Positions 1-64,000 of a stretch of DNA of 64,000 nucleotides are shown piece by piece. Both the position numbers and the translations under genes were made by a program. Below the pieces are notes generated by a model that saw only the letters and a program-made list of their open reading frames with translations, was not told the DNA's origin and searched no databases. This DNA is from Cellulomonas citrea (GTDB lineage: Bacteria; Actinomycetota; Actinomycetes; Actinomycetales; Cellulomonadaceae), in contig NZ_VWSD01000001.1 in assembly GCF_009829685.1 (NCBI RefSeq), positions 1 to 64,000 of the forward strand, given 5' to 3'. Every line of letters begins with the position of its first letter. Within the stretch, counting starts at the first letter, position 1.

Positions 1-147
1 GGCCGAGGCCTGTCCGCCGGCCGGGGTCGCGGCCGCCGGTGCGGCTGTGTCGGCGTCGTCCGGCACCGGGCCGCACACCCCGTCGGCGCACACCGGCGCG
101 GGCCCGTCGCTCGCGATCATGATGAGGCCCGGGAGCTGCGGGTTCAT
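1..147 (-). CDS. Partial small Cys-containing protein, unknown
   Basis: The start of a gene that runs off the left edge. Its ATG overlaps the TGA of the upstream DsbA-like gene (ATGA), so the two are probably translationally coupled. The visible 49 residues begin MNPQLPGLIMIASDGPAPVC, have two cysteines in a VCADGVC motif, then turn Ala/Pro/Thr-rich (about residues 30-49). No family is recognised. The CxxxxC pair and the coupling to a thiol oxidoreductase make a redox- or metal-related role possible, but this is inference. The reading frame is open to the edge. Confidence 0.45.
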   Translation of the reverse strand, partial: MNPQLPGLIMIASDGPAPVCADGVCGPVPDDADTAAPAAATPAGGQASA

Positions 148-800
148 ACCGCACGCTCGGCGGCGACCTGGGCCAGCACCTGGGCGAACGTCTCGGGCGG
201 CTGGGCGCCGGAGATGCCGTAGCGCCCGTCGATCACGTAGAACGGCACGCCCTGGATGCCGTAGGCGACCGCCTGGTCGAGGTCGGCCTGCACCGCGGCC
301 GCGTACCGGCCGTCGGCCAGCGCGGCGCGCGCCTCCTCGGGGTCCAGCCCGACCTCCTGCGCGTAGCCGACGAGGTCCTCGACGTGCCCGACGTGCCCGC
401 CCTCGGTGAAGTAGGCCCTGAACAGCCGCTCGGCGAGCTCGAGCTGCAGACCGCGCGCCTTCGCCAGGTGCAGCAGCTGGTGCGCCGCCAGGGTCTTGGT
501 GTGCCGCAGCGCGTCGAAGTCGTAGTCCAGGCCGACCTCGCGGGCCAGCCCGGCGACGTGGTCGAGCATCTGGTGCACCTGGTCGGCGGGAAGCTGCTTG
601 TACTCGGCGAGGAACTCGACCTCGCTGCCCTCGAAGTCGAGCGGGGTGTCCGGCGCGAGCTCGAAGGAGTGGTAGGTCAGCGTGACCGGCGGGGCCTGGT
701 CGCCGAGCGAGGCGAGCCCCGCCTCGAAGCGCCGCTTGCCGATGTAGCACCACGGGCAGGCGATGTCGGACCAGACGTCGACGGTGAGAGGTGTCGTCAC
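144..800 (-). CDS. DsbA-family (FrnE-like) thiol oxidoreductase
   Basis: A 218-residue thioredoxin-fold protein of the DsbA/FrnE type. The active-site CPWC follows the first beta strand (SDIACPWCYIGKRRF, about residues 12-26), and the cis-proline loop GIQGVPFYVID lies near residue 180, as expected for the 2-hydroxychromene-2-carboxylate isomerase/DsbA superfamily. There is no signal peptide, so it should be cytoplasmic, like other FrnE proteins; family members catalyse disulfide oxidation or isomerisation. The GTG start agrees with the family's usual N-terminus. It lies 75 nt downstream of the CPVC membrane-protein gene on the same strand and overlaps the next gene by ATGA, so a small thiol-redox operon is likely. 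Confidence 0.85.
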   Translation of the reverse strand: MTTPLTVDVWSDIACPWCYIGKRRFEAGLASLGDQAPPVTLTYHSFELAPDTPLDFEGSEVEFLAEYKQLPADQVHQMLDHVAGLAREVGLDYDFDALRHTKTLAAHQLLHLAKARGLQLELAERLFRAYFTEGGHVGHVEDLVGYAQEVGLDPEEARAALADGRYAAAVQADLDQAVAYGIQGVPFYVIDGRYGISGAQPPETFAQVLAQVAAERAV

Positions 801-875
801 CCCCGGACCAACCGCGCCGGCCGCGCGAGTGTTCCCGGCGGTCAGGCGGAGAGAGTCGAACAGACCCCGGGCGGG

Positions 876-1427
876 TCACGGCACGCGCGAGGCCTCGCGG
901 ACCGGGACCGGGCAGCCGCTCTCGTTCGGCAGCCGGCGCACGATCGCGTACCCGAGCAGCACGATCCCCGCCGCCCCCAGCAGCGGCTGCACGGGTGCGA
1001 ACCACTGGATGGCACCGGCGTAGCCCAGTGCGAGCAGCGCCAGCTTGTTGCACACCGGGCAGCCGACGGCCAGGAAGGTGAGCAGCCCGCCGGCGGCGCC
1101 GAACCGGCCGGGGCGGTCGTCATCGGCCGGGACGGGGGCGACCGCGAGCCCGGTGCCCGCCAGCCCGGTGCCCGCCGGCTCAGCGGCGCGGTCCCGCACG
1201 TACGAGGCGCTCAGCACCCCGGAGAGTGCGGCCGTGACAAGCAGCACCGGCCAGGCCCACACCGTCACGGCGACCTCCCGCCCGAAGACCGGCGTCGGGA
1301 TCATCGCCGTCGGCACCGCCACGACGAGCACGGTGAGCACGGCCGCACCGGCCGCGACGAGGTGCCGGCGGGCCGACCAGCCACGCCAGACGCGGACGGC
1401 GTCACCCACCTGGGTCGAGATGCTCAT
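876..1427 (-). CDS. Integral membrane protein with CPVCNK motif
   Basis: A protein of about 183 residues with four hydrophobic segments (near residues 20-40, 50-70, 105-125 and 140-160). The motif GCPVCNKLALLALGYAGA sits in or beside the third, a CxxC at a membrane surface, which suggests a thiol-redox or metal-handling role. The start MSISTQ is chosen because GGGGAT precedes it at good spacing; a longer in-frame start would overlap a strong hairpin. It is co-directional with the DsbA-like gene 75 nt downstream. A palindrome resembling CsoR/RcnR-family operators lies upstream. The function is not established; 'DsbA partner in copper or sulfur stress' is inference. Confidence 0.65.
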   Translation of the reverse strand: MSISTQVGDAVRVWRGWSARRHLVAAGAAVLTVLVVAVPTAMIPTPVFGREVAVTVWAWPVLLVTAALSGVLSASYVRDRAAEPAGTGLAGTGLAVAPVPADDDRPGRFGAAGGLLTFLAVGCPVCNKLALLALGYAGAIQWFAPVQPLLGAAGIVLLGYAIVRRLPNESGCPVPVREASRVP

Positions 1428-1440
1428 CTGATCCCCGTTC

Positions 1441-1472
1441 GTGAGGCGGCGCCCCGTGGCGCGCCGCCTCAC
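1441..1472. terminator. Perfect 12-bp stem-loop
   Basis: GTGAGGCGGCGC and its exact reverse complement GCGCCGCCTCAC flank an 8-nt loop. It sits just after the oxidoreductase gene transcribed from the right, before the CPVC membrane-protein gene. It has no U-tract, which is common for actinobacterial terminators. It may insulate the downstream promoter. Confidence 0.6.
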
Positions 1473-1490
1473 GATACCCCAGGGGGTATC
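1473..1490. promoter_or_regulatory. CsoR/RcnR-family-type operator palindrome
   Basis: GATACCCC-AG-GGGGTATC is a perfect 8+8 palindrome with a 2-bp centre. GC tracts flanked by ATAC/GTAT are the known signature of CsoR/RcnR/CstR-family operators. It overlaps the stop codon of the NADP-oxidoreductase gene and lies about 45 bp upstream of the start of the CPVC membrane-protein gene, so it probably controls that gene and the DsbA-like gene. No CsoR-like repressor gene is in the window. Confidence 0.6.
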
Positions 1491-2508
1491 AGACGGCCGG
1501 GTCGATCCGGACGACCATCTTGCCGACGTTGGCCCCCGCCATGAGCGCGTCGAACGCGTCGAGCGCGTGGTCGATGCCGTCGACGACGGTCTCGTCGAAC
1601 ACGACCTCGCCCGCCGTGAGCCAGCCGGACATGTCCCGCAGGAAGTCGCCGTACAGCTCGGTGTGCGAGCCGACGGTGAACCCGCGCAGCGTGAGCCCCT
1701 GGGTGATGAGCAGCGCCATGTTGTCCGGTCCGGGCGCCCGCGTCGTGGCGTTGTACGCCGAGATGGCCCCGCACAGCGCGACGCGCCCGTCGCGGTTCAT
1801 CACGTCGAGCGCCGCCTCGAGGTGGTCCCCGCCGACGTTGTCGAAGAACACGTCGACACCGTCCGGCACGAGGGCCGGCAGCTGCGTGCGCACCGGGGCG
1901 TCCTTGTAGCTGAACGCCGCGTCGTAGCCGTAGCGGCTGGTGAGCAGGTCGACCTTGGCGGCCGAACCGGCCGACCCGACGACGCGCGCCGCACCGAGTC
2001 GGCGGGCGATCTGCCCGACCGCGGTGCCGACGGCCCCGGCCGCACCGGAGACGAAGACGGTCTCGCCGGGGGTCAGCGCGGCGATCTTCCGCAGCCCGAC
2101 GTAGGCCGTGTAGCCGGTCATTCCGAGGATGCCCAGGTGCACCGAGAGCGGCAGCCCCGGCAGCTTGGGCACCACGCGGAACTGTGCCGCGTCGCCCTGC
2201 GCGACGTCCCGCCAGCCCAGGGTGTGCAGCACGGTGTCCCCGGGCGCCAGCCCCTCGGCGGCGGACTCGACGACGCGGCCCACGGCGGCACCGGTCATCG
2301 TCTCGCCGAGCGCGTAGGGCGGCGTGTAGCTCTTGGCGTCGTTCATCCGGCCCCGCATGTAGGGGTCGACCGAGATGAACTCGTTGCGCACCCGCACCTG
2401 CCCGTCGGTCAGCGGCGGCAGGTCGAGGGTGAGCGTGCGAAAGCAGTCCGGCGTCGGGCGGCCGTGCGGGCGCGCGACGAGCTGGACCTGGGTGCTGGTG
2501 GCAGACAT
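1489..2508 (-). CDS. NADP-dependent oxidoreductase, CurA/PTGR type
   Basis: A 339-residue zinc-independent medium-chain dehydrogenase/reductase resembling curcumin reductase CurA and prostaglandin reductases. The N-terminal GroES-like half carries NEFISVDPYMRGRM (about residues 42-55). The Rossmann half has the AGAVGTAVGQIARRLGA NADPH loop (about 154-170) and the DGVDVFFDNVGG signature (about 215-226). Such enzymes reduce alpha,beta-unsaturated ketones or aldehydes with NADPH in the cytoplasm. MSATST is preferred because a GGAGG lies 5 nt upstream; an upstream ATG would run into the DUF1304 gene. It lies 13 nt after that gene, with a TetR gene divergent beyond it, so electrophile-responsive control is plausible. 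Confidence 0.85.
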   Translation of the reverse strand: MSATSTQVQLVARPHGRPTPDCFRTLTLDLPPLTDGQVRVRNEFISVDPYMRGRMNDAKSYTPPYALGETMTGAAVGRVVESAAEGLAPGDTVLHTLGWRDVAQGDAAQFRVVPKLPGLPLSVHLGILGMTGYTAYVGLRKIAALTPGETVFVSGAAGAVGTAVGQIARRLGAARVVGSAGSAAKVDLLTSRYGYDAAFSYKDAPVRTQLPALVPDGVDVFFDNVGGDHLEAALDVMNRDGRVALCGAISAYNATTRAPGPDNMALLITQGLTLRGFTVGSHTELYGDFLRDMSGWLTAGEVVFDETVVDGIDHALDAFDALMAGANVGKMVVRIDPAV

Positions 2509-2521
2509 GGTTCCTCCGGGG

Positions 2522-2908
2522 TCAGGCGAGCAGGCCGACGACGAGGACGAGGACGCCCAGGGCCGGCGGGACGAGCTGGACGAGGGCGGCACGCGCCTTG
2601 TCCGGCGAGGAGACGAGCAGCACGAGCCCCGCGGCGACCATGGAGCCGGCGCCGGCGAGCACGAGGGCCAGGCCCACGCCGTGCTGCCCGGCGGCGACGA
2701 GCACGGTGCCGACGGCGACGAGCACGGCCAGGAACAGGTTGTAGAAGCCCTGGTTGAGAGCCATCTCCCGGGTGGCCTGCGCCTGCTGCTCGCTCAGCCC
2801 GAAGGTGGCGCGGGTGCGCGGCGAGGTCCAGGTCAGCGACTCCATCGTGAAGATGTAGACGTGCATCGCGGCCGCCACCGCGGTGAGCACGAGTCCGATG
2901 ACGAGCAT
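2522..2908 (-). CDS. DUF1304 small membrane protein
   Basis: A 128-residue hydrophobic protein with four predicted membrane helices (about residues 2-18, 52-74, 78-98 and 108-127). The conserved signatures HVYIFTMESLTW near the N-terminus and NQGFYNLFLA (about 52-61) identify DUF1304. The biochemical function is unknown. It is the first gene of a two-gene unit with the CurA-like reductase and is divergent from a TetR regulator across a long inverted repeat. In related genomes this family often neighbours TetR genes, which supports joint repression. Confidence 0.85.
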   Translation of the reverse strand: MLVIGLVLTAVAAAMHVYIFTMESLTWTSPRTRATFGLSEQQAQATREMALNQGFYNLFLAVLVAVGTVLVAAGQHGVGLALVLAGAGSMVAAGLVLLVSSPDKARAALVQLVPPALGVLVLVVGLLA

Positions 2909-2950
2909 GCGCCCTCCCAGGTCAGGGGTTCTAGACCGAATGATCTAGTA

Positions 2951-3007
2951 ATTTGTGTACCGCTCGATCCAGTTGAGAGACTATAGTGGATCGAGCGATA
3001 CACAAAT
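2951..3007. promoter_or_regulatory. 21-bp inverted-repeat operator (TetR)
   Basis: Two 21-bp arms (2951-2971 and 2987-3007), inverted with one mismatch and separated by 15 bp, fill most of the gap between DUF1304 (minus) and TetR (plus). The arms read ATTTGTGTA...CGATCCA. A TATAGT-like -10 element lies in the spacer. The position and size fit the operator of the divergent TetR protein, controlling both directions. Confidence 0.75.
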
Positions 3008-3017
3008 CGGAGGTCAG

Positions 3018-3608
3018 ATGGGCAGGCCGGCCGGCTACGAGCTGAGCGAGGTCGTGAGCGCCGCGCGCGACGTGTTCTGGGACCGCGGCCTCGACGGCAC
3101 CTCGCTGCCCGACCTCGAACGCGCCACGGGCCTGTCCCGGTCGTCGATCTACCACGCCTTCGGCTCCAAGCGCGGGCTGTTCGACGCCGCCGTGCGCGAC
3201 TACCTCGACACCGTCGTCCGCCCCCGGCTCGCGGTGCTCGTCGACGAGCCCGTGGCCCCCGATGCGGTCCGCAGCTACCTGCGCGGGCTCACCCAGGCCG
3301 TCGAGACCCTGCCCGACGACTCCCCCCGCCGTGGCTGCCTGCTGTTCGCCTGCGCCACGAGCGCCGGGCACGACCCGGCCCTCGCCGACGTGATCGAGGA
3401 CTACCGCGCCGAGCTCACCGGCTCGTTCGCCGTGGCGCTGTCCGCGCGCTACCCCGCCGCCTCGTTGGCCCGGCTCGCCCGCCGCGCCCGCCAGCTCACG
3501 TCGATGACCGTGGCCGGGCTCGTGCTCGCCAAGATCAACCGCGACGAGGCCGTCGCGACCCTGCGCGCCGGGCTCGAGCAGATCAACGAGTGGGACCAGG
3601 ACGACTGA
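3018..3608 (+). CDS. TetR/AcrR-family repressor
   Basis: A 196-residue TetR-type regulator. The N-terminal helix-turn-helix is clear: VVSAARDVFWDRGLDGTSLPDLERATGLSRSSIYHAFGSKRGLF (about residues 11-54), followed by a helical ligand-binding domain. GRPAGYE at the extreme N-terminus is typical. The start is set by CGGAGG about 5 nt upstream; the upstream frame runs into the operator repeat. It is divergent from DUF1304 and the CurA-like reductase, so it probably represses both and itself through the 21-bp inverted repeat. The inducer is unknown; a reactive carbonyl or aromatic compound is inferred from the reductase. Confidence 0.9.
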   Translation: MGRPAGYELSEVVSAARDVFWDRGLDGTSLPDLERATGLSRSSIYHAFGSKRGLFDAAVRDYLDTVVRPRLAVLVDEPVAPDAVRSYLRGLTQAVETLPDDSPRRGCLLFACATSAGHDPALADVIEDYRAELTGSFAVALSARYPAASLARLARRARQLTSMTVAGLVLAKINRDEAVATLRAGLEQINEWDQDD

Positions 3609-3652
3609 GCCGTCGCACAGACAGCGCACACCGCCGTCAGGCACGATGGCTC

Positions 3653-4663
3653 ATGGCCGTCGACCAGACCGAGATCACCGCACCCGTCGCCCTGCAACGC
3701 CCCGACGGGACGCTCGACCCCGCCGCGGTCGGCTGGACCCGCACCCCCCTGCACCGCACCGACCTCGTCGGCCGGGTGCCGCGGCGCTGGGGCAGGGCCA
3801 AGCGGTGGGAGTACTGGGCCGTGCTCACCCCGACCCACGTCGTCGGGCTCACCGTGTCCAGCCTCGACTACCTCGGGCTCACCCAGCTGTGGGTGCTCGA
3901 CCGGGTCACCGGCCTCGAGATCGACCAGGTGAGCATCGTGCCCTTCGCCGTGGGCACGCACCTGCCCGGCACGCTGGGCGCGGGCCCGGCCACCGCACGC
4001 ACCCGCGGCCTGGCCGTCCGGATCGACGAGACCCCGGCCGGCACCCGGTTGCGTGCCGCCACCGCCCGGGTGCGGCTCGACCTCACCGTGCCGCTGCCGC
4101 CCGGGCACGAACGGCTCGGCGTCGTCGTGCCCTGGGACGACCACCGCTTCCAGTACACGGTCAAGGACGTCGCCCGCCCGGCCCGCGGCACGCTGCGGGT
4201 CGATGCGCTGCGCCACCCGGTCGACCTCGACGCCTCCTGGGCGACGCTCGACCACGGCCGCGGCTACTGGCCCCGTGAGCTCGCCTGGAACTGGGGCTTC
4301 GGGGCCGGGGTGGTCGACGGGCGCACCGTCGGGCTGCAGGTCGGCGGCCGCTGGACCGACGGCACCGGCTCCACCGAGAACGCCCTCGTCGTGGACGGGC
4401 GGCTGCACAAGATCCGCGAGGAGCTGGTGTGGGACTGGACGCCCGGGGCCTGGACCGAGCCCTGGCACGTGCGCGGCGCCACGGCCGACCTCACCTTCAC
4501 CCCGTTCCACGACCGGGTCTCGAGCACCGACGCCGGCCTCGTGCGCTCGTCCACCCACCAGTGCTTCGGCCACTGGTCCGGCTGGGTGCTCGACGCCTCG
4601 GGCGACCGGCAGTCCGTGGACGGGCTCGTCGGCTCGGCCGAGGACGTCGAGCAGCGCTGGTGA
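3653..4663 (+). CDS. DUF2804 family protein
   Basis: A 336-residue protein matching DUF2804 over its whole length: an N-terminal KRWEYWAVLTPTHVVGLTVSSLDYLG stretch (about residues 44-69), a central NWGFGAGVVDGRTVGLQVGGRWTDGTG (about 213-239) and a C-terminal HQCFGHWSGWVLDASGD (about 304-320). The all-beta pattern resembles lipocalin-like/AttH-type folds. No enzymatic activity is established. There is no signal peptide. It is monocistronic, 45 nt after the TetR gene. The ATG at 3653 is chosen over a nearby ATG in another frame because only this frame gives the conserved protein. Confidence 0.8.
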   Translation: MAVDQTEITAPVALQRPDGTLDPAAVGWTRTPLHRTDLVGRVPRRWGRAKRWEYWAVLTPTHVVGLTVSSLDYLGLTQLWVLDRVTGLEIDQVSIVPFAVGTHLPGTLGAGPATARTRGLAVRIDETPAGTRLRAATARVRLDLTVPLPPGHERLGVVVPWDDHRFQYTVKDVARPARGTLRVDALRHPVDLDASWATLDHGRGYWPRELAWNWGFGAGVVDGRTVGLQVGGRWTDGTGSTENALVVDGRLHKIREELVWDWTPGAWTEPWHVRGATADLTFTPFHDRVSSTDAGLVRSSTHQCFGHWSGWVLDASGDRQSVDGLVGSAEDVEQRW

Positions 4664-4735
4664 CCGGGGTCGCGGCGCGCCCGGCGGCAGCAATGTCCTC
4701 GCGGTGCGCGCGCGGGGACGCCTAGCCTGCCACCC

Positions 4736-5119
4736 ATGGTCCCCACCGGCTGGTTCGAGCACCGACGCCCGGGCGACCGCGAGGTGCTCGGCTACCTGCG
4801 GCCCGACGGCGACGGCTTCGTCGCGGTCGACCGGCTCGGCCGGGACGTCACCGGAGTCGTCGACTGGGTCGAGGCCGAGGAGGCCCTCGAGGCCCACGGG
4901 CTCGGCTGGTTGGCCGACCTGTGGCAGCTCACCCAAGCGGACGGCACGCGGGTGCGCGTGCGGCTGGTCGAGGTCGGGCCGGACCGGGTGGTCGTCGCGG
5001 CCGACGACTTCGGCGCGGTCGACGCTCAGGTGCCGAGCTACGTGCTGCCGTTCCCGGCGCCCGCCACCCTGCAACGCTTCGACGGCGACAGCGGCCAGAT
5101 CGACGCCCTGACCCGCTGA
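4736..5119 (+). CDS. Conserved actinobacterial hypothetical protein
   Basis: A 127-residue protein with no recognised domain. It opens MVPTGWFEHRRPGDREVLGYL, followed by alternating hydrophobic stretches that read as beta strands (DGFVAVDRLGRDV, TRVRVRLVEVGPDRVVVAADDF), and an acidic helix VEAEEALEAHGLGWLADLW in the middle. There is no signal peptide or membrane segment, so it is probably cytoplasmic. It stands alone between DUF2804 and the surface-protein gene. Codon use is strongly GC3-biased like its neighbours, which supports it being real. Confidence 0.6.
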   Translation: MVPTGWFEHRRPGDREVLGYLRPDGDGFVAVDRLGRDVTGVVDWVEAEEALEAHGLGWLADLWQLTQADGTRVRVRLVEVGPDRVVVAADDFGAVDAQVPSYVLPFPAPATLQRFDGDSGQIDALTR

Positions 5120-5124
5120 CCGGG

Positions 5125-5162
5125 CGTGCCCGCGGCGCGGTTCGAGCTCCGCCGCGGCACCG
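5125..5162. terminator. GC-rich hairpin after hypothetical gene
   Basis: GTGCCCGCGGCGCGG pairs with CCGCCGCGGCAC around a short AT-containing loop, with two bulged bases. It lies directly after the stop codon at 5119 and has no T-tract. A terminator is plausible. Confidence 0.35.
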
Positions 5163-5287
5163 CACTGGCCCGTCCGGGCGACGCCTCGGCACACCGGATC
5201 TGACATGCCGTCACGACCACACCCGTCGGCGGTCGCGTGTCGATAGGGTCGTGGGGTTCTCACCTGCAGATTCGCCCAAGGAGCCCC

Positions 5288-7222
5288 ATGCTGCGCCGGC
5301 TGATGCACGCCGCCCTCCCCCTGGCAGTCGCGGCGCTCGTCGTGGCGGGAACCGCACCGGCCGCCGCCGCGTTCGACGGCTCCGCCAGCGTGTCGGCACC
5401 CTCCACCGCGACCGTCGGCACGAATGTCAGGATCACCATCGACAACAGCGGTCTGGTCCCGGCGCCGACGTCCTACACGGTGCTCTGGCAGTCCCAGCCG
5501 GTCGGCGGCGGGACCATCACCGACCTGGCGGCCACCGGCCCCGCGATGCCCGACCCGAGCGGCATCACGGACGTCACCTTCACCGGGACCACCACCGTCG
5601 GCACCTATCTGCTGGCCCAGGTGACGCTCACCAACGGTGCCAACACCTACGTCGCGGGGTCGCAGACCGTGATCCAGGCCGGCACCTTCAGCACCGCGCC
5701 GAGCGCGCTCGCGGTGTCGGGCACCGCGCGGGTGGGCCAGACGCTGTCGGTGACCACGACCGCATCGGCGTGGACACCCGCGCCCGGCGCCATCACCTAC
5801 GCCTGGCACGACGTGGCCGACAACTCCGTGATCGGCACCGGCAGCAGCTACACGCTCACGGCGGCCGACCTGGGCCGCACCCTCTACGTCCAGGCCGCGG
5901 CCACCAAGGACGGGTACACGACGAGCGAGGTCGCCTCGTCGTTCATCGGCGCCGTGGGCGCCGGCTCGTTCACGCTGGTCAGCGCCCCGGCGGTCACCGG
6001 GGGCCTGCGGGTGGACGAGTCCTTCACCGCCACCGCTCCGTCGTTCACCCCCACCCCCTCCTCGATCACCTACCAGTGGCGGCACACCTCCGGCGGGGCG
6101 GCCGTCCCCGGCGCGACGTCGCTGAGCCTCACCCCGACCGCGGACCTCGTCGGCGAGTCGCTCTACCTCGAGGCCACCGCGACCCTCGACGGCTACCAGT
6201 CCTACGTGACTGCGTCGAACACGTCCGGCGCCGTGGCGCAGGCCGCGCTCACCCCGGTGACCGCGCTGGCCGTGCCGTCCGGCGCGACCTTCGGCGTCCC
6301 GGTGACGCTCACCGTCCCGACCTTCACCCCCGCCGCACAGTCCGTGACCTACCAGTGGTACCGGACGCCGGACGTGGCGATCGACGGGGCCACGGGCACC
6401 AGCTACACCCCGACGGTCGACGACGTCGGGAGCCAGCTCTACGTCGTCGCCACGGCGACGGCGACCGGCGCGCAGGGCTACGAGTCCGCCTCGAACCTCA
6501 CCGGTGCGGTCGCCCTCGCCTCGTTCACCACCGCACCGGTCCCCGCGATCAGCGGGCTCGGCCTCGTGGGGGCGGCGTACACCGTCGACGCGGAGGCCGG
6601 CTCGTGGGCACCCGCCCCGACCTCGATCACCTACCGCTGGTTCCGGGCCACCCCCGACCAGCCGGTCGGCACCCTCCTCGTGGGGGTCACCGGCACGACG
6701 TACACGCCCACCGAGTCCGAGATCGGCTCCTACTTCTACGTGGAGGCGACGGCCCACCGGACCGGGTACGCCGACTACGTCATCGGGTCCAGGCCGAGCC
6801 AGTCCGTGGGGCAGCGCTGGGTGCAGACCGACACGGCGGACGGCACGGTCACGACGAGCGTGCGCGGTCAGCTCCATGTCACCCTGCACGGCCTGTCCCC
6901 GCTGACGACCTACCAGCTGGAGATCCACTCGACCCCGATCTCGCTCGGGTCGTTCACGACCGACGCGTCCGGTTCGGCCGTCATCGACCTGCCGCTGCCG
7001 GACGGGGTCGGCGCCGGCCACCACACGCTCGTCGTGCTGCAGAACGGCACCCAGGTGCTCAGCGCCCCGGTCACGGTCACGGCCGCCACGCTCGCCTCGA
7101 CGGGCGCCGAGCCCGGGGTGCTGCTCGCGCTCGCCACGTCGCTGCTGGCGCTGGGTGCCCTCGCGCTCCAGGTGGCCCGCCGCAGGACGTCGGCGCGCCC
7201 GCAGGCGGTCCGCACCCGCTGA
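5288..7222 (+). CDS. Sortase-anchored surface protein with Ig-like repeats
   Basis: A 644-residue secreted protein. It has a signal peptide (MLRRLMHAALPLAVAALVVA then an AxA site, about residues 1-28), a degenerate first repeat, then four repeats of about 90 residues, each with an SITYxWxxT core, a SYTLTAADLG-type loop and YVxATAxxxGY (about 130-520). A final beta domain follows. The C-terminus is a cell-wall sorting signal: LASTG at 602-606, a hydrophobic helix and an RRR tail. LAxTG is the motif of class E sortases in actinobacteria. AAGGAG 5-10 nt upstream fixes the start. The role is likely adhesion or spacing at the cell surface; the ligand is unknown. No sortase gene is in view. Confidence 0.8.
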   Translation: MLRRLMHAALPLAVAALVVAGTAPAAAAFDGSASVSAPSTATVGTNVRITIDNSGLVPAPTSYTVLWQSQPVGGGTITDLAATGPAMPDPSGITDVTFTGTTTVGTYLLAQVTLTNGANTYVAGSQTVIQAGTFSTAPSALAVSGTARVGQTLSVTTTASAWTPAPGAITYAWHDVADNSVIGTGSSYTLTAADLGRTLYVQAAATKDGYTTSEVASSFIGAVGAGSFTLVSAPAVTGGLRVDESFTATAPSFTPTPSSITYQWRHTSGGAAVPGATSLSLTPTADLVGESLYLEATATLDGYQSYVTASNTSGAVAQAALTPVTALAVPSGATFGVPVTLTVPTFTPAAQSVTYQWYRTPDVAIDGATGTSYTPTVDDVGSQLYVVATATATGAQGYESASNLTGAVALASFTTAPVPAISGLGLVGAAYTVDAEAGSWAPAPTSITYRWFRATPDQPVGTLLVGVTGTTYTPTESEIGSYFYVEATAHRTGYADYVIGSRPSQSVGQRWVQTDTADGTVTTSVRGQLHVTLHGLSPLTTYQLEIHSTPISLGSFTTDASGSAVIDLPLPDGVGAGHHTLVVLQNGTQVLSAPVTVTAATLASTGAEPGVLLALATSLLALGALALQVARRRTSARPQAVRTR

Positions 7223-7230
7223 GCCTCGTC

Positions 7231-7264
7231 GGTGGTGCGCGGCCCGGGCGGGCTGCGCACCACC
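7231..7264. terminator. Bidirectional terminator between convergent genes
   Basis: GGTGGTGCGC and GCGCACCACC form a perfect 10-bp stem with a 14-nt loop that can itself pair. It sits between the convergent surface-protein gene and SDR gene, so it can serve both. Confidence 0.65.
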
Positions 7265-7280
7265 GCGGGACGCGCGACGC

Positions 7281-8006
7281 TCAGACCAGCCGCGCGCCGC
7301 CCTCGACGTGCAGGGTCTCGCCGGTGACGAACCCGGCACCCATGAGCCACAGCACGGCGTCGGTGACGTCCTGGGGCCGCCCGGCGCGGGCCACCGGGTT
7401 GGCGGCTGCTGCACCGGTGAGCAGCGCATGCTTCGCGTCGTCGCCGAGCCCGTCCCAGGCACCGGAGTCGATGATCCCCGGTGAGACCGCGTTGACCCGC
7501 AGCGGCGCCAGCTCGACGGCCAGGTGCGCCGCGAGGAACTGCACCGCACCGTTGGTCACGCCCATGACGGTGTAGGGCGCAGCGGGACGCCAGGCGGTGA
7601 CCCCGGAGAACAGCGTGAGGGAGCCGCCCTCGCCCATCACCGGTGCGAGGTGCTTGGCGAGCAGCAGCGGGCCGACCACCTTGGCCTCGAGCGCCGCGAG
7701 GACGCCGTCACGCTGCACGGCGGTCACGGGGACGTTGTGGTGGGCCGTGGGCAGCACCACGACGTGGTCGAGCGGGCCGGTCGCGGCCACCGCGGCGACG
7801 ATGCTCGCCTCGTCGGTGATGTCCAGGTGCACCGCCTGGGCGTCGGGCAGCTGGGTGGCGAGGGCCTGGGCCCGGTCCAGGTCACGGGCGCCGACGACGA
7901 CGTGCGCGCCGGCATCGGCGGCCGCGCGGGAGATCGCGGCGCCGAGGTTCCTGGCCCCGCCGACGACGAGGACGCGGGTTCCGTTCAGAGAGGTGTGCGT
8001 TGTCAT
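7281..8006 (-). CDS. SDR-family oxidoreductase
   Basis: A 241-residue short-chain dehydrogenase. The Rossmann loop is VVGGARNLGAAISRAAADAGA (about residues 14-34), with the following GARDL suggesting NADP use. Position and length fit classical SDRs. The usual catalytic YxxxK is represented by YTVMGVTNGAV (about 145), where K is absent: the motif reads Y-T-V-M-G, so the standard proton relay looks altered. ISP-type 'VSPGIIDS' and C-terminal 'FVTGETLHVEGGARL' are present. It is divergent from an HxlR regulator 53 nt away, which probably controls it. The substrate is unknown; the missing lysine may mean a non-catalytic or atypical member. Confidence 0.8.
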   Translation of the reverse strand: MTTHTSLNGTRVLVVGGARNLGAAISRAAADAGAHVVVGARDLDRAQALATQLPDAQAVHLDITDEASIVAAVAATGPLDHVVVLPTAHHNVPVTAVQRDGVLAALEAKVVGPLLLAKHLAPVMGEGGSLTLFSGVTAWRPAAPYTVMGVTNGAVQFLAAHLAVELAPLRVNAVSPGIIDSGAWDGLGDDAKHALLTGAAAANPVARAGRPQDVTDAVLWLMGAGFVTGETLHVEGGARLV

Positions 8007-8025
8007 AGCGCGACGGTATGGTTTT

Positions 8026-8037
8026 GATACCAGTATC
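8026..8037. promoter_or_regulatory. GATAC-CA-GTATC dyad between SDR and hxlR genes
   Basis: A 5+5 palindrome with a 2-bp centre in the 53-bp divergent promoter region. HxlR proteins usually bind AT-containing dyads in such regions. The heptamer GATACCA recurs downstream of the hxlR gene at 8490 (opposite strand) and 8533. Confidence 0.45.
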
Positions 8038-8059
8038 TTCAACGGAACCGGGAGCACCG

Positions 8060-8464
8060 ATGGGCCAGGCCTACGACGTCATGTCGGCGAGCTGCCCGGG
8101 CCGCGTCGTGCTGCACCGGATCGGTGCGCGCTGGACGGTGTTCGTCGTGGTCGCGCTCGAGGACGGGCCCCTGCGGTTCACCGCGCTCAAGACCCGGATC
8201 GAGGGCATCACGCCCAAGGTGCTCACCGAGACGTTGCGCGCCATGCAGGTCGACGGGCTGCTCGAACGTCGTGACCTGGGCGGCAACCCGCCGCACGTGG
8301 AGTACGCGCTCACCGATCTGGGCCGGTCGCTGCTCGGGCCGCTGGGCGCCGTCCGGGACTGGGCGCAGACCCACGTGCCGGACATCATGGCCGCGCGCGA
8401 CAGGGCTGGGATCCCGCTGCAGAACGGAGCGCAGGCCGCCGATCTGGCCGCAAACATCCCCTGA
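8060..8464 (+). CDS. HxlR-family transcriptional regulator
   Basis: A 134-residue winged-helix regulator of the HxlR/MarR-like class. The typical N-terminal cysteine is present (MSASCPGRVVLHRIGARWT, about residues 8-26), followed by LKTRIEGITPKVLTETLRAM (recognition region, about 51-70) and the wing 'GLLERRDLGGNPPHVEYALTDLG'. A thiol-sensing role through the single N-terminal Cys is known for some HxlR proteins and is inferred here. GGAGCACCG upstream supports the ATG at 8060 over an earlier in-frame ATG that would lie on the operator. It is divergent from the SDR gene, the likely target. Confidence 0.85.
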   Translation: MGQAYDVMSASCPGRVVLHRIGARWTVFVVVALEDGPLRFTALKTRIEGITPKVLTETLRAMQVDGLLERRDLGGNPPHVEYALTDLGRSLLGPLGAVRDWAQTHVPDIMAARDRAGIPLQNGAQAADLAANIP

Positions 8465-8505
8465 CCAGGGACGACGCTCACTCTTTCGGTGGTATCAGAG
8501 CGCCG

Positions 8506-10458
8506 ATGACTGGTATTCGGGCGAAACGGGTCGATACCAGCGCTGTGAGCACCGACGGCACTGCGTCAACCCTGCCTGCTCCCCCCGTCGACGACGGCGT
8601 GCGAGGGACGACCCCGCACGCCCGCGGCTGGCGCCGCCTCGCCGGCCGGCTCACCTCGCGACTCCCGCTGCGCACCCGGCTCAGCCTGCTCGTGGCGGCC
8701 CTCATGGTGCCGACCGTCGTGGCCGTCTGGTCCTTCGCCGGCGCCGTGGGCGCGTCCATCGCGTTCTCCGCGGCCGAGCGTGACGGGCTCGTCGTCCTCG
8801 AACCCGCCCTCCTGGCCCTGTCGGCGACCGCCGGCGGGCAGGACGTCGACCTGAGCGCGCTGCGGACCGCCGTGGACGCCGAGCCCTCGCTCGCGCTCGA
8901 CGGCTCGATGAGCAAGGCCGAGGCCCTCGTCCCGGCCGCCACCGACCCGGCGGGCCGGGCCGCGCTCGCGCAGGCGCTGGCCGCGCTCGTCACCGAGGCC
9001 GGCAACAGCTCGAACCTCATCCTCGACCCGGACCTCGACTCCTTCTACGTCATGGACCTGCTCGTCGTCCAGGTGCCGAAGGCGCTGGTCACCGCCGCGC
9101 AGGCGGCCGTCGAGCCGACCGGCGGCCCGAACGAGAAGGTCGCCGCGCACGCGCTGCTCGCCGGGTCGCTCGCGGCAGCGGCGGGCTCGTTCGGCTCGGA
9201 TGTGGAGACGTCACTGTCCACCACCTCCTCGACCGCACTGAAATCTCAGCTAGCCGAGGTCGCGGCCGCCGCGACCTCCGTGACGGCACTGGCCGACACC
9301 CTCACCGCGGGGCTCGCGTCCCCCGCCGCGCAGGACCCCGCTCCGGCCGCGGCCGCCGTGGCTGCCGCCGTCCCGTCGGCGTCCGCCGGGCTCGACGCGC
9401 TGCTCACCACCCGGATCGCCGGGATGACCGACAAGCGCCTGTCCACGCTCGCGCTCACGGCCGTGGCCACCCTCATCGCCCTCGCGTGGGCGTTCGCTGT
9501 CGTCACGAGCACCCGCGACGACGTCGACACCGCGCTGCGCGGGATCGAGGCCATCGCAGCCGGCGACCTCACCGCCAAGCCGGTACCGACCGGGCGTGAC
9601 GAGGTCGGCGACATCGGCCGGGCCATCCAGCGCGCCCGCACGTCACTGGCCGACGTCGTCAGCCGGCTGCTCGAGGCGTCCGGGCAGGTGGCCGGGTCGG
9701 CCGAACGGCTCAGCCGCACCGCCCAGGCCGTCGACTCCTCCGCGAACCAGACGCTCGCCCTGTCCCGGGCCGCCTCCAGCGAGGTCGAGACCGTCACCGC
9801 GATGATCGGCGAGGTGAGCGCCGCGACGCAGCAGGTGACCGCCGCCTCCGGCGAGATCGCCTCGACCATGACCGAGGTGAACGCCACCGCGGCGAAGGCC
9901 CTCGACGACCTGTCCCACGCCGTGACCCTGACCTCCGCGCTCGGCGAGTCCAGCCGCACCATCGAGAGCACCGTCGAGGCGATCGCCGCAGTGGCCGCCA
10001 AGACCCGCATGCTCGCGCTCAACGCCACCATCGAGGCCGCGCGCGCCGGCGAGGCCGGCAAGGGCTTCGGGGTGGTCGCCGACGAGGTGAAGAACCTCGC
10101 GCAGGCGTCCTCGGGGGCCAGCAGCGACATCGGCCATGTCGCCGGCACCCAGCACGCGGAGATCGACGAGGTGCTGGCCGCGATCGACCGCGCGCACCGG
10201 GCGATGGACGTGGCCACGCAGTCGCAGGGCACCGTCATGGCGGCGACCGAGGAGCAGCGGGTCACGATGACCGATGTCGCCGGCTCGCTGTCGGCCACCG
10301 CCGCGGCGACCGGGCGGATCAGCGAGGGGATCCGTCAGGTGGAGGACGTCGCGGTCGGCACCACCCGGGAGGCGGACGCCCTCACCGAGGCCGCCCGTGG
10401 CATGGCCGACGTCGCACGTGCGCTGGCGGTCCAGGTCGGGGCGTTCCAGGTCGCCTGA
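8506..10458 (+). CDS. Methyl-accepting chemotaxis protein
   Basis: A 650-residue chemoreceptor. A cytoplasmic N-terminal tail (about 1-55) leads into TM1 (about 57-80), a helical periplasmic-type sensor domain of about 230 residues, TM2 (about 315-335), HAMP (about 335-390, with TGRDEVGDIGRAI) and a long coiled-coil signalling domain. The hairpin tip AKTRMLALNATIEAARAGEAGKGFGVVADEVKNLAQ (about 497-532; split here only for naming) is the canonical CheA/CheW-binding region. It lacks a C-terminal NWETF-like pentapeptide. The ligand is unknown. No other che genes are in the window, so it is an orphan receptor. The sensor domain is Ala/Thr-rich and helical. Confidence 0.92.
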   Translation: MTGIRAKRVDTSAVSTDGTASTLPAPPVDDGVRGTTPHARGWRRLAGRLTSRLPLRTRLSLLVAALMVPTVVAVWSFAGAVGASIAFSAAERDGLVVLEPALLALSATAGGQDVDLSALRTAVDAEPSLALDGSMSKAEALVPAATDPAGRAALAQALAALVTEAGNSSNLILDPDLDSFYVMDLLVVQVPKALVTAAQAAVEPTGGPNEKVAAHALLAGSLAAAAGSFGSDVETSLSTTSSTALKSQLAEVAAAATSVTALADTLTAGLASPAAQDPAPAAAAVAAAVPSASAGLDALLTTRIAGMTDKRLSTLALTAVATLIALAWAFAVVTSTRDDVDTALRGIEAIAAGDLTAKPVPTGRDEVGDIGRAIQRARTSLADVVSRLLEASGQVAGSAERLSRTAQAVDSSANQTLALSRAASSEVETVTAMIGEVSAATQQVTAASGEIASTMTEVNATAAKALDDLSHAVTLTSALGESSRTIESTVEAIAAVAAKTRMLALNATIEAARAGEAGKGFGVVADEVKNLAQASSGASSDIGHVAGTQHAEIDEVLAAIDRAHRAMDVATQSQGTVMAATEEQRVTMTDVAGSLSATAAATGRISEGIRQVEDVAVGTTREADALTEAARGMADVARALAVQVGAFQVA

Positions 10459-10611
10459 GCCGCAGGCGTGGGCCGGCCGCAGGCGCGCGCCCACCCGTGC
10501 TGTCGCCCGGCTGTCCGCCTGCTGTCCCGCCCGTCCCGCCGACAGCGGTACCGGCAGGATGTGCGCAGCGCCACCGCGCGCCGTCCCGCACCCCGCCCCG
10601 GAGGACCCGCC

Positions 10612-10995
10612 ATGCCCGCCAGCGCCGCCGAGCCGCTGCCCGCCACCACCGCCCTCGCGCAGGCGAGCGCCACCCTCACCGGCTACGACCTGCCCGCCGA
10701 GACGGTGGTCGCCGGCGACCCGAAGGCCGCGCTCCTCGAGCTCGGCACCGTCGGTGGCGCCCCCGTCGGGCTGTGGGAGCTGACGTGCGGCACGGTGACC
10801 GACGTCGAGCAGGACGAGGTGTTCGTCGTGCTCGCCGGTCGCGGCACGCTCACGGTGCTGGACCCGCCCGCGACAGTGCTGCTGGAGCCCGGGGTGGTGT
10901 GTCGCCTGGTCGCCGGCGCCCGGACCCACTGGAATGTCAGTGAGCCGATCCGCAAGCTCTACGTGACCGGCGCGTACGCCGCACCCGAGGTCTGA
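10612..10995 (+). CDS. Cupin-domain protein (DUF861-like)
   Basis: A 127-residue single cupin. Beta-barrel motifs include PVGLWELTCGTVTDVEQDEVFVVLAGRGTLTV (about residues 46-77) and ETGA-like LLEPGVVCRLVAGARTHWNV (about 85-104). The pattern WELTxGxxTxxxxDEVFxVLxG matches the DUF861/ureidoglycine-aminohydrolase-like cupins rather than metal-dependent dioxygenases, because the His pair is missing from motif 1. The start at 10612 has GGAGG 7 nt upstream. It stands alone between the chemoreceptor and the LacI gene. The substrate is unknown. Confidence 0.75.
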   Translation: MPASAAEPLPATTALAQASATLTGYDLPAETVVAGDPKAALLELGTVGGAPVGLWELTCGTVTDVEQDEVFVVLAGRGTLTVLDPPATVLLEPGVVCRLVAGARTHWNVSEPIRKLYVTGAYAAPEV

Positions 10996-11110
10996 GCCCG
11001 GCTACCGACCCGCTGAAATGTCAGTTGAGGGCGGCGCGCGGGCCGAACAGGCATGAGCCGCAGCGCCCTGACCTGCAGAGCGACCCACGATCGCACCACT
11101 GAAATTTCAG
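10929..11110. repeat. Three CTGAAATNTCAG-type palindromes, 84-86 bp apart
   Basis: CTGGAATGTCAG (10929-10940, in the 3' end of the cupin gene), CTGAAATGTCAG (11013-11024) and the perfect palindrome CTGAAATTTCAG (11099-11110). A fourth, CTGAAATCTCAG, lies inside the chemoreceptor gene at 9238-9249. Such A/T-rich dyads stand out in this GC-rich DNA. No function is known. Confidence 0.55.
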
Positions 11111-11129
11111 CAGGTCCCGCCGGCCCCGG

Positions 11130-12185
11130 TCAGGCCGGGGGCGGCGGCGCCGTCGAGCCGCGCAGCAGCAGCACGGTGGGCAGCCGCATCTGACGGGCCG
11201 TCGGGGTCTGCTGGTCGGCCGTGATCGCCTCGACCAGATAGTCCGCGGCCAGACGCCCCTTGGTCTCGATCGGCTGACGCACCGTGGTGAGGCCGGGCCG
11301 GGTGTTCTCCGCCTCGGCCAGGTCGTCGAACCCGGTGACCGACAGATCGGTCGGCACGTGCACGCCGTGCCGCTCGGCGGCGGTGAGCACCCCCATCGCG
11401 ATCACGTCGCTGAAGCACACCACGGCCGTCGGCCGGTTCGCGGGGTCGGCCCACAGCTGCTCGAAGCCCTGCTCACCGCCGCCGCGCGTGCACGGCACCT
11501 GCCGCACCTGCACCTGCGGGTCGTCCAGGCTGAGCCCGCGGGTGGCCAGCGCCGCCTCGACGCCCAGCAGCCGGCGCTTGACCGGGCCGTGCCACTGCCG
11601 CCACTCGACGTCGACCCCGGTGTCGATCGCCAGCACGCCGATCCGCCGGTGCCCCAGGTCGAGCAGGTGCTCGACGAGGGACTGCACCGCCTCGGCGTCG
11701 TCGATCTCGATCGAGGAGACGCCCTCCACCGGTTCGCTGTCGACCAGCACGAACGGGATCTTGCGCTGGCGCAGCGCACTCACCTCGCCGCGGTCGGTCT
11801 CCAACCCGCTCACGATGAACCCGTCGACCGCCGCGTAGGGGATGGCCTTGAGCATCGACCCGCGCAGCGGCGGGGCCAGCAGCAGCGTGTAGCCCTCCTG
11901 GTGGCAGGTCTGCCCGACCCCTTGCAGGAACTGCGTGTAGTACGGGTTGGTGAGCACCAGGTCGAGCTGCTGGGGCAGCAGCAGCCCGAGGCTGCTCGTG
12001 CGCCGGGTGCGCAGCATCCGGGCCGCCGGGTCCTGCGCGTAGCCGAGCTCCTCGGCGACGGCCAGGACGTGCCGCAGCGTGGCCTCCGACAGCCGGGAGC
12101 TGTCGTTGAACGCGAACGAGACCGCGGTCTTCGACACGTGCGCCGCATCCGCGACGTCCTGCATCGTCACTCGCCGCTGTCTCAT
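11130..12185 (-). CDS. LacI-family regulator of the alpha-glucan operon
   Basis: A 351-residue LacI/GalR repressor. The HTH is TMQDVADAAHVSKTAVSFAFNDSSRLSEATLRHVLAVAEELGYAQDPAARMLRT (about residues 7-61), followed by a periplasmic-binding-like effector domain, with SVTGFDDLAEAENTRPGLTTVRQP near 285-310. It is the last gene of the operon, and its ATG overlaps the TGA of the GH13 gene before it (ATGA). Its place at the end of a GH13/ABC-importer operon suggests it senses malto-oligosaccharide-type sugars and represses the operon; a candidate operator lies upstream of the first gene at 18416-18435. Confidence 0.88.
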   Translation of the reverse strand: MRQRRVTMQDVADAAHVSKTAVSFAFNDSSRLSEATLRHVLAVAEELGYAQDPAARMLRTRRTSSLGLLLPQQLDLVLTNPYYTQFLQGVGQTCHQEGYTLLLAPPLRGSMLKAIPYAAVDGFIVSGLETDRGEVSALRQRKIPFVLVDSEPVEGVSSIEIDDAEAVQSLVEHLLDLGHRRIGVLAIDTGVDVEWRQWHGPVKRRLLGVEAALATRGLSLDDPQVQVRQVPCTRGGGEQGFEQLWADPANRPTAVVCFSDVIAMGVLTAAERHGVHVPTDLSVTGFDDLAEAENTRPGLTTVRQPIETKGRLAADYLVEAITADQQTPTARQMRLPTVLLLRGSTAPPPPA

Positions 12186-13603
12186 GCCCCGCGGCCTCCC
12201 GCTGTCTCCCCCGCCGCCAGCACGACGGCGTCGGCGGGGCCGACCCGAAGGCTACCGGCCACCTTCGACGGGTCACCGCCGACCCGCCCGTGCAGCACCT
12301 GCCACGACGTGCCGGGCGCGCGGCCGACGAGCGCGTCGAGGTCGACGTCGAGGTCACCGCTCCCCCGGTTGACCACGACCAGCGCCAGCTGCGGACCGTC
12401 CTGCCGGACGAGGGCCAGCCCGTCGGGGCCGAGCGCCACCACGCGCTGCTCACCGCGTCGCAGCGCCTCGTTCGCCCGCCGGGCCGCCGCGAGCCCGCGC
12501 ACGGCGGCGTACAGCTCACCGTCCCAGCGCTCGCGCTCCCACACCATCGGCGCACGGCAGCCCGGGTCGTTCTCGCCGACCATCCCGACCTCGTCGCCGT
12601 AGTAGACCATCGGCGCCCCCTGCGCCCCGAACAGCAGCGCGTAGGCCAGCAGGGCTGCCGCCCGGTCGCCGCCGTGCCGGGTGAGCACCCGCTCGGTGTC
12701 GTGGCTGCCCAGCAGGTTGAGCATGGCGGGGCGGGCAGGGGCCGGCACCCGGTCCCACAACGTGGTGAGCCCGGCGGCCACCGCGGGTGCGTCCAGGGAA
12801 CGGTCGGCGGTGAAGCCCAGCACGAGGTCGCGGAAGGTGTAGTTCATCGTCCCGTCGGCGGTGTCCCCGGCCAACCACTGCTCGGGCTCGCGCCACTCCT
12901 CGGCCACGATGTAGAGCTCCGGGTCGATGCCCTTGACCGTCTCGCGGAACCGCCGCCAGAACGGCATCGGCACGTAGTAGGGCACGTCGAGCCGCCAGCC
13001 GTCGATGCCCTCGGCGATCCAGTGCCGGGCCACCTCGAGGTGGTGCTCGCGCACCTGCGGGTTGAACGCGTTCCACTTGGGCAGGTACCAGCAGCCCGAG
13101 CAGGTCTTGTAGTTGGGCTCCGGGTGCGAGGTCACCGGGAAGTCCGCGACCGAGAACCAGTTCACGTACGGCGAGGCGGCCTCGTGCTCGATCACGTCGG
13201 CGAACGCGTGGTGGCCGATCCCGCAGTGGTTGAGCACCGCGTCGAGCACGACCCGCAACCCGCGCTCGTGGGCCGCGGCGACGAACCGCCGGAACGCCGC
13301 CAGGTCGCCCAGCCGGTGGTCGACCGTGAAGTAGTCGACCGCGTCGTACCGGTGGTTGGTCTGCGCCTCGAAGATCGGCGTGAGGTAGAGCGCGGTGACG
13401 CCCAGCTCCACGAGGTGGTCGAGGTGCTCGACGATGCCCGCCAGGTCGCCGCCGAAGAAGTTGTCCCTCGTCGGCTCACCGCCCCAGGGCTCGACGTCGG
13501 GCGGGTCGAGCGTGCGGTCCCCGTTGGCGAACCGCTCGGGGAAGACCTGGTAGAAGACCGCGTCGGCCAGCCAGGCAGGTGCGTTCCAGGTGGTGTCCGT
13601 CAT
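12182..13603 (-). CDS. GH13 neopullulanase/cyclomaltodextrinase-like enzyme
   Basis: A 473-residue GH13 hydrolase. The catalytic residues are visible: nucleophile D206 in GWRLDVPYYV, acid/base E235 in IVAEEW, and the third carboxylate D302 in LLGSHDTE; DAVLNH (121-126) is conserved region I. It lacks the extra N-terminal domain of neopullulanases and has no signal peptide, so it should act in the cytoplasm on imported oligosaccharides. 'KTCSGCWYLPKWNAFNP' between regions I and II resembles GH13 subfamily 20 cyclomaltodextrinases. It lies 1 nt after the permease gene and overlaps the LacI gene. Exact substrate preference cannot be read from the sequence. Confidence 0.85.
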   Translation of the reverse strand: MTDTTWNAPAWLADAVFYQVFPERFANGDRTLDPPDVEPWGGEPTRDNFFGGDLAGIVEHLDHLVELGVTALYLTPIFEAQTNHRYDAVDYFTVDHRLGDLAAFRRFVAAAHERGLRVVLDAVLNHCGIGHHAFADVIEHEAASPYVNWFSVADFPVTSHPEPNYKTCSGCWYLPKWNAFNPQVREHHLEVARHWIAEGIDGWRLDVPYYVPMPFWRRFRETVKGIDPELYIVAEEWREPEQWLAGDTADGTMNYTFRDLVLGFTADRSLDAPAVAAGLTTLWDRVPAPARPAMLNLLGSHDTERVLTRHGGDRAAALLAYALLFGAQGAPMVYYGDEVGMVGENDPGCRAPMVWERERWDGELYAAVRGLAAARRANEALRRGEQRVVALGPDGLALVRQDGPQLALVVVNRGSGDLDVDLDALVGRAPGTSWQVLHGRVGGDPSKVAGSLRVGPADAVVLAAGETAGGRGA

Positions 13604-13604
13604 C

Positions 13605-14423
13605 TCAGTCCTTCAGTCCCGTCATCGCGATGCCCCGGATGAGCAGCCGCTGGAACGCCATGAACACCACCATCGCCGGCAGCGTGGCCATCACGGTGCC
13701 CGCCATGAGGTAGTTCCAGGAGGTCCCGTACCGGCCCTCGAACGAGGCCAGGCCGATCTGGATGGTGCGCATCTCGTCGGAGTTGGTGACCAGCAGCGGC
13801 CACAGGAAGTCGTTCCAGGCGAACAGGAAGCTGAAGATCGCCAGCGTCGCGAAGGCCGGGGTCGACAACGGCACCATGATCCGGACGAACGTGCCGGCAC
13901 GCGAGCACCCGTCGATGCGTGCCGCGTCCTCCAGCTCCTGCGGGATGCCCGCGAAGTACTGGCGCAGCAGGATGATGCCGAACACGTCGGCCAGCCGCGG
14001 CACGATGAGCCCGGCGTAGGTGTCGATCCAGCCGAAGCCCGCGACCAGCGAGTACGCCGGGATGACGGTGACGAAGGTCGGCACCAGCAGCATCGCCAGC
14101 AGGAGCACGAACAGCGGGTCGCGTGCCGGGAAGCGGAACCGCGCGAAGGCGTACGCCGCGAGCGCGTCGAGCACGAGGTGCCCGAGCACGATCCCGGCAG
14201 CCATCACGAGGCTGTTGAGGTAGTAGCGGCCGAACGGCGCCGCGGCCCACGCGTGCGCGTAGTTCTCCCAGTGCCACGACGTGGGCAGCACGCTCGTGCT
14301 CGTGTACGTCTGCGCCCGGGTCTGCAGCGATGTCGTGACCATCCACAGGAACGGGACCACGACGGTGACCGACCCGGCGAGGAGCACGGCGTGCCGGGCG
14401 AGGGTGGCGGTGCGGCGGCTCAT
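13605..14423 (-). CDS. Sugar ABC permease, MalG type
   Basis: A 272-residue carbohydrate ABC importer subunit of the MalG (CUT1) family with six predicted membrane helices. The ATPase-coupling EAA loop reads ELEDAARIDGCSRAGTFVRIMVPLSTP (about residues 180-206), and the usual C-terminal GLKD is present. MSRRTATL is chosen because it starts just inside the upstream permease stop (ATGA overlap). It forms the importer with the MalF-like permease and the binding protein upstream. No MsmK/MalK-type ATPase is encoded here, which is usual for actinobacterial CUT1 systems that share one ATPase. Confidence 0.9.
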   Translation of the reverse strand: MSRRTATLARHAVLLAGSVTVVVPFLWMVTTSLQTRAQTYTSTSVLPTSWHWENYAHAWAAAPFGRYYLNSLVMAAGIVLGHLVLDALAAYAFARFRFPARDPLFVLLLAMLLVPTFVTVIPAYSLVAGFGWIDTYAGLIVPRLADVFGIILLRQYFAGIPQELEDAARIDGCSRAGTFVRIMVPLSTPAFATLAIFSFLFAWNDFLWPLLVTNSDEMRTIQIGLASFEGRYGTSWNYLMAGTVMATLPAMVVFMAFQRLLIRGIAMTGLKD

Positions 14424-15370
14424 CGCAGGCTCGACCTCCCCGACCCGGAGGCCCGCCACTGCACGAGCGTCACCCCGAGCACCAGGAACAGCGTGGTGAA
14501 GGCGATCGCGGTGCCGTAGCCGAAGTGGCCGAGCCGGAACGCCTCGCGGTACATGAACATGCCGAGCACCTCGGTCCCCCCGCGCGGCCCGCCGCCGGTG
14601 AGGACATAGACCAGGTCGAAGGACTGGAACGTGGTGATGAGCGCCTGCACCACGACGAAGAACGTGATGGGCCGCAGCAGCGGCACCGTGATGAGGCGGA
14701 TCCGCTGCCAGGTCCCGGCACCGTCGAGCTGGGCGGCCTCGAACACGGAGGTCGGCAGCGCCTGCAGCCCGGTGAGGTAGAGCACGACGTTGAAGCCGAG
14801 GCTCTTCCACACGGTGAGCGAGGTGAGCAGCACGAGCGCCCACCAGCGGTTCCCCAGCCAGTCGGGCCCCGCGACACCGACCCGTTCGAGCAGCCCGTTG
14901 ACGTACCCCGACGGGTCGAACAGGTACCGCCAGACGATCGCCGCCGCGACCGAGGAGGTCACGGTCGGCAGGAAGTACAGCCCCCGGTAGAACCCGCGGC
15001 CGCGGATCGGGGCGTCCAGCAGCAGCGCCACCGCCAGCCCGCTGACCACGCCGAGCACGCTCACCCCGGCGGCGTACAGCAGGGTGACGCCCAGGGAGTT
15101 CCACAGCGCCGGGTCGTGCGCCAGCGCGACGTAGTTGGCCAGGCCGACGAACGGTTTGGTCGGGCTGTAGCCGTTCCACGACGTGAGGCTCGTGCGGGCG
15201 GCCGAGACGATCGGGTAGAGCACGAAGACCGCGAGCACGACGAGCGCCGGCGCCACGAAGAGCGCGGCGGTCACGACCTCCTCGCGGTCGTAGCGACGGG
15301 GCCGGAGCCCGCCCCGCGCCTGGTCGGGCGCGGGGCGGGTCCGTCCACCGGGGGTGGTGGTCACGGTCAT
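14420..15370 (-). CDS. Sugar ABC permease, MalF type
   Basis: A 316-residue CUT1 permease with an Arg-rich N-terminal tail and six predicted membrane helices starting near residue 36 (ALFVAPALVVLAVFVLYPIV). The EAA loop is VFEAAQLDGAGTWQRIRLITVPLLRP (about residues 208-233). PTKPFVGLANYVALA (about 74-88) is the periplasmic motif that follows TM1 in this family. Its ATG overlaps the stop of the binding-protein gene, and its stop overlaps the start of the MalG-type permease, so it is tightly coupled. The imported sugar is inferred to be an alpha-glucan oligosaccharide from the GH13 genes on both sides. Confidence 0.9.
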   Translation of the reverse strand: MTVTTTPGGRTRPAPDQARGGLRPRRYDREEVVTAALFVAPALVVLAVFVLYPIVSAARTSLTSWNGYSPTKPFVGLANYVALAHDPALWNSLGVTLLYAAGVSVLGVVSGLAVALLLDAPIRGRGFYRGLYFLPTVTSSVAAAIVWRYLFDPSGYVNGLLERVGVAGPDWLGNRWWALVLLTSLTVWKSLGFNVVLYLTGLQALPTSVFEAAQLDGAGTWQRIRLITVPLLRPITFFVVVQALITTFQSFDLVYVLTGGGPRGGTEVLGMFMYREAFRLGHFGYGTAIAFTTLFLVLGVTLVQWRASGSGRSSLR

Positions 15371-16653
15371 CCTTGTGCGATCACCTGGTTGACGGCCTTC
15401 TCCGCGTTGGCCAGCGCCTCGTCGACCCCGACCTCGCCGGCCAGCGCCTTCTCGATCTGCTGGGCGAAGGCCAACGAGATGGCCGGGTACAGCGGGGTGT
15501 TGGGCCGGGCGTGCGCATCGGCCATCTGCTCGACGTAGGGGCGCAGCCGGGGCTGCTCCTTGTCCACCCAGCCGAGGTAGTCGGCGCTCGTGGCGACCGA
15601 CGTGGTGACGGGCAGCATCCCGGTCTTCTCGCTCCAGGACGTCACCTGGGCGGGCTGCAGGAACCAGGCGAGGAAGTCGGCGGCCGCCTTCGTGCTCGCC
15701 TCGTCGTTGGCGAAGACCATGGCCTGCTCACCGCCGAGGTTGGTGGCGGCGACGCCGTCGGCCGGGGCCGGGACCTTGGCGACCCCGAAGTCGAACGGCG
15801 GGTCGGGCGCCCAGATCCCGACCATCCACGACCCCTCCTGGGCCGCGGCGGCCTCGCCCTTCTCGAACGCGCCCCACGCGGCGTAGGGGCTCACGCCGGA
15901 CTTGATGAGGTCGACCCAGTACTGCAGCGCCTTCTTGCCGGCGGGGGTGTTGAACGCCGCGGCCTTGTTGTCCGGGGTGAGGAACTGCCCGCCGGCCTGC
16001 CACAGGTTCACCTGGAAGTTCCAGGTGAGGCCCTCACCGGAGTCGCCGGCCTGGGTGAACAGCTCGTAGCCGGGCTTGCCGGTCTTCTCCAGGATCGTCT
16101 TGCCGGTGCTCAGCACCTGGTCCCACGTCGTCGGCGGCTTGTCCGGGTCCAGCCCGGCCTGGGTGTAGAGCGTCCGGTTGTACATGAACGCCAGGTTGTT
16201 GGCCGAGACCGGCACCGAGACCTGCTTGCCGTCGATCGAGCCGAACGAGACGAGCGCCGGGTTGACGTCGGACAGCACCTGGGACGGCAGCAGGCCCTTG
16301 AGGTCGGCGAGGGTGCCGATCTGGTTGATCTGCGGCACCCACACCAGGTCGCCGATCGCGATGGTGGGCAGCGTCGTGGACGACGCCGAGGCGCGCAGCT
16401 TCGTGAGGAAGTCGGCGTTCGGGATCGTCGCGGTGGTGATCGTCACGCCGTCGGTCTGCTCGTCGTAGGCCTTCACCATCGCGTCGAAGGCGTCGGCGTT
16501 GGCGCCGTCCCAGTAGTTCCAGATCTCGACCTTGACGTCCTTGCCTGCGGCCGTGCCGCCGCCCGAGCTCGCGCCCGACGAGCAGCCCGCCAGTGCGAGC
16601 GCGCCGACGGCCAGGCCGGCCGCCACGGAGAACCATCGTGTCCTGCGGTGCAT
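15367..16653 (-). CDS. Sugar ABC importer binding lipoprotein (MalE-like)
   Basis: A 428-residue family-1 extracellular solute-binding protein. The lipoprotein signal is MHRRTRWFSVAAGLAVGALA ending in the lipobox LAGC (Cys about residue 25). VEIWNYWDGANADAFDAMVKAYDEQ (about 44-68) opens the N-lobe, and GSWMVGIWAPD near 275 is the usual hinge region of maltose-type binding proteins. The start has a run-on GGGAGCAACG Shine-Dalgarno. It is followed by both permeases with ATGA overlaps and preceded by a GH13 glucosidase 41 nt away. It should capture oligosaccharides at the outer face of the membrane. Confidence 0.9.
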   Translation of the reverse strand: MHRRTRWFSVAAGLAVGALALAGCSSGASSGGGTAAGKDVKVEIWNYWDGANADAFDAMVKAYDEQTDGVTITTATIPNADFLTKLRASASSTTLPTIAIGDLVWVPQINQIGTLADLKGLLPSQVLSDVNPALVSFGSIDGKQVSVPVSANNLAFMYNRTLYTQAGLDPDKPPTTWDQVLSTGKTILEKTGKPGYELFTQAGDSGEGLTWNFQVNLWQAGGQFLTPDNKAAAFNTPAGKKALQYWVDLIKSGVSPYAAWGAFEKGEAAAAQEGSWMVGIWAPDPPFDFGVAKVPAPADGVAATNLGGEQAMVFANDEASTKAAADFLAWFLQPAQVTSWSEKTGMLPVTTSVATSADYLGWVDKEQPRLRPYVEQMADAHARPNTPLYPAISLAFAQQIEKALAGEVGVDEALANAEKAVNQVIAQG

Positions 16654-16694
16654 CGTTGCTCCCTTGTTCTCTGACGGTGACTGTGACTGCTCTG

Positions 16695-18389
16695 TCAAGC
16701 CCTCGCCGGCGCCCCTGCGCCCGACGGGACGTCCCATGCGACCGACCGGAGCCCACCGGGCACCCGTGCCGTGTCGATCCAGACCGCGCTGTCGCGCACC
16801 AGGCCACCGGCCGTACCCGACCGGGCGACGACCGCCTGCTCGAGCTCCGGTGCCAGCGGCAGGTCATCGCCGCCGACGTTGACCAGGCACAGGCCCGCCC
16901 CCCGGGTGAAGGCGAGCACGGCGGGGTCGGGGTGGTCGACCCAGCGCAGCGGTGCGCCGGGGGCGAACACCTCACGTCGGCCGCGCACCAGCCGGCGGTA
17001 GAGCGCGAGGAACGAGCCGTCGTCGCGCGCCTGCCGGTCGACCGCGTACCCCGCGAACCAGTCCGGGGCCGGTAGCCAGGGGGCCGCCCCGGTCGGGTCG
17101 CTGAACCCGAGCCGCGGGGCGTCGGCACGCCACGGCAGCGGCACCCGGCACCCGTCGCGGCCGAGCTCACGCCCGCCCGAGCGCACCCAGATCGGGTCCT
17201 GCCGCACGTCGTCGGGCAGGTCGAGCACCTCGGGCAGGCCGAGCTCCTCCCCCTGGTAGAGGTAGACGCTGCCGGGCAGGGCGAGCAGCAGCATGACGGC
17301 GGCCCGGGCGCGCGCGGCACCGACGGCCAGGTCCACCGGGCCGGTGCGCCGGGCCGCGGCGAGCAGGTCCTGCGGGTCGGGGGCGGACAGGTCCTGGACC
17401 TGCCCGTACCGGCTGACGACGCGGTGCACGTCATGGTTGTTGAGGGTCCAGGCGGCGGGTGCGCCCAGTTCGTCCGCCGTGGCCAGGCCGGACCGCACAG
17501 CGCCGGCCAGCCGGTCCGCGTCCCAGGGCTGGACGAGCAGGTCGAAGCAGAACGCCTGGTGCAGCTCGTCGGGGGCCAGGTAGGGCCGCAGCCGCTCGGT
17601 GCCGTCCACCCACAGCTCCCCGATGAAGTACTTGGGGTCGGGGCGGTACTCCTGCGCGATGCGCCGCCACGTGCGGTAGATCTCGTGCACCTCGGGCTGG
17701 TCCCACATGGGGTGCCGGTCGACCGCGCCGTCGGCGGGCAGGTCGGGCAGGTGCTCGGCGACGACGAGCCCGTGCGCCACGTCGATGCGGAACCCGTCGA
17801 CGCCGAGCCCGAACCAGAACCGCAGCACGTCCTCGAAGTAGGCGCGCACGCTGGCGTCGCGCCAGTTGAAGTCGGGCTGGCTGGCGTCGAAGGAGTGCAG
17901 GTACCACTGGCCGTCGGCGAGGCGCGTCCAGGCCGGGCCGCCGAAGACGGACTGCCAGTTGTTCGGCGGCAGGGCCCCACCGGGGCCGCGCCCGTCGCGG
18001 AGCACGAACCGTTCGCGCTGCTGGGACCCGACGGGGGCGCCGAGCGCCTCGCGGAACCACGGGTGCTCGGTGGAGCAGTGGTTGGGGACCAGGTCGAGCA
18101 GCACCCGCAGACCGCGACGGTGGGCCTCGGCGACCAGGTCGACGAGGTCGTCGGTGGTGCCGTAGGTCGGGTCGATCGCGAAGTAGTCGGCGATGTCGTA
18201 GCCGTGGTCGCGCTGCGGGGAGACGTAGCAGGGGTTGAGCCACAGCGCGTCGACGCCCAGGTCGACGAGGTGCCCGAGGCGGGTGCGCAGCCCGGCCAGG
18301 TCGCCCACGCCGTCGCCGTCGCCGTCGGCGAACGAGCGCAGGTAGACCTGGTACACGACCGCGTCGGACCACCAGGAGTCGTTCGTCAC
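16695..18389 (-). CDS. GH13 alpha-glucosidase/oligo-1,6-glucosidase
   Basis: A 564-residue intracellular GH13 enzyme of the oligo-1,6-/alpha-glucosidase group. Catalytic residues: D203 ([12 protein letters not shown]), E258 (YFIGELW) and D320 (LNNHDVHR). Region I is DLVPNH (99-104). The QPDFNWRD loop (171-178) is typical of exo-acting alpha-glucosidases. The residue after region II is A205-H206 rather than V-I/T, so alpha-1,4 preference is more likely than alpha-1,6. No signal peptide. It is the first gene of the six-gene minus-strand operon ending in LacI. A palindrome resembling a LacI operator lies 27 bp upstream of the start. Confidence 0.87.
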
Positions 18390-18415
18390 CGTTGCTGCAC
18401 CGCCATCGTCGCCGG

Positions 18416-18435
18416 GGTTAACTGTTTAGTTGACC
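18416..18435. promoter_or_regulatory. LacI-type operator candidate, alpha-glucan operon
   Basis: GGTTAACT-GTTT-AGTTGACC: two 8-bp half sites inverted with one mismatch, in the leader of the first operon gene. It is the most AT-rich spot in the area. Its position before the operon, and a LacI gene at the operon's end, support it as the repressor's binding site. Confidence 0.5.
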
Positions 18436-18566
18436 GAAATACTGGCGGGGAAACGGAGGGCTGTCAAGCCCCCCGTGGCAGCGCGCGGCGCAGCCCGACG
18501 AGGACGGGTCGCACGGGGGTCACGAACCGGTCGTCGCGCCGAGGCCGGACGGCTATAGTGCGTCGC

Positions 18567-18911
18567 ATGGTACCGGGCGACAGCGCCATCCTGGCGAACC
18601 TGCGCCGCGGTGCGCTCGAGTACTGCGTGCTCGCCGCGCTCGGCGCCGGGCCGCGGTACGGCCTGGACATCGCGCGCAGCCTGAGCCGCGACGGCGTCCT
18701 CATGGGCGGCGAGGGGACGCTCTACCCGCTGCTCGGCCGGCTGCGGAAGTCCGGCTGGGTCCAGACCACCTGGCAGGAGTCCCCCACCGGGCCGCCGCGC
18801 CGCTACTACCGGCTCACCGCCGACGGCGAGCACGCCCTCGCCGAGTTCACCCGGATCTGGGGACCGTTCCGGGACGCCGTCGACACCGCACTCACCAGGG
18901 GAGAGATCTGA
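18567..18911 (+). CDS. PadR-family transcriptional regulator
   Basis: A 114-residue PadR-type winged helix: [25 protein letters not shown] (about 14-38), the recognition-helix region [18 protein letters not shown] (about 48-65) and the wing with [17 protein letters not shown]. The start at 18567 is ATG. Its TGA overlaps the ATG of the next gene (TGATG), coupling it to a HAAS-domain membrane protein. PadR plus HAAS pairs are common in actinobacteria and Firmicutes; the membrane partner is thought to relay or modulate the signal. Its target is unknown but is probably its own operon. Confidence 0.88.
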
Positions 18912-19510
18912 TGGAACCGGCAGCCGAACGGGCCGCGACCCGCTACCTCGACGACCTGGGCCGCATGCTCACACCCGCGCCGCCCGTGCAGCGGGCCGAG
19001 GTGCTCGCCCAGGTCCGCGAGCATCTCGACGAGGCGTTCGCCGAGCTGGGCCCGGAGCCCACCGAGGCCCAGGTGCGCCAGGTGCTGGCCGATCTCGGCC
19101 CGGCCGAGCAGATCGCCGCCGACGTGCTGCCCGCGACCCCACCGGCCACCCCGCTGCTCGCCCGGGCCGGTCTGCCGTGGGTGGTCGTCGGCCTCATGGC
19201 GCTGGGGTTCGTGCCGCCGTTCGGCTGGCTCGCGATGGTGCTGGGGCTCGTGCTCTTCCTCGTCTCACCGCTGTGGCACCGCGCGTGGAAGGTCGGCGGC
19301 ACGCTCGCCTACGTCCTCGTCCCGCTGCTCCTGTGGGGGGCCATGCGCCTCGGCACCGCCACCGACCCGTCCGTCGAGTCGCCGTCGGTCCTCATGCCGA
19401 GCACGTTCCTGTTCCCCTGGCTCATCCTGCTGGTCCCGCTCGGCTGGGTGGTGGTGGCCGTCGTGCTGGCCGTCCGGGTGAGCCGTCGGCCGCGTCCGAC
19501 CCGAGGCTGA
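18911..19510 (+). CDS. HAAS-domain membrane protein, PadR partner
   Basis: A 199-residue protein with a soluble N-terminal helical domain (about residues 1-75). RYLDDLGRMLTPAPPVQRAEVLAQVREHLDEAFAEL is the pattern of HAAS/DUF1700-like domains that accompany PadR regulators. Four predicted membrane helices follow (about 85-105, 107-122, 133-148 and 165-190). It is translationally coupled to the PadR gene (TGATG). It is likely a membrane-bound signalling or sequestering partner of the regulator; the stimulus is unknown. Confidence 0.75.
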   Translation: MEPAAERAATRYLDDLGRMLTPAPPVQRAEVLAQVREHLDEAFAELGPEPTEAQVRQVLADLGPAEQIAADVLPATPPATPLLARAGLPWVVVGLMALGFVPPFGWLAMVLGLVLFLVSPLWHRAWKVGGTLAYVLVPLLLWGAMRLGTATDPSVESPSVLMPSTFLFPWLILLVPLGWVVVAVVLAVRVSRRPRPTRG

Positions 19511-19516
19511 GCCCCC

Positions 19517-20998
19517 TCAGCCGACCACCGGCGGGTCGGTGACCAGGTCGCGGGTCTCGTGCACACCGTCCGCCGCGGTCCAGCGCAGCACGGTGGCCCC
19601 GGTGTCCAGCTCCGTGACGAGCTCCGCGCGCTGCTCCCCCGACGTCCAGACCAGGTGCAGCCCCCGCTCGGCGGGCAGCACCTCGAACTCGCCGCCGAAG
19701 GCCGGGTGCGCGTTGCGGAACCGGCACAGCGCGAGCAGACCCGCGACCACCGGACGGGCCAGCTCGGCGGTCAGCTCGGGCCCGGAGTAGCGGTGCCGGT
19801 TGATGTCGCGCCCCACGCCGGAGCGGGCCAGCAGCTCCATGTCGTTGCGGCCGGCCAGCGCCCCCACGTAGTAGACCTGCGGGATCCCCGGGCAGAACAG
19901 CTGGACGGCGCGGGCCGCCAGGTAGCGGGCGTCGTGCGCACCCAGCGCGTCGTAGAAGGTGCAGTTCACCTGGTAGATGTCCAGGTTGGAGGCCGCAGCC
20001 CCGGTCGCCGCGCGACTGCGCCCGCCGCTGGCCTCGTGGATCGACTCGACGAGCGCGTCGAGCTGGTCGGCGGTCAGCAGCCCCGCCTCGCCGGTCTGCG
20101 GGTCCGGGCCGACGTCGACGATCCCGATGCCGTCGTGCGTGTCCAGCACCGTGACCGCGTTGGCGGGGCGGATGCCCAACCAGTGCACGAGCGGGGCGTG
20201 GTCACCGCTCGCCGCGGCGTGCAGCACGAGGGGCGGCAGCGCGAAGTCGTAGACCCGGTCCACCTGCCGGGCGATCTCGACCTGCCGCTGGAAGTACGAG
20301 TGCACCTCGACGAGCACCTCGAGCCCGCGGGCGTGCGCCTGGCCGGTGAGCTCGTCGATGAACGCGAACGTCTCGGGCGTCATGAAGCACGAGGTGCCCG
20401 GCGTCTTGACCGCATAGCCCGCTGCGTCCAGCCGGATCATCGAGACCCCCGCCGCGGCCAGCGCGTCGAGCACGCTGCGCAGGTAGGCCGCGCCCGCGGC
20501 CGAGTGCACGTCGATGTCGACCTGCTCGGACGTGAACGTGGTCCACACGAACCGCCGCCCCTGCCCCATCCGGAACGACGTGAACGGCAGCCCGGGCCGC
20601 GGCCGGTAGATCCGCAGCAGGTCTTCCTCGGTGGCCCCGTCCGGGAACACCGAGCCGAATGTGAGGAACATGTCCGCGTACGGCGAGGCGGCACCCCGTG
20701 CCTGGGCGTCCTGGAACTGCGCGCTGCGTGCCGAGACGTGGTTGACGATGACGTCGACCGTCACCTCGACATCGTCCGCGAGCGCCCGCACCGAGCCCCA
20801 GTCCCCCAGCCGCGGGTCGACGCTCGTGTGGTCCACCGGGTCGAACCCGGCGTCCGCACCGTCGTACGGGGTGAAGAACGGCAGCACGTGCACCCCGCCG
20901 AAGGCGCCCGCGAACGGGCCGGCCAGCACGTCGCGCACCCCGGCGAGGGTGCCGGCGAGGCGGTCGGCGTAGGCGATGAGCGTGACCTCGTTGCGCAT
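19517..20998 (-). CDS. sucP: Sucrose phosphorylase (GH13_18)
   Basis: A 493-residue protein that follows the Bifidobacterium sucrose phosphorylase sequence almost throughout: ITYADRL-like LIAYADRLAGT (7-17), VHVLPFFTPYDGADAGFDPVDHT (36-58), nucleophile D191 (IRLDAAGYAVKTPGTSCFMTP), acid/base E231 (VEVHSYFQRQVEIA) and D289 (LDTHDGIGI). It converts sucrose and phosphate to alpha-D-glucose 1-phosphate and fructose in the cytoplasm (EC 2.4.1.7). Length matches the family (about 490-505). It is a single gene with no adjacent transporter. Related glucosylglycerate or sucrose-6-phosphate phosphorylases are possible, but the local motifs favour sucrose. Confidence 0.88.
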   Translation of the reverse strand: MRNEVTLIAYADRLAGTLAGVRDVLAGPFAGAFGGVHVLPFFTPYDGADAGFDPVDHTSVDPRLGDWGSVRALADDVEVTVDVIVNHVSARSAQFQDAQARGAASPYADMFLTFGSVFPDGATEEDLLRIYRPRPGLPFTSFRMGQGRRFVWTTFTSEQVDIDVHSAAGAAYLRSVLDALAAAGVSMIRLDAAGYAVKTPGTSCFMTPETFAFIDELTGQAHARGLEVLVEVHSYFQRQVEIARQVDRVYDFALPPLVLHAAASGDHAPLVHWLGIRPANAVTVLDTHDGIGIVDVGPDPQTGEAGLLTADQLDALVESIHEASGGRSRAATGAAASNLDIYQVNCTFYDALGAHDARYLAARAVQLFCPGIPQVYYVGALAGRNDMELLARSGVGRDINRHRYSGPELTAELARPVVAGLLALCRFRNAHPAFGGEFEVLPAERGLHLVWTSGEQRAELVTELDTGATVLRWTAADGVHETRDLVTDPPVVG

Positions 20999-21108
20999 CA
21001 GGCGCTCCGTTCCGGGCGTGGGTCACCTGCGGCGGCAGGGGCGGGCGCGGCGTCGCGTCAGGCCCGTGCCAGGCACGCTACCGCCCGACGAGGACGGGCC
21101 GCCCGCCG

Positions 21109-21885
21109 TCAGGTGGCGGGGACGTCCGCCTCGACCTCACGCTTCCAGACCGGCTTCTCGGCGCGCCAGGTCTCGTCGTCCCGACCGAGCCGCCAGTAGC
21201 CCGAGACCGAGGCCGCTCGCTCGCGCGGCACGCCGCGGTCGAGCAGCAGGTGCCGGCGCAGCGTCCGCACCGCACCGGCCTCCCCGTGCAGGAAGACCTG
21301 CGGCGTCCCGGCGGGGAAGTCCAGCCCGGTCACCGCCGCGACCAGGCGTTCGCCGCGCGGGGCCCCGTCCCGGTGCACCCACACCACCTGGGCGTGCGCC
21401 GGTGCGACCAGCGGCACCTCGTCCGCCGGTCCGTCGACCTCGACGAGCACCCGGGCCACGGCGTCAGCCGGCAACGCCTCGAGGATGACCGCGACGGCCG
21501 GCAGGGCGCTCTCGTCGGCGACGAGCAGCTGCCAGTCGGCGGCCGGGTCCGGGAGGTACCCGCCACCGGGGCCGGCGACCAGCACCTCGTCCCCCGGCCG
21601 GGCGTCGCGCACCCACGGGCCGGCCAGGCCGCTGCCGTGCACGACGACGTCGAGGGTGAGCTCGTGCGCGGCCTCGTCCCAGGCCCGCACGGTGTAGGTG
21701 CGCATCGCCGGCCGGTCGGCGTCGGGCCGGTCGAACACGAGCTTGACGTACTGGTCGGCGAAGCCGTTGACCGGGAAGTCGTGCAGACCGGGCCCGCCGA
21801 GCACCAGCCGGACCATCGACGGCGTGAGCCAGGAGCGGGCGACGACGGTGGCGCGCCGGGGCGGCGGACGGTCACGGGGCGGCAT
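21109..21885 (-). CDS. Siderophore-interacting FAD reductase (SIP/ViuB)
   Basis: A 258-residue siderophore-interacting protein. The FAD-binding motif is MRTYTVRAWD (about residues 60-69), then DVVVHGSGLAGPWVRDARPGDEVLVAGPGGGY (about 79-110). The NAD(P)H domain has ADESALPAVAVILEAL (about 122-137), and FLHGEAGAVRTLRRHLL (about 198-214) completes the family. Such proteins reduce ferric siderophores in the cytoplasm to release iron. No siderophore transporter is adjacent. It lies 9 nt after a MerR gene on the same strand, so it may be co-transcribed with or controlled by it. Confidence 0.88.
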   Translation of the reverse strand: MPPRDRPPPRRATVVARSWLTPSMVRLVLGGPGLHDFPVNGFADQYVKLVFDRPDADRPAMRTYTVRAWDEAAHELTLDVVVHGSGLAGPWVRDARPGDEVLVAGPGGGYLPDPAADWQLLVADESALPAVAVILEALPADAVARVLVEVDGPADEVPLVAPAHAQVVWVHRDGAPRGERLVAAVTGLDFPAGTPQVFLHGEAGAVRTLRRHLLLDRGVPRERAASVSGYWRLGRDDETWRAEKPVWKREVEADVPAT

Positions 21886-21894
21886 GAGTCGAAC

Positions 21895-22527
21895 CTACGT
21901 CGCCGGTGTCCGGTGGCGCAGCGCCGCCGAGGCCGCGAGCGCCCTGATCCGGGCCACCTCGTCGGCCGGCAGGTCGAGCGACTCCAGCAGGCGCTGGTGC
22001 AGGTCGGGGTCGGCGCCCTCCGCGGCGGCGTGCCAGGCCTGCTGGCGGTCGGCGCCGATCCCGGCCCCGTCGAGCAGCGCGACCAGGGACTCCTTGTCCA
22101 GCGACCAGGTGCGCTCCCCCTCGCGACCGGCCGCGAGCGCCCCGAGGATCGTGCGCTGCCGGGCGCGCAGCTCGGCGATCTGGTCGTCGAGCTCACCGAG
22201 CCGGACGGCCAGGGCCGCGACGAGCTGCGGTGTCGCGGACTCGAGCACCCGGCCGATCTCGACGAGCGGCAGCCCGACCCGGCGCAACCGGCAGATCGTG
22301 GCGAGGCGCTCGACGTCGCGTGCGTCGTAGACCCGGTAGCCGGCCGCCGAACGCGCGGACGGGCGCAGCAGCCCGATCCGGTCGTAGTAGAGCAGCGCCG
22401 TGCGGGACAGGCCGAACCGCGCGGCCAGCCGCCCGACCGTCAGCTCCTCGGGTCCGCCGACGGCTCGTCCACCAGGCAGCAGCCCGTGCTCAGGTAGTGG
22501 TTCGCCTGCGCCTCGCGCAGCCGCCAC
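21895..22527 (-). CDS. MerR-family regulator (start uncertain)
   Basis: A MerR-type regulator. The HTH begins LTVGRLAARFGLSRTALLYYDRIGLL, followed by RSAAGYRVYDARDVERLATICRLRRVGLPLVEIGRVL, a long coiled coil and a helical C-terminus ending ASAALRHRTPAT. No ATG lies near the domain start. An in-frame GTG at 22527 is used here, which makes the gene overlap the end of the SRPBCC gene by 88 nt; a CTG start coupled to the SRPBCC stop at 22440 is the alternative. No Cys or other metal-binding tail is visible, so the inducer is unlikely to be a metal. It lies between the SRPBCC and SIP genes, all on the minus strand. Confidence 0.7.
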   Translation of the reverse strand: MAAARGAGEPLPEHGLLPGGRAVGGPEELTVGRLAARFGLSRTALLYYDRIGLLRPSARSAAGYRVYDARDVERLATICRLRRVGLPLVEIGRVLESATPQLVAALAVRLGELDDQIAELRARQRTILGALAAGREGERTWSLDKESLVALLDGAGIGADRQQAWHAAAEGADPDLHQRLLESLDLPADEVARIRALAASAALRHRTPAT

Positions 22528-22940
22528 AGCCGGCGCTGGTCGTCCGCCGTCCAGCCGAGCACGTCCGGCACCCCCTGCGGGCCCAGGGCGGTCGACGTCG
22601 TGCGCAGCCGCGCCGTCGTCGTCCGCGGGCCGGCGGCGCTCAGCTCGAACCGCAGCGTCCGGACGCTGAGCCCCGAGCGCACGGTCGTGTACTCGATCCG
22701 GGTCGGCGGCTCGTACCTCGTGGTGACCCATGTCTCGCCCCGCTCCCGCGTGAAGACGCAGCCCAGCTCGGCCGCACCGCTGTCGCTGTGCACCATGCTG
22801 CACGACCAGTCAGGGATCCAGTCGTACTCCCGGACCGGGCACAGCAGCGCGAACACCTCCTGCGGTGTGCCGGTGAACGTGAGCGGGATGTCGACGACGA
22901 GTCGCGCCGGCGCGACGACGGGCTGCGGTGTGGTGGGCAT
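22440..22940 (-). CDS. SRPBCC/START-like domain protein
   Basis: A 166-residue polyketide-cyclase/START-like protein. The helix-grip pattern opens VDIPLTFTGTPQEVFALLCPVREYDWIPDWSCSMVHSDSGAAELGCVF (about residues 14-61). The W-x-x-D-W region and the ETWVTTRYEPPTRIEY strand are typical of the SRPBCC family, which binds hydrophobic ligands. The C-terminus (about 130-166) is extended and its DNA overlaps the beginning of the MerR gene. Ligand unknown. Together with MerR it may form a ligand-binding/regulator unit (inference). Confidence 0.75.
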   Translation of the reverse strand: MPTTPQPVVAPARLVVDIPLTFTGTPQEVFALLCPVREYDWIPDWSCSMVHSDSGAAELGCVFTRERGETWVTTRYEPPTRIEYTTVRSGLSVRTLRFELSAAGPRTTTARLRTTSTALGPQGVPDVLGWTADDQRRLWRLREAQANHYLSTGCCLVDEPSADPRS

Positions 22941-22989
22941 GACCCCACGCTCGGGTGTGCACCCGTAGACAGGTCAAGGCGGTGCCGGC

Positions 22990-23532
22990 TCAGGGCCGGA
23001 TCACGGTGCAGGTGGAGGCCGGCAGCCCCAGCGCCTGGCGCAGCGCGTGCGAGCTCGACGCCCGGGTCTCGTTGAGCCGCTTGTCGTCGTCGGTGTGCGC
23101 CGCCATGTAGCCGTCCGTGGTGTACGGCGTCATGAGGAAGCTGTCGTAGGCCTGGACCGCGGCGATGAGGTCCTGGCCGAGCGGGGCGACGTCCGGCGGG
23201 AAGTCGATCGACTGCAGCGCGGCCACGAACGGGGTGTCGGCGTTGACCTGGCTGAGCAGGTCGTCGCGATGGGCGACACCACCCTCGCTCCTGATCGTCG
23301 CGTCCACGGCCTGCCAGGCGGGGTAGGCGGCGTTGACGGCGGCCGCATACGCCTGGGCCGCCGGTGACGCGCCCTCGCCCGGAACCGTGTCGCAGCGCCC
23401 CTGGCTGGCGGTCGCGCTCGTGCGCCTCGAGGGGTCCCACTCCCCGTGCCCCGGCTTGCTGCACCCGCCCAGCACGAGAAGAAGGACCACCATGCCTGCG
23501 ACGACGCTGCCCCCGACGATGCGCTTGCTCAC
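22990..23532 (-). CDS. Hypothetical lipoprotein
   Basis: A 180-residue predicted lipoprotein. A signal (MSKRIVGGSVVAGMVVLLLV) ends in the lipobox LGGC (Cys about residue 24), then a mature domain that is mainly helical, with one further Cys near residue 47 and one near 175 that could pair. No recognised domain. The pattern of ALQSIDFPPDVAPLGQDLIAAVQAYDSFL (about 105-133) looks like the amphipathic helices of four-helix lipoproteins, but this is weak. It stands alone between the SRPBCC gene and the ABC importer. Confidence 0.7.
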   Translation of the reverse strand: MSKRIVGGSVVAGMVVLLLVLGGCSKPGHGEWDPSRRTSATASQGRCDTVPGEGASPAAQAYAAAVNAAYPAWQAVDATIRSEGGVAHRDDLLSQVNADTPFVAALQSIDFPPDVAPLGQDLIAAVQAYDSFLMTPYTTDGYMAAHTDDDKRLNETRASSSHALRQALGLPASTCTVIRP

Positions 23533-23646
23533 CCGTGCTCACTCGGCAGCGCGGGCGGTCCTGCTGATCGCGGACCGCGCCGCGTCGTCCGATCGGCCCA
23601 GGTCAGCCGCGCAACCAGGGACGGCCGCCGGGGGTGCGAGCCGCCC

Positions 23647-24465
23647 TCACCCCTTGACGCTGCCCTGGGTGAGGCCGTCGACGATGTAACGCTGCATGAA
23701 CAGGAAGAACACGACGACGGGCACGAGCAGGATCACCGTGAGCGTCATGAAGAGCGGCCAGTCGGTGGTGAACTGCCCCACGGCCGAGTAGGCCAGCAGC
23801 ACGAGCGTCTGCTTCGCCGGGGTGCTGATGAAGACGTTGGGGGTGATGAAGTCGTTCCACACCCACATGGTCTGGAAGACGCTCACCGTGATGAGGATCG
23901 GCCGGATCAGGGGCAGCACGATCGCGAAGAAGATCCGCCCGGTGCCGGCGCCGTCGATGCGCGCGGCTTCGAGCACCTCGGCGGGCACGGTGCGCATGTA
24001 CCCGAGGATCAGGTAGTAGCAGAAGATGGCGCCGCAGCTGTAGATCACGACCAGCCCGTTGAGGGAGTCCACCAGTCGCGCGTCGACGAGCATCTGGTAG
24101 ATCGGGATGAGTGTGGCCTGCCCTGGGACGAGGAAGGCCACGGCGAGCAGGCCGCCGACGGCTGCGGTGAGCTTGGTCTTGCCGAGGATCATGCCGTAGG
24201 CGGCCATGGAGCCGACGAGCACCATGAGCGCGACCGAGAACACCGTGACGTACAGGGTGTTGAGGAACGAGCCGACCACGTTGGTGGTGGCGAAGACCTG
24301 AGCGTAGTGAGCCAGAGTGGCGTGGATGGGCAGCGCGAGAGGCGATCGGGCGGTCTCGTCCTGGCTCTTGAAGGTGTTGACGAGGATGTAGTAAAAGGGC
24401 ACGGCCATCGCAGCGGCGATGATCAGCATGATGGCCGACGTCAGCCATCCACGGGTGCGAGTCAT
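23647..24465 (-). CDS. Sugar ABC permease, MalG type (second locus)
   Basis: A 272-residue CUT1 permease with six predicted membrane helices. The EAA loop reads EVLEAARIDGAGTGRIFFAIVLPLIRP (about residues 177-203), and the C-terminus GLTQGSVKG is typical of MalG-type subunits. The ATG at 24465 is chosen because its ATGA overlaps the preceding permease stop. It is the last gene of the binding protein-permease-permease unit. No ATPase gene is present. Its cargo should match the GH43/GH29 enzymes of this locus, i.e. an arabinose-, xylose- or fucose-containing oligosaccharide (inference). Confidence 0.9.
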   Translation of the reverse strand: MTRTRGWLTSAIMLIIAAAMAVPFYYILVNTFKSQDETARSPLALPIHATLAHYAQVFATTNVVGSFLNTLYVTVFSVALMVLVGSMAAYGMILGKTKLTAAVGGLLAVAFLVPGQATLIPIYQMLVDARLVDSLNGLVVIYSCGAIFCYYLILGYMRTVPAEVLEAARIDGAGTGRIFFAIVLPLIRPILITVSVFQTMWVWNDFITPNVFISTPAKQTLVLLAYSAVGQFTTDWPLFMTLTVILLVPVVVFFLFMQRYIVDGLTQGSVKG

Positions 24466-25412
24466 GTGTATCGCGCCTCCAGACGGCGGCTGATGGTCAT
24501 CTGACCGAGGATGATGGCCCCGACCAGAAGCAGGAACAGGACGGCCAGCGCTGAGGCCTTGCCGATGTCGGCCTGGGCCACTCCTTGCTCGATCAACGAC
24601 TGGGTGACGGTGCGGGTGGCGAAGCCTGGTCCACCGTGGGTCAGGGTGAATGGCAGGTCGTAGACCTTCAGTCCCCCGGTCATCAGCAGCAGCTGGCTGA
24701 CCGTGATCGCGGGGGTCAGCAGGGGCAGCGTGATCGACCGGAACATCCTGACGCGTCCGGCGCCGTCGATGGTGGCCGCGTCGTAGTAGTCGCTCGGGAT
24801 CGACTGGAGGTAGGCGAGGTAGAGGATGGCGTGCCAGCCGGTCTGTGCCCAGACGGCGACGACGATCACCGAGATCTGGGCCAGGCGCGGGTCGGAGAGC
24901 CACGGCACCGGGCCGATGCCGGCCACAGCGTGCAGCGCGCTGTTGAGGACCCCGGAGCCGAGCGGGTTCAGGATGAAGCCCCAGACCATGCCGAGCACGG
25001 CGATGCTCGGCACCGCGGGGAAGAAGAATACCGAGCGGACCACGTCACGCCCGAAGAAGCGGGTGTTGAGGACCACCGCCAGCGGGATCGCCAGGCAGGT
25101 GACCAGGACGGTCGTCACGACCGCGTAGCCGAGGGTGAACCACAGCGCGGAGAGCATCTCGGGGTCTTTGAACGCCGAGGCGTAGTTCGCAAAGCCGATC
25201 CAGTGCATGTCGGTCGTGTACCCGTTGGCGTCGGTGAAGCTGAACCACAGGCTCTGGCCCAGGGGGATCGCATACAGGACCACGAAGATCGCGATGATCG
25301 GGGCCAGGAAGAGCCACGGGCCGCCCGAGGCGGCAAAGCGCCGACGAGCGCGTGGGCGACCCGCGAGCGCCGTTCGCGGGATGGCCGCCGAGTGTGACAG
25401 CGACAAGGCCAT
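24462..25412 (-). CDS. Sugar ABC permease, MalF type (second locus)
   Basis: A 316-residue CUT1 permease. After an N-terminal basic tail, six membrane helices begin near residue 32 (PWLFLAPIIAIFVVLYAIPL). The EAA loop is DYYDAATIDGAGRVRMFRSITLPLLTP (about residues 206-232). MALSLSHS is chosen as start because the region further upstream forms an intercistronic hairpin and does not encode the family's N-terminus. It overlaps the next permease by ATGA and lies 83 nt after the binding-protein gene. Confidence 0.9.
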   Translation of the reverse strand: MALSLSHSAAIPRTALAGRPRARRRFAASGGPWLFLAPIIAIFVVLYAIPLGQSLWFSFTDANGYTTDMHWIGFANYASAFKDPEMLSALWFTLGYAVVTTVLVTCLAIPLAVVLNTRFFGRDVVRSVFFFPAVPSIAVLGMVWGFILNPLGSGVLNSALHAVAGIGPVPWLSDPRLAQISVIVVAVWAQTGWHAILYLAYLQSIPSDYYDAATIDGAGRVRMFRSITLPLLTPAITVSQLLLMTGGLKVYDLPFTLTHGGPGFATRTVTQSLIEQGVAQADIGKASALAVLFLLLVGAIILGQMTISRRLEARYT

Positions 25413-25451
25413 GGAAGGGGTGCCTCTCTCGGTCGAGGTGAAACGGGAGGT

Positions 25452-25488
25452 GCCTCCGCGGCAGATCGCTTGGGTCCGCCGCGGAGGC
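25452..25488. terminator. Intercistronic hairpin after binding-protein gene
   Basis: GCCTCCGCGGC and GCCGCGGAGGC form a perfect 11-bp stem with a 15-nt loop, placed in the 83-nt gap between the binding-protein gene and its permeases. Such hairpins often stabilise the upstream part of the message or partly terminate, so that more binding protein than permease is made. Confidence 0.6.
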
Positions 25489-25495
25489 GTCGGCG

Positions 25496-26800
25496 TCAAC
25501 TCCCGAGGCTTGCGAGCTTCGCGTCGAGCGCTGCCGCGAACTTGGCCGGGGTCGAGGTCCCGGCGATCAGCTGCTGCATCTGCGCGGCGGCCTCGGGGCC
25601 GAGCACCTCCGAGTGCGTGGGCCACGAGACCTGCGGCAGGTAGAACTGGCCCGCGCGCACGGCCGTGGCCATCTCCGTCAGGGCCGGGTCGAGGGTCGGG
25701 GTGAAGTCGGCGGTCGTGGTGATCGACTGGGTCTGCTTCTGGTAGAGCGCGACACCTTCCTTGCTTGCGAGGTACTCGACGAACTTCTCCGCGGCCACCG
25801 GGTGCTGAGCCTTCGCGTTGATCGCGTAGCCCGGCGAGACAGCGCCGACCCAGTACAGCGTGCCGTCAGTTCCCGGCACGGCGGCGAACGACACGTTCAA
25901 CTTCGGTGCGGCGGTCTTGATCGTGCCGAGCGCCCAGGATCCGGTGCCGATCATGGCGACGTTGCCCTTCTCGAACTCGGCCATGACCTGGTCACCGGTC
26001 AGGCCCGCCGCGGCGCGGGTCTCCATGCCCGTGGAGAAGAGCTGGCTCCAGGTCGTCAATGGGTCGGTCCACGTGCTGGCGAAGGTCTGCTTCTTGGCCC
26101 AGATGTCGGCATCCATCGATCCGCCGAGCTGCTGGTTCTTGATCCCGAGCAGGGCCGCGAGGGTCACCGTGATGCCGTCGCCCGGCTCGAGGAAGGGCGT
26201 GATGCCCGCGGCTTTGAGCGTGGCGCCGTCGGCAAGGAACTCGCTCCAGGTCTTCGGCTCGGTGGTGATGCCGGCCTTGGCCAGCAAGTCCTTGTTGTAC
26301 AGGATCCCACCACCCCATGAGGCGATCGCGGCACCGTAGGTGGCGCCGTCCTTGGTGTACGTGTCCTTCGCGGCCTTGGCAATGTTGGACATGAAGGGCT
26401 GCTTGCTGAGGTCCTTCACCAGCTTCTGGCCCATCAGGTCCTGCTTGTTCTCGGCGGTGATGATGAAGACGTCGGCGGCCGTGCCACTGCGCAGGCGGGT
26501 CTGCAGGGTCGAGACGTACTGGGTCACCGGCGGCGAGTAACTGAAGTCGACCTTGATGCCAGGGTTGGCCTTCTCGAACCCGTCGATGACCGGCTGCATC
26601 GTCGCCTGGGTGTCCCAGGAGAAGAAGCTGACCGTGGACTCGGCGACCCCGGCGCTCGCCGAGGACGTGGAGCCCGCGGAGCTGCTGCTGCACGCGCTCA
26701 GGGCCAGGGCCACCACCGCGAGGGTGCTCAGGGCCATGACCCTGCGGCGGCTTGCCGGGGCCCGACGGGGGGTGTCGGATTCATGCTGGTTCAGCGACAT
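25496..26800 (-). CDS. Sugar ABC importer binding lipoprotein (second locus)
   Basis: A 434-residue family-1 solute-binding protein. An unusually long pre-signal segment (residues 1-20) leads to the hydrophobic stretch VMALSTLAVVALAL and lipobox LSAC (Cys about residue 37). The mature N-lobe starts STVSFFSWDTQATMQPVIDGFEKANPGI (about 55-82). GTGSWALGTIKT (about 286-297) and the C-terminal EYLASKEGVALYQKQTQ match CUT1 binding proteins. It precedes the permeases and follows the GH43-like gene by 84 nt. The specific ligand is unknown. Confidence 0.88.
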   Translation of the reverse strand: MSLNQHESDTPRRAPASRRRVMALSTLAVVALALSACSSSSAGSTSSASAGVAESTVSFFSWDTQATMQPVIDGFEKANPGIKVDFSYSPPVTQYVSTLQTRLRSGTAADVFIITAENKQDLMGQKLVKDLSKQPFMSNIAKAAKDTYTKDGATYGAAIASWGGGILYNKDLLAKAGITTEPKTWSEFLADGATLKAAGITPFLEPGDGITVTLAALLGIKNQQLGGSMDADIWAKKQTFASTWTDPLTTWSQLFSTGMETRAAAGLTGDQVMAEFEKGNVAMIGTGSWALGTIKTAAPKLNVSFAAVPGTDGTLYWVGAVSPGYAINAKAQHPVAAEKFVEYLASKEGVALYQKQTQSITTTADFTPTLDPALTEMATAVRAGQFYLPQVSWPTHSEVLGPEAAAQMQQLIAGTSTPAKFAAALDAKLASLGS

Positions 26801-26884
26801 TGCTGGTCTCCTTGTCGGTGTTGGCAGAGAGGTGTTGTGCTCGTCACGGACTGTGCGGCGGTGAGGGCGCCGCCAGCTGTGAGG

Positions 26885-27766
26885 TCAGGGGGATCGGACG
26901 TCGGCGAGAGCAGGGTCCTCGCCGATCCAGGACGGCACGGTGTCCAGCTGGAGCACCGAGGCGTGGCGCGTGCCCGGCGGCACCGACACCTCCAGGGGGT
27001 GCCACGTCTGCCAGTCCGTGCTGACAGACCCGCCGTAGGTGCCGGCGAGGTAGTGGTCGTAGAGCAGGACCCACTGGTCGTCGACCCGGTACAGGGTGGG
27101 GCCCTCGGCGGCGTCGTCGCCGATCGGCCCGACGAGGCCGTCGAACGGCCCGCCAGGGTCGAGCGCGTTGGTGAGCATGATGCGTTTGAACGGGTTGTGG
27201 GCGACGTTCTCCCCGCGCTCGTCCTTGAACGCCATCCGCAGCAGCCCGTCGGTGCGCACGACCGCGGCGTCGATCACCGAGTAGCCGGGGTCGAAGAAGA
27301 TCGCGGACGGCGAGAAGCTGGCGAAGTCACTGGTCTGGCAGCGCCAGATCCGGTGGTCCTGCGGGTTGTGCTCCCAGTCGTGTCCTGCGCCGTCGAGCTG
27401 CCCGTCCACGCACGAGGACCAGATGATGTGCACCAGGCCCGCATCGTCGACGAAGAACTCCGGCGCCCACGCGTTCTGGGCCCCGGGGACGTCCGTCATC
27501 ACCGGCAGGAGCTCGGGCTGGTCCCAGTGCCACAGGTCGCTCGACGTGGCGTGCACGATCGACGTGCTGCTCCATCCGTCGGTGCCCAGCAGGTGGAACT
27601 TCCTGTCAGGTCCGAGCCCGATGAACGGGTCGCGGATCCGGCCTGTCCCGACCGTGCTGGACAGCAGCGGTCGACCGCCGTTGAGGGGCACGAATCGTCG
27701 CCCGTCCTCGCTGACGGCGAGATGAACGCTCTCGTCGTCAGCGGTGAAGTACGACATGAGGAACAT
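26885..27766 (-). CDS. GH43-like glycosidase (five-bladed propeller)
   Basis: A 293-residue enzyme with the GH43/GH32-type beta-propeller pattern. The likely catalytic triad is D46 (RIRDPFIG), D166 (YSVIDAAVV, the pKa modulator) and E221 (AAEGPTLY), with NAWAPEFFVDDAG (98-110) in between. No signal peptide, so it acts inside the cell on imported oligosaccharides. GH43 enzymes mostly release L-arabinose or D-xylose; the exact sugar cannot be deduced. It is the first gene of the importer unit (84 nt before the binding-protein gene) and 192 nt after the LacI gene on the same strand. Confidence 0.75.
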   Translation of the reverse strand: MFLMSYFTADDESVHLAVSEDGRRFVPLNGGRPLLSSTVGTGRIRDPFIGLGPDRKFHLLGTDGWSSTSIVHATSSDLWHWDQPELLPVMTDVPGAQNAWAPEFFVDDAGLVHIIWSSCVDGQLDGAGHDWEHNPQDHRIWRCQTSDFASFSPSAIFFDPGYSVIDAAVVRTDGLLRMAFKDERGENVAHNPFKRIMLTNALDPGGPFDGLVGPIGDDAAEGPTLYRVDDQWVLLYDHYLAGTYGGSVSTDWQTWHPLEVSVPPGTRHASVLQLDTVPSWIGEDPALADVRSP

Positions 27767-27958
27767 GCGGGTCTCCGGATTCTGGATGTGTGGTCGACAA
27801 GCGATCGAGTGCGGGGCGTGTCATCCGGGAGGACGAGCGGCCGGATGAGGGCGTGGACGATCAGCACGACGGCGTGCGTACCGCCGCGCGGGTTCGTCGA
27901 TTCGGGCTGCAGTTGTGCGAACTCTGTCCGGTGGACCGGTTCGGAGCGGAGGGGGCCG

Positions 27959-29014
27959 TCAGCCCGTGGCGTGCGACGCGGAGGTGGAGCGGTTGGTGCT
28001 CGCGTCGGTGTCGGCGGCCTGTCCGGTGCTGCCTCGGATCACGAGGGACGTGGCAAGCCGGATGTCGTCGGTGACCAGGCTCTGGCCGTCGAGCAGACTC
28101 AGCAGCGCGCGGGCACCGCGCAGTCCCATGTCGTGCAACGGCTGACGCACGGTGGTCAGGCCGGGGAAGCTCTGCCCGGCCTGTGGCAGGTCGTCGAAGC
28201 CCAGCACCGACAGGTCTCGGGGCACGTCCAGGCCCGCAGCGCGCGCGGCGTCGATCGCACCGAGGGCCATGAGGTCCGCACCGGCTGCGATGGCAGTCGG
28301 GTTCTCGCTGAGCAGCGACGTCGAGGTGCGGAAGCCACTGTCGTAGGAGAAGCTGCAGGTTTTGACCAGGCGTTCGTCGACCTGGAACCCGGCCAGGGTG
28401 AGCGCGTCCGAGTAGCCGCGGAACCGCAGCTCGGAGCTCTGCAGCTCGTCGTCGCCCCGCAGGAAGGCGATGCGGGTGTGGCCCAGCGCGATCAGGTGCT
28501 CGACGCCGGCCCGCATGCCCTCGTAGTTGTCGACCGTCACCCGTGGCAGAGGCGTGTCGATCCGCCGGGGATCGATGACCACGCACGGGACGCGGTTGTC
28601 GCGCAGGAAGTCCAGCGTTGCCGGCTCCAGCACCGGGGCGACGAGGATCAGCCCGTCGACCTGACCACGGGACAGGCTGCGAATCCGGTCCTGCTCGCGC
28701 TCGGCGTCGTGGTAGGACGCGTTGATGAGCAGCTCGAGCTCGTCGTCCGCGAGCTCCTCGGCGACGCCCCGGATGATCTCCAGCGTGTACTGCGCGGTGA
28801 GGTCCAGCGTGATGAGCCCCACGAGGCCGGTGCGCCCGTTCTTGAGCGACCGGGCGGCGGAGTTGACGACGTAGCCGAGCCGGCCGGCCGCCTCCAGGAC
28901 GCGCCGGCGGGTCTCCTCCGAGGCGCCGGGGCGGTCGTTGAGCACGTTCGACACGGTCATCGCGGACACGCCGACCTCGGCCGCCACCTGGGCGATGGTC
29001 ACCCGTCCCACCAT
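27959..29014 (-). CDS. LacI-family regulator of the second glycan locus
   Basis: A 351-residue LacI/GalR repressor: HTH TIAQVAAEVGVSAMTVSNVLNDRPGASEETRRRVLEAAGRLGYVVNSAARSL (about residues 6-57), then the effector domain (GLITLDLTAQYTLEIIRGVAEEL, about 66-88; SVLGFDDLPQAGQSFPGLTTVRQP, about 285-308). The start ATG at 29014 gives the usual few residues before the HTH. A TTTAACGCTA-containing site lies about 80 bp upstream, and the same decamer precedes the large beta-helix gene, suggesting one regulon with autoregulation. Confidence 0.88.
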   Translation of the reverse strand: MVGRVTIAQVAAEVGVSAMTVSNVLNDRPGASEETRRRVLEAAGRLGYVVNSAARSLKNGRTGLVGLITLDLTAQYTLEIIRGVAEELADDELELLINASYHDAEREQDRIRSLSRGQVDGLILVAPVLEPATLDFLRDNRVPCVVIDPRRIDTPLPRVTVDNYEGMRAGVEHLIALGHTRIAFLRGDDELQSSELRFRGYSDALTLAGFQVDERLVKTCSFSYDSGFRTSTSLLSENPTAIAAGADLMALGAIDAARAAGLDVPRDLSVLGFDDLPQAGQSFPGLTTVRQPLHDMGLRGARALLSLLDGQSLVTDDIRLATSLVIRGSTGQAADTDASTNRSTSASHATG

Positions 29015-29095
29015 GTCTGCTCCCTGACCTGCATCGCCGCCGCCGCAGGCGTCATGCCTGCGAAACGGTCGGGTTCGTCGCTGAACGTGCACTAC

Positions 29096-29106
29096 TTTAA
29101 CGCTAA
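29096..29106. promoter_or_regulatory. TTTAACGCTAA operator candidate upstream of LacI gene
   Basis: TTTAACGCTAA contains the pseudo-palindrome TTA-A-CG-C-TAA with the central CG typical of LacI-family operators. It lies about 80 bp before the regulator's start. Its first ten bases recur, inverted, at 36776-36785 before the beta-helix/LamG gene. Confidence 0.55.
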
Positions 29107-29140
29107 GTTGAGGACTGTCAAGCAGCTGCCGGACGGCCGC

Positions 29141-30055
29141 TCAGCCCAGGTTCAACCGGGTCTGCGCCGCGCGGTCGCACACGAGTGCGTCGCCGCGCAC
29201 GTCGAGCGCCGCGACATGGATCGTCGACCGCCGGGTCGCCCACGTGCGGCGGTCCTCGCCGAGCGGGTGCGTGAAGTACGTGAGGTAGGCCTCGTCACCG
29301 TGCACCAGGACGTCGGCGTGCAGACCCGGCCCCTCGTCGTCCGTACCGGGGCGGCCGGACGCGCCGTCGAGCAGCACACCCGCCGGGCGCCACGTCTCCA
29401 GGTCGTCGGAGGTGAACGCCAGCTGCCCGTCCCACGAGTCGACCACCATCCAGTACCGGCCGCGGAAGGTGAACACGTTCGGCCCCTCGTGACCGCCCTC
29501 GGTGCGCAGCACGGGCCTGGGCTCGTCCCAGTGGTACAGGTCCGCGCTGTCCGAGGCCCAGGTGCTGTTGCCGTCGGCCTCGTTCTTGAACCACATGCGG
29601 TACCCACCGGCCGGCAACGGGTGGACGCAGGCGTCGATGACGAGCGGGTACCGCGGCAGGACGTCGCCGTGATGCGTCCACGAGACCAGGTCGGGGCTGG
29701 TGTAGTGGTGGATGTGCCGTTCATGGCCGGCCCAGCGGTCCGGGACCCCGCGGATGTAGCTGACGTACATGTGGAACTCGCCCTCGGCCCAGACCACCTC
29801 CGGGGCCCAGAAGGTGTTCCGCCCCGGCTCGTGCTCCAGCCCGGCGAGCACCCCGCGATACACCCACGTCGCGCCACCGTCGGACGACGACGCCGTACCG
29901 ATGTCGCTGCCGTGCACCCACGCCACGCCCTGCCCCGCTGGGGCATCGGCCCGCCGGCTGGTGTACAGGAGCCACCACAGCCCGTCGGTGCCGCCCGGAA
30001 CGATCACCGGATCGGTCGCACCGTCATGGATCGGGTCACGGAAGAGCTCTGACAT
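29141..30055 (-). CDS. GH43-like glycosidase, second copy type
   Basis: A 304-residue beta-propeller glycosidase related in layout to the GH43-like enzyme at 26885-27766. Candidate triad: D15 (GATDPVIVPG), D141 (LVIDACVHPL) and E190 (HEGPNVF), with TFWAPEVVWAEGEFHMYVSY (81-100) typical of GH43. WFKNEADGN (155-163) parallels AFKDERGEN in the first enzyme. No signal peptide. MSELFRDP is chosen as start; a longer in-frame extension lacks homology. It lies 36 nt from the LacI-upstream operator and on the same strand. Substrate unknown. Confidence 0.72.
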   Translation of the reverse strand: MSELFRDPIHDGATDPVIVPGGTDGLWWLLYTSRRADAPAGQGVAWVHGSDIGTASSSDGGATWVYRGVLAGLEHEPGRNTFWAPEVVWAEGEFHMYVSYIRGVPDRWAGHERHIHHYTSPDLVSWTHHGDVLPRYPLVIDACVHPLPAGGYRMWFKNEADGNSTWASDSADLYHWDEPRPVLRTEGGHEGPNVFTFRGRYWMVVDSWDGQLAFTSDDLETWRPAGVLLDGASGRPGTDDEGPGLHADVLVHGDEAYLTYFTHPLGEDRRTWATRRSTIHVAALDVRGDALVCDRAAQTRLNLG

Positions 30056-30086
30056 CTGATGGTTCCTTCCTCGCCCACATTTCCCT

Positions 30087-30104
30087 AACGTCATTGCCGA
30101 CGTT
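30087..30104. promoter_or_regulatory. Inverted repeat before GH43-like gene
   Basis: AACGTC-ATTGCC-GACGTT, a perfect 6+6 dyad about 30 bp upstream of the start at 30055. A position near the promoter makes an operator role possible; the sequence differs from the TTTAACGCTA sites. Confidence 0.4.
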
Positions 30105-30257
30105 CATCGACAACCACGGGCATCGGCCGCGGGTCGCTGTTTGCCGAGCCCTCCCATCGCACCGAACAGAGTCACCCAGGAAGTCACCGGGTGCACGCGC
30201 GCCGTCCGGGCGCGATCCCTGGGGACAAGAGTGAGAGTCCGTCGGCGTGGTGCACCC

Positions 30258-30304
30258 GCAGTCCGATGATCGTGTCGTCGGCGGCGACACGATCATCGGC
30301 CTGC
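30258..30304 (-). terminator. Strong terminator after the fucosidase gene
   Basis: CCGATGATCGTGTCG (30263-30277) and CGACACGATCATCGG (30285-30299) form a perfect 15-bp stem with a 7-nt loop; four more pairs (GCAG/CTGC) extend it beyond one mismatch. It begins 11 nt after the stop of the GH29 gene (transcribed leftward). Confidence 0.75.
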
Positions 30305-30314
30305 GGGGACGCCT

Positions 30315-31892
30315 TCAGCCGTGAAGGAAGTCGGTCCGCTCGTGCACCGCTTCACGTTCGAGCCACAGCCTGACCACGACGCCGACGTCGGTGAGGGTCC
30401 CGCCCTCAGGTCGGGGTCCCAGGTCGACGGTCAGTGCCGCATGGTCGTGCTGCCAGAGCGGCGTGTCCACCTGTCCGAGCACGCTCACCGCCCGGATCCC
30501 CCGGGTCAGCAACCCCCGACCGCGCCCGAACGACTCGATCCGCGCCACGCCGTCGACGGGCCGCCGCAGCACGATCGCATACACGTAGTCCCCCGTGACG
30601 TCCGTGCGCGAGGTGAACCGCAGATCCGACGAGGTGTACGGCGCGGCTTCGTGATCGACGAACGACCCGACGGCCACCGCCGTCGGCCCTTCCCCCGCCA
30701 CGACCCACGGACGCGTGCCGTAGATCGCCTCCCCGTTCCGCGACAACCACGCCCCCAGCCCTTCCAGGATCTCCTGCTCGGCCGGCGGGATCGTTCCCTG
30801 CGCGGTCGGCCCCACGTTCAGCAGCAGGATCCCGTTCTTCGCCACGACGTCGACCAGCTCGCCGACCAGATCGGCCACCGACTTGTAGTCGTGATCCTTG
30901 ACCCAGCACCACGAGCTGCGCGACACCGACGTGTCGTTCTGCCACACCTCCGGACGGATCCCCGCGATCGACCCCCGCTCGACGTCGAACACCGCACTTC
31001 CGTCAGCGAACGCCGTCCACTTGTAGTTGATGACGACCTCACGCCCCCACTGAGCAGCACGGTTGTAGTAGTACGCCGCCAGCTTGCGCACGTAGGGCTC
31101 GAAGGCCGGCTGCTCGATCCACCAGTCGAACCACAGCACCTGCGGCCGGTACCGATCGATGATCTCCACCGTCCGCAACAACCAGTCCTCGAGGAACTGC
31201 TCGTTCGGTGCTGTCTCCTCGCGCTGAGCCGGACCGTAGAAGTCCACGAACTCCGGGTCCAGCACATCGGAGTCGAACCGCGCGCCACCATTCATGAAGA
31301 ACCAGTGCTCCGCGCGGTGCGACGACACCCCCGCCACCATCCACGCACGCCGCGTGGCATCGAGCAGGTCTCCCAGCACATCCCGCTGCGGACCCATCGC
31401 CGTGGCCTTCCACCGCGACCGATCCGTCTCATACATCGCGAACCCGTCATGATGCTCCGCCACCGGCACCACGAACTGCGCGCCGGCACGACGGAACAAC
31501 GCCGCCCACGCATCAGGGTCGAACTGCTCCATCGTGAACGACGGGATGAAGTCCTTGTACCCGAACTCCTTCTGAGGTCCGTACGTCGCCACGTGATGCT
31601 CGAACTCCGGAGTGCCCGCGAGATACATCGACCTCGAGTACCACTCGCTCCGAAAAGCCGGCACCGAGTACACGCCCCAGTGCAGGAAGATCCCGAACTT
31701 CGCATCCAGGTACCACAGAGGTGGCCGGTAACCCGTCAGAGACTCCCAGCTGTCCTCGAACGGCCCGCACGCAATCACCGCGTCCACCGCGGACAACCCC
31801 GCCGAGTTGTCCGCCACATCCACCACCGGCGGCAACCCGGCCCACTCGGTACCGCGCCGAACGACCTCACCCACATTGACTCCATTCCACAT
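30315..31892 (-). CDS. GH29 alpha-L-fucosidase
   Basis: A 525-residue GH29 enzyme. Family motifs: WYLDAKFGIFLHWGVYSVPAF (60-80), VVPVAEHHDGFAMY (141-154), nucleophile D256 in VLWFDWW, and GILLLNVGPTAQGTIP near 340-355. No signal peptide, so it probably hydrolyses terminal alpha-L-fucose from imported oligosaccharides. ATG at 31892 is taken as start; the frame continues open upstream through 650 nt of gene debris (a truncated FAH gene), which should not be read as part of this protein. Base composition is slightly less GC-biased than the neighbours. Terminated by the hairpin at 30258-30304. Confidence 0.85.
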   Translation of the reverse strand: MWNGVNVGEVVRRGTEWAGLPPVVDVADNSAGLSAVDAVIACGPFEDSWESLTGYRPPLWYLDAKFGIFLHWGVYSVPAFRSEWYSRSMYLAGTPEFEHHVATYGPQKEFGYKDFIPSFTMEQFDPDAWAALFRRAGAQFVVPVAEHHDGFAMYETDRSRWKATAMGPQRDVLGDLLDATRRAWMVAGVSSHRAEHWFFMNGGARFDSDVLDPEFVDFYGPAQREETAPNEQFLEDWLLRTVEIIDRYRPQVLWFDWWIEQPAFEPYVRKLAAYYYNRAAQWGREVVINYKWTAFADGSAVFDVERGSIAGIRPEVWQNDTSVSRSSWCWVKDHDYKSVADLVGELVDVVAKNGILLLNVGPTAQGTIPPAEQEILEGLGAWLSRNGEAIYGTRPWVVAGEGPTAVAVGSFVDHEAAPYTSSDLRFTSRTDVTGDYVYAIVLRRPVDGVARIESFGRGRGLLTRGIRAVSVLGQVDTPLWQHDHAALTVDLGPRPEGGTLTDVGVVVRLWLEREAVHERTDFLHG

Positions 31893-32108
31893 CAAGAGCG
31901 ATTGGCGGAAGCACGCCGTCACGCCGAAACTGTCAGACCGTCTCATTCTGAGGGGACACTGGCGCCCGGACGGCGGGTCACCTCCCCGAAAGTGTGGACG
32001 CCGAGTCCCCATCGGAGTTCGATGCACGCCTCGCGGTCCTGCGCATCGACCGGATCGCGTCGCCGGTGGCTCTTCCGCTGGACCAGAGCCTCCACAAGGC
32101 CCCACCGG
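31893..32108. other. Rearranged spacer upstream of fucosidase
   Basis: This 216-nt stretch between the fucosidase start and the broken FAH gene holds no intact gene. It includes the fucosidase leader and a segment whose origin I cannot assign. It may be an insertion-element end or other junction sequence. Confidence 0.4.
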
Positions 32109-32546
32109 GGCGTCGTCGGGCGAGTCGAGGTACCGGGCCGTCGAGCCGATCACCATAGCCAGCTCCACCCCCCAGTCGGTCTTCGCCGACGTCCTCGGGA
32201 TCAGGACGTCATCATTTGGTCCGATCAGAGCCGACGGGTCCTTCAGGAAAACGACCGGTCCCACCGGGATCTGGGCGCCGGTCTCCACCGCGTGATCCCG
32301 GTAGTTCAGTCCGATGCAGACGATCTTCGTCGGCACAGCGACCGGAGCCCCGATCCTCGAACCCGACACCCCGGCGAGTATCGGCAGCGATCCCGCAGTG
32401 GCGAGCGCAACCGCCCGTCCGATACCACCGCCGGCGAGTAAAGCTCCATCGATGTCGTCGGTGACAGACCGCAGGTCGCAAGCGGCACCGCCGATCTGCA
32501 CCACCGGGATCTCCGCACCGGGTTCGCCCAACCGCGCGAGTGTCAT
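32109..32546 (-). pseudogene. 5' fragment of a fumarylacetoacetate-hydrolase-family gene
   Basis: Encodes the first 146 residues of an FAH-family hydrolase (MTLARLGEPGAEIPVV..., then TKIVCIGLNYRDHAVETG and VVFLKDPSALIGPNDDVLIP) and stops matching abruptly after RYLDSPDDA, where full-length members continue about 140 residues with the second half of the active site. The metal-binding part is missing, so it is not functional. FAH-type enzymes act in several sugar-acid pathways, including L-fuconate degradation. Lying next to a fucosidase, it is probably the relic of a fucose-catabolic operon (inference). Confidence 0.75.
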
Positions 32547-32553
32547 GATCTCG

Positions 32554-32826
32554 TCAGGTCCGTTCTGTGTCAGTGATGTCATGATCGGGCGCGATCCTCC
32601 CGCGCTCGTCGGGCGCATAGGCGGCCTCGACGACCCCCATGGTGCCCTCCTTCTCGAGGGCCGCCTCCAGGACCTGTTTCGCCAGGCCTGCCAGCAACCC
32701 ACCCGTGCCAACCAGGTCGATCCCGGCCACCCGAGCCTGCTCGACCAACTGCGCCGCCACCTCACGCTGCGCGCCCTCGTCCAACCCCATGCCCGTCATC
32801 GTCACCAACTCGATCGTCCCGTTCAT
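32554..32826 (-). pseudogene. IS256-type transposase 5' remnant fused to a foreign 3' end
   Basis: The first 60 codons (to about 32647) match the start of IS256-family transposases: REVAAQLVEQARVAGIDLVG followed by GTGGLLAGLAKQVLEAALE. The catalytic DDE core is absent. The last 30 codons (GVVEAAYAPDERGRIAP...) look instead like the C-terminal tail of a Gfo/Idh/MocA-type dehydrogenase. So this short open frame is a junction between an IS remnant and the end of another gene, in line with deletion of the material between them. It is not a functional transposase. Confidence 0.65.
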
Positions 32827-32937
32827 GCTGCCCACTCCCTCGCCACGCCATGCTCGCCATTTCTGGCTGGACAGCACTTACAACACTGTTCGGACAGGCT
32901 CGCAGCCTCGACACCGGATCAACCGGTTGCAGCGCCG

Positions 32938-33795
32938 TCACGGGGTAATGCATCTGCCGGATTCCAGGCATCCTCGGGCAACAAATTCTAGGGCAGCAGA
33001 GCGTGCGACTGACGCGGCGGAGGCAGCTTGCGCAAGAAGTGCCGAGTATCTGTCCTCGGTGTAGAGCATGACGATCATTTTGTTGGCCTCCGCTTCCGCT
33101 TGTCCGGCATGTAGCCGGACGAAAGCGGCGATATCGGGGCGGGCACGGAGGAACGACGTAATCGAGCCAGTATCAATGTTGATGGTGCCGTTGGTCCGCA
33201 TTGCATCCCGCAGATCGAAGCTGTACTGGTCCTGAAGATATTGGAAATAGTTTGCTTCCGTGTACTGCACCGGTCCGTAGATCGGCTTCTTCTCGGCGAC
33301 CGCATCGCGGCGTCGGGTGTTCTCGTCACGGAGCTGAGTCAGAAACGAGTCGTACGTCGCCGACTCGGCGATTCCGTAGGTCACGGCCCACCGACGCTGA
33401 ACCGTGGCGCGCGCGATATCGGCCAGGGCCGCATCGATGAGGTGCTCGGACGGGGTCGAGTCGCCATACCGCGTCGTCCAGAAGCCGGCTGAGCCTGCGT
33501 CGTGGTTCTCGGCCTGATAGTGCGCGATGGTCGCGGCTCGATCCCGGTCCAGGTAGATCTGCAGCTCCCGTGCGGGCACGGCGATACCGTCGACCGTCGC
33601 GACGTCGGTGTCCTGGGCCAGCAGGGTCGCGGGGCCGGACGCTGCCGGATGGCCGACGGTCGTCGGCTTGAGCCACGCTGCGGCGCAGACGACTGCCAGA
33701 ACGAGCAGGGCCAGGACGATGCCGACGATCAGGCGCACCGGCCGGCGCGTGCTCGCGGCAATCCGGTCACGTGCCGTGGACCTCGTGGACTGCAT
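32938..33795 (-). CDS. SurA/PpiC N-domain-like membrane-anchored protein
   Basis: A 285-residue protein with one N-terminal membrane helix (about residues 20-42: RLIVGIVLALLVLAVVCAAAW) and an extracytoplasmic domain. ATVDGIAVPARELQIYLDRDRAATIAHYQ (about 65-93) is the N-terminal signature of SurA/PrsA-like foldases, where 'VNGxxIxxxEfxxyl' opens the chaperone domain. The parvulin PPIase domain is missing: the C-terminal part is short and ends in a Cys pair (CLESGRC). It is transcribed just after the large beta-helix protein (85 nt), so a role in folding that secreted protein is plausible but inferred. Confidence 0.6.
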   Translation of the reverse strand: MQSTRSTARDRIAASTRRPVRLIVGIVLALLVLAVVCAAAWLKPTTVGHPAASGPATLLAQDTDVATVDGIAVPARELQIYLDRDRAATIAHYQAENHDAGSAGFWTTRYGDSTPSEHLIDAALADIARATVQRRWAVTYGIAESATYDSFLTQLRDENTRRRDAVAEKKPIYGPVQYTEANYFQYLQDQYSFDLRDAMRTNGTINIDTGSITSFLRARPDIAAFVRLHAGQAEAEANKMIVMLYTEDRYSALLAQAASAASVARSAALEFVARGCLESGRCITP

Positions 33796-33880
33796 CGGTT
33801 CTCGTCTCCGTCGTGCTGACCCGTCCCTGTCGCGAGGGGAGGCGCCCGGGCCCTCGACACGCCCGGGCGCCTCCCCCGGC

Positions 33881-36679
33881 TCAGGGAGTGGCAAGCGTCG
33901 CGATCTCAGCGGATGTCAGCGTCCGGTTGTAGAAGTGCACCTCGTCGATCGCTCCGTTGACGAAGTCAACAGGCGTTCGCGCCCAGACGGCGGACCCGAG
34001 TGCGGTCGCCCCCCTCACCCGGAAGATGCTCGCCGCGCTGGCCGACCCCTGCAGCGAACCGTTCACGTAGAGCGAGATCGATCCGGCGCTGGCGTCGAAC
34101 GTGCCGAGCACGTGGTACCAGACCCCGGCCGTCGGTGTCAGCGTCGACGCCACGCTGCTCGCCGTCGCTCCTGTTGCGTCGGAGGGACGGGTCGTGAACG
34201 TGAACTTGCCACCGGCCAGCTGGAGGTAGAACGGACTGACGTTGGCGCCGTAGCTGCTCACGAAGGTCTGGTTCCCGCTGAGGGAGCTGAGCTTCACCCA
34301 GGCGTCGACCGCGAAGCTGGCGCTCGTGTCGATCGGCGTCGCACCGACTGCACCCCAGGTGCCCTTGGTGCCGTCGAGAGCCAGGGCGCCCGCTCCCGCC
34401 TCCCCGGCTGCCCACCCGGCCGATCCCGTGAGCCAGCCCGGCACGGTGTACCCGGTGACGTCCGCGAACGTGCGGCCGGCGTCCTCGTTGAAGGCGAAGT
34501 AGGCGGAGGCGCCGCTGCCGATCGCGAAGGCCTCGCGGTCGGTCAGGGCCCGGGGGATCATCCTTACGTCGTCGATCGTGGCGTTGGCGAAGTCGACCGG
34601 GGCGCGGTTCCACTTGGCTCGCCCGATGGTCGTGTGCCCGGTGGCCTTCCATGCGGACGAGTAGCTCGCGGTGGACTGAAGGACACCGTTGACGTAGAGC
34701 TTGATGGTGTGGGCGACGCTGTCGTAGACGCCCATCAGGTTGTACCAGGTCCCGGCGACCGCGGCGGGTCCGACCGCTTGGGTGTACGAACTCGAGGTGG
34801 AATCTGCGCTCCGCTGGGTGAAGGCGAAGGAGCCGCCCGACAGCTGGAGGTAGAACGGGCTGATGACCGACCCGTCGATCGAGGCGTAGGTCTGGTTCCC
34901 GGTGGTCGTGGTCGGCTTGACCCACGCCTGGACGGTGTACGAGCCGCTCGTGTCGACGGCCGTCGTCGGGATGTCGACGAACCCGGTCGAGCTGCCGTTG
35001 AGCGCCACGGCGAACGGCCCCATCCGACCGGCCGCCCATGAGGCGCCGGCCTGCAGCACCCCCGGGTTGTTGTTGCCGGACGCGTCCAGCGCGGCCGTCC
35101 CGCTGCCGGTGTCGAAGCGCCAGAACCCGCCGGGGGTGGGTGCCGGGGCGGCGACGCCCGCACCGTTGTAGGCCCCGATGTTGGGCGCGGCCGACGACGA
35201 GACCGGGTTGCCGAAGTAGTCCAGCCCGCCGTTCCCGGCGACCAGCGCGCCCGCCCCCAGGGCCGGCGACCCGGTGCGCAGCTTGTACGCCGCCGCAGAG
35301 GCCCGCCCAGAACCGGCGCCGCCCGGTGCGACGAGCAGCGGGTCGGCGGTCACCTTGGCGGCGTCGGCCGGTTCGCTGCTCGGGTGGTTGCCGTACATGA
35401 GGTTGTGGTTCCAGGTGGTCCTCGTGGTGGCGTAGCCGCCGGTCCCGAGCTTGTAGATCACGTTGTTGGTGAAGACGGCGCTGGCGCCCGACGACGGTGT
35501 GCCGGCGGTGAGGTCACCGTTGTTGCCCGCGGGCATGTAGAAGGTGTTGTTGTAGACCTGGGCGACCGCACCGGGGGTCAGCCCGCCCAGCAGCCCGATG
35601 TTGGCGTTCGACGCCCCGTCGTTCTGGCTGATGTTGTAACGGATGGTGCTCGTTCCGCTGACACCGAATGTCGCGCTGCAGCAGAACTCCATGAAGCCCC
35701 ACGGGTTGTCGTGCGTGTAGTTGTACTGGAGGACGGTCCCGCTGTCGTTGTTGTCGATGTCGAAGGCCTGACCGTCGACGAACGACTTCCAGTTGCGCGC
35801 CACCTCGTTGTACTGCCAGATTCCGTTGGTGGTCCACCCCGACCAGAGCGCAGCCCCGGAGAAGCGGTAGCCGCTGTCGGTGGAGACGTTGTACTGGATG
35901 AGCGGGGCGGAGCAGAACACGCACACGATCGAGTTGCCGCCGGCGTTGGTGATCGTGTTGTTCTGGATCACCACACCCGTCGTCACCTTGTCGTGGTTGA
36001 GGCCCTTGAGCGACCCGATGTAGATGGCACCCGCATCGGTCTTCGTCAGGGTGTTGCCGTCGATGAGGATGTCGTCCCAGCCGCTCGTGGTGTTCGCGTC
36101 GCTGAGCTCGAAGGCGATGGCCGAGGTGTTGACCGGCTGCGGGTCGTTGGTGTTCCAGTTCCCCGCGATGTCGTGGATCGTGTTGTTGACGATGTGGATG
36201 CCGTGCAGGCTCCCCGTCGTGTCGTTCCCGACGTGGATGCCGGCCCGGTACCCCAGGGTGGTGGCGGTGTTGGTGATCTCCAGGTTCTGGATCGTCCAGT
36301 CGTGCTGGTCGAGCAGGCTCACCGCCGCGGCGGCGCCTCCCCCGGCCACGATCGGCGCCGCACCCGAGCCGTAGCTCGACACGACGACAGGGTTGCCGCT
36401 CGCCCCGGACCCCTGCGGTGCGAGGGTGCCGGTCCACGAGCCGCCGGCCGCCAGGAGGATCTGGTTCCCGGGGGCGAAGGTCGTCGCGTTGACGTTCGTC
36501 AGGGTCTGCCAGGGGGTGGACGGGCTGCAGCCGTCGTTGGCGTCGTTCCCCGCCGCCGACGAGACGTAGTAGGTGGCACATCCGGTGGCGGAGGCGGCCG
36601 GGGCGGCGATGACGGCCGCACCGAGCCCGACCACGGTGGCGGCTGACACCGCGACCAGTCGTCGTAGGGACGCTCGCAT
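33881..36679 (-). CDS. Secreted beta-helix protein with two LamG domains
   Basis: A 932-residue secreted protein. Signal peptide: MRASLRRLVAVSAATVVGLG... with an ASA cleavage site (about residues 1-32). A right-handed parallel beta-helix follows (about 35-470), with many asparagine ladders such as IHIVNNTIHDIAGNW and VVIQNNTITNAGGNS, typical of pectate-lyase-like and GH-type polysaccharide enzymes. Then come two LamG/concanavalin-type domains (about 500-700 and 720-932), each with a DVRMIPRALT/DEVHFYNRTLT-type motif. Its likely role is binding and cleaving an extracellular glycan; the enzymatic class is not clear. It lies next to the SurA-like gene and has a TTTAACGCTA-type site upstream. Confidence 0.8.
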   Translation of the reverse strand: MRASLRRLVAVSAATVVGLGAAVIAAPAASATGCATYYVSSAAGNDANDGCSPSTPWQTLTNVNATTFAPGNQILLAAGGSWTGTLAPQGSGASGNPVVVSSYGSGAAPIVAGGGAAAAVSLLDQHDWTIQNLEITNTATTLGYRAGIHVGNDTTGSLHGIHIVNNTIHDIAGNWNTNDPQPVNTSAIAFELSDANTTSGWDDILIDGNTLTKTDAGAIYIGSLKGLNHDKVTTGVVIQNNTITNAGGNSIVCVFCSAPLIQYNVSTDSGYRFSGAALWSGWTTNGIWQYNEVARNWKSFVDGQAFDIDNNDSGTVLQYNYTHDNPWGFMEFCCSATFGVSGTSTIRYNISQNDGASNANIGLLGGLTPGAVAQVYNNTFYMPAGNNGDLTAGTPSSGASAVFTNNVIYKLGTGGYATTRTTWNHNLMYGNHPSSEPADAAKVTADPLLVAPGGAGSGRASAAAYKLRTGSPALGAGALVAGNGGLDYFGNPVSSSAAPNIGAYNGAGVAAPAPTPGGFWRFDTGSGTAALDASGNNNPGVLQAGASWAAGRMGPFAVALNGSSTGFVDIPTTAVDTSGSYTVQAWVKPTTTTGNQTYASIDGSVISPFYLQLSGGSFAFTQRSADSTSSSYTQAVGPAAVAGTWYNLMGVYDSVAHTIKLYVNGVLQSTASYSSAWKATGHTTIGRAKWNRAPVDFANATIDDVRMIPRALTDREAFAIGSGASAYFAFNEDAGRTFADVTGYTVPGWLTGSAGWAAGEAGAGALALDGTKGTWGAVGATPIDTSASFAVDAWVKLSSLSGNQTFVSSYGANVSPFYLQLAGGKFTFTTRPSDATGATASSVASTLTPTAGVWYHVLGTFDASAGSISLYVNGSLQGSASAASIFRVRGATALGSAVWARTPVDFVNGAIDEVHFYNRTLTSAEIATLATP

Positions 36680-36775
36680 GGGACTTCCTTTCGTCTGCGC
36701 TGACGTGGGAGCGGGCACCGCCGCCCGAGGAGCCCGCACGGGGGCCAGGGGGCGCGAGCCAGGTTTACGAGGCTG

Positions 36776-36786
36776 TAGCGTTAAAC
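36776..36786. promoter_or_regulatory. TTTAACGCTA operator candidate upstream of beta-helix gene
   Basis: TAGCGTTAAAC; its complement GTTTAACGCTA shares the decamer TTTAACGCTA with the site before the LacI gene. It lies about 100 bp upstream of the beta-helix start, within a locally AT-richer stretch. Confidence 0.5.
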
Positions 36787-36848
36787 ATCATTGAGATTTA
36801 CGGGCGGCGTGTCAAGCGGCGGGCGGCCGGAGGGCGAGGCCGGGACGG

Positions 36849-36926
36849 CACCGAAGGGTGCTGCCGCGGGACGCCGCCGAAGGGCGCTGCTGCGGGACGC
36901 CGCCGAGGGGTGCTGCGGCCGGGCGC
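36849..36926. repeat. Three tandem 26-bp units
   Basis: Units at 36849-36874, 36875-36900 and 36901-36926, sharing CCGAAGGG-GCTGC-GCGGGACGC with a few substitutions. They lie in the 354-nt intergenic region between the beta-helix gene and the DHFR-like gene, which otherwise contains only the operator candidate. Function unknown; probably replication slippage. Confidence 0.6.
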
Positions 36927-37033
36927 CGTCACGGGTCGTTCTCGGGACGGGAGGGACATGCGCGGCGCGGCCACGCCGTCGAAACCGACGGGCGGCGGCA
37001 TGCGCCACCGTCGAGGGCGGTCCCCCGCGACCG

Positions 37034-37600
37034 TCAGCCCGGGTGGCGCACCGCGTAGCGCAGGTGCACCACGCCGTTGGCGAAGCGGCCGTGCTCGGCC
37101 AGCTCCAGGTCGAGCCGCACACCGCGGGGCAACGCCGGTTTGCCGCCACCCACCAGGACGGGGCAGACCAGCAGCACGCACTCGTCGACCAGCCCGGCCC
37201 GGAACGCCTCGGCCGCGATCCCCGGGCCGCCGATGCTCAGGTCCGCGGCTGACGTCTCCTTCAGCCGACGCACCGCCGCGGGGTCGAACGTCCGCTCGAT
37301 CCTCGTGCGCGCGGTCGACACGTCGGCCAGGGACGTGGAGTAGACGACCTTGTCGGTGTCCCGCCAGATCCCCGCGTACTCGCGGACCACCGCGGGCTCG
37401 TCGACCAGCCAGTCGTCGTGCTCCCAGACGCGCATCGTCTCGTACATGCGCCGCCCGTACAGCGAGGTCCCGATGCGCCGCTCGTGCCCGTTCCAGAACG
37501 CGTGCACCGCCTCGTCGGGCACCGACCAGTCGAACGCCCCGGACTCGTCCTCCAGGAACCCGTCCAGCGACATGTTCGCTGCGTAGATCAGTGCACCCAC
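37034..37600 (-). CDS. Dihydrofolate-reductase-family (RibD C-like) protein
   Basis: A 188-residue protein of the DHFR/RibD C-terminal family. The N-terminal strand ALIYAANMSLDGFLEDESG (about residues 3-21) and the SLYGRRMYETM helix (about 46-56) are characteristic, as is the DLSIGGPGIAAEAFRAGLVDECVLLVCPVLVGGG stretch (about 131-164) with the NADPH-binding GGPG. In these proteins the substrate is often unknown; most are NADPH-dependent reductases of pterin- or pyrimidine-like compounds. GTG at 37600 is the start that gives the standard length. It is monocistronic. Confidence 0.85.
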   Translation of the reverse strand: MGALIYAANMSLDGFLEDESGAFDWSVPDEAVHAFWNGHERRIGTSLYGRRMYETMRVWEHDDWLVDEPAVVREYAGIWRDTDKVVYSTSLADVSTARTRIERTFDPAAVRRLKETSAADLSIGGPGIAAEAFRAGLVDECVLLVCPVLVGGGKPALPRGVRLDLELAEHGRFANGVVHLRYAVRHPG

Positions 37601-37722
37601 GGCGGCCTCCGTCCCGACGAAGGCTCCAGCGTGCGGCGGCCGGGCGGCGGCGGCAACACGGCGGAAGGGGCCGCGGACGGTCGGGTCGTGCGCGCGGAAG
37701 CGGTCGCTGAGACGATGCGCCG

Positions 37723-38202
37723 GTGGTTGACAGTCCCCGGACGACGCAGTTCCAGCTGAGTGGTGTCCGGCTCTACGTGCCTGACGAGGAGCTGGGCGCA
37801 CGGCTCGTCGGCGGCACGGAGCGGCTCGCCGCGTACATCAAGACGTTGACGTGGGTGTGCACCGAGTACTTCGGAAGGCTCGGTCGGGACTTCGGCTCGA
37901 TCGGGATCCTCATCGTGGTGGGGGTCAAGCCCGATGGCGAGACCCGGCTGTGGTGCGAGCCGGTCGGGGGCGAGGTCGACGCGGAGTCGTGGACGGCCCT
38001 CGTCGGCCTGCTCGACGGTGCCGGCTCCGACGTTCGTCCCCTCGTGACCAAGCCGATCGCGTTCGCGATCGAGGGATACCTCGCCGACGGGCCTCAGGTG
38101 CCGTTTCCCGAGGTGCCCCGCGCGTGGGTCGACGCGTTGGCCGGCAGCGAGTCGCCGGTCAGCATCCCCGACGAGCTGTTCCACCTCGTGTTTCCCAGCT
38201 AG
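37723..38202 (+). CDS. Hypothetical protein
   Basis: A 159-residue soluble protein with no recognised family. It is divergent from the DHFR-like gene with 122 nt between starts. The sequence alternates hydrophobic strands (FGSIGILIVVGVKPDG, about 57-72) and acidic or polar loops, and it ends HLVFPS. One motif, WVCTEYFGRLGRDFG, is aromatic-rich. No signal peptide or membrane segment. It could be a polymorphic-toxin immunity-like protein judging from size and composition, but there is no neighbouring toxin, so this is not claimed. Confidence 0.6.
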   Translation: MVDSPRTTQFQLSGVRLYVPDEELGARLVGGTERLAAYIKTLTWVCTEYFGRLGRDFGSIGILIVVGVKPDGETRLWCEPVGGEVDAESWTALVGLLDGAGSDVRPLVTKPIAFAIEGYLADGPQVPFPEVPRAWVDALAGSESPVSIPDELFHLVFPS

Positions 38203-38363
38203 CCCCAGTCCGCGCCGACGCACTCCAGCGATCCGGTCACAGAGAGCATGCCGGGGACGAGCTCGCGGCCTCGTTCGTTCGGATGGCGGTCCGCCCGGCC
38301 ATGTCACGGACGCAGCGCCCTGGTGGCGACCGCCTCGCCTCGTCGAGTGGAAGACTCCGGATC

Positions 38364-38693
38364 ATGGAACGGCCGCTCACGCCGCGAGAGCGCGACGTGC
38401 TCGATGCCCTGCTCGCCGTGGAGTTCGACGGTGTCACAGAGCTCCGAAGGCAAGCGCGGGCGGCGACCGTGGTCGGCGGGTGCTCGTGCGGTTGCCCGTC
38501 GATCGACTTCGTCACCGAGCCGGGCGCCGGACTGCACGTCCGCGTGAACGCGGCGATCCGGGGAACCGACGACGAGCTGTTCCTCTACACCGTTGACGGG
38601 CGACTCGGCGGCATCGAGTACGTGGGCGTCTCCGACACCGCAGACCCCAGCGAGCTCCCCGACCCGGCACTCCTCATCCTCGAACCCGTCTAG
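38364..38693 (+). CDS. Hypothetical protein with CSCGCPS motif
   Basis: A 109-residue protein. An N-terminal helical part (ERPLTPRERDVLDALLAVEFDGVTELRRQARAATVV, about residues 2-37) is followed by GGCSCGCPSIDF (38-49), with three closely spaced cysteines, then a beta-rich C-terminus (DELFLYTVDGRLGGIEYVGV). This layout is shared by small uncharacterised actinobacterial proteins. The Cys cluster could bind a metal. Monocistronic; it lies between a hypothetical gene and the convergent MarR gene. Confidence 0.65.
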   Translation: MERPLTPRERDVLDALLAVEFDGVTELRRQARAATVVGGCSCGCPSIDFVTEPGAGLHVRVNAAIRGTDDELFLYTVDGRLGGIEYVGVSDTADPSELPDPALLILEPV

Positions 38694-38739
38694 TCGGACA
38701 CGGCGCGGTGCGCGCCTCGAGATCCGGCCCGCGGCCCCC

Positions 38740-39195
38740 TCATGCGCCGGCGATGTCGCGGAGCAGCTCGCAGGCGCGGGCGATCGCGCGCTGGTCGTCG
38801 GGGCTCAGGGCGTGCAGCTGCTCGTCGAGCCAGGTGTTGCGGCGGGCGCGGGTGGCGAGGGCGAGCTCGGCGCCTTCGGGGGTGGTGCCGATGAGCACCT
38901 TCCGGCGGTCCTTCGGGTCGGGGGTGCGCACCGCGTAGCCGGCCGAGGTGAGCCGGTTGACGCTCTGGCTCATCGAGGCGGGGGCGACGTGGGCGTCCTC
39001 GCTCAGCTCGGTGAGGGTCCGCGGGCCGTGCTTGTGCAGCCAGGTGAGGACGTCGAGCGCCGTGTCGCCGAGCGTGCCCTCGGGCCGCTCGCTGCGGAAA
39101 CGCCGGTACAGCAGCCCGACCGCCGAGCGCACCTGGCCGCCGAGACCGGCCTCGTCCGACGTGCCGAGGTGCTCGCGGTTTGCCTCGGTCCCCAT
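38740..39195 (-). CDS. MarR-family regulator
   Basis: A 151-residue winged-helix MarR protein. The helix-turn-helix is RTLTELSEDAHVAPASMSQSVNRLTSAGYAVRT (about residues 59-91) and the wing PDPKDRRKVLIGTTPEGAEL (about 92-111) is conserved. It is divergent from the MFS exporter gene; two copies of TTAGTxTACCTAA lie between them. It most probably represses the exporter and itself, with release on drug binding (known for the family). No redox cysteines are visible. Confidence 0.9.
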   Translation of the reverse strand: MGTEANREHLGTSDEAGLGGQVRSAVGLLYRRFRSERPEGTLGDTALDVLTWLHKHGPRTLTELSEDAHVAPASMSQSVNRLTSAGYAVRTPDPKDRRKVLIGTTPEGAELALATRARRNTWLDEQLHALSPDDQRAIARACELLRDIAGA

Positions 39196-39201
39196 GGGTC
39201 G

Positions 39202-39237
39202 TTAGTGTACCTAAACACCGATCCTTAGTATACCTAA
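39202..39237. promoter_or_regulatory. Tandem MarR operator sites
   Basis: TTAGTGTACCTAA (39202-39214) and TTAGTATACCTAA (39225-39237), direct repeats 23 bp apart; each is an imperfect palindrome (CTTAG-TATAC-CTAAG for the second). They fill the gap between the MarR start and the MFS start, so two dimers could bind on the same face of DNA. Confidence 0.7.
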
Positions 39238-39280
39238 GCACCCTGGTCCGGGTCGGTCCCCCGTCCGCATCGGAGCCCCC

Positions 39281-40699
39281 ATGACGTCCCCGCAGACCGC
39301 TGCCCACCCGACCGTGAGGGGCAGACCGTTCTCCTGGCGGTTCACCACCCCGCTGTTCATCGGGTCCGCGCTCAACCCCATCAACAGCTCGATGATCGCC
39401 ACCGCGCTCGTGCCGATCGCGGCCGGGCTGCACGTCTCGGTCGGGCAGACCGCCTCCCTGGTCACCGCCCTCTACCTGGCCAGCGCGATCGCCCAGCCCA
39501 CCGCCGGCAAGGTCGCGGAGGTGTTCGGCGCCCGCCGGGTGTTCGTCGTCGGGATCGTGCTCGTGCTGCTCGGCGGGGTGGTCGGCGGGGTGGCGCACAG
39601 CCTCCCGACGCTGCTCGTCGCCCGCGTGCTCATCGGGCTGGGCACGTCATGCGCGTACCCGACGGCGATGATGCTCATCGCGCGCAGGGCCACCGCGGCC
39701 GGGATGGAGAAGCCGCCCGGCGGGGTGCTCGGCGGTCTGCAGATCGCCGGCATCGCCACCGCGGCCCTCGGCCTGCCGATCGGCGGGGTGCTCGTCGACG
39801 CCGCCGGGTGGCACTGGGTGTTCCTCGTCAACGTGCCCGTGGCGCTCCTCGCCCTGGCTGCGGCGCTCCGCTGGATCCCGCGCGACCCGCCGCAGCAGGC
39901 GCCGCGGAGTGCGCGCGAGGTCGCCTCCCGCATCGACCTGACCGGCATCGTCGGGTTCGCCCTGGCGATGACGGCGCTGCTCGCGTTCCTGTTCTCGCTG
40001 TCCCGCCCGAGCTGGGCGCTGCTGGCCGGCGCCGTCGTGCTGTTCATCGCCCTGACGGCCTGGGAGCTGCGGGCCGCGCACCCGTTCCTCGACGTGCGAC
40101 TCATGGTGCGCAACGCCGCGCTCACCAGGACGTACCTGCGCTTCGCGCTCGTCGGGCTGTGCGTCTACGTCGTGCTCTACGGCCTCACCCAGTGGCTCGA
40201 GGCGAGCCGCGGGATGTCCGCGCTCGGCGCCGGGCTGCTCCTGCTGCCGATGAGCCTGGTCTCCGGCCTCGTCGTCGCCCCGCTCTCGCGGCGCAACCTG
40301 GTCCGCGGGCCCGTCATCGCCGCCGCCGTCGCCAGCCTCGTGGGGTCCGTCGGCGTGCTGCTGCTGAGCGCGGGCACGAGCATCGGGTGGATCCTGGCGA
40401 TCACCCTGGTGTTCGGCGTCGCGCTCGGCACCGCCGCCAGCGGCAACCAGATCGCCCTCTACGTCCAGGCCCCGCCCGAGCAGCTCGGCGTCGCCTCCGG
40501 TCTGTTCCGGACGTTCGGCTACGTCGGGTCCATCGCATCCTCAGCCATCACCGGCATCGTGTTCCGCACCAGCGTCAGCGACGGCGGCCTGCACCTGGTC
40601 GCGCTCATCATGATCGGCGTGAGCATCGCCGCCGTGGCCCTCACGGTCCTCGACCGCACCCTCCGCGACCCCGGCCGCACCACCCCACCCACGAGCTAG
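39281..40699 (+). CDS. MFS exporter, DHA2 (EmrB/QacA) type
   Basis: A 472-residue major facilitator with about 14 predicted membrane helices. The DHA2 signature motifs are visible: SALNPINSSMIATALVPIA (about residues 28-46, TM1), YLASAIAQPTAGKVAEVFGARRVF (about 65-88, motif A) and RVLIGLGTSCAYPTAMML (about 112-129, motif B). It exports drugs or metabolites using the proton gradient. It is divergent from the MarR gene and probably under its control; the PEBP-like gene 11 nt downstream is co-transcribed. Confidence 0.9.
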   Translation: MTSPQTAAHPTVRGRPFSWRFTTPLFIGSALNPINSSMIATALVPIAAGLHVSVGQTASLVTALYLASAIAQPTAGKVAEVFGARRVFVVGIVLVLLGGVVGGVAHSLPTLLVARVLIGLGTSCAYPTAMMLIARRATAAGMEKPPGGVLGGLQIAGIATAALGLPIGGVLVDAAGWHWVFLVNVPVALLALAAALRWIPRDPPQQAPRSAREVASRIDLTGIVGFALAMTALLAFLFSLSRPSWALLAGAVVLFIALTAWELRAAHPFLDVRLMVRNAALTRTYLRFALVGLCVYVVLYGLTQWLEASRGMSALGAGLLLLPMSLVSGLVVAPLSRRNLVRGPVIAAAVASLVGSVGVLLLSAGTSIGWILAITLVFGVALGTAASGNQIALYVQAPPEQLGVASGLFRTFGYVGSIASSAITGIVFRTSVSDGGLHLVALIMIGVSIAAVALTVLDRTLRDPGRTTPPTS

Positions 40700-40710
40700 G
40701 ACCCACCACC

Positions 40711-41277
40711 ATGCCCGTCAACCCCCTCGGCCACGCGCTGCGCCACCGGCACGCCGGCCACCACACGCTCGTCTGGGCCCGCCCCGACCTGCAGGCCCCC
40801 GAGACGTTCACCCTCACGAGCCCCGCGTTCGACCACGGCACCCCGATCCCCGCACGCCACCGCGGCCGGATCTTCGGCACCAACCTCTCCCCCGCCCTCG
40901 CCTGGACCCCGCCGCCGGCCGGCACCGCCGAGCTCGTCCTCATCGTGCAAGACCCCGACGCGCCGCTGCGCACCCCGGCCACCCACGCGCTCACGCTCGG
41001 CATCGACCCGGCACTCACCGGCATCCCCGAAGGCGCCCTCGCCCACCCCAGCCCGCTCGACGGCCTCACCCACGGCAAGGGCGGCCTCGGCCGACGCGGC
41101 TGGTCCGGCCCCATGCCCCCGCGCTCGCACGGACCGCACTCCTACGTGTTCCAGCTGTTCGCGCTGGACCGCCGGACGGGGCTGGGCGAGGGCTTCGGGC
41201 TCGGCGAGGTGCTGGAGGCGATGACGGGGCACGTGGTCGCGCGGGCGCGGCTCGACGGGACGTATGAGAACCGGTAG
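40711..41277 (+). CDS. YbhB/YbcL-type PEBP-family protein
   Basis: A 188-residue phosphatidylethanolamine-binding-like protein. The core reads TFTLTSPAFDHGTPIPARHRG (about residues 31-51), then LSPALAWTPPPAGTAELVLIVQDPDAPL (about 58-85) with the DPDAP anion-pocket motif, and PPRSHGPHSYVFQLFALD (about 135-152), where the HGPHxY part completes the pocket. The function of bacterial PEBPs is unknown; some modulate hydrolases or kinases. It is 11 nt after the exporter gene, so it belongs to the MarR-controlled unit. It has no signal peptide. Confidence 0.85.
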   Translation: MPVNPLGHALRHRHAGHHTLVWARPDLQAPETFTLTSPAFDHGTPIPARHRGRIFGTNLSPALAWTPPPAGTAELVLIVQDPDAPLRTPATHALTLGIDPALTGIPEGALAHPSPLDGLTHGKGGLGRRGWSGPMPPRSHGPHSYVFQLFALDRRTGLGEGFGLGEVLEAMTGHVVARARLDGTYENR

Positions 41278-41633
41278 AGCGTGACCAGGGCGGGCGGCCT
41301 GCCGACGCCGATCTCGCCGTGTCCGAAGGGTCCTGCGCACGGACCACGACGTTAATCTCGCTGGCTTGGCCTGAAGATGGAGACCTTCGAGGCCCGCTGC
41401 ACGAACGCCTGGCTACTTGACTCCCGTCGAGGCGGACCATGCGGCAATCGAGTCGAGCACTCGCAGAGGCAGCTGGCTGCAAGGGCTCCGCCGTCTGCAC
41501 GGGTTCGGCCACCGCCGGGGCGCCGCATGACCTACTCACGGCGCCTTGCGCGCCGTTACCGACTGGAACGACCGAGACCGGCCTTAGGACTTGGGGCTGC
41601 TGCAAGTTCAGTTGACACTCGGGTGAGCGGTTC

Positions 41634-41816
41634 TGCGGCGGCTGCGCAGATGTTCTCCGGCTCCACCGGGGTGGAACGACCCAGGCGGGACTCGCGGTGT
41701 GGGAGGCGGTAGGTCTGCTCGAGCCAGGCCACGATCGCCTGGCGCAGCTCGTTGCGGGTGTCCCGGCGCTTGCGGTCCAGGACGTTGTTCTGCAGTTGGG
41801 CGAAGAACGACTCCAT
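41634..41816 (-). pseudogene. 3' remnant of an IS3-family transposase
   Basis: Encodes the last ~60 residues of an IS3-type OrfB: MESFFAQLQNNVLDRKRRDT, then LRQAIVAWLEQTYRLPHRES and LGRSTPVEPE, closely parallel to the intact OrfB at 43047-43907 (MESFFSLLQKNVLDRRTWAT). The final catalytic Glu is in ESFF. The rest of the element is missing. The 619-nt stretch 41278-41896 around it holds no other supported gene, so it marks an old, decayed insertion. Confidence 0.75.
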
Positions 41817-41896
41817 CGCGATCACACCGCCATCGGGAACCGGCCTTCGATCCCACTCCTCCACGCAGGCGTCAGCGACGTCCTGAGCCAGAACAG

Positions 41897-42421
41897 CTAG
41901 GACGAGGCTTCGGGCCGGGCGAGCCGCCAGGTCCGGGTGGGCCGGCCCCAGTCAGAGCGAGTGTCGGCGTCGGGGACGAAGCCGCACCGGCGATGGGTGC
42001 GGACCGCGGGCGTGCGGTCGTCCTCGAACTCGTTGACTGCATGCGCAGCATCGGTGTCGGCCCAGACCCGGGTCATCAGGAGCGTGAGGACGGCTACGCC
42101 CAGGCCTCTGCCGCGCACCTCAGGGACGAGGTTGATGCCGATGTTCGCGACCCCGGCGTCGACCTCGTAGTGCGCATGGCCGATGTAGTCGGAGGTGATG
42201 GTGTCTCGGACGTAGAAGTAGCCGTGCCGGTCGGCAGGCTGCAGGAGCCGGTCCTCAAACGCGGCCCACTGGTCAGGCGGCCAGTCGATGCATCCGGTCA
42301 CCCGGTCATAGCCCGGGTGGTCCAGGTTCCAGCCCGCGTTGTAGGACATGAACCCGGGGTCGGCCAGCCACGCCTGGCGCACGCCGAACTCCGCGCGAGA
42401 GGGAACGTAGAGCTCAACCAT
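41897..42421 (-). CDS. GNAT-family N-acetyltransferase
   Basis: A 174-residue acetyltransferase of the GNAT fold. The acetyl-CoA loop is VPEVRGRGLGVAVLTLLM (about residues 98-115: R-G-x-G-L-G), preceded by the beta4 strand YVRDTITSDYIGHAHYEVDAGVANIGINLV and followed by the beta5 DRTPAVRTHRRCGFV region (about 134-148). The acceptor is unknown. Similar proteins are annotated as aminoglycoside- or ribosomal-protein-like acetyltransferases without proof. It sits between the IS3 remnant and the intact IS3 element. Confidence 0.8.
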   Translation of the reverse strand: MVELYVPSRAEFGVRQAWLADPGFMSYNAGWNLDHPGYDRVTGCIDWPPDQWAAFEDRLLQPADRHGYFYVRDTITSDYIGHAHYEVDAGVANIGINLVPEVRGRGLGVAVLTLLMTRVWADTDAAHAVNEFEDDRTPAVRTHRRCGFVPDADTRSDWGRPTRTWRLARPEASS

Positions 42422-42673
42422 GCAGCGACCCTACGTCCCAGGCGCCGACATGCGACGGGACAAGACCGCACAGGCACTTCGAGGCGATGCCCCCGCTCTC
42501 GCGCATGTCGGACACCCGTTAGCCATCCGCCGGCCGCGGATGTCCCCGGAGGGCGCCATCGCGAACCTTGGCCATCGGCGCCGAGGCTCTGACCTGCAGC
42601 GATGCTCCGAGGCGATACTCGACCCGAGAACCACTCTCGGTCCACGGAACCGTCGCAAAGAACCTGACCCCTG
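42422..42673. other. Intergenic region left of the IS element
   Basis: No gene is supported here. The sequence is the promoter side of the GNAT gene and ends at the left inverted repeat of the IS3 element. Confidence 0.5.
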
Positions 42674-42698
42674 GGGTCTGCTGCACGGTTAGGTGACA
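42674..42698. repeat. Left terminal inverted repeat of IS3 element
   Basis: 25 bp, perfect complement of 43916-43940; begins GGGTCTGCTGCACGG. Confidence 0.85.
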
Positions 42699-42741
42699 CC
42701 TGATCTGGCTTGCCGGTGGGCGGGCCGGGGAGGATGTCGCT

Positions 42742-43050
42742 GTGCCGAAGCCCTACCCTCGTGAGTTCCGTGACGACGTCGTGCGGGTGGCCCGAAGCCG
42801 CGAGCCCGGTGTGACGGTCGAGCAGATCGCCAAGGACTTCGGGGTCCACCCGATGACGTTGTTCACGTGGTTGCGTCAGGTCGACGTCGATGACGGCGCC
42901 CGGCCCGGGGTCGGCCGCACGGAGTCGGCGGAGCTGGGCGAGGCCCGCCGGCGGATCCGGCTGCTGGAGCAGGAGAACGAGGTCCTGCGCCGCGCGGCGT
43001 CCTACCTGTCCCAGGCGAACCTGCCGGGAAAAGGCACAACCGGCTCGTGA
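42742..43050 (+). CDS. IS3-family transposase OrfA
   Basis: A 102-residue OrfA from a GTG start. The N-terminal HTH (EFRDDVVRVARSREPGVTVEQIAKDFGVHPMTLFTWLRQ, about residues 7-46) recognises the IS ends; a leucine-zipper-like tail (ELGEARRRIRLLEQENEVLRRAASYL) follows. It overlaps OrfB in the -1 frame; the stretch GGGAAAAGG near 43027 is a plausible slippery site for the OrfAB fusion made by this family. Confidence 0.9.
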   Translation: MPKPYPREFRDDVVRVARSREPGVTVEQIAKDFGVHPMTLFTWLRQVDVDDGARPGVGRTESAELGEARRRIRLLEQENEVLRRAASYLSQANLPGKGTTGS

Positions 43051-43907
43051 GTGAGCTCGCCGGCGACCAGATCCCCGTCGCGGTGACGTGCCGGGTCCTC
43101 AAGCTCGCAAGGCAGCCCTACTACCGGTGGCTGGCCAACCCGATCACTCCCGCCGAACTGGCGCGGGCGTATCGCGCCAACGCGCTGTTCGACGCCCACC
43201 GTGACGACCCGGAGTTCGGCTACCGGTTCCTGGTCGACGAGGCCGCCGACGCCGGTCAGGCGATGTGCCGGCGGACCGCGTGGCGGATCTGCGCCGACAA
43301 CGGCTGGTGGAGCGCGTTCGGCAAGAAGACCCGCGGCAAGGCCGGCAAGGTCGGCCCACCGGTCCACGACGACCTGGTCGGGCGCGACTTCACCGCCACC
43401 GCACCCAACCAGCTGTGGCTGACCGACATCACCGAGCACCGCACGGGCGAGGGCAAGGTCTACTGCTGCGCGATCAAGGACGTGTTCTCCAACCGGATCG
43501 TGGGCTACTCCATCGACTCGCGGATGAAGTCCACCCTGGCCGTGGCTGCCCTTCACAACGCCGTCGCCCGCCGCGGCGTGGTGGCCGGGTGCGTGGTTCA
43601 TTCTGACCGGGGCTCGCAACTTCGATCAAGGAAGTTCGTCCGGGCGCTGAACGGTCACGACATGGTCGGATCGATGGGCCGGGTCGGCGCCGCCGGCGAC
43701 AACGCCGCCATGGAGAGCTTCTTCTCCCTGCTGCAGAAGAACGTCCTGGACCGGCGCACCTGGGCCACCCGCGACGACCTCCGGATCGCGATCGTGACCT
43801 GGATCGAACGCACCTACCACCGCCGGCGCAGACAAGAAGCCCTGGGCCGATTGACCCCCATCGAGTACGAGACCACCATGACCGCACCGGCCACCAAGGC
43901 CGCGTGA
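43047..43907 (+). CDS. IS3-family transposase OrfB (DDE)
   Basis: A 286-residue OrfB with the retroviral-type integrase core: the first Asp in LWLTDITEHRTGEGKVYCC (about residue 130), the second in VVHSDRGSQ (about 188) and the Glu in AAMESFFSLLQKNVLD (about 223). GTG at 43047 overlaps the orfA stop; it is normally made as an OrfAB frameshift fusion. All motifs are intact, so the element could still move. Confidence 0.92.
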   Translation: MSELAGDQIPVAVTCRVLKLARQPYYRWLANPITPAELARAYRANALFDAHRDDPEFGYRFLVDEAADAGQAMCRRTAWRICADNGWWSAFGKKTRGKAGKVGPPVHDDLVGRDFTATAPNQLWLTDITEHRTGEGKVYCCAIKDVFSNRIVGYSIDSRMKSTLAVAALHNAVARRGVVAGCVVHSDRGSQLRSRKFVRALNGHDMVGSMGRVGAAGDNAAMESFFSLLQKNVLDRRTWATRDDLRIAIVTWIERTYHRRRRQEALGRLTPIEYETTMTAPATKAA

Positions 43908-43915
43908 CTACCCGC

Positions 43916-43940
43916 TGTCACCTAACCGTGCAGCAGACCC
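43916..43940. repeat. Right terminal inverted repeat of IS3 element
   Basis: 25 bp, the perfect reverse complement of the left end; ends CGTGCAGCAGACCC. Confidence 0.85.
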
Positions 43941-44036
43941 AAGCGACCTGGAGGCGGCGGAACGGCTGCTGGCGACACCGCTGAAAGGTACACCCGGGGC
44001 GGAGCGTGCCCCCAACTGCCAAGGCGGAACCCCCGA

Positions 44037-44756
44037 CTACTCGTGAACGCCGTCAAGAAGCGAGCGTATCGGCACGAAGTAATTCGTTGCGTCTCCGAAC
44101 TTCGCTCGGTCGATCACAAGTGCGCTTACCCTACGAGGTGGTTCCCCTTGTTTCAGATAGCGGCTCGGCAGCGCCATTGAATCCAGGAACTGGATGTACG
44201 GGTACTCGAGCGAAGCTCGCTCCACCAGCGAACTGCGCACCCCCGCCTCGACTACTGCGATACAATCGCGCACATCCGGATCAAACCCATTGATTCGCGC
44301 CACCAGATCGATCGGCGCCCCTAGATAGTCAGTGTCGACACGGACACATTCGCCACCGGTGAACGACGCCCGCGCCTCCAAGGAAGGGTAGCTGGGGTCG
44401 GCGTCGACCTCGACGTGCCAGTATCTGTTTATCGCATCGAACACTGCTGGCAACTCGATGACAGTTCGCCAGTCAGTGGCATGCAGCAGAACTCCGTCGC
44501 CAAGCTCCTTAAAGACCTCCGCGCCAGGGTAAGCATCAATAATTTCGCCGAGCAACTGCGAGAAGACCCGGGCTCGCGCGAAGGACCTGCGGTCTCCCGC
44601 GGCGACACGATACGCCGCACTCCCGCGAAGATCCAACATCCCCCAGTACCCGCCGACCGTTGGCGCCCCCTCGTATGCCTTGTACACAGAGTCTTCGATG
44701 TCTTTGGCCCGTGCCAACAGACGCGCGCTTATCGAACGCATTGGGCTGCTTGTCAT
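44037..44756 (-). CDS. Class III nucleotide-cyclase-like protein (Pycsar-type candidate)
   Basis: A 239-residue protein that follows the class III adenylate/guanylate cyclase pattern: metal-binding D42 in YWGMLDLRGSAAYR (37-50), a conserved Lys (K83) and the second metal D87 in FKELGDGVLLHA (82-93), then ASFTGGECVRV-DTDYLGAPIDLVARINGF (130-158). In that last motif the usual Asn of N-x-x-x-R is Asp (D150), while the Arg (R154) is kept. Pycsar uridylate/cytidylate cyclases belong to this family. It starts 2 nt after the stop of the HD gene upstream, so they form an operon. GC is clearly lower than the chromosome. The nucleotide made, if any, is unknown. Confidence 0.65.
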   Translation of the reverse strand: MTSSPMRSISARLLARAKDIEDSVYKAYEGAPTVGGYWGMLDLRGSAAYRVAAGDRRSFARARVFSQLLGEIIDAYPGAEVFKELGDGVLLHATDWRTVIELPAVFDAINRYWHVEVDADPSYPSLEARASFTGGECVRVDTDYLGAPIDLVARINGFDPDVRDCIAVVEAGVRSSLVERASLEYPYIQFLDSMALPSRYLKQGEPPRRVSALVIDRAKFGDATNYFVPIRSLLDGVHE

Positions 44757-44758
44757 CT

Positions 44759-46198
44759 CTACTCAAGCCCAACCAACTCGAAGACATCACGGTCCGACAT
44801 CCCCATCAGGAGGTCGACCGTTGTTTGCACTCTGCGCACAGGGTCGTCAAGCCCACTCTTGGCTGTCGCTACCAGATCCGGGGCATTCCATCCTTCCAAC
44901 CTCGAGTGCCGCTCTATCAGTCGGTAACCAACCTCCTTATACGGCTTGTAGAGAACTTCAAGCGCATTGACAATGATGCCGTCCAGCGTCAAGTTACGCG
45001 ATAGTATCCGCTCACGGCTAAAGATGTCGGACTCCAGGAACTGCTTCATCAACGTCAACGTCAGAGCGCCGCGCTTGGAAAGGGTGACCACCGGTTCAAC
45101 TTCACTGACCGTTCCAGGAGTCGCTTCAGTCATGTTGCGCTGGCTCGTGCGGACAAGGTCGTCGATAAAGTACGTGTAGAGTTTCCCGGTGTTGTCGTCC
45201 ACAAGTGCAGCCTTGACAGACTCTTCGAACTCGTGTCCGTAATTTCGACCAAGTCTCTGATGAGCAGTCTGCTCCCCCTCCAGGGCAGCCACGCGCGACG
45301 CTTCACTCAGATTCTCTAGCACCCATGTGATGTCGTCGCAGTACCGGGCGAGCATCGCTTCATGAGTGCCGTGTTCTTGCCTAATCGTCTGCGGCTCATC
45401 GCTAAGCGAAATCGAGTGCTCAAATGCGCTCGGGACCACCTCCGGATCCCCCAGAGAATGCCGCCACACGCCGTACATCGTTTGAGCGAGATAAGCCGAC
45501 TCTTTGCTCCGATGGAGAAAGGGGTTCGTCGTCAGCGCCCAATAACTCTCCTGACCCGTGGAATAGGCAGGAGCGTTGCTCCAGCCGCGGGCCCACGGCA
45601 AGTAGGCATCAACCTTTCGTCGCAGATCGTCCGACTCGATCTGGTCGACCCAGTCCGGAGGAACCAGGGGGAGCCCGCTGCCGCTAGGGACAGCCTTCAG
45701 CAGTTCGCCCTGCCGTGGGCGCTTTGCCTTATCGGTATCGTGCGAGTCCTGGGCCTTGATCTGGGCCTTCACCCAATCTGCAACGATCCGCTTCCCGCGG
45801 TGCACAAACGGGACACCGCCAACCTTCGAGCCGAGGACGATTGCCTCAACTAGTTCAGAATTGAGTTTGAGACGATTCGCCACAGACCGGGCAACGTGGG
45901 CTGCCCTCAGCGCGTGCGTGGTGTAGTTGCGCGCTAGCCGGCTTCCGCCGATGAAGAGCACATGATACTTCTCGTCTTGCCTGCGAAACTCATCTGAGTA
46001 GAGGATGCGGTCCCGGTCGAGCGATACGGGGGTACGGCCCCGCAATTTCGCCTCCCCCTCGGAGGTTCGCCAGACCTCTGAGTAGTACTCGAAGCTGTCG
46101 CGCCCACCCTTGACGAGCGAGGCCGACATCGATCGGAAACCAAACTCCCCAATCCCGGCTTCCAGCTCCGCGACGTGATCCTCGTAGCCTGCAGGCAT
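44759..46198 (-). CDS. dGTPase-like HD-superfamily protein lacking the HD pair
   Basis: A 479-residue protein aligning with dGTP triphosphohydrolases: LDRDRILYSDEFRR (60-73), NYTTHALRAAHVARSVANRL (91-110) with the first metal His H95, and YCDDITW (286-292) with the last Asp. However the core GHDLGHxPFGH motif is replaced by GSKVGGVPFVH (123-133), so the defining His-Asp pair is Ser-Lys (S124-K125). dNTP hydrolysis is therefore doubtful. The C-terminus (LTLMKQFLESDIFSRERI..., about 381-420) still resembles dGTPases. It leads the operon with the cyclase-like gene and is low in GC. Possible roles: nucleotide-binding effector or regulator of the cyclase (inference). Confidence 0.65.
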   Translation of the reverse strand: MPAGYEDHVAELEAGIGEFGFRSMSASLVKGGRDSFEYYSEVWRTSEGEAKLRGRTPVSLDRDRILYSDEFRRQDEKYHVLFIGGSRLARNYTTHALRAAHVARSVANRLKLNSELVEAIVLGSKVGGVPFVHRGKRIVADWVKAQIKAQDSHDTDKAKRPRQGELLKAVPSGSGLPLVPPDWVDQIESDDLRRKVDAYLPWARGWSNAPAYSTGQESYWALTTNPFLHRSKESAYLAQTMYGVWRHSLGDPEVVPSAFEHSISLSDEPQTIRQEHGTHEAMLARYCDDITWVLENLSEASRVAALEGEQTAHQRLGRNYGHEFEESVKAALVDDNTGKLYTYFIDDLVRTSQRNMTEATPGTVSEVEPVVTLSKRGALTLTLMKQFLESDIFSRERILSRNLTLDGIIVNALEVLYKPYKEVGYRLIERHSRLEGWNAPDLVATAKSGLDDPVRRVQTTVDLLMGMSDRDVFELVGLE

Positions 46199-46681
46199 CG
46201 GAACCCCCCAAGGTCGGCGCGCCGCGGCGGGATGGCCGAGGCGCAGACACCTTCATGCTATGGGGTCGAGGGGCGGATCGGGGCCGCATCTCGCTGCTAC
46301 CTGCCGGAGCGTCGGGCTCAATCCGGTGAGGCCCACGTCGTGAGAGGGGCTCCATGTCCGCGGTTGTCACCGACGCCATTGACGGCACCATCCAACTGGC
46401 AGGCGTGAGGTCGCCGTCAACCCCGTGTGGCCTCGTCCTCCCGGCTCGGACCATGTGCAATCGCGAGCTACCCAGCATGCGAGCCTACGCGAGCATTCCT
46501 GGCCGCGAGGTGCGAACCCGCCTGCCTCAATCGATGATCTCGTGTCAACGACCCGCTGAGGCTTCCGCCATGGGAGCGCCGCGGGCTTCGGGGCCTCGCG
46601 TGCAAGGAACGAGGGTTAGCGCGCGTTCGATGGTTGCATGCTCCCTTCTCACTGGCGCGCCCCCCTCAGGTTGCCATGGAG
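46199..46681. other. Intergenic region between operon start and left island repeat
   Basis: 483 nt without a supported gene. It contains the presumed promoter of the dGTPase-like/cyclase operon; no clear operator, tRNA or repeat is visible. Confidence 0.45.
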
Positions 46682-46866
46682 GTCCGCCACGTCCGTCCCT
46701 GTCCTAGACAGACCATCCACTTCCTGAGAGAGCCGCCGACCGCACGCTGACCCTGAGCCCCAACACAGCCTTCGCGGCCCTTGCGCCCACGCACCGAGAT
46801 CAGCCTGGCCATCACGAATAGCTGTGCGCCTGGGCAGATTCGAACTGCCGACACCCGCTTCAGGAG
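46682..46866. repeat. Left island repeat: tRNA-Arg 3' end copy (att site)
   Basis: 46822-46866 matches the 3' part of the tRNA-Arg gene at 54827-54871 over 45 bp with one mismatch (first 39 bp identical, starting CTGTGCGCCTGGGCAGATTC). Weaker similarity continues over the ~140 bp at 46682-46821 compared with 54682-54826, including the identical GTCCTAGACAGACCATCCAC. It is not a functional tRNA because the 5' half is missing. It is best read as the far attachment site of an island inserted in the tRNA gene. Confidence 0.8.
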
Positions 46867-47099
46867 TCCGATCTTGGTCTGTGGATAACGCGCTGACCTG
46901 CGGAACTGCAGGCAGGTAGTTCGCGTGGTGACCCCGTTCCGGGGTGTGCGCTGACCACGCGCTGACCACGAGCCCGCCTGCGCACCCGCTAGTCGACCTC
47001 AAGGGGCGGGCTCGGAGTCCGCGCGCCGCCGAAACGGCGCCGACGCTCCCAACGGTCGAGTGCCACGACGCGAGAGCGGTCGCCCTCTGCCGTCGGCAC

Positions 47100-48113
47100 C
47101 TACCCCTCCTCCGCCGAACGACGCCGCGAGTACCTCGGAGACAGGAACCTAGTACGAGCGTCTCCAACCGTGAGCTGCCCGGCGCGCACGTCGTCCATCG
47201 CTCGTTCCAGTTCCTCGACCGAGGGCAGCCCTGTGACAGCGAAGCCAAAGTGGCCGTCTCCGTACAGGGACGGGCTTCCAGTCACTCCGTTGAGGAACCG
47301 CACGACGTCATCAACCGCCTCCACCCAGAACCGCACGAATCGAAGTTCCCGGTGGGTGATGTATGGCGACGTCGTCCACTTGCTGAAGGTCCCGCGGCCG
47401 TCCCACCCGATGACCGCCGTGGCGGACGCAACCGCGAGCTCCTGCGCCTTCACCTGCTCAGAGAAGTCGTATCCACGCCACGCGAGTCTCGACATGTCGG
47501 CACCGACGCTCTTCACGTCGTCCACCTCTCGGAGCCGACGCGCAGCCTGTCGCCACGCTCTCCGATTGTGCTTGCCTAGCTGCAGTCGAAGGACTCGTCG
47601 CGCAGGGACAAAGACTTCGGGCTGGCCGTCCTCGGCCGGGACTTGCCTAACCCCGAGAGCCGACTCTGCAACCGACCATGCAGGCAAGAATCCCAGGGAA
47701 GGAAGCCCGGAAGGACGCCCCTCGCCTCCGCGCCTACGCCGGCCGCCCCGCCCCGCCAACGCTTCTTGGTCTAGCAGATGAAGTTCCATCAGCATGTAGT
47801 CAGAGCTCAGCGACTCCTCAAGCAGGTAAGCCGCGAGGTCGCAGACAAGTGACGCCGGGTCATCGCCGTATCCGACTCGGTCAAAGTCATCTAGGAGGCG
47901 AAGGAGAACGTCGCGCGCGTGCGCCATGGTTGTCCCGCTCGCCTCCAAGCCCACCTCGTAGGCGTACCGCCGATTCCTCAGGTCGTCTTTCAGCATTGCC
48001 GAGTAGAATCCGCTTCGATCGCGCCCCCTGCGACGTGCAGCCAACTCGTCTGCCTGGAAGAACCTCCAGGCGGGAATCCCGATCCTGGGACCTAAGTCAT
48101 GGAGCTCAATCAT
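47100..48113 (-). CDS. Unknown protein coupled to 900-aa membrane protein
   Basis: A 337-residue soluble protein with no recognised domain. The ATG overlaps the end of the upstream gene by 8 nt (ATGATTGA), so the two are translated together. Features: an N-terminal basic region (DELAARRRGRDRSGFYSAMLKDDLRNRRY), an amphipathic middle (ARDVLLRLLDDFDRVGYGDDPASLVCDLAAYLLEESL), and a C-terminal part with FVRFWVEAVDDVVRFLNGV and LERAMDDVRAGQLTVGDARTRF helices. Probably cytoplasmic and acting with the membrane protein. It lies inside the tRNA island, downstream of the first gene of the pair. Confidence 0.6.
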   Translation of the reverse strand: MIELHDLGPRIGIPAWRFFQADELAARRRGRDRSGFYSAMLKDDLRNRRYAYEVGLEASGTTMAHARDVLLRLLDDFDRVGYGDDPASLVCDLAAYLLEESLSSDYMLMELHLLDQEALAGRGGRRRRGGEGRPSGLPSLGFLPAWSVAESALGVRQVPAEDGQPEVFVPARRVLRLQLGKHNRRAWRQAARRLREVDDVKSVGADMSRLAWRGYDFSEQVKAQELAVASATAVIGWDGRGTFSKWTTSPYITHRELRFVRFWVEAVDDVVRFLNGVTGSPSLYGDGHFGFAVTGLPSVEELERAMDDVRAGQLTVGDARTRFLSPRYSRRRSAEEG

Positions 48114-50808
48114 TGTCATCATCATCACCATCCACGTCGCCAAAGTCGAGGAGACGAAGGTACCTCTCCGTCTCGGTGGGTGGAGTCGCGCCGGTGCCAA
48201 TGGCCTGGGGTCTCAGCCACCGCACATAAAATGCGCCTTCGAAATGGCCCGCGCGAACGTCCCGCAGGAGACGCATCGTTGACTCACCGAGTTTCAAGTT
48301 TTTCTGTGATGTCCTTGCGTAACGCCCGCCAAAAGCGCCCATCTCGAACAGTCCGGCCGGCACGCCAAACTCCTCGATCGCCCTATTGGCGCGCATTTCG
48401 ATGTTCGATCGGTCGATCCCTCCGGCCGTGAGGCCAAACAGCAAGGTCTCAGAGGCCAAGGTCGCCGCGGCGCGTGCCAGCACCTCAGTCGCCTTCTCCC
48501 TGTCGGCAAGGGCGTACTTCCACACCGCGTCAAACGGGGCAAACAGGCGCCGATCGCCCCGCACCTCGGAAACCACCAGCGCAATGCCGCTCAACTGAAG
48601 TAGACGCAAGTGAGGTTCGGCGACATAAGAGCTGATGACCGAGGGGTCATTCTGCCGCACCGTTGCAAGCAGCCGCTTCGTGGCGACGTCGCCAGCCCAG
48701 TAGAGGAGTGTCGCCTTCTGCCGCAGTTCCTCGGCGTCGCCTGGGTCACACTCGAGCACTCGCCGCAGGAGGTTCTCGTGTGCGCGGTAGTACGCCCAAC
48801 CGAAGTGATCGGGCCTATCGGAGTCGGGCGCTGGGTCGACCATGGCCGCTAGTCGAGCGATCGGCATCTCAAGGAGGTCTGCCAGGGCTCGAGTGCGCTG
48901 ATCCAGGACAGCCGTGCGAGTGTCAGGCCAACGGTCGTCGTGCTCGAGATGGACCGCTTCGCACGCGTCCAGCAAGGCACGGGCGGCCCGTGTTGCCGTC
49001 CCAAGCTTCTCAGTCAGTTCGTACGCGCGGCTCAGCGCGGCCCCAGCGGCCCACGCCCTCACTTGGCCGACCTTCAGCACCCATGGCCAGAGCTCGGCTT
49101 CGACGTACGCGACCAATAGAGATAGTTCGTCTACCGCTTCTGTGGCGAGTGCCCTGGCGATCAATTGAACGATGGCGTTGTCTGGAGTGATCCGTTGTCC
49201 TTCGATGCGGTACTCAAACGATATTGCCTCACGTAGGTTCTCAATACCCTGCGTGACCAGACCGCCCGCTGGCAGGTGCTCGCTGCGGTTGAGTACGTAA
49301 CTCGGAAGATCAGGAAGACTCCGCCGCATGCGCTCGCAGTAGTCCGCATAGCCCAGGCATGCACTGAGCGCCTCGAGCATGACACAGTCGACAAGATTGT
49401 GAGCGCCCGCCTCATCGGGAAGTGCGAGGTGCTCCTCCCGCGAGAGGCCCCTGCCGGATACCGGCCTAGAGTCAACAGAGAACGCGAGAGCCTCCCTGCT
49501 CCCGGCAAAATCGCTGACGGCGTTCATTGGCGCGAAGGTCGCAGCGGCCAACCAAAGCCTCATCTCCGCGAACTGGCCGTACGCGCCGAGGGTGCGGGAG
49601 AGTGGGGGAAGCCCGCGCACCGCGCGCTCAACGGAGCTCAGATCGCGTCCGGCGAGTACACGCTCAAAGAAGTCAGCAAGCCAACGCTCAAACCATAGCT
49701 CGTCAACCACCTCGCTTGCTGGAAGTGTCGTACCTGTGGCAAGTGCCACGCTGACTTCGGAATGCGACGAAAGAAACCAGTCCTTGGCTTGAGTGCGCCT
49801 CGGGCTCCACCCGGGCAGCGTTCTGATCGTGTGCTTCACCTGTGCGTAGTCTAGCCACGCGACCTGCAGATAGCGGAGTGCGGTTCCTATCCGCGGGTCG
49901 TCAGTAGCATTCTTCCCACGTCCGCCGGCACGCTCATGCTCGCGGTCCAGGATCAAGGTGACGAGATCGTTGAGAGTCTCTAGGCCCTCTCGAATCCCGA
50001 CGTTTGACCGGCGGACACTGACGAGAGAGTGCATCTTGCGCCTACCAAGCACATGTGCGCGGCGAATCCACCGATTAAGTGTCCTCTGGATTTGCGGGAA
50101 CAATGAGGTTGGTTCGAGGAGGAGAAACAAGGTGGCCCAGATACGACCGAACGAGACTACGACCAGCGCTGCGGCGACTCCAGCCAACGCAAGGGTCAGG
50201 TTCGTGGGTGCTTGGTCTAGCAAGGGGAGCGCCAACGCGCCAGCCGTGTAAACGACAGCTTGCGTGAAGAAGGTTGCGTACCACCCGGACTCTGGCTGGC
50301 GGACGATGTGGTCCCTCAGTCGTCTAGTGGCATCTTCGTAGGTCGTGGATACGACAAATGTAACGCTCGCGAAGTAGACCGCTACGAAAACCCCCGCCAC
50401 ACCAATAGCCGCGGTGAGCAGAGCCGTCGAGTCGAACTCTGGATCTACAGAGGAGGTGATCCAGCCGCCGAAGTCCTGTGCCCACTTCGGAACTTGCTCC
50501 TCAAGACTCTCCGTCCAACGGTGCACCTGCGGCGCCCGCTGAGTCACCCACAGCCCAACGATCGGCACACAAAGCAGCAGCAGCGATCCGCCAAGCGCTC
50601 GGGATCCGATCGACAAGAGCCCCGCGAGTCCCCTCGCCCGTCTCCGAGCGCTCACCTGGACCGATGTCGCGCTGGCGCCGACCGCCTGCCCGTAGGCGCG
50701 AAGGCGCCAGTAGTGCTGTGACTCCATCGCCCGGAGTCTCAGGGCTGCAAGTAGGAAGCTCACGCCAGCGCCTCCGCTCGATGTCGACAGGGACGGGGCA
50801 ATGGCCAT
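48106..50808 (-). CDS. Large membrane protein of unknown function (900 aa)
   Basis: A 900-residue protein. The N-terminal region has about four membrane helices (near residues 68-90, 127-152, 187-205 and 210-235), with a GVAGVFVAVYFASVTFVVSTTYEDATRRLRDHIV segment that resembles uncharacterised membrane proteins of other bacteria. The remaining ~650 residues are cytoplasmic, mainly alpha-helical, with repeat-like helices and no catalytic motif that I recognise. The extreme C-terminus is acidic (DGDDDDND). The start could also be the ATG about 27 codons further in (MESQHYW). It forms a coupled pair with the 337-aa gene. Membrane-anchored effector or sensor is inference. Confidence 0.65.
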   Translation of the reverse strand: MAIAPSLSTSSGGAGVSFLLAALRLRAMESQHYWRLRAYGQAVGASATSVQVSARRRARGLAGLLSIGSRALGGSLLLLCVPIVGLWVTQRAPQVHRWTESLEEQVPKWAQDFGGWITSSVDPEFDSTALLTAAIGVAGVFVAVYFASVTFVVSTTYEDATRRLRDHIVRQPESGWYATFFTQAVVYTAGALALPLLDQAPTNLTLALAGVAAALVVVSFGRIWATLFLLLEPTSLFPQIQRTLNRWIRRAHVLGRRKMHSLVSVRRSNVGIREGLETLNDLVTLILDREHERAGGRGKNATDDPRIGTALRYLQVAWLDYAQVKHTIRTLPGWSPRRTQAKDWFLSSHSEVSVALATGTTLPASEVVDELWFERWLADFFERVLAGRDLSSVERAVRGLPPLSRTLGAYGQFAEMRLWLAAATFAPMNAVSDFAGSREALAFSVDSRPVSGRGLSREEHLALPDEAGAHNLVDCVMLEALSACLGYADYCERMRRSLPDLPSYVLNRSEHLPAGGLVTQGIENLREAISFEYRIEGQRITPDNAIVQLIARALATEAVDELSLLVAYVEAELWPWVLKVGQVRAWAAGAALSRAYELTEKLGTATRAARALLDACEAVHLEHDDRWPDTRTAVLDQRTRALADLLEMPIARLAAMVDPAPDSDRPDHFGWAYYRAHENLLRRVLECDPGDAEELRQKATLLYWAGDVATKRLLATVRQNDPSVISSYVAEPHLRLLQLSGIALVVSEVRGDRRLFAPFDAVWKYALADREKATEVLARAAATLASETLLFGLTAGGIDRSNIEMRANRAIEEFGVPAGLFEMGAFGGRYARTSQKNLKLGESTMRLLRDVRAGHFEGAFYVRWLRPQAIGTGATPPTETERYLRLLDFGDVDGDDDDND

Positions 50809-51192
50809 TCAGACACGGCCTCGGCGGCGCGGCTCGCAGAACGGGAGAGCTGGCCGTCCCCACGAGGCTGCATCACCGGCGCTTCTCCAGATGGTTCCTT
50901 GGCGTACGGGTTGCGCAGAACGATAGGGCCGGACGTCGCACGCCTCGCCGGTTTGGCGCGCAGATCAAGCAAACCGCCCGAACTCGTTCGGGCCGCGCGG
51001 CGTCGTCCGGGAGTCCACCCGACGTCAGCTGACTGAAGCACGAGGGCTACCCACAGCCCCGATCGGCGACGGCCGGGTATCCGCGCACACTTCGTGCAAG
51101 AAGAGTCGCGGTCGTCATCGGGTTGCGGTGGCGAACGAGGCAAGGCATCGCGGTCGCCGAGCGACTGTCGACCGGCGGTGAAGCCCGGTCTT
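50809..51192. other. Intergenic region, no gene supported
   Basis: 384 nt upstream of the membrane-protein operon. No supported gene, repeat or RNA is seen. It should contain the operon promoter. Confidence 0.4.
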
Positions 51193-51549
51193 CTAGGACA
51201 GGAAGTCCTCGACGTCTTTGACCACGGCGGCGTATGCACCGTCGATGTCTCGGAACTCGGGGCAGAAGCTGTACACCTCGCCGCCGAGCAGATAGTCGAC
51301 GTCCGCCCAGCCACCCGTCCAGACCACCGCCTCGAACTCGTCGTCCGTGGCGTGCTTGCGCAACGTGAACCCCAGTGACTCCGGCACCCGGACATCGGAG
51401 CGATCTGAGGTGATCGGCTGAGGCCACGTCGCTGCTTCATCACGCCAGGTCAGCGGCCCCACCGCCGCCCAACGCCGCCACTCCTCGAGGACGGACCGCA
51501 GTCGCGCTGCAAGGACATCCAGATCAACGAGGTGCTCCACAACCCACAT
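51193..51549 (-). CDS. Hypothetical small protein (island cargo)
   Basis: A 118-residue protein from the ATG at 51549 (MWVVEHLVDLDVLAARLRSV). It is mixed alpha/beta: an N-terminal helix with WRRW (about 24-27), the strand GFTLRKHATDDEFEAVVWTGGWADVDYLL (60-88), and an acidic C-terminus (FRDIDGAYAAVVKDVEDFL). Size and composition recall immunity-type proteins of polymorphic toxins, but no toxin is adjacent, so the function is left open. An in-frame extension upstream lacks coding character. Confidence 0.55.
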   Translation of the reverse strand: MWVVEHLVDLDVLAARLRSVLEEWRRWAAVGPLTWRDEAATWPQPITSDRSDVRVPESLGFTLRKHATDDEFEAVVWTGGWADVDYLLGGEVYSFCPEFRDIDGAYAAVVKDVEDFLS

Positions 51550-51958
51550 GGTGCCGCGTTCGCCAGCGGTTGGGCTCCGTCCCGCGACATTCGCGCTGAC
51601 GTGAGCCGCCAGAACCGGCCAGGAACAGCCGGAAGCACCAGTCGCCACCTGACGACGGAGCGTCAACGCGACGCACCGCCGTCCGACCCAACGAGCACTG
51701 ACGCGCCACGAATGACGCGATGACGGACCGGCGGCGCGGAGCGCCGTCATCGCACTTGTTCGCGTGATTGCCGACGAGGCCAGTTCGTCATCGCTCTGTC
51801 TATCGGGCATGAGGAGCCTGGCGTCGTGTGCAGGACCCGACTCCGCTCCTCTGCGGCGCGAGAGGGGCCAGGACGGCGGGCAGCGACGGATCTTCTCGTC
51901 AGCCACCGCACACCTGCAGGTAGCGGAGTCGACGCCATGAGGGGAGTGACTGCCGGTG
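51550..51958. other. Intergenic region before relaxase fragment
   Basis: 409 nt without a supported gene. It separates the divergent small hypothetical gene and the relaxase fragment. Confidence 0.4.
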
Positions 51959-52604
51959 ATGTCGATGCACAAGCTCACATCCAGGGACGGGTACGCCTAC
52001 CTCACCCGGCACGTCGCCGCGGGCGACCTCGGCCTCGACGCTGGGGCGTCGCTGACCGCGTACTACGAGCAGACCTGCAACCCGGCTGGCCGGTGGCACG
52101 GCGAGGGTCTCGCTGGGCTCGGCCACGGGCTGTGGCGCCTCCACCTCGGCGACGTCGTCACCGAGGCGGCGATGACGGCAGTCTTCCGTGACGGCGTCGA
52201 CCCGCTGACCGATGACGCACTCGGCCGTCCCTACCGAGACTTCGATGACGGGAAGCGGCACGCCGTCGTCGGCTACGACCTGACGTTCACCGCTCCGAAG
52301 TCCGTCTCGGTCCTGTGGGCGTTGGCCGATGACGCGACGCGCGTCATCGTCTATGACGCGCACCGGGCGGCGTTGGCGTCATCGCTGGAGTTCGCCGAGC
52401 AGCGAGTCATCCGCACGCGCGTCGGCGACGCCGGCCGTCATCAGGTCCGCACCCTCGGGATGGTCGCGGCCGCCTTCGATCACTGGGACACCCGGGCTGG
52501 TGACCCGAACCTGCACACCCACGTCGTGGTCGCCAACAAGGTCCAGGGCCCCGACTGCGTATGGCGCAGCATCGGCAATCGGCCAGACCTCGCCGCCTCC
52601 ATAG
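51959..52604 (+). pseudogene. Truncated MobF-type (TrwC/TraA) relaxase
   Basis: The first ~215 residues of a TrwC-family relaxase: catalytic tyrosine region SLTAYYEQTCNPAGRW (31-46), FTAPKSVSVLWAL (110-122), and the HUH metal motif with H175 and NLHTHVVVANKVQG (184-197, H186/H188). Homology stops near WRSIGNRPDLAAS (about residue 214), and the frame then runs without homology into the integrase gene. The helicase part (several hundred residues) is gone, so conjugation cannot be supported. It was probably fused to the integrase region by deletion. Confidence 0.75.
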
Positions 52605-52757
52605 ACCTCGGGCACCGCCCTGACCCGGTGCATCGACGCCAGGCGCTGGAAAGCCGACCAGCTCGCGAAGCTGGACGCCGGCTCGTGGATCGACCCGACG
52701 CGCGGGCGCATCACGTTCGGGGCGCTGGCCGAGGAGTGGCAGGCCTCGCGCGGTCAC

Positions 52758-53672
52758 TTGGCGGTACGCAGCCAGGAGACCACACGGTTCCTGCTCGACA
52801 AGTACGTGATCCCGGAGCTCGGCGCGTTCCCGATCGCGGCGATCTCGGCGGCCGACGTCGAGCGGGCGATGTCAGCGATGACGGCCCGCGGGCTGGCGAC
52901 GGCGACACGGCGCCGGGCGCTGTCGATGATCCGGCTCGTGTTCGACTACGCGATCCGCGACCGGCGGCTGAGCGTGAACGTCGCGCGGATGGTGTCGCTG
53001 CCGCGCGGAGGGACCAAGCGCGAGCCGCACTGGCTGCGGCCCGAGCAGCTCGGCCGGCTCGTGATGGCGGTGCCTCCGCTGTGCCAGCCGGTGGTGCTGT
53101 TCCTTGGGACGACGGGGTGCCGGTTCTCGGAGATGGCCGCGCTGCGGGTCGACGACGTCGTGCAGACCCCGCACGGGCTCGGGGTCCGGGTGCACCGGGC
53201 GGCGACACAGTCCAAGCGGACCAGCGGTGCGGTGTTCGGGCCGACGAAGACCCACCAGACCCGGACCGTGCCCGTGCCGGCGGCGCTGGATGAGTACGTG
53301 CGGGAGCGGGTCGCTGCGACCGCGGCGGGCGGGTACCTGTTCCCGAGCCCGACCGGCGCGGTCTGGACGAACACCAACTTCCGCGCACGGTCGGGGTGGA
53401 TGGAGGCGACGCGGCGAGCGGGCGTCGAGGAGACGACGATCCACGATCTGCGGCACACGGCCGCGTCGCTGCTCATCGCTGCTGGGGCGGACGTGAAGGC
53501 GGTGCAGGTGATCCTCGGGCACTCCACCGCGACCATGACGATGGACCTGTACGGGCACCTGTTCAGCGAGGCCATGTGGCAGGCGATGGAGCGGCTGCCG
53601 GTGATACCGCTGATGGTGGCGACGCTGGCGATCGACCCACCAGCCGTGGAGGCGCCCGACCCTCTCCAGTGA
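52758..53672 (+). CDS. Tyrosine integrase, 5'-truncated
   Basis: A site-specific recombinase with all catalytic residues: counting from TTG at 52758, R122 (GTTGCRFSEMAALRVDD), K164, H229 and R232 (IHDLRHTAASLL), H255 (ILGHSTAT) and Y265 (MDLYGHLF). A core-binding domain is present (about 1-90). The reading frame is open from 52605, just after a TAG, and the bases upstream of 52758 encode family sequence (ARRWKADQLAKLDAGSWIDP), so the natural start and the first residues were lost when it was joined to the relaxase fragment. Translation from the TTG would give a shortened protein. It should recognise the tRNA-Arg 3' end. Confidence 0.8.
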   Translation: MAVRSQETTRFLLDKYVIPELGAFPIAAISAADVERAMSAMTARGLATATRRRALSMIRLVFDYAIRDRRLSVNVARMVSLPRGGTKREPHWLRPEQLGRLVMAVPPLCQPVVLFLGTTGCRFSEMAALRVDDVVQTPHGLGVRVHRAATQSKRTSGAVFGPTKTHQTRTVPVPAALDEYVRERVAATAAGGYLFPSPTGAVWTNTNFRARSGWMEATRRAGVEETTIHDLRHTAASLLIAAGADVKAVQVILGHSTATMTMDLYGHLFSEAMWQAMERLPVIPLMVATLAIDPPAVEAPDPLQ

Positions 53673-53799
53673 CCGAGGCACCGGCGCGTCGGAGCTACAG
53701 GTCCTCGCTTGCCCGTGGGCCTTCGATGCGAAGCCGTGGCCGAGCACCGCATCGCGAGCAGATCGTCGCCAACCCAGGATTCGATCCGTGGCAGTGGGC

Positions 53800-53859
53800 T
53801 TGACGACTCCGAAGACTCCGTTAATCTCAGTGCTCACCAGAGCTCAGTGAGCACCAGAG
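53800..53859 (+). promoter_or_regulatory. Promoter with tandem operator before RAMA gene
   Basis: TTGACG (53800-53805) and TAATCT (53822-53827) with a 16-bp spacer fit a -35/-10 pair. From 53826 two 17-bp tandem copies follow: CTCAGTGCTCACCAGAG and CTCAGTGAGCACCAGAG (two mismatches), which also form a GTGCTCAC/GTGAGCAC dyad. The copies overlap the -10 element and transcription start, a position typical for repression. Confidence 0.6.
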
Positions 53860-53882
53860 ATCAAGATACGTAGGAGAGCATC

Positions 53883-54254
53883 ATGACGCTGACCATCCAC
53901 ATCGACGAGGAGATCGTTCGACGAGTCATCCGGCCCGGCGGCGACCTCACTCTGCGCGTCGTCGTCGACTCGCAGACGCCTGATCCGGACCCGGAGCCGG
54001 TCGGGCCGCCCAGGGGTCCGCTAGCCATCCTCCTCGAGCGTGGCGACCTCAAGGCGGGAGACAAGTTGCGCTGGCACCGACCTCGCCTCAAGGTCACGCA
54101 CTTCGCGACAGTGCTCGCCAACGGTGAACTTGAGGTCGCCGGAGCTCGGTACGGGTCCCCGTCGGACGCCGCATCAGCCGTCGCGAGCTCCAGCGCGAAT
54201 GGGTGGACGGCATGGCGCCGGGAGGACGGCAAGACGCTCGACCAACTCCGGTGA
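53883..54254 (+). CDS. Small RAMA-domain protein
   Basis: A 123-residue protein. The N-terminus (MTLTIHIDEEIVRRVIRPGGDLTLRVVV, about 1-28) is a beta-rich segment; residues ~50-120 match the RAMA domain (restriction adenine methylase associated): LERGDLKAGDKLRWHRP, then FATVLANGELEVAGARYGSPSDAASAVASSSANGWTAWRRED with the NGW and LDQLR ending. RAMA domains are known from restriction-modification and defence proteins and probably bind DNA or nucleotides. It has a good AGGAG Shine-Dalgarno and its own operator-bearing promoter. It may regulate or assist the island (inference). Confidence 0.65.
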   Translation: MTLTIHIDEEIVRRVIRPGGDLTLRVVVDSQTPDPDPEPVGPPRGPLAILLERGDLKAGDKLRWHRPRLKVTHFATVLANGELEVAGARYGSPSDAASAVASSSANGWTAWRREDGKTLDQLR

Positions 54255-54570
54255 AGCGCAGCTCTGGGAACACCACAGCCTGGGCCGTTGTTGATCGACT
54301 CATGGTGTTTGGTTGCGGTCTGGGTGCGTGCGCGGGTTCAACTCCCGCCGAGCGCTGGTCCGTCGCGCCCTTCTCTGGGCACTCGCCCTTGCCGGCTTCG
54401 CCGCGCAGGGGATCATCGCGGTGGATGCCGCAACGAGCGTCGACGCCGCTCGGGCCATCCTTGAGGGGTGCGCCGCCGTAGTGGCGTCAGGTGCGGTGAA
54501 CTTCGCCACCGCCTCGCCGGCGCCCGTACCCCCGCGGACGGGGGGCGCCCGTACCGGAGTCAAACACCGA
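54255..54570. other. Region with weak coding potential before terminator
   Basis: A possible ~98-residue reading frame with two hydrophobic stretches runs through the hairpin at 54571-54612, so it is not accepted as a gene. No other feature is seen. Confidence 0.35.
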
Positions 54571-54612
54571 CGCTCAGAAGCCCCGCCGCACCAGCGGCGG
54601 GGCTTCTGAGCG
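54571..54612. terminator. Very strong hairpin (19-bp stem)
   Basis: CGCTCAGAAGCCCCGCCGC (54571-54589), loop ACCA, and its exact complement (54594-54612). No U-tract on either side. It separates the RAMA gene from the right island repeat and probably acts as a two-way terminator. Confidence 0.8.
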
Positions 54613-54681
54613 TGCTCCCCCCGGCGCGAGCAGGTTGCCGCTTCAGGTCGCCGCGATGCGTTGCCGCGGCTCGTCAGGCGC

Positions 54682-54871
54682 GTCCGCCGACATCCGTCCA
54701 CGTCCTAGACAGACCATCCACGTCCTGAGACACCCCGCTGACCATCCGCTGACCACGAGCCCCAAACCGGCCCTCGCGCCCCTCGCGCCCCAGTCACTGA
54801 AACCATCCCTGACCAGCACGAACCCTCTGTGCGCCTGGGCAGATTCGAACTGCCGACACCCGCTTTAGGAG
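54682..54871. repeat. Right island repeat: tRNA-Arg 3' end and flank (att site)
   Basis: The 45-bp core 54827-54871 lies within the intact tRNA-Arg gene and matches 46822-46866. The 145 bp on the lower-coordinate side match 46682-46821 imperfectly. See the left copy. Confidence 0.8.
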
Positions 54872-54902
54872 AGCGGTGCTCTATCCCCTGAGCTACAGGC
54901 GC
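54830..54902 (-). tRNA. tRNA-Arg (anticodon CCT)
   Basis: The minus strand folds as a complete tRNA: acceptor GCGCCTG/CAGGCGC, D-arm GCTC/GAGC, anticodon stem CCGCT/AGCGG around loop CTCCTAA (anticodon CCT, arginine), T-arm GGCAG-TTCGAAT-CTGCC. No CCA is encoded; the 3' base is A. Its 3' half is the integration site of the island, and integration has left the gene intact. Confidence 0.95.
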
Positions 54903-55069
54903 ATGGCACTGGGCAAGTACGTGGGCAGATTCGAAGCCGGGGGTGCGGCGCCGGTGGTGCGGTGGTCCTTGTCAGTGCCGTTGCGGCCGTCGGACCCGTC
55001 TGGGAGGGCCCGCCGGACGCCGTGAGCCTACCGTGGACGCGCCGGGCGCACGTGTGCGGGGCGTGCGGA

Positions 55070-56875
55070 TCAGACCGGCACGGGCTCGCTGGCGCCGGTG
55101 CTCGCCAGGGCGCGCAGAGCGTCGACGCCGACCGGTTCGTGGGCCAGCATCGGGACGATCGCGCACCGTTCGGCGTCGTCGGTCAGCACCCTGGCGATCT
55201 GGGGGCGTTCATTGGCGGCGCGGGCCAGCAGCAGCGGGTCGGTGGTGCGGGCCGCGGCCAGGCTGGTGTTGATCACCCAGGCCCAGGGCTCGATGCCGGC
55301 GCGGCGCAGGTCGCCGGCCAGGTCCTCGGCCTCGAGCACCGGGGTCGCCTCGGGCAGGGTGACGACGAGCACCTTGGTGTGCGCCGGGTCCTGCAGGCGC
55401 ATCATCGGCGTGGTCAGCGTCCCGGCGGTCGAGCCGAGCTGGCGCACCACGTCCCGGTGGTACGAGCCCGTGGCGTCGAGCAGCAGCAGGGTGTGCCCCG
55501 TCGGTGCGGTGTCGATGACGACGAACCTGCGGCGCCCCTCGTTGACGACCTTGGAGAACGCCTGGAAGACGGCGATCTCCTCGGTGCACGGGGACCGCAG
55601 GTCCTCCTCGAGGCTCGCCCGGCCGGCCTCGTCGAGCGCCGCACCCCGGCGCTGCAGGACGGCCTGCCGGTAGCGCTCGGTCTCGACCGCCGGGTCGATG
55701 CGCGAGACCTCGAGGTTGGCCGTCGTACCGCCCAGCGTCTGGTTGAGGTGTGCGGCGGGGTCCGTCGTCGTGAGGTGCACCGGCAGCCCGCGGTCGGCCA
55801 GCGCCACGGCCAGGGCGGCGGCCACCGTGGTCTTGCCGACCCCGCCCTTGCCCATGGTCATCACCAGCCCGTGCCCCTGCGCGGCGAGCTCGTCGACCAG
55901 CGCCGACAGACCGACCGTCCCGGCGGGCAGCTCCACGGGGGCGGCCGGCACCGTGCTCGGCTCGGGTTCGCCGCCGGGCTGGAGCAGCAGGGCCAGGGCG
56001 TCCAGGCCGACCATGGTCGCGGCCTTGAGCTCCAGCACGTCGCGCGGCAGCCCGGCCAGCTCGGCAGGAAGCGTCGCCAGCACGGCCTGCTCACGGTCGA
56101 ACACCGCCTGCGCCAACCGGTCACCGGAGCGCGGCCGTGGCATGACCGCGTTGACCACGAGGTGCTGGCGCACCATCCCCAGGGCCGCGAGCTCGGTGTG
56201 CGTGCGCGCGACCTCGTCGACCGCCGCCCGGTGGGCACGGGTGACCAGGACGAGCCGGGTGAGGTCCGGGTCGGCCAGGGCTGCGACCGCATCGGCGTAG
56301 ACGTGGCGCTGCCGGTCCAGACCGGCCAGCGGGCCGAGGCAGGACGCGTCACCCTTGCCGGTCTGCAGGAAGTCGGTCCACGAGGCCGGCAGCTGCAGGA
56401 GCCGGATGGTGTGCCCGGTGGGGGCGGTGTCGAAGACGACGTGGTCGAACCCGGCGACCGCACCCTCGTCGGTGAGCAGGGCGGTGAACTCGTTGAACGA
56501 GGCGATCTCGGTGGTGCACGCCCCGGACAGCTGCTCGGCGATGAGGGCGACCTCGGCCTCGGGCAGCAGCCCGCGCACCGGGGCGACGATCCGCTCGCGG
56601 TAGGCCGTCGCGGCCTGGTCGGGGTCGATCTCCAGCGCGGACAGCCCGGGCACGGCCGGGACGGCGGTGAGCGTGTTGCCGATCGTCAGCCCGAAGACCT
56701 GCCCGACGTTGGAGGCCGGGTCGGTGCTCACGAGCAGCACCGAGCGGCCGGCCCGGGCCAGGGTCACCGCGGCGGCGCAGGCGATCGACGTCTTGCCGAC
56801 GCCACCCTTGCCGGTGAGGAACAGGTAGCGCGGGGCGTCGGCCAGGAAGCCCGGGGTGGTCGGTGCGGTCAGCAC
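55070..56875 (-). CDS. arsA: ArsA-type arsenite ATPase (two-domain)
   Basis: A 601-residue ArsA with two ATPase halves. The first P-loop is LFLTGKGGVGKTSIACAAAV (about residues 18-37), the second VMTMGKGGVGKTTVAAALAV (about 338-357), each with the deviant Walker A of the ArsA/MinD family, and a DTAPTGHT signal motif in both halves (about 148 and 479). CTTEI and CTEEI (about 119 and 445) carry the cysteines that bind As(III)/Sb(III). It powers an arsenite pump in the membrane. GTG at 56875 is the start; it overlaps the end of arsD by 7 nt. Confidence 0.92.
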   Translation of the reverse strand: MLTAPTTPGFLADAPRYLFLTGKGGVGKTSIACAAAVTLARAGRSVLLVSTDPASNVGQVFGLTIGNTLTAVPAVPGLSALEIDPDQAATAYRERIVAPVRGLLPEAEVALIAEQLSGACTTEIASFNEFTALLTDEGAVAGFDHVVFDTAPTGHTIRLLQLPASWTDFLQTGKGDASCLGPLAGLDRQRHVYADAVAALADPDLTRLVLVTRAHRAAVDEVARTHTELAALGMVRQHLVVNAVMPRPRSGDRLAQAVFDREQAVLATLPAELAGLPRDVLELKAATMVGLDALALLLQPGGEPEPSTVPAAPVELPAGTVGLSALVDELAAQGHGLVMTMGKGGVGKTTVAAALAVALADRGLPVHLTTTDPAAHLNQTLGGTTANLEVSRIDPAVETERYRQAVLQRRGAALDEAGRASLEEDLRSPCTEEIAVFQAFSKVVNEGRRRFVVIDTAPTGHTLLLLDATGSYHRDVVRQLGSTAGTLTTPMMRLQDPAHTKVLVVTLPEATPVLEAEDLAGDLRRAGIEPWAWVINTSLAAARTTDPLLLARAANERPQIARVLTDDAERCAIVPMLAHEPVGVDALRALASTGASEPVPV

Positions 56876-57246
56876 GACCCGCCACCGCCGCAGCAGCCGC
56901 CGGCCGCACCGGCCATCGGCAGCACCGCCAGGGCGGGCCGCGCAGTGACCCCGGCCCAGCGGGCCAGCTCGTCCCGCGAGGGGTAACGGCCGGTCATCGC
57001 GATGACGCCGTCGACCAGCACCAGCGGGAGCCCCTCGGAGCCCGAGACCTGCATGAACGCGAGGACAGCGGGCTGCTCGGTGAACCGTGACGGCTCACCG
57101 GCCAGGTTGTGCCGGGCGACCTCGGTGCCCTGCCCGCGCAGCCAGTCCAGGTCCGCGGAGAAGCTCACGAGGTCCTGCGGCACATCCGGTCCGCAGACCC
57201 CGGTGCTGCAGCACATCGCCGGTTCGTAGACCTCGATGGTGCTCAC
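56869..57246 (-). CDS. arsD: ArsD arsenite chaperone
   Basis: A 125-residue ArsD. The metalloid-binding cysteines are in YEPAMCCSTGVCGP (about residues 7-20: Cys12, Cys13, Cys18), and a second group lies at the C-terminus (GGCCGGGGSC). The thioredoxin-like fold with LPLVLVDGVIAMTGRYPSRDELARWAG follows. ArsD delivers As(III) to ArsA and has weak repressor activity in known systems. GTG at 57246 gives the standard N-terminus. It is divergent from arsR and co-transcribed with arsA. Confidence 0.92.
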   Translation of the reverse strand: MSTIEVYEPAMCCSTGVCGPDVPQDLVSFSADLDWLRGQGTEVARHNLAGEPSRFTEQPAVLAFMQVSGSEGLPLVLVDGVIAMTGRYPSRDELARWAGVTARPALAVLPMAGAAGGCCGGGGSC

Positions 57247-57273
57247 GCGTCCCACCCTCCAGAAGATCGATGT

Positions 57274-57304
57274 TTGTCGATCCAGCATAGATCCAGATCG
57301 ACAA
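57274..57304. promoter_or_regulatory. ArsR operator between arsD and arsR
   Basis: TTGTCGATC (57274-57282) and GATCGACAA (57296-57304) form a perfect 9-bp inverted repeat with a 13-bp spacer in the divergent promoter region. ArsR/SmtB proteins bind such long dyads, so it probably controls both directions. Confidence 0.7.
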
Positions 57305-57332
57305 CTGTCAATACAGCGGGGATGCTGGAGCC

Positions 57333-57758
57333 ATGCCGTCACCCCTCGCGCTGCCACTGCTCGACGCGGACTCGTGCTCCTCACCGCTGGTGCGCACACC
57401 GCTCGACGAGGGCCGGGCGACGGCGCTCGCCCTGCGGTTCAAGGCCCTCGCCGACCCCGGCCGGCTGCGACTGCTGTCCCTCATCGGCGCCCACGAGTCC
57501 GGCGAGGCCTGCGTGTGCGACCTCACCGAACCGCTCGGCCTGAGCCAGCCGACCGTCTCCCACCACCTCAAGGTGCTGCGCGAGGCCGGTCTGGTCACCA
57601 GCGAGCGACGCGGGACCTGGGTGCACTACCGGCTGGTGCCCGAGGTCCTCGCCCAGCTCGCCGCCGAGCTCGGCAACGACGGGCTCTGGCCGGTCGCGAG
57701 CGAGCGCCCGGCTGTCGACGGGGAGACCCGGACGCGGCCGACCGGCACGACGGACTGA
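57333..57758 (+). CDS. arsR: ArsR-family repressor
   Basis: A 141-residue ArsR/SmtB winged helix. The DNA-binding helix is LGLSQPTVSHHLKVLREAGLV (about residues 68-88), with the metal site in ESGEACVCDLTEPLG (about 55-69): CVC is the arsenite-binding motif at helix 3, as in typical ArsR. An extra cysteine (Cys15) at the N-terminus may give a third ligand. It is divergent from arsDA and upstream of the ArsR-ArsC fusion gene; likely represses the cluster until As(III)/Sb(III) binds. Confidence 0.9.
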   Translation: MPSPLALPLLDADSCSSPLVRTPLDEGRATALALRFKALADPGRLRLLSLIGAHESGEACVCDLTEPLGLSQPTVSHHLKVLREAGLVTSERRGTWVHYRLVPEVLAQLAAELGNDGLWPVASERPAVDGETRTRPTGTTD

Positions 57759-57831
57759 TCGCGCCCCGGCAGGCGGGTCGACCCCGGTCACGGCCAGCCG
57801 GCCCGATCGGCGGGTCCCCGACGCCAACCGC

Positions 57832-57857
57832 TTGACAGCAGATTCGATACCTGTCAA
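57832..57857. promoter_or_regulatory. Inverted repeat before the arsR-arsC fusion
   Basis: TTGACAG (57832-57838) and CTGTCAA (57851-57857), perfect 7+7 with a 12-bp spacer, ending 9 nt before the start codon. A second ArsR-type operator is likely, so this gene has its own promoter. Confidence 0.65.
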
Positions 57858-57866
57858 ATTCGAGAC

Positions 57867-58976
57867 ATGTCGAAGCCAGGGCTGACGATCGCCGGACCGG
57901 CCCCCGCGCAGCCACGCCACCACACCGACGGGTGCCTGGCCCAGCCCGAGGCCTGGACCATCGACGCCCCCGTGGCGGCCACGGTCGCCGCGACCCTCAA
58001 GGCGCTGGCCGACCCGCTGCGGCTGCGGATGCTCGCCCTCATCAGCTCCAGCCCCGGCGGTCAGGCGTGCGTGTGCGACCTGCAGGAGATCGCCGACGTC
58101 GCGGCGCCGACCGTCTCGCACCACCTCAAGGTCCTCAAGGACGTCGGCGTGCTCACCTCCGCCCGCCGGGCCTCCTGGGTGTATTACCAGGTCACACCCG
58201 GTTTCGTCCCTGCGGTGCGGGCGCTGCTGGAGACGTTCGTGCCGGCGGCTCGCGACGCACGCAGCACCGCCGCCGTGCCGCACGGGCTGGTCGACGTCGA
58301 CCGGGCGCTCACGAGCACCGCCGAGGAGCTGGCCGCCCGCCACCCGGAGCTGGCCCCGGCGCAGGTGGTGCAGACCGTCCGCGAGTCCTACGCCGCCCTC
58401 GTCCGCTCCGCGACGATCCGCGACCACCTGCTGCCGTTGACCCGGCGGTTCGCCGAGCAGCGCCTGCACGACCTGACCACCGCCCTGCGGCCCGACGCCC
58501 ACCGTCCGCAGGTCCTCTTCGTGTGCGTGGCCAACGCCGGCCGCTCCCAGCTGGCCGCCGCGCTCGTCGAGCACTACGCAGGCGACCGCGTGGTGGTGCG
58601 CTCGGCCGGGTCGTCCCCCGCCGGGCACGTGCACGCCACCGTCGCACCCCTCATCGACGAGCTCGCCCCGGCCGCCGACCCGTACCCCAAGCCCCTCACC
58701 GACGACGCCGTGCGCGCCGCCGACGTCGTGGTCACGATGGGTTGCGGCGACGTCTGCCCCGTCGTGCCCGGGGTGCGCTACGAGGACTGGACCGTCGGCG
58801 ACCCCGCCACCGCGTCCCCGGCGGGCGTGCGCGCCATCCGCGACGAGATCGACCGCCACGTCCGCGCCCTGCTCACCGACCTCGTGCCCGACCTCGTCCT
58901 GCCCGTCTCCACCCTCCCCGCCCCCACCCTGCTTGCCCCGACCCTGCCTGCCCCGACCGAGGAGCCGACCCCATGA
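57867..58976 (+). CDS. ArsR-ArsC fusion: repressor joined to arsenate reductase
   Basis: A 369-residue fusion. Residues ~35-125 are an ArsR-type winged helix with the metal motif QACVCDLQEI (about 66-75) and the recognition helix APTVSHHLKVLKDVGVL. A helical linker (about 145-200) follows, then a low-molecular-weight phosphatase-type arsenate reductase domain: FVCVANAGRSQLAAAL (about 214-229; C-x5-R active site) and further VTMGCGDVCP and YEDWTVGDP motifs (about 290-316). The tail is repeated LPAPTL. It may sense arsenite and reduce arsenate in one polypeptide. ATGA overlap with arsC. Confidence 0.87.
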   Translation: MSKPGLTIAGPAPAQPRHHTDGCLAQPEAWTIDAPVAATVAATLKALADPLRLRMLALISSSPGGQACVCDLQEIADVAAPTVSHHLKVLKDVGVLTSARRASWVYYQVTPGFVPAVRALLETFVPAARDARSTAAVPHGLVDVDRALTSTAEELAARHPELAPAQVVQTVRESYAALVRSATIRDHLLPLTRRFAEQRLHDLTTALRPDAHRPQVLFVCVANAGRSQLAAALVEHYAGDRVVVRSAGSSPAGHVHATVAPLIDELAPAADPYPKPLTDDAVRAADVVVTMGCGDVCPVVPGVRYEDWTVGDPATASPAGVRAIRDEIDRHVRALLTDLVPDLVLPVSTLPAPTLLAPTLPAPTEEPTP

Positions 58977-59404
58977 CCCAGACGACCCCCAAGCCCAGCG
59001 CCCTGTTCGTCTGCGTGCACAACGCCGGCCGGTCCCAGATGGCCGCCGGCTACCTGCGGCACCTGTCCGGCGGCGCCGTCGAGGTGCGCTCGGCCGGCTC
59101 CATGCCCGGCGACCGGATCAACCCCGTCGCCGTGCAGGCCATGCTCGAAGAGGGCATCGACATCCGCGACGAGAAGCCCAAGATCCTCACCCCCGAGGCG
59201 GTCCAGGCCTCCGACGTCGTCATCACCATGGGCTGCGGCGACACCTGCCCGTTCTACCCCGGCAAGCGCTACGAGGACTGGGTGCTCGACGACCCCGCAG
59301 GTCAGGGCATCGAGGCCGTCCGCCCCATCCGCGACGAGATCCGCGCCCGCATCCTCACCCTGCTCGACGAGCTCGGCGTCACACCGGTCACGTCGGCCCC
59401 CTGA
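58973..59404 (+). CDS. arsC: Arsenate reductase ArsC (LMW-PTP type)
   Basis: A 143-residue arsenate reductase of the low-molecular-weight phosphatase fold: ALFVCVHNAGRSQMAAGYL (about residues 10-28) with the nucleophilic Cys and C-x5-R loop, VITMGCGDTCPFYPGKRYEDWVLDDP (about 83-108) with the redox cysteines and catalytic Asp. It reduces As(V) to As(III). Mycothiol/mycoredoxin or thioredoxin coupling is expected in actinobacteria. It overlaps the end of the fusion gene, so the two arsenate-reductase domains are co-expressed. Confidence 0.92.
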   Translation: MTQTTPKPSALFVCVHNAGRSQMAAGYLRHLSGGAVEVRSAGSMPGDRINPVAVQAMLEEGIDIRDEKPKILTPEAVQASDVVITMGCGDTCPFYPGKRYEDWVLDDPAGQGIEAVRPIRDEIRARILTLLDELGVTPVTSAP

Positions 59405-59455
59405 CGCGCGCCCGCCCACCAGGCCGCCCGCCAGCGGAGAGGTGAGGATGGTGCC

Positions 59456-60277
59456 GTGGCCTCCCGGATGACGATCGGCGACTTCTCCCGGGCGACCCGG
59501 CTGAGTGCCAAGGCGCTGCGCTTCTACCACCAGGCCGGGATCCTCGAACCGGCGTCGGTCGACCCCTCCAACGGGTACCGGCTCTACGACGTCGACCAGA
59601 TCGCCGACGCCCAGGTGGTGCGCCAGCTGCGCTCCCTGGCCGTCCCCGTCGACACGATCCGCGACATCCTCGCCACCCCGGACGTGTCGACGCGCAACGG
59701 CCTGATCGCGGCGCACCTGGACCGGCTGGAGTCCCAGCTCGACGCCACCCGGGCGGCGGTCGCCGCGCTCCGGGGCCTGCTCGCCGACCCACCCGCGCAG
59801 CTCGCTGTCGAGCACCGCAGCGTCCCCGCGATGCCGGTGCTCGCGATCGGTCAGACCATCGACCTGGCCGACCTCGGCGAGTGGTTCACCGGCGCACTCG
59901 CCGAGCTGGCGGCCTGCGAGGGCCTCCCGGGTCGACAGGCCGTCGGGCCGTCCGGGGGCGTGTGGGACACGGACCTGTTCCTCACCGAGCGCGGCGAGGC
60001 CATGGTGTTCACCCCGGTGGCCTCGCTCGACGACGTCGGGCAGCCTTCGGGTCGCGTCCGGGCCGTGCTGCTGCCCGCCGTCGAGCTGGCCGTCACGGTG
60101 CACCGGGGTCCCGATGCGACGATCGCGCAGACCTACGGTGCGCTCGGCGCCTACGTCACCGAGCACGAGCTCGGCATCGACGGGCCGATCCGCGAGACCT
60201 ACCTCACCCACCCCGGCAGCGGCTCCGCGGAGGGTGCGACGGAGATCGGCTGGCCGATCTTCCGCACCGCGCGCTGA
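59456..60277 (+). CDS. MerR regulator with GyrI-like effector domain
   Basis: A 273-residue MerR-family activator. HTH: MTIGDFSRATRLSAKALRFYHQAGILEPASVDPSNGYRLYDVDQI (about residues 5-49), a coiled-coil (about 85-115), then a GyrI/BmrR-type drug-binding domain (about 125-270) with the AVEHRSVPAMPVLAIGQTI and LPAVELAVTVHRGP strands. GTG at 59456 is used; ATG at 59468 is possible. It is 51 nt after arsC but is not necessarily part of the arsenic unit. Ligands are probably lipophilic drugs (family knowledge). Confidence 0.85.
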   Translation: MASRMTIGDFSRATRLSAKALRFYHQAGILEPASVDPSNGYRLYDVDQIADAQVVRQLRSLAVPVDTIRDILATPDVSTRNGLIAAHLDRLESQLDATRAAVAALRGLLADPPAQLAVEHRSVPAMPVLAIGQTIDLADLGEWFTGALAELAACEGLPGRQAVGPSGGVWDTDLFLTERGEAMVFTPVASLDDVGQPSGRVRAVLLPAVELAVTVHRGPDATIAQTYGALGAYVTEHELGIDGPIRETYLTHPGSGSAEGATEIGWPIFRTAR

Positions 60278-60351
60278 CTCCCCACCCACGCCGGACACCG
60301 TCCGGCTCGGCCGCTTGACCTTCCTCCTACGGGAAGCCTCACGGTGGAGCG

Positions 60352-60687
60352 ATGAACAACTCGACCCTCTCCCCCATGGTCACCCGGTACTTCGAGCTCA
60401 TGGCCGGCCCCGACAAGACCCGCGTCGTCGAGGTGTTCAGCCCCGACGCCACGGTCACCGACGACGGGCGCACCTACCGCGGGCGCGACGCCATCCTGGG
60501 CTGGCTGTCCGGCCCCGCGAGCGAGTTCACCCTCACGTCCACCCGGCTGTCCGCGGAGCAGACCGGTCCGAAGGCTCTCGTCGTCGTCCGTCTCGAGGGC
60601 GACTTCCCCGGCGGCCGCGTCGACCTGAGCTACACGTTCGACCAGGCCCCGCACGGGCTCATCGACTCCCTCACCATCACCGCCTGA
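60352..60687 (+). CDS. SnoaL/NTF2-like domain protein
   Basis: A 111-residue NTF2-like protein: helix MVTRYFELMAGPDKTRVVEVFSPDATVTDDGRTYRGRDAILGWL (about residues 9-52), then four strands (EFTLTSTRLSAEQTGPKALVVVRLEGDFPGGRVDLSYTFD). The fold is used by SnoaL-type cyclases, ketosteroid isomerases and binding proteins; no catalytic dyad can be assigned. It lies 74 nt after the MerR gene, whose target it may be. It ends 80 nt before the fructan operator. Confidence 0.75.
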   Translation: MNNSTLSPMVTRYFELMAGPDKTRVVEVFSPDATVTDDGRTYRGRDAILGWLSGPASEFTLTSTRLSAEQTGPKALVVVRLEGDFPGGRVDLSYTFDQAPHGLIDSLTITA

Positions 60688-60767
60688 CGGACGCGCGGCC
60701 GCCGGGCGAGGAGCGAGGCCCGGCTCGCCGCTGACCCGTCACCCCTCTCCCAGCACCTCACCCATAT

Positions 60768-60839
60768 CCGTCATGGTTAATCGGTTGACCAAGCCCACGG
60801 CGCGCTGTTAGCGTCTGATCAACCGATTAACCATGACGG
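60768..60839 (+). promoter_or_regulatory. Fructan-operon promoter between 21-bp operator arms
   Basis: Arms 60768-60788 and 60819-60839 are a perfect 21-bp inverted repeat; each includes GGTTAATCGGTTGA, itself a LacI-type pseudo-palindrome with a central CG (GGTTAATCGGTTGACC at 60775-60790). The 30-bp spacer and left arm contain TTGACC (60785-60790) and TTAGCG/TGTTAG-like -10 sequence. GGGGAGA before the ATG at 60847 is the ribosome site. A LacI-type repressor should lie just outside the window or elsewhere. Confidence 0.75.
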
Positions 60840-60846
60840 GGAGACG

Positions 60847-62322
60847 ATGAACCAGCGCGGGTTCTACACGCCGGCAGGCGCGTGGGTGGGAGACCTCATC
60901 CCCTGGCAGGAAGACGGCGTCTTCCACCTCTTCTACCTGCACGAGACGCGCCGCGTCCCGGCCGAGGGCATGCCGTGGCACCACCTGGTGAGCGACGACC
61001 TCGTCGAGTTCCACGAGCGGGGCGAGGCGATCGCCTCCGGCGGTCCCGACGCGACCGACCTCAACATCTACACGGGCAGCATCGTGCGGGACGACGCCGG
61101 GGTCCACCACGCCTTCTACACCGGCCAGAACCCCGCCCGCACCGGGGCCGACGGACGGCCGCTGCAGCTGGTCCAGCACGCGACGAGCAGCGACGGCCTG
61201 CGCACGTGGCGACGCCACCCGGAGCACACCTTCGGCGCGACCGCCGGGTACGAGACCGGCGACTGGCGGGACCCCTTCGTCTTCCGTGACCACGACGCAG
61301 GCCTCTGGCGGATGCTCGTCACCGCCCGGCACGCCGACGGCCCCGAACGGCGCCGCGGGGTCATCGCCCAGTGCGTCTCGCACGACCTGTCGACCTGGGA
61401 GCCCGCGGAGCCGTTCTGGGACCCCCGTCGCTACATCGCCCACGAGTGCCCCGAGGTGTTCGAGTGGAACGGCTGGTGGTACCTCGTCTACTCCGAGTTC
61501 AGCGAGGCCTTCACCACGCGCTACCGCATGGCGCGCAGCCTGCACGGCCCGTGGACCACCCCCGCGCACGACACCATCGACGGCCGCGCCTACTACGCCG
61601 CCAAGTCGGCCGCCCGCGACGGGCGCCGCTTCTTCTTCGGCTGGATCGCCTCACGGGAGGGCTCGACCGACGACGGCCCCTGGCAGTGGGCGGGGACGCT
61701 CTCGGTGCTCGAGGCCACCCAGCGCGCCGACGGCACGCTCGCGTTCCACCCCACCGCCGAGCTGCGCGAGACGTTCGGGACCACGGCGGCGACGCTCCCC
61801 GCCGGCACCGTCCTGCGCGCCCCCGACGGGTACACGGACCTGCTCACCACCACCGACGCCCCCGACGAGGTGCGCCTCGTCGCCAGGTTCGACGTGGCCG
61901 AGGGCACGACCGAGTGCGGGGTGCTGCTGCGCGCGAGCGCCGACGGCGACGAGGGCTACGCGCTGCGGCTCGAGCCCCGACGCGGACGCCTCGTGCTCGA
62001 CCGCTGGCCGCGCCGGACCACCGGCACCGAGCAGTGGCAGATCTCCGGCGACGTGCCGTACGCCGTCGAGCTGGAGCGTCCGTGCACCCTCGCCCCCGGT
62101 GAGCACGTCCTCGACGTCGTCCTCGCGGGCGAGCTCCTCGTCGCCACGCTCGACGACGCCACCGTGCTGAGCACCCGTGTGCACGACCACACGACGGGAC
62201 GCCTCGGGGTGTTCGTCGGCGAAGGCGCTCTCACGATCCTCGAGTTCGCCGCGCACAGCCGCGGTGACCACCCCCGCACGACGGCGACGCAGGGCGACCT
62301 GCGCGCCGCCGTCACCGCCTGA
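60847..62322 (+). CDS. GH32 fructan hydrolase/invertase
   Basis: A 491-residue GH32 enzyme. Catalytic residues: nucleophile D16 (AWVGDLIPWQEDGVFHLFYLHE, in place of the usual WMNDPNG), the transition-state stabiliser D142 (WRDPFVF) and acid/base E200 (AHECPEVFEW). The C-terminal beta-sandwich (about 330-480) follows. No signal peptide, so it should act on imported fructo-oligosaccharides or sucrose. The altered first motif resembles a divergent GH32 subgroup; the exact bond type is not known. It heads the operon with the binding protein 43 nt downstream. Confidence 0.82.
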   Translation: MNQRGFYTPAGAWVGDLIPWQEDGVFHLFYLHETRRVPAEGMPWHHLVSDDLVEFHERGEAIASGGPDATDLNIYTGSIVRDDAGVHHAFYTGQNPARTGADGRPLQLVQHATSSDGLRTWRRHPEHTFGATAGYETGDWRDPFVFRDHDAGLWRMLVTARHADGPERRRGVIAQCVSHDLSTWEPAEPFWDPRRYIAHECPEVFEWNGWWYLVYSEFSEAFTTRYRMARSLHGPWTTPAHDTIDGRAYYAAKSAARDGRRFFFGWIASREGSTDDGPWQWAGTLSVLEATQRADGTLAFHPTAELRETFGTTAATLPAGTVLRAPDGYTDLLTTTDAPDEVRLVARFDVAEGTTECGVLLRASADGDEGYALRLEPRRGRLVLDRWPRRTTGTEQWQISGDVPYAVELERPCTLAPGEHVLDVVLAGELLVATLDDATVLSTRVHDHTTGRLGVFVGEGALTILEFAAHSRGDHPRTTATQGDLRAAVTA

Positions 62323-62365
62323 CCCAGCCCCGCACGACCCGCCACCACCGATCAAAGGAGATCCG

Positions 62366-63709
62366 ATGACTCCCTCCCGCACCAGGCGCCGCCCCGCCGC
62401 CCTGGCCGCCCTCACCGCCGTCGTCCTCGCCCTGGCCGCGTGCTCGAGCACCGCCGGTGCCAAGGGGTCCCCCGACGTCGCCCCGAGCGGGCAGATCGTG
62501 CCCCGCCAGATCTCCTGGCTGCTGTCCCGGCCAGCCGACGGTGGCGTGATCACGGCGATGGAGAAGATCGCCGACGAGTACGCCAAGGACCACCCCGGCT
62601 TCTCGCTCAACCTCATCACCACACCCGACCGCCCGTCGTACGTGCAGAAGTACGAGACGCTCGCCGCCGCGAACAAGCTGCCCGAGCTCTTCGACACCGA
62701 CGCGACCCCGTTCGCGCAGAAGCTGGCCTCGCAGGGACGCATGGTGGACGTCGGGGCCCTGCTCGACGACCTGGGCCTGACCTCCACGTACCGGCAGGCC
62801 GCGCTGAACTACCAGCGCTTCCCCGACGGCTCCCTCTCCATGGTCCCGTTCGAGTACTCCAGCGAGTACTTCTGGTACAACACCGCACTGTTCGCGCAGG
62901 CAGGGGTGTCCGTCCCGAAGACGCTCGACGACATGCCGGCCATGTGCACGGCGCTGCGCGCCAAGGGGATCACCCCGATCGCCCTCGACGGGCAGGACCA
63001 GTGGCCGCTCGAGCGGTACTGGTCGTACCACCCGTTCCGCCAGGCGGGACCCGACTACGTGCACAAGGTCGCGACGGGCGAGGCCCACTTCTCCGACCCG
63101 GCGGGCAAGGCCGCCGCCACCTGGCTGCACGACCTGGGCCAGGCAGGCTGCTTCCAGGACGGGTTCTCCTCGACGGGGTACGCCGACGCGCAGGCCCTGT
63201 TCACCTCGGGCAAGGCGGCGGTCTACAACATCGGCACGTGGGAGCTCGCGAACCTCGCGACCGACGCGCTCGACAGCAACGTCCGCGGCTCGGTCGACTT
63301 CTTCACCCTCCCGACGACCGACGGTGCGGTGACCGCCCCCGACGAGTTCGTCACCACCTCGGGGATCGGGATGGCCGTCAACGCCCAGACCTACGATCCC
63401 CTGATGCGTGACTTCCTCGCGTTCGCCCTCACGCGCTACCCCGAGGTCTACGCCGCGAGCGGGGCCCTGTCCCCCACCACCACCGTGGCGACCACGATCC
63501 CCGGCAACGCCACCCCCCTCTACCAGAAGGCCGTGGACCAGGCGGAGAACGTCGGCGCCAAGATCGCCGTGCCGTGGGACACCCAGCTCGACCCGACGAC
63601 CAACACCCGCCTCCAGCAGGAGCTCACGCTCCTCGTGCAGGGCGACATCACCCCGGACGCGTTCCTCACGACGATGGACGCCGCACTCGCGGAGAACCTG
63701 GGTGACTGA
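62366..63709 (+). CDS. Sugar ABC importer binding lipoprotein (fructan operon)
   Basis: A 447-residue family-1 solute-binding protein. The signal (MTPSRTRRRPAALAALTAVV) ends in lipobox LAAC (Cys about residue 28). The mature start (ISWLLSRPADGGVITAMEKIADEYAKDHPGF) and the YNIGTWELANL hinge (about 287-297) match CUT1 sugar-binding proteins. AAAGGAG at 62354-62360 supports the ATG at 62366. It ends 8 nt inside the start of the permease gene (GTGACTGA overlap). Imports the GH32 substrate (inference). Confidence 0.88.
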   Translation: MTPSRTRRRPAALAALTAVVLALAACSSTAGAKGSPDVAPSGQIVPRQISWLLSRPADGGVITAMEKIADEYAKDHPGFSLNLITTPDRPSYVQKYETLAAANKLPELFDTDATPFAQKLASQGRMVDVGALLDDLGLTSTYRQAALNYQRFPDGSLSMVPFEYSSEYFWYNTALFAQAGVSVPKTLDDMPAMCTALRAKGITPIALDGQDQWPLERYWSYHPFRQAGPDYVHKVATGEAHFSDPAGKAAATWLHDLGQAGCFQDGFSSTGYADAQALFTSGKAAVYNIGTWELANLATDALDSNVRGSVDFFTLPTTDGAVTAPDEFVTTSGIGMAVNAQTYDPLMRDFLAFALTRYPEVYAASGALSPTTTVATTIPGNATPLYQKAVDQAENVGAKIAVPWDTQLDPTTNTRLQQELTLLVQGDITPDAFLTTMDAALAENLGD

Positions 63710-64000
63710 CACCACGACGGCCCGGGCGGGCGCGGCACGGCCGCGCCCGCCCCGGCGGCGCACGAAGCAGCTGTCGACGTCGATGCTCCCGCGACGCTCG
63801 AGGCTGTCGGTCCTCGTCTTCCTCGTCCCCCCGCTGCTGCTCTACGGCTTCGCCGTGCTCCTGCCGATCGGGCAGTCGCTCGTGCTGAGCCTGTACAAGT
63901 GGGACGGCATCAGCACCATGCGGTTCGTGGGGCTGGACAACTACGTCAAGATGCTCACCCGCGACGACGTGTTCTGGACCGCGTTCAGCAACGCGATCGG
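63702..64000 (+). CDS. Sugar ABC permease, MalF type (partial)
   Basis: The first ~100 residues of a CUT1 permease cut by the window edge. It has a basic N-terminal tail (RPRPPRRRTKQLSTSMLPRR), the first membrane helix (LSVLVFLVPPLLLYGFAVLLPIGQSLVLSLY, about 35-65) and FVGLDNYVKMLTRDDVFW (about 75-92), the conserved periplasmic segment. GTG at 63702 overlaps the binding-protein stop. A second permease and a regulator are expected beyond the window. Confidence 0.85.
   Translation, partial: MTDTTTARAGAARPRPPRRRTKQLSTSMLPRRSRLSVLVFLVPPLLLYGFAVLLPIGQSLVLSLYKWDGISTMRFVGLDNYVKMLTRDDVFWTAFSNAI

Follow-up and report, generated by a model that had tools for sequence, protein, structure and literature searches.

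Gene-decay scars associated with insertion sequences (ISs) are a general and known kind of genomic remnant. The route of L-fucose breakdown that runs through FucA, FucB, FucC, FucF, and FucG and yields pyruvate and L-lactate is outlined in a part of PMC11199699, where the fucose and rhamnose hydrolases are also described as sharing one intermediate as their substrate. A GH136 locus of Roseburia inulinivorans, described in a part of PMC7335108, also has GH29 and GH95 fucosidases.

The window analyzed here, a stretch of 64,000 nucleotides from Cellulomonas citrea, contains an IS scrap and truncated catabolic genes beside an intact gene, and nothing essential sets this arrangement apart from the IS-associated gene-decay scars. 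We consider this arrangement likely to be a scar left by the deletion of fucose-catabolic genes next to a fucosidase gene that stayed intact.

Read from 5′ to 3′ on the minus strand, the region comprised LnbX-like and LnbY-like genes, an IS256 scrap, the tail of a gene, half of an FAH gene, a linker, a GH29 gene, a GH43-like gene, a LacI-family gene, a second GH43-like gene, and importer genes. The LnbX-like protein (952 aa; 33881..36739) resembled the GH136-type lacto-N-biosidase family, with a match to NCBIfam NF047897 (E 7.5e-23) far under the curated cut-off and two LamG stretches (PF13385), and the LnbY-like chaperone (318 aa; 32938..33894) matched NF047894 (E 9.4e-8), likewise far under its curated cut-off. 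The two genes (32938-36739, minus strand) overlapped by 14 nt and lay directly upstream of the scar. Downstream of the GH29 gene, a GH43-like protein (29141..30094; PF04616, E 1.5e-8, just above the cut-off) was followed by a LacI-family regulator (27959..29092; PF00356 and PF13377), a second protein that was weakly GH43-like (26885..27766; PF04616, E 5.2e-4, under the cut-off), and a sugar ABC importer consisting of a binding protein and two permeases (23647..26800), all on the minus strand. Farther along the window, a cluster at 11130-20998 contained an alpha-amylase-family protein at 16695-18389 and another at 19517-20998, which also weakly matched a sucrose-phosphorylase C-terminus; a third alpha-amylase-family protein, a LacI-like regulator, and an importer were recognized in this cluster by eye.

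Identity and decay of the FAH fragment

The FAH fragment (32109..32546, minus strand) was recognized by Pfam search and alignments as the first 146 codons of a hydrolase of the FucG/LRA6 type (L-2,4-diketo-3-deoxyfuconate or -rhamnonate hydrolase). Its PF01557 match at 32109-32327 covered profile positions 1-80 of 214, which falls short of a full-length FAA_hydrolase domain. The complete FAH of Streptomyces torulosus (283 aa; 62% identity to the fragment) aligned with the window at residues 1-146 only (32546-32109), and DNA homology with the same-genus genome G095 stopped at 32110. The eight nearest FAH N-terminal halves were 61-68% identical to the fragment, and the value for G095 was 63%. 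One other PF01557 match was present in the genome of the strain; it was complete, lay on contig C199, and was 39% identical over the shared part. The missing C-terminal half did not turn up in the PF01557 search of the strain's own assembly. The first-pass annotation had read this piece as the first half of an FAH hydrolase upstream of the GH29 fucosidase, and these results agree with that reading.

As the fucose and rhamnose hydrolases use the same intermediate, the FAH sequence alone is not diagnostic of the sugar; the neighboring genes of its relatives favor fucose. In S. torulosus, the FAH gene was followed by genes of an enolase-superfamily protein and an SDR, and by eye also of an aldo-keto reductase (AKR). 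Regions of approximately 20 kb around FAH matches were fetched for 25 loci, mostly chosen as best matches, and they contained an SDR (at least 55%) in 18, an AKR (at least 50%) in 17, an L-fuconate dehydratase (at least 55%) in 11, and a lactonase (at least 35%) in 12 of the 25. In 21 of these loci, FAH shared 50% identity or more with the Streptomyces protein, and the corresponding counts were 18 of 21 for the SDR and 11 of 21 for the dehydratase; L072, L073, and L075, whose FAH was at least 50% identical, had neither of the two at 55% or more. The nearest intact FAH relatives thus occur together with genes for the fucose SDR and L-fuconate dehydratase. The gene order in G095 was AKR-dehydratase-lactonase-FAH-SDR, and its FAH matched the solved L-2,4-diketo-3-deoxyrhamnonate hydrolase 8gsr (E 3e-72), its dehydratase matched the solved L-fuconate dehydratase 2hne (E 3e-175), and its lactonase matched L-fucono-1,5-lactonase NF052480, under the cut-off. 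The predicted membership of the FAH piece in the L-fucose oxidation pathway, already suggested in the first-pass annotation, is supported by these neighbors and structural matches. The fragment shares the sequence family of the FucG/LRA6-type hydrolases and, through its intact relatives, their operon neighbors; it differs from them in comprising the first 146 codons only, in the replacement of an invariant Glu, and in belonging to a genome without a detected L-fuconate dehydratase.

The replaced residue is position 126, which is Gly in the fragment and Glu in all 55 of the 55 distinct relatives, so that the first Glu of the Glu-x-Glu motif is missing. We take this invariant Glu to bind metal. 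Among the 28 FAH columns conserved at 90% or more, Gly126 was the sole deviation, and the 146 codons contained neither a stop nor a frameshift; the single deviation and the lack of a stop were counted against the scar. With its reading frame still intact, the gene may have been lost recently. In the FAH tree, the end branch of the fragment was long (0.56 against a median of 0.25). Its GC3 was 0.80, compared with 0.87-0.96 in most neighboring genes; that of the LnbY-like gene was also low (0.75), and low GC3 is therefore not specific to decay. No L-fuconate dehydratase orthologue was found in the strain's own assembly, the best matches being 31% and 40% over parts, and the SDR, AKR, and lactonase had no match at E 1e-3 on its contig C111. 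With its C-terminal half absent and the invariant Glu lost, the FAH gene is predicted to be dead, in line with the decay that had been claimed for it.

IS256 fragment and gene tail

Upstream of the FAH fragment, the frame at 32557-32826 aligned over 54 aa with the start of an IS256/Mutator-type transposase in G431 (score 149, against a best score of 58 in 1000 shuffles). The G431 transposase itself matched PF00872; the fragment from the window alone had no Pfam match. As judged from this alignment, the piece at 32641..32826 (minus strand) is certainly the start of an IS256-type transposase. It shares the first approximately 60 residues of the transposase with the IS256/Mutator ISs and differs from them in that the element is cut, with the catalytic part absent and the inverted ends not recognized; the short repeats of 31860-32960 included no convincing end pair. 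DNA homology stopped at 32647 with G431 and at 32641 with G032. Protein matches to the fragment occurred in 3 of 57 other relatives, and comparison with plasmids by DNA and by protein gave no match.

The transposase piece runs directly into the last 28 codons of another gene (32557..32640, minus strand), which end at the TGA at 32556-32554, 7 nt ahead of the FAH ATG, and whose GC by codon position (0.71/0.50/0.79) was coding-like. Among 768 gene ends of the fetched loci, the best match to this tail was the C-terminus of a Gfo/Idh gene in G357, with 11 of 14 residues identical (TMAVVEAAYASQER in the tail and TMGVVEAAYAPDER in G357); 1 of 200 shuffled tails scored equally well, and the family of the G357 gene was confirmed by Pfam. 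A profile of Gfo/Idh tails gave 2.5 bits, a score that 65 of the 768 gene ends also reached, as did 92 of 2000 shuffles, so the profile does not single out the tail. In a search of 396 genomes, the best match to the tail had an E value of 0.008, and no Gfo/Idh end was recognizable by eye in 29 fetched matches; G357 was within this sample, yet it was not among the matches. The 31-aa tail had no Pfam match, and a phmmer search of the PDB returned nothing; the Rossmann domain (PF01408) of a Gfo/Idh gene would fall within the missing portion.

The position of such a gene was also surveyed in relatives. In approximately 57 distinct loci, some of which lacked any upstream frame, inspection by eye of the last 55-70 residues of the upstream frames recognized no Gfo/Idh gene directly before FAH. 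PF01408 genes lay at least approximately 5 kb from FAH in all 11 relatives searched, and none was adjacent. The G357 gene was 17 kb from FAH, with importer, lactonase, and dehydratase genes alongside, and its orthologues, present in 12 of the 396 genomes including G357, were never within 15 kb of a listed FAH match. The genes beside the one in G357 (L203 5003-6112, minus strand) belong to a fucose cluster and comprise an importer, a lactonase, and two that are enolase-like. Of the two joined upstream pieces named in the first-pass annotation, the IS256 5′ fragment was upheld, and the tail is likely, but not proven, to be the end of a Gfo/Idh-family dehydrogenase gene.

The abrupt junctions between these pieces, found in a draft genome of 434 contigs, could also be explained by an assembly error that misjoined unrelated sequences. 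The site lies well within a 77-kb contig, and a search of the strain's own draft genome with the stretch 31860-33000 at E 0.01 returned the window itself as the sole match (40 of 102 first-look candidates scored), so there is no repeat that would invite a misjoin. We regard a chimeric assembly as very unlikely.

Fucosidase gene, linker, and the 816-aa frame

The GH29 gene (30315..31892, minus strand) encodes a predicted alpha-L-fucosidase of 519-525 aa with a complete PF01120 domain (9-345 of 345, E 9.8e-96). Its homologues were 51-69% identical over at least 450 aa, and the homology started 10-33 residues past the ATG at 31892; the start codon is probably the GTG at 31874 or this ATG. No signal peptide was seen by eye. 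Judged by its sequence, the gene is intact and has kept its own start.

The 216-nt linker between the FAH fragment and the GH29 gene (31893..32108, minus strand) is open in the frame of both, and its GC by codon position (0.69/0.74/0.60) was not coding-like. Searches in six frames against the fetched loci, Pfam, and plasmids gave no match better than E 0.05, and thus no match traced it to a source; a coding role for the linker in some frame was rejected, as the frame-by-frame searches did not support it. A stretch within the linker, TGTCAGACCGTCTCATTCTGAGGGGACA at 31925-31952, resembles a mobile-element end. No second copy of it was found, the 8 of 284 loci that matched all being the window's own stretch; no viral contig matched, and plasmid matches appeared only at E 0.7-8. 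A scan for promoters and terminators gave one weak match each, and neither entered the interpretation.

The frame at 30315..32765 (minus strand) was listed mechanically as a single ORF of 816 aa covering the FAH fragment, the linker, and GH29. Such a frame, together with an FAH fragment free of stops, would suit a genuine fusion of FAH to GH29 or a 5′ leader that is translated, with the frame through the linker in use and a chimeric protein as the product. However, in the four collinear loci where FAH precedes GH29 in one direction (L256, L257, L258, and L074), 5-15 in-frame stops separated the two genes, and a fusion was found in none of them; the composition of the linker, which is not coding-like, and the loss of the invariant Glu and half of the FAH domain also argue against a functional chimera. 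A real fusion is thus extremely improbable, and the fusion suggested by the 816-aa frame is most likely spurious, as the first-pass annotation had warned.

FAH-GH29 linkage in relatives and proposed origin of the scar

Of the 395 further genomes sampled from the order, 27 had this GH29 (E 1e-60), and an FAH gene lay within 15 kb of GH29 in six of the 27. The two genes were on the same strand with FAH first in G113, G195, and G209, and divergent in G042, G122, and G177, where FAH was 12 kb from GH29 (for G177, the linkage was taken from coordinates alone). The remaining 21 of the 27, some of which are drafts and approximately nine of which had no FAH match at E 1e-28, showed no linkage. The clusters read FAH-SDR-AKR-lactonase-GH29 in G113, permeases-FAH-dehydratase-SDR-AKR-lactonase-GH29-GH29 in G195 and G209, and FAH-dehydratase-SDR-AKR-lactonase-GH29 in the same-genus G034 (listed contamination of 7%), whose GH29 was only 31% identical. 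An intact cluster with dehydrogenase, FAH, and GH29 genes, for which a search of relatives had been suggested, therefore exists in these four genomes, with a distant GH29 in G034. These non-phosphorylating L-fucose clusters have the same FAH-to-GH29 order and strand as the window; in the window, the intervening genes are absent, the importer is unrelated, and the GH29 is of a different subgroup. The collinear clusters make a lost operon plausible.

Joining contigs C496 and C84 of G067 would place a lactonase before GH29; the contigs had no overlap, and the join was not used. In an Acidobacteriales MAG (L052, 2887-9630), a GH29 with 51% identity to that of the window shared one region with homologues of the SDR, of L-fuconate dehydratase, and of FAH, and the link between GH29 and fucose thus crosses phyla.

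Under the proposed deletion scar, an IS256 element would have landed upstream, one deletion would have fused its transposase gene, cut in the middle, with the 28 codons that end the tail gene, and a second deletion would have taken out FAH from codon 147 onward and all that followed up to a point shortly ahead of the GH29 gene, which would have kept its own start and stayed intact. The proposal builds on the fragments and breakpoints, the pathway of the intact relatives, the missing FAH half, the lost Glu, the dehydratase orthologue that was not found, and the collinear clusters elsewhere. That two deletions rather than another path produced the scar, and that the IS had a role, are steps that we infer. 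That FAH and GH29 formerly belonged to one operon here is plausible, not proven, and has about an even chance of being correct. The earlier suggestion of a fucose operon deleted around an IS is partly supported, with intact collinear counterparts in relatives.

An alternative differs from the scar proposal solely in this one-operon step, so the confidence in the one overlaps with that in the other. Here, the IS scrap, the dehydrogenase tail, and the FAH half, as one piece of a fucose catabolic cluster, would have been moved by an IS-linked rearrangement or transfer beside a separate glycan locus consisting of the LnbX/LnbY-like pair, GH29, GH43, and the importer, and FAH and GH29 would never have formed one operon here. 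We give this possibility somewhat less than an even chance. In the GH29 tree, the window fell into a starred set of 14 rows, together with G180, G126, G066, G164, G067, G336, G127, G042, G122, G150, G177, and G249 (on a long branch), and G113, G195, and G209 were outside this set. In the FAH tree, the window paired with G249 (f19, not starred), and G113, G195, and G209 were placed elsewhere; G249 has both genes, approximately 278 kb apart. With its GH29 outside the collinear subgroup and its FAH nearest to that of G249, the two genes of the window may have met later. Six loci (L266, L267, L268, L270, L271, and L272) carried GH29 and an importer without FAH in the fetched region. Within the genus, FAH matches (E 1e-28 or better) were present in 4 of 80 other genomes, and GH29 of the window type in none of the 14 other genomes listed. 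The first permease of the window's importer shared 29-35% identity with its counterparts in 11 GH29-linked loci; the counterparts in G195, G209, G042, and G122 were 81-97% alike among themselves. The importer is therefore not left over from such a fucose operon, contrary to the first-pass annotation.

The GH29 subgroup, the pairing with G249, the 21 of 27 unlinked genomes, the importer type, and the lack of a Gfo/Idh gene before FAH were all counted against a scar of one operon. However, the fragment and GH29 have the order and strand seen in G113, G195, G209, and G034, the starred GH29 set that includes the window also includes G042, G122, and G177, whose FAH is 12 kb from GH29, and the trees could likewise have been mixed by transfer that replaced genes.

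In a further scenario, the strain would have lost L-fucose oxidation and kept the intact GH29 next to the LnbX/LnbY-like pair, removing fucose from glycans only to reach the underlying sugars and leaving the fucose to other organisms. Such cross-feeding would have become fixed through the IS-linked deletion and been kept by selection; we consider this scenario unlikely. In the literature on Cellulomonas and L-fucose and on fucosidase pseudogenes, searched by titles alone, none of the titles listed dealt with such a locus. The scar is an ordinary, known kind of gene decay, and it leaves the knowledge of fucose catabolism and of IS elements unchanged. Its open frame would lead annotation astray into a fused enzyme. 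It marks an apparent loss of fucose oxidation, for which a few species of the genus retain the whole cluster, and it places a fucosidase beside an LnbX/LnbY-like pair.
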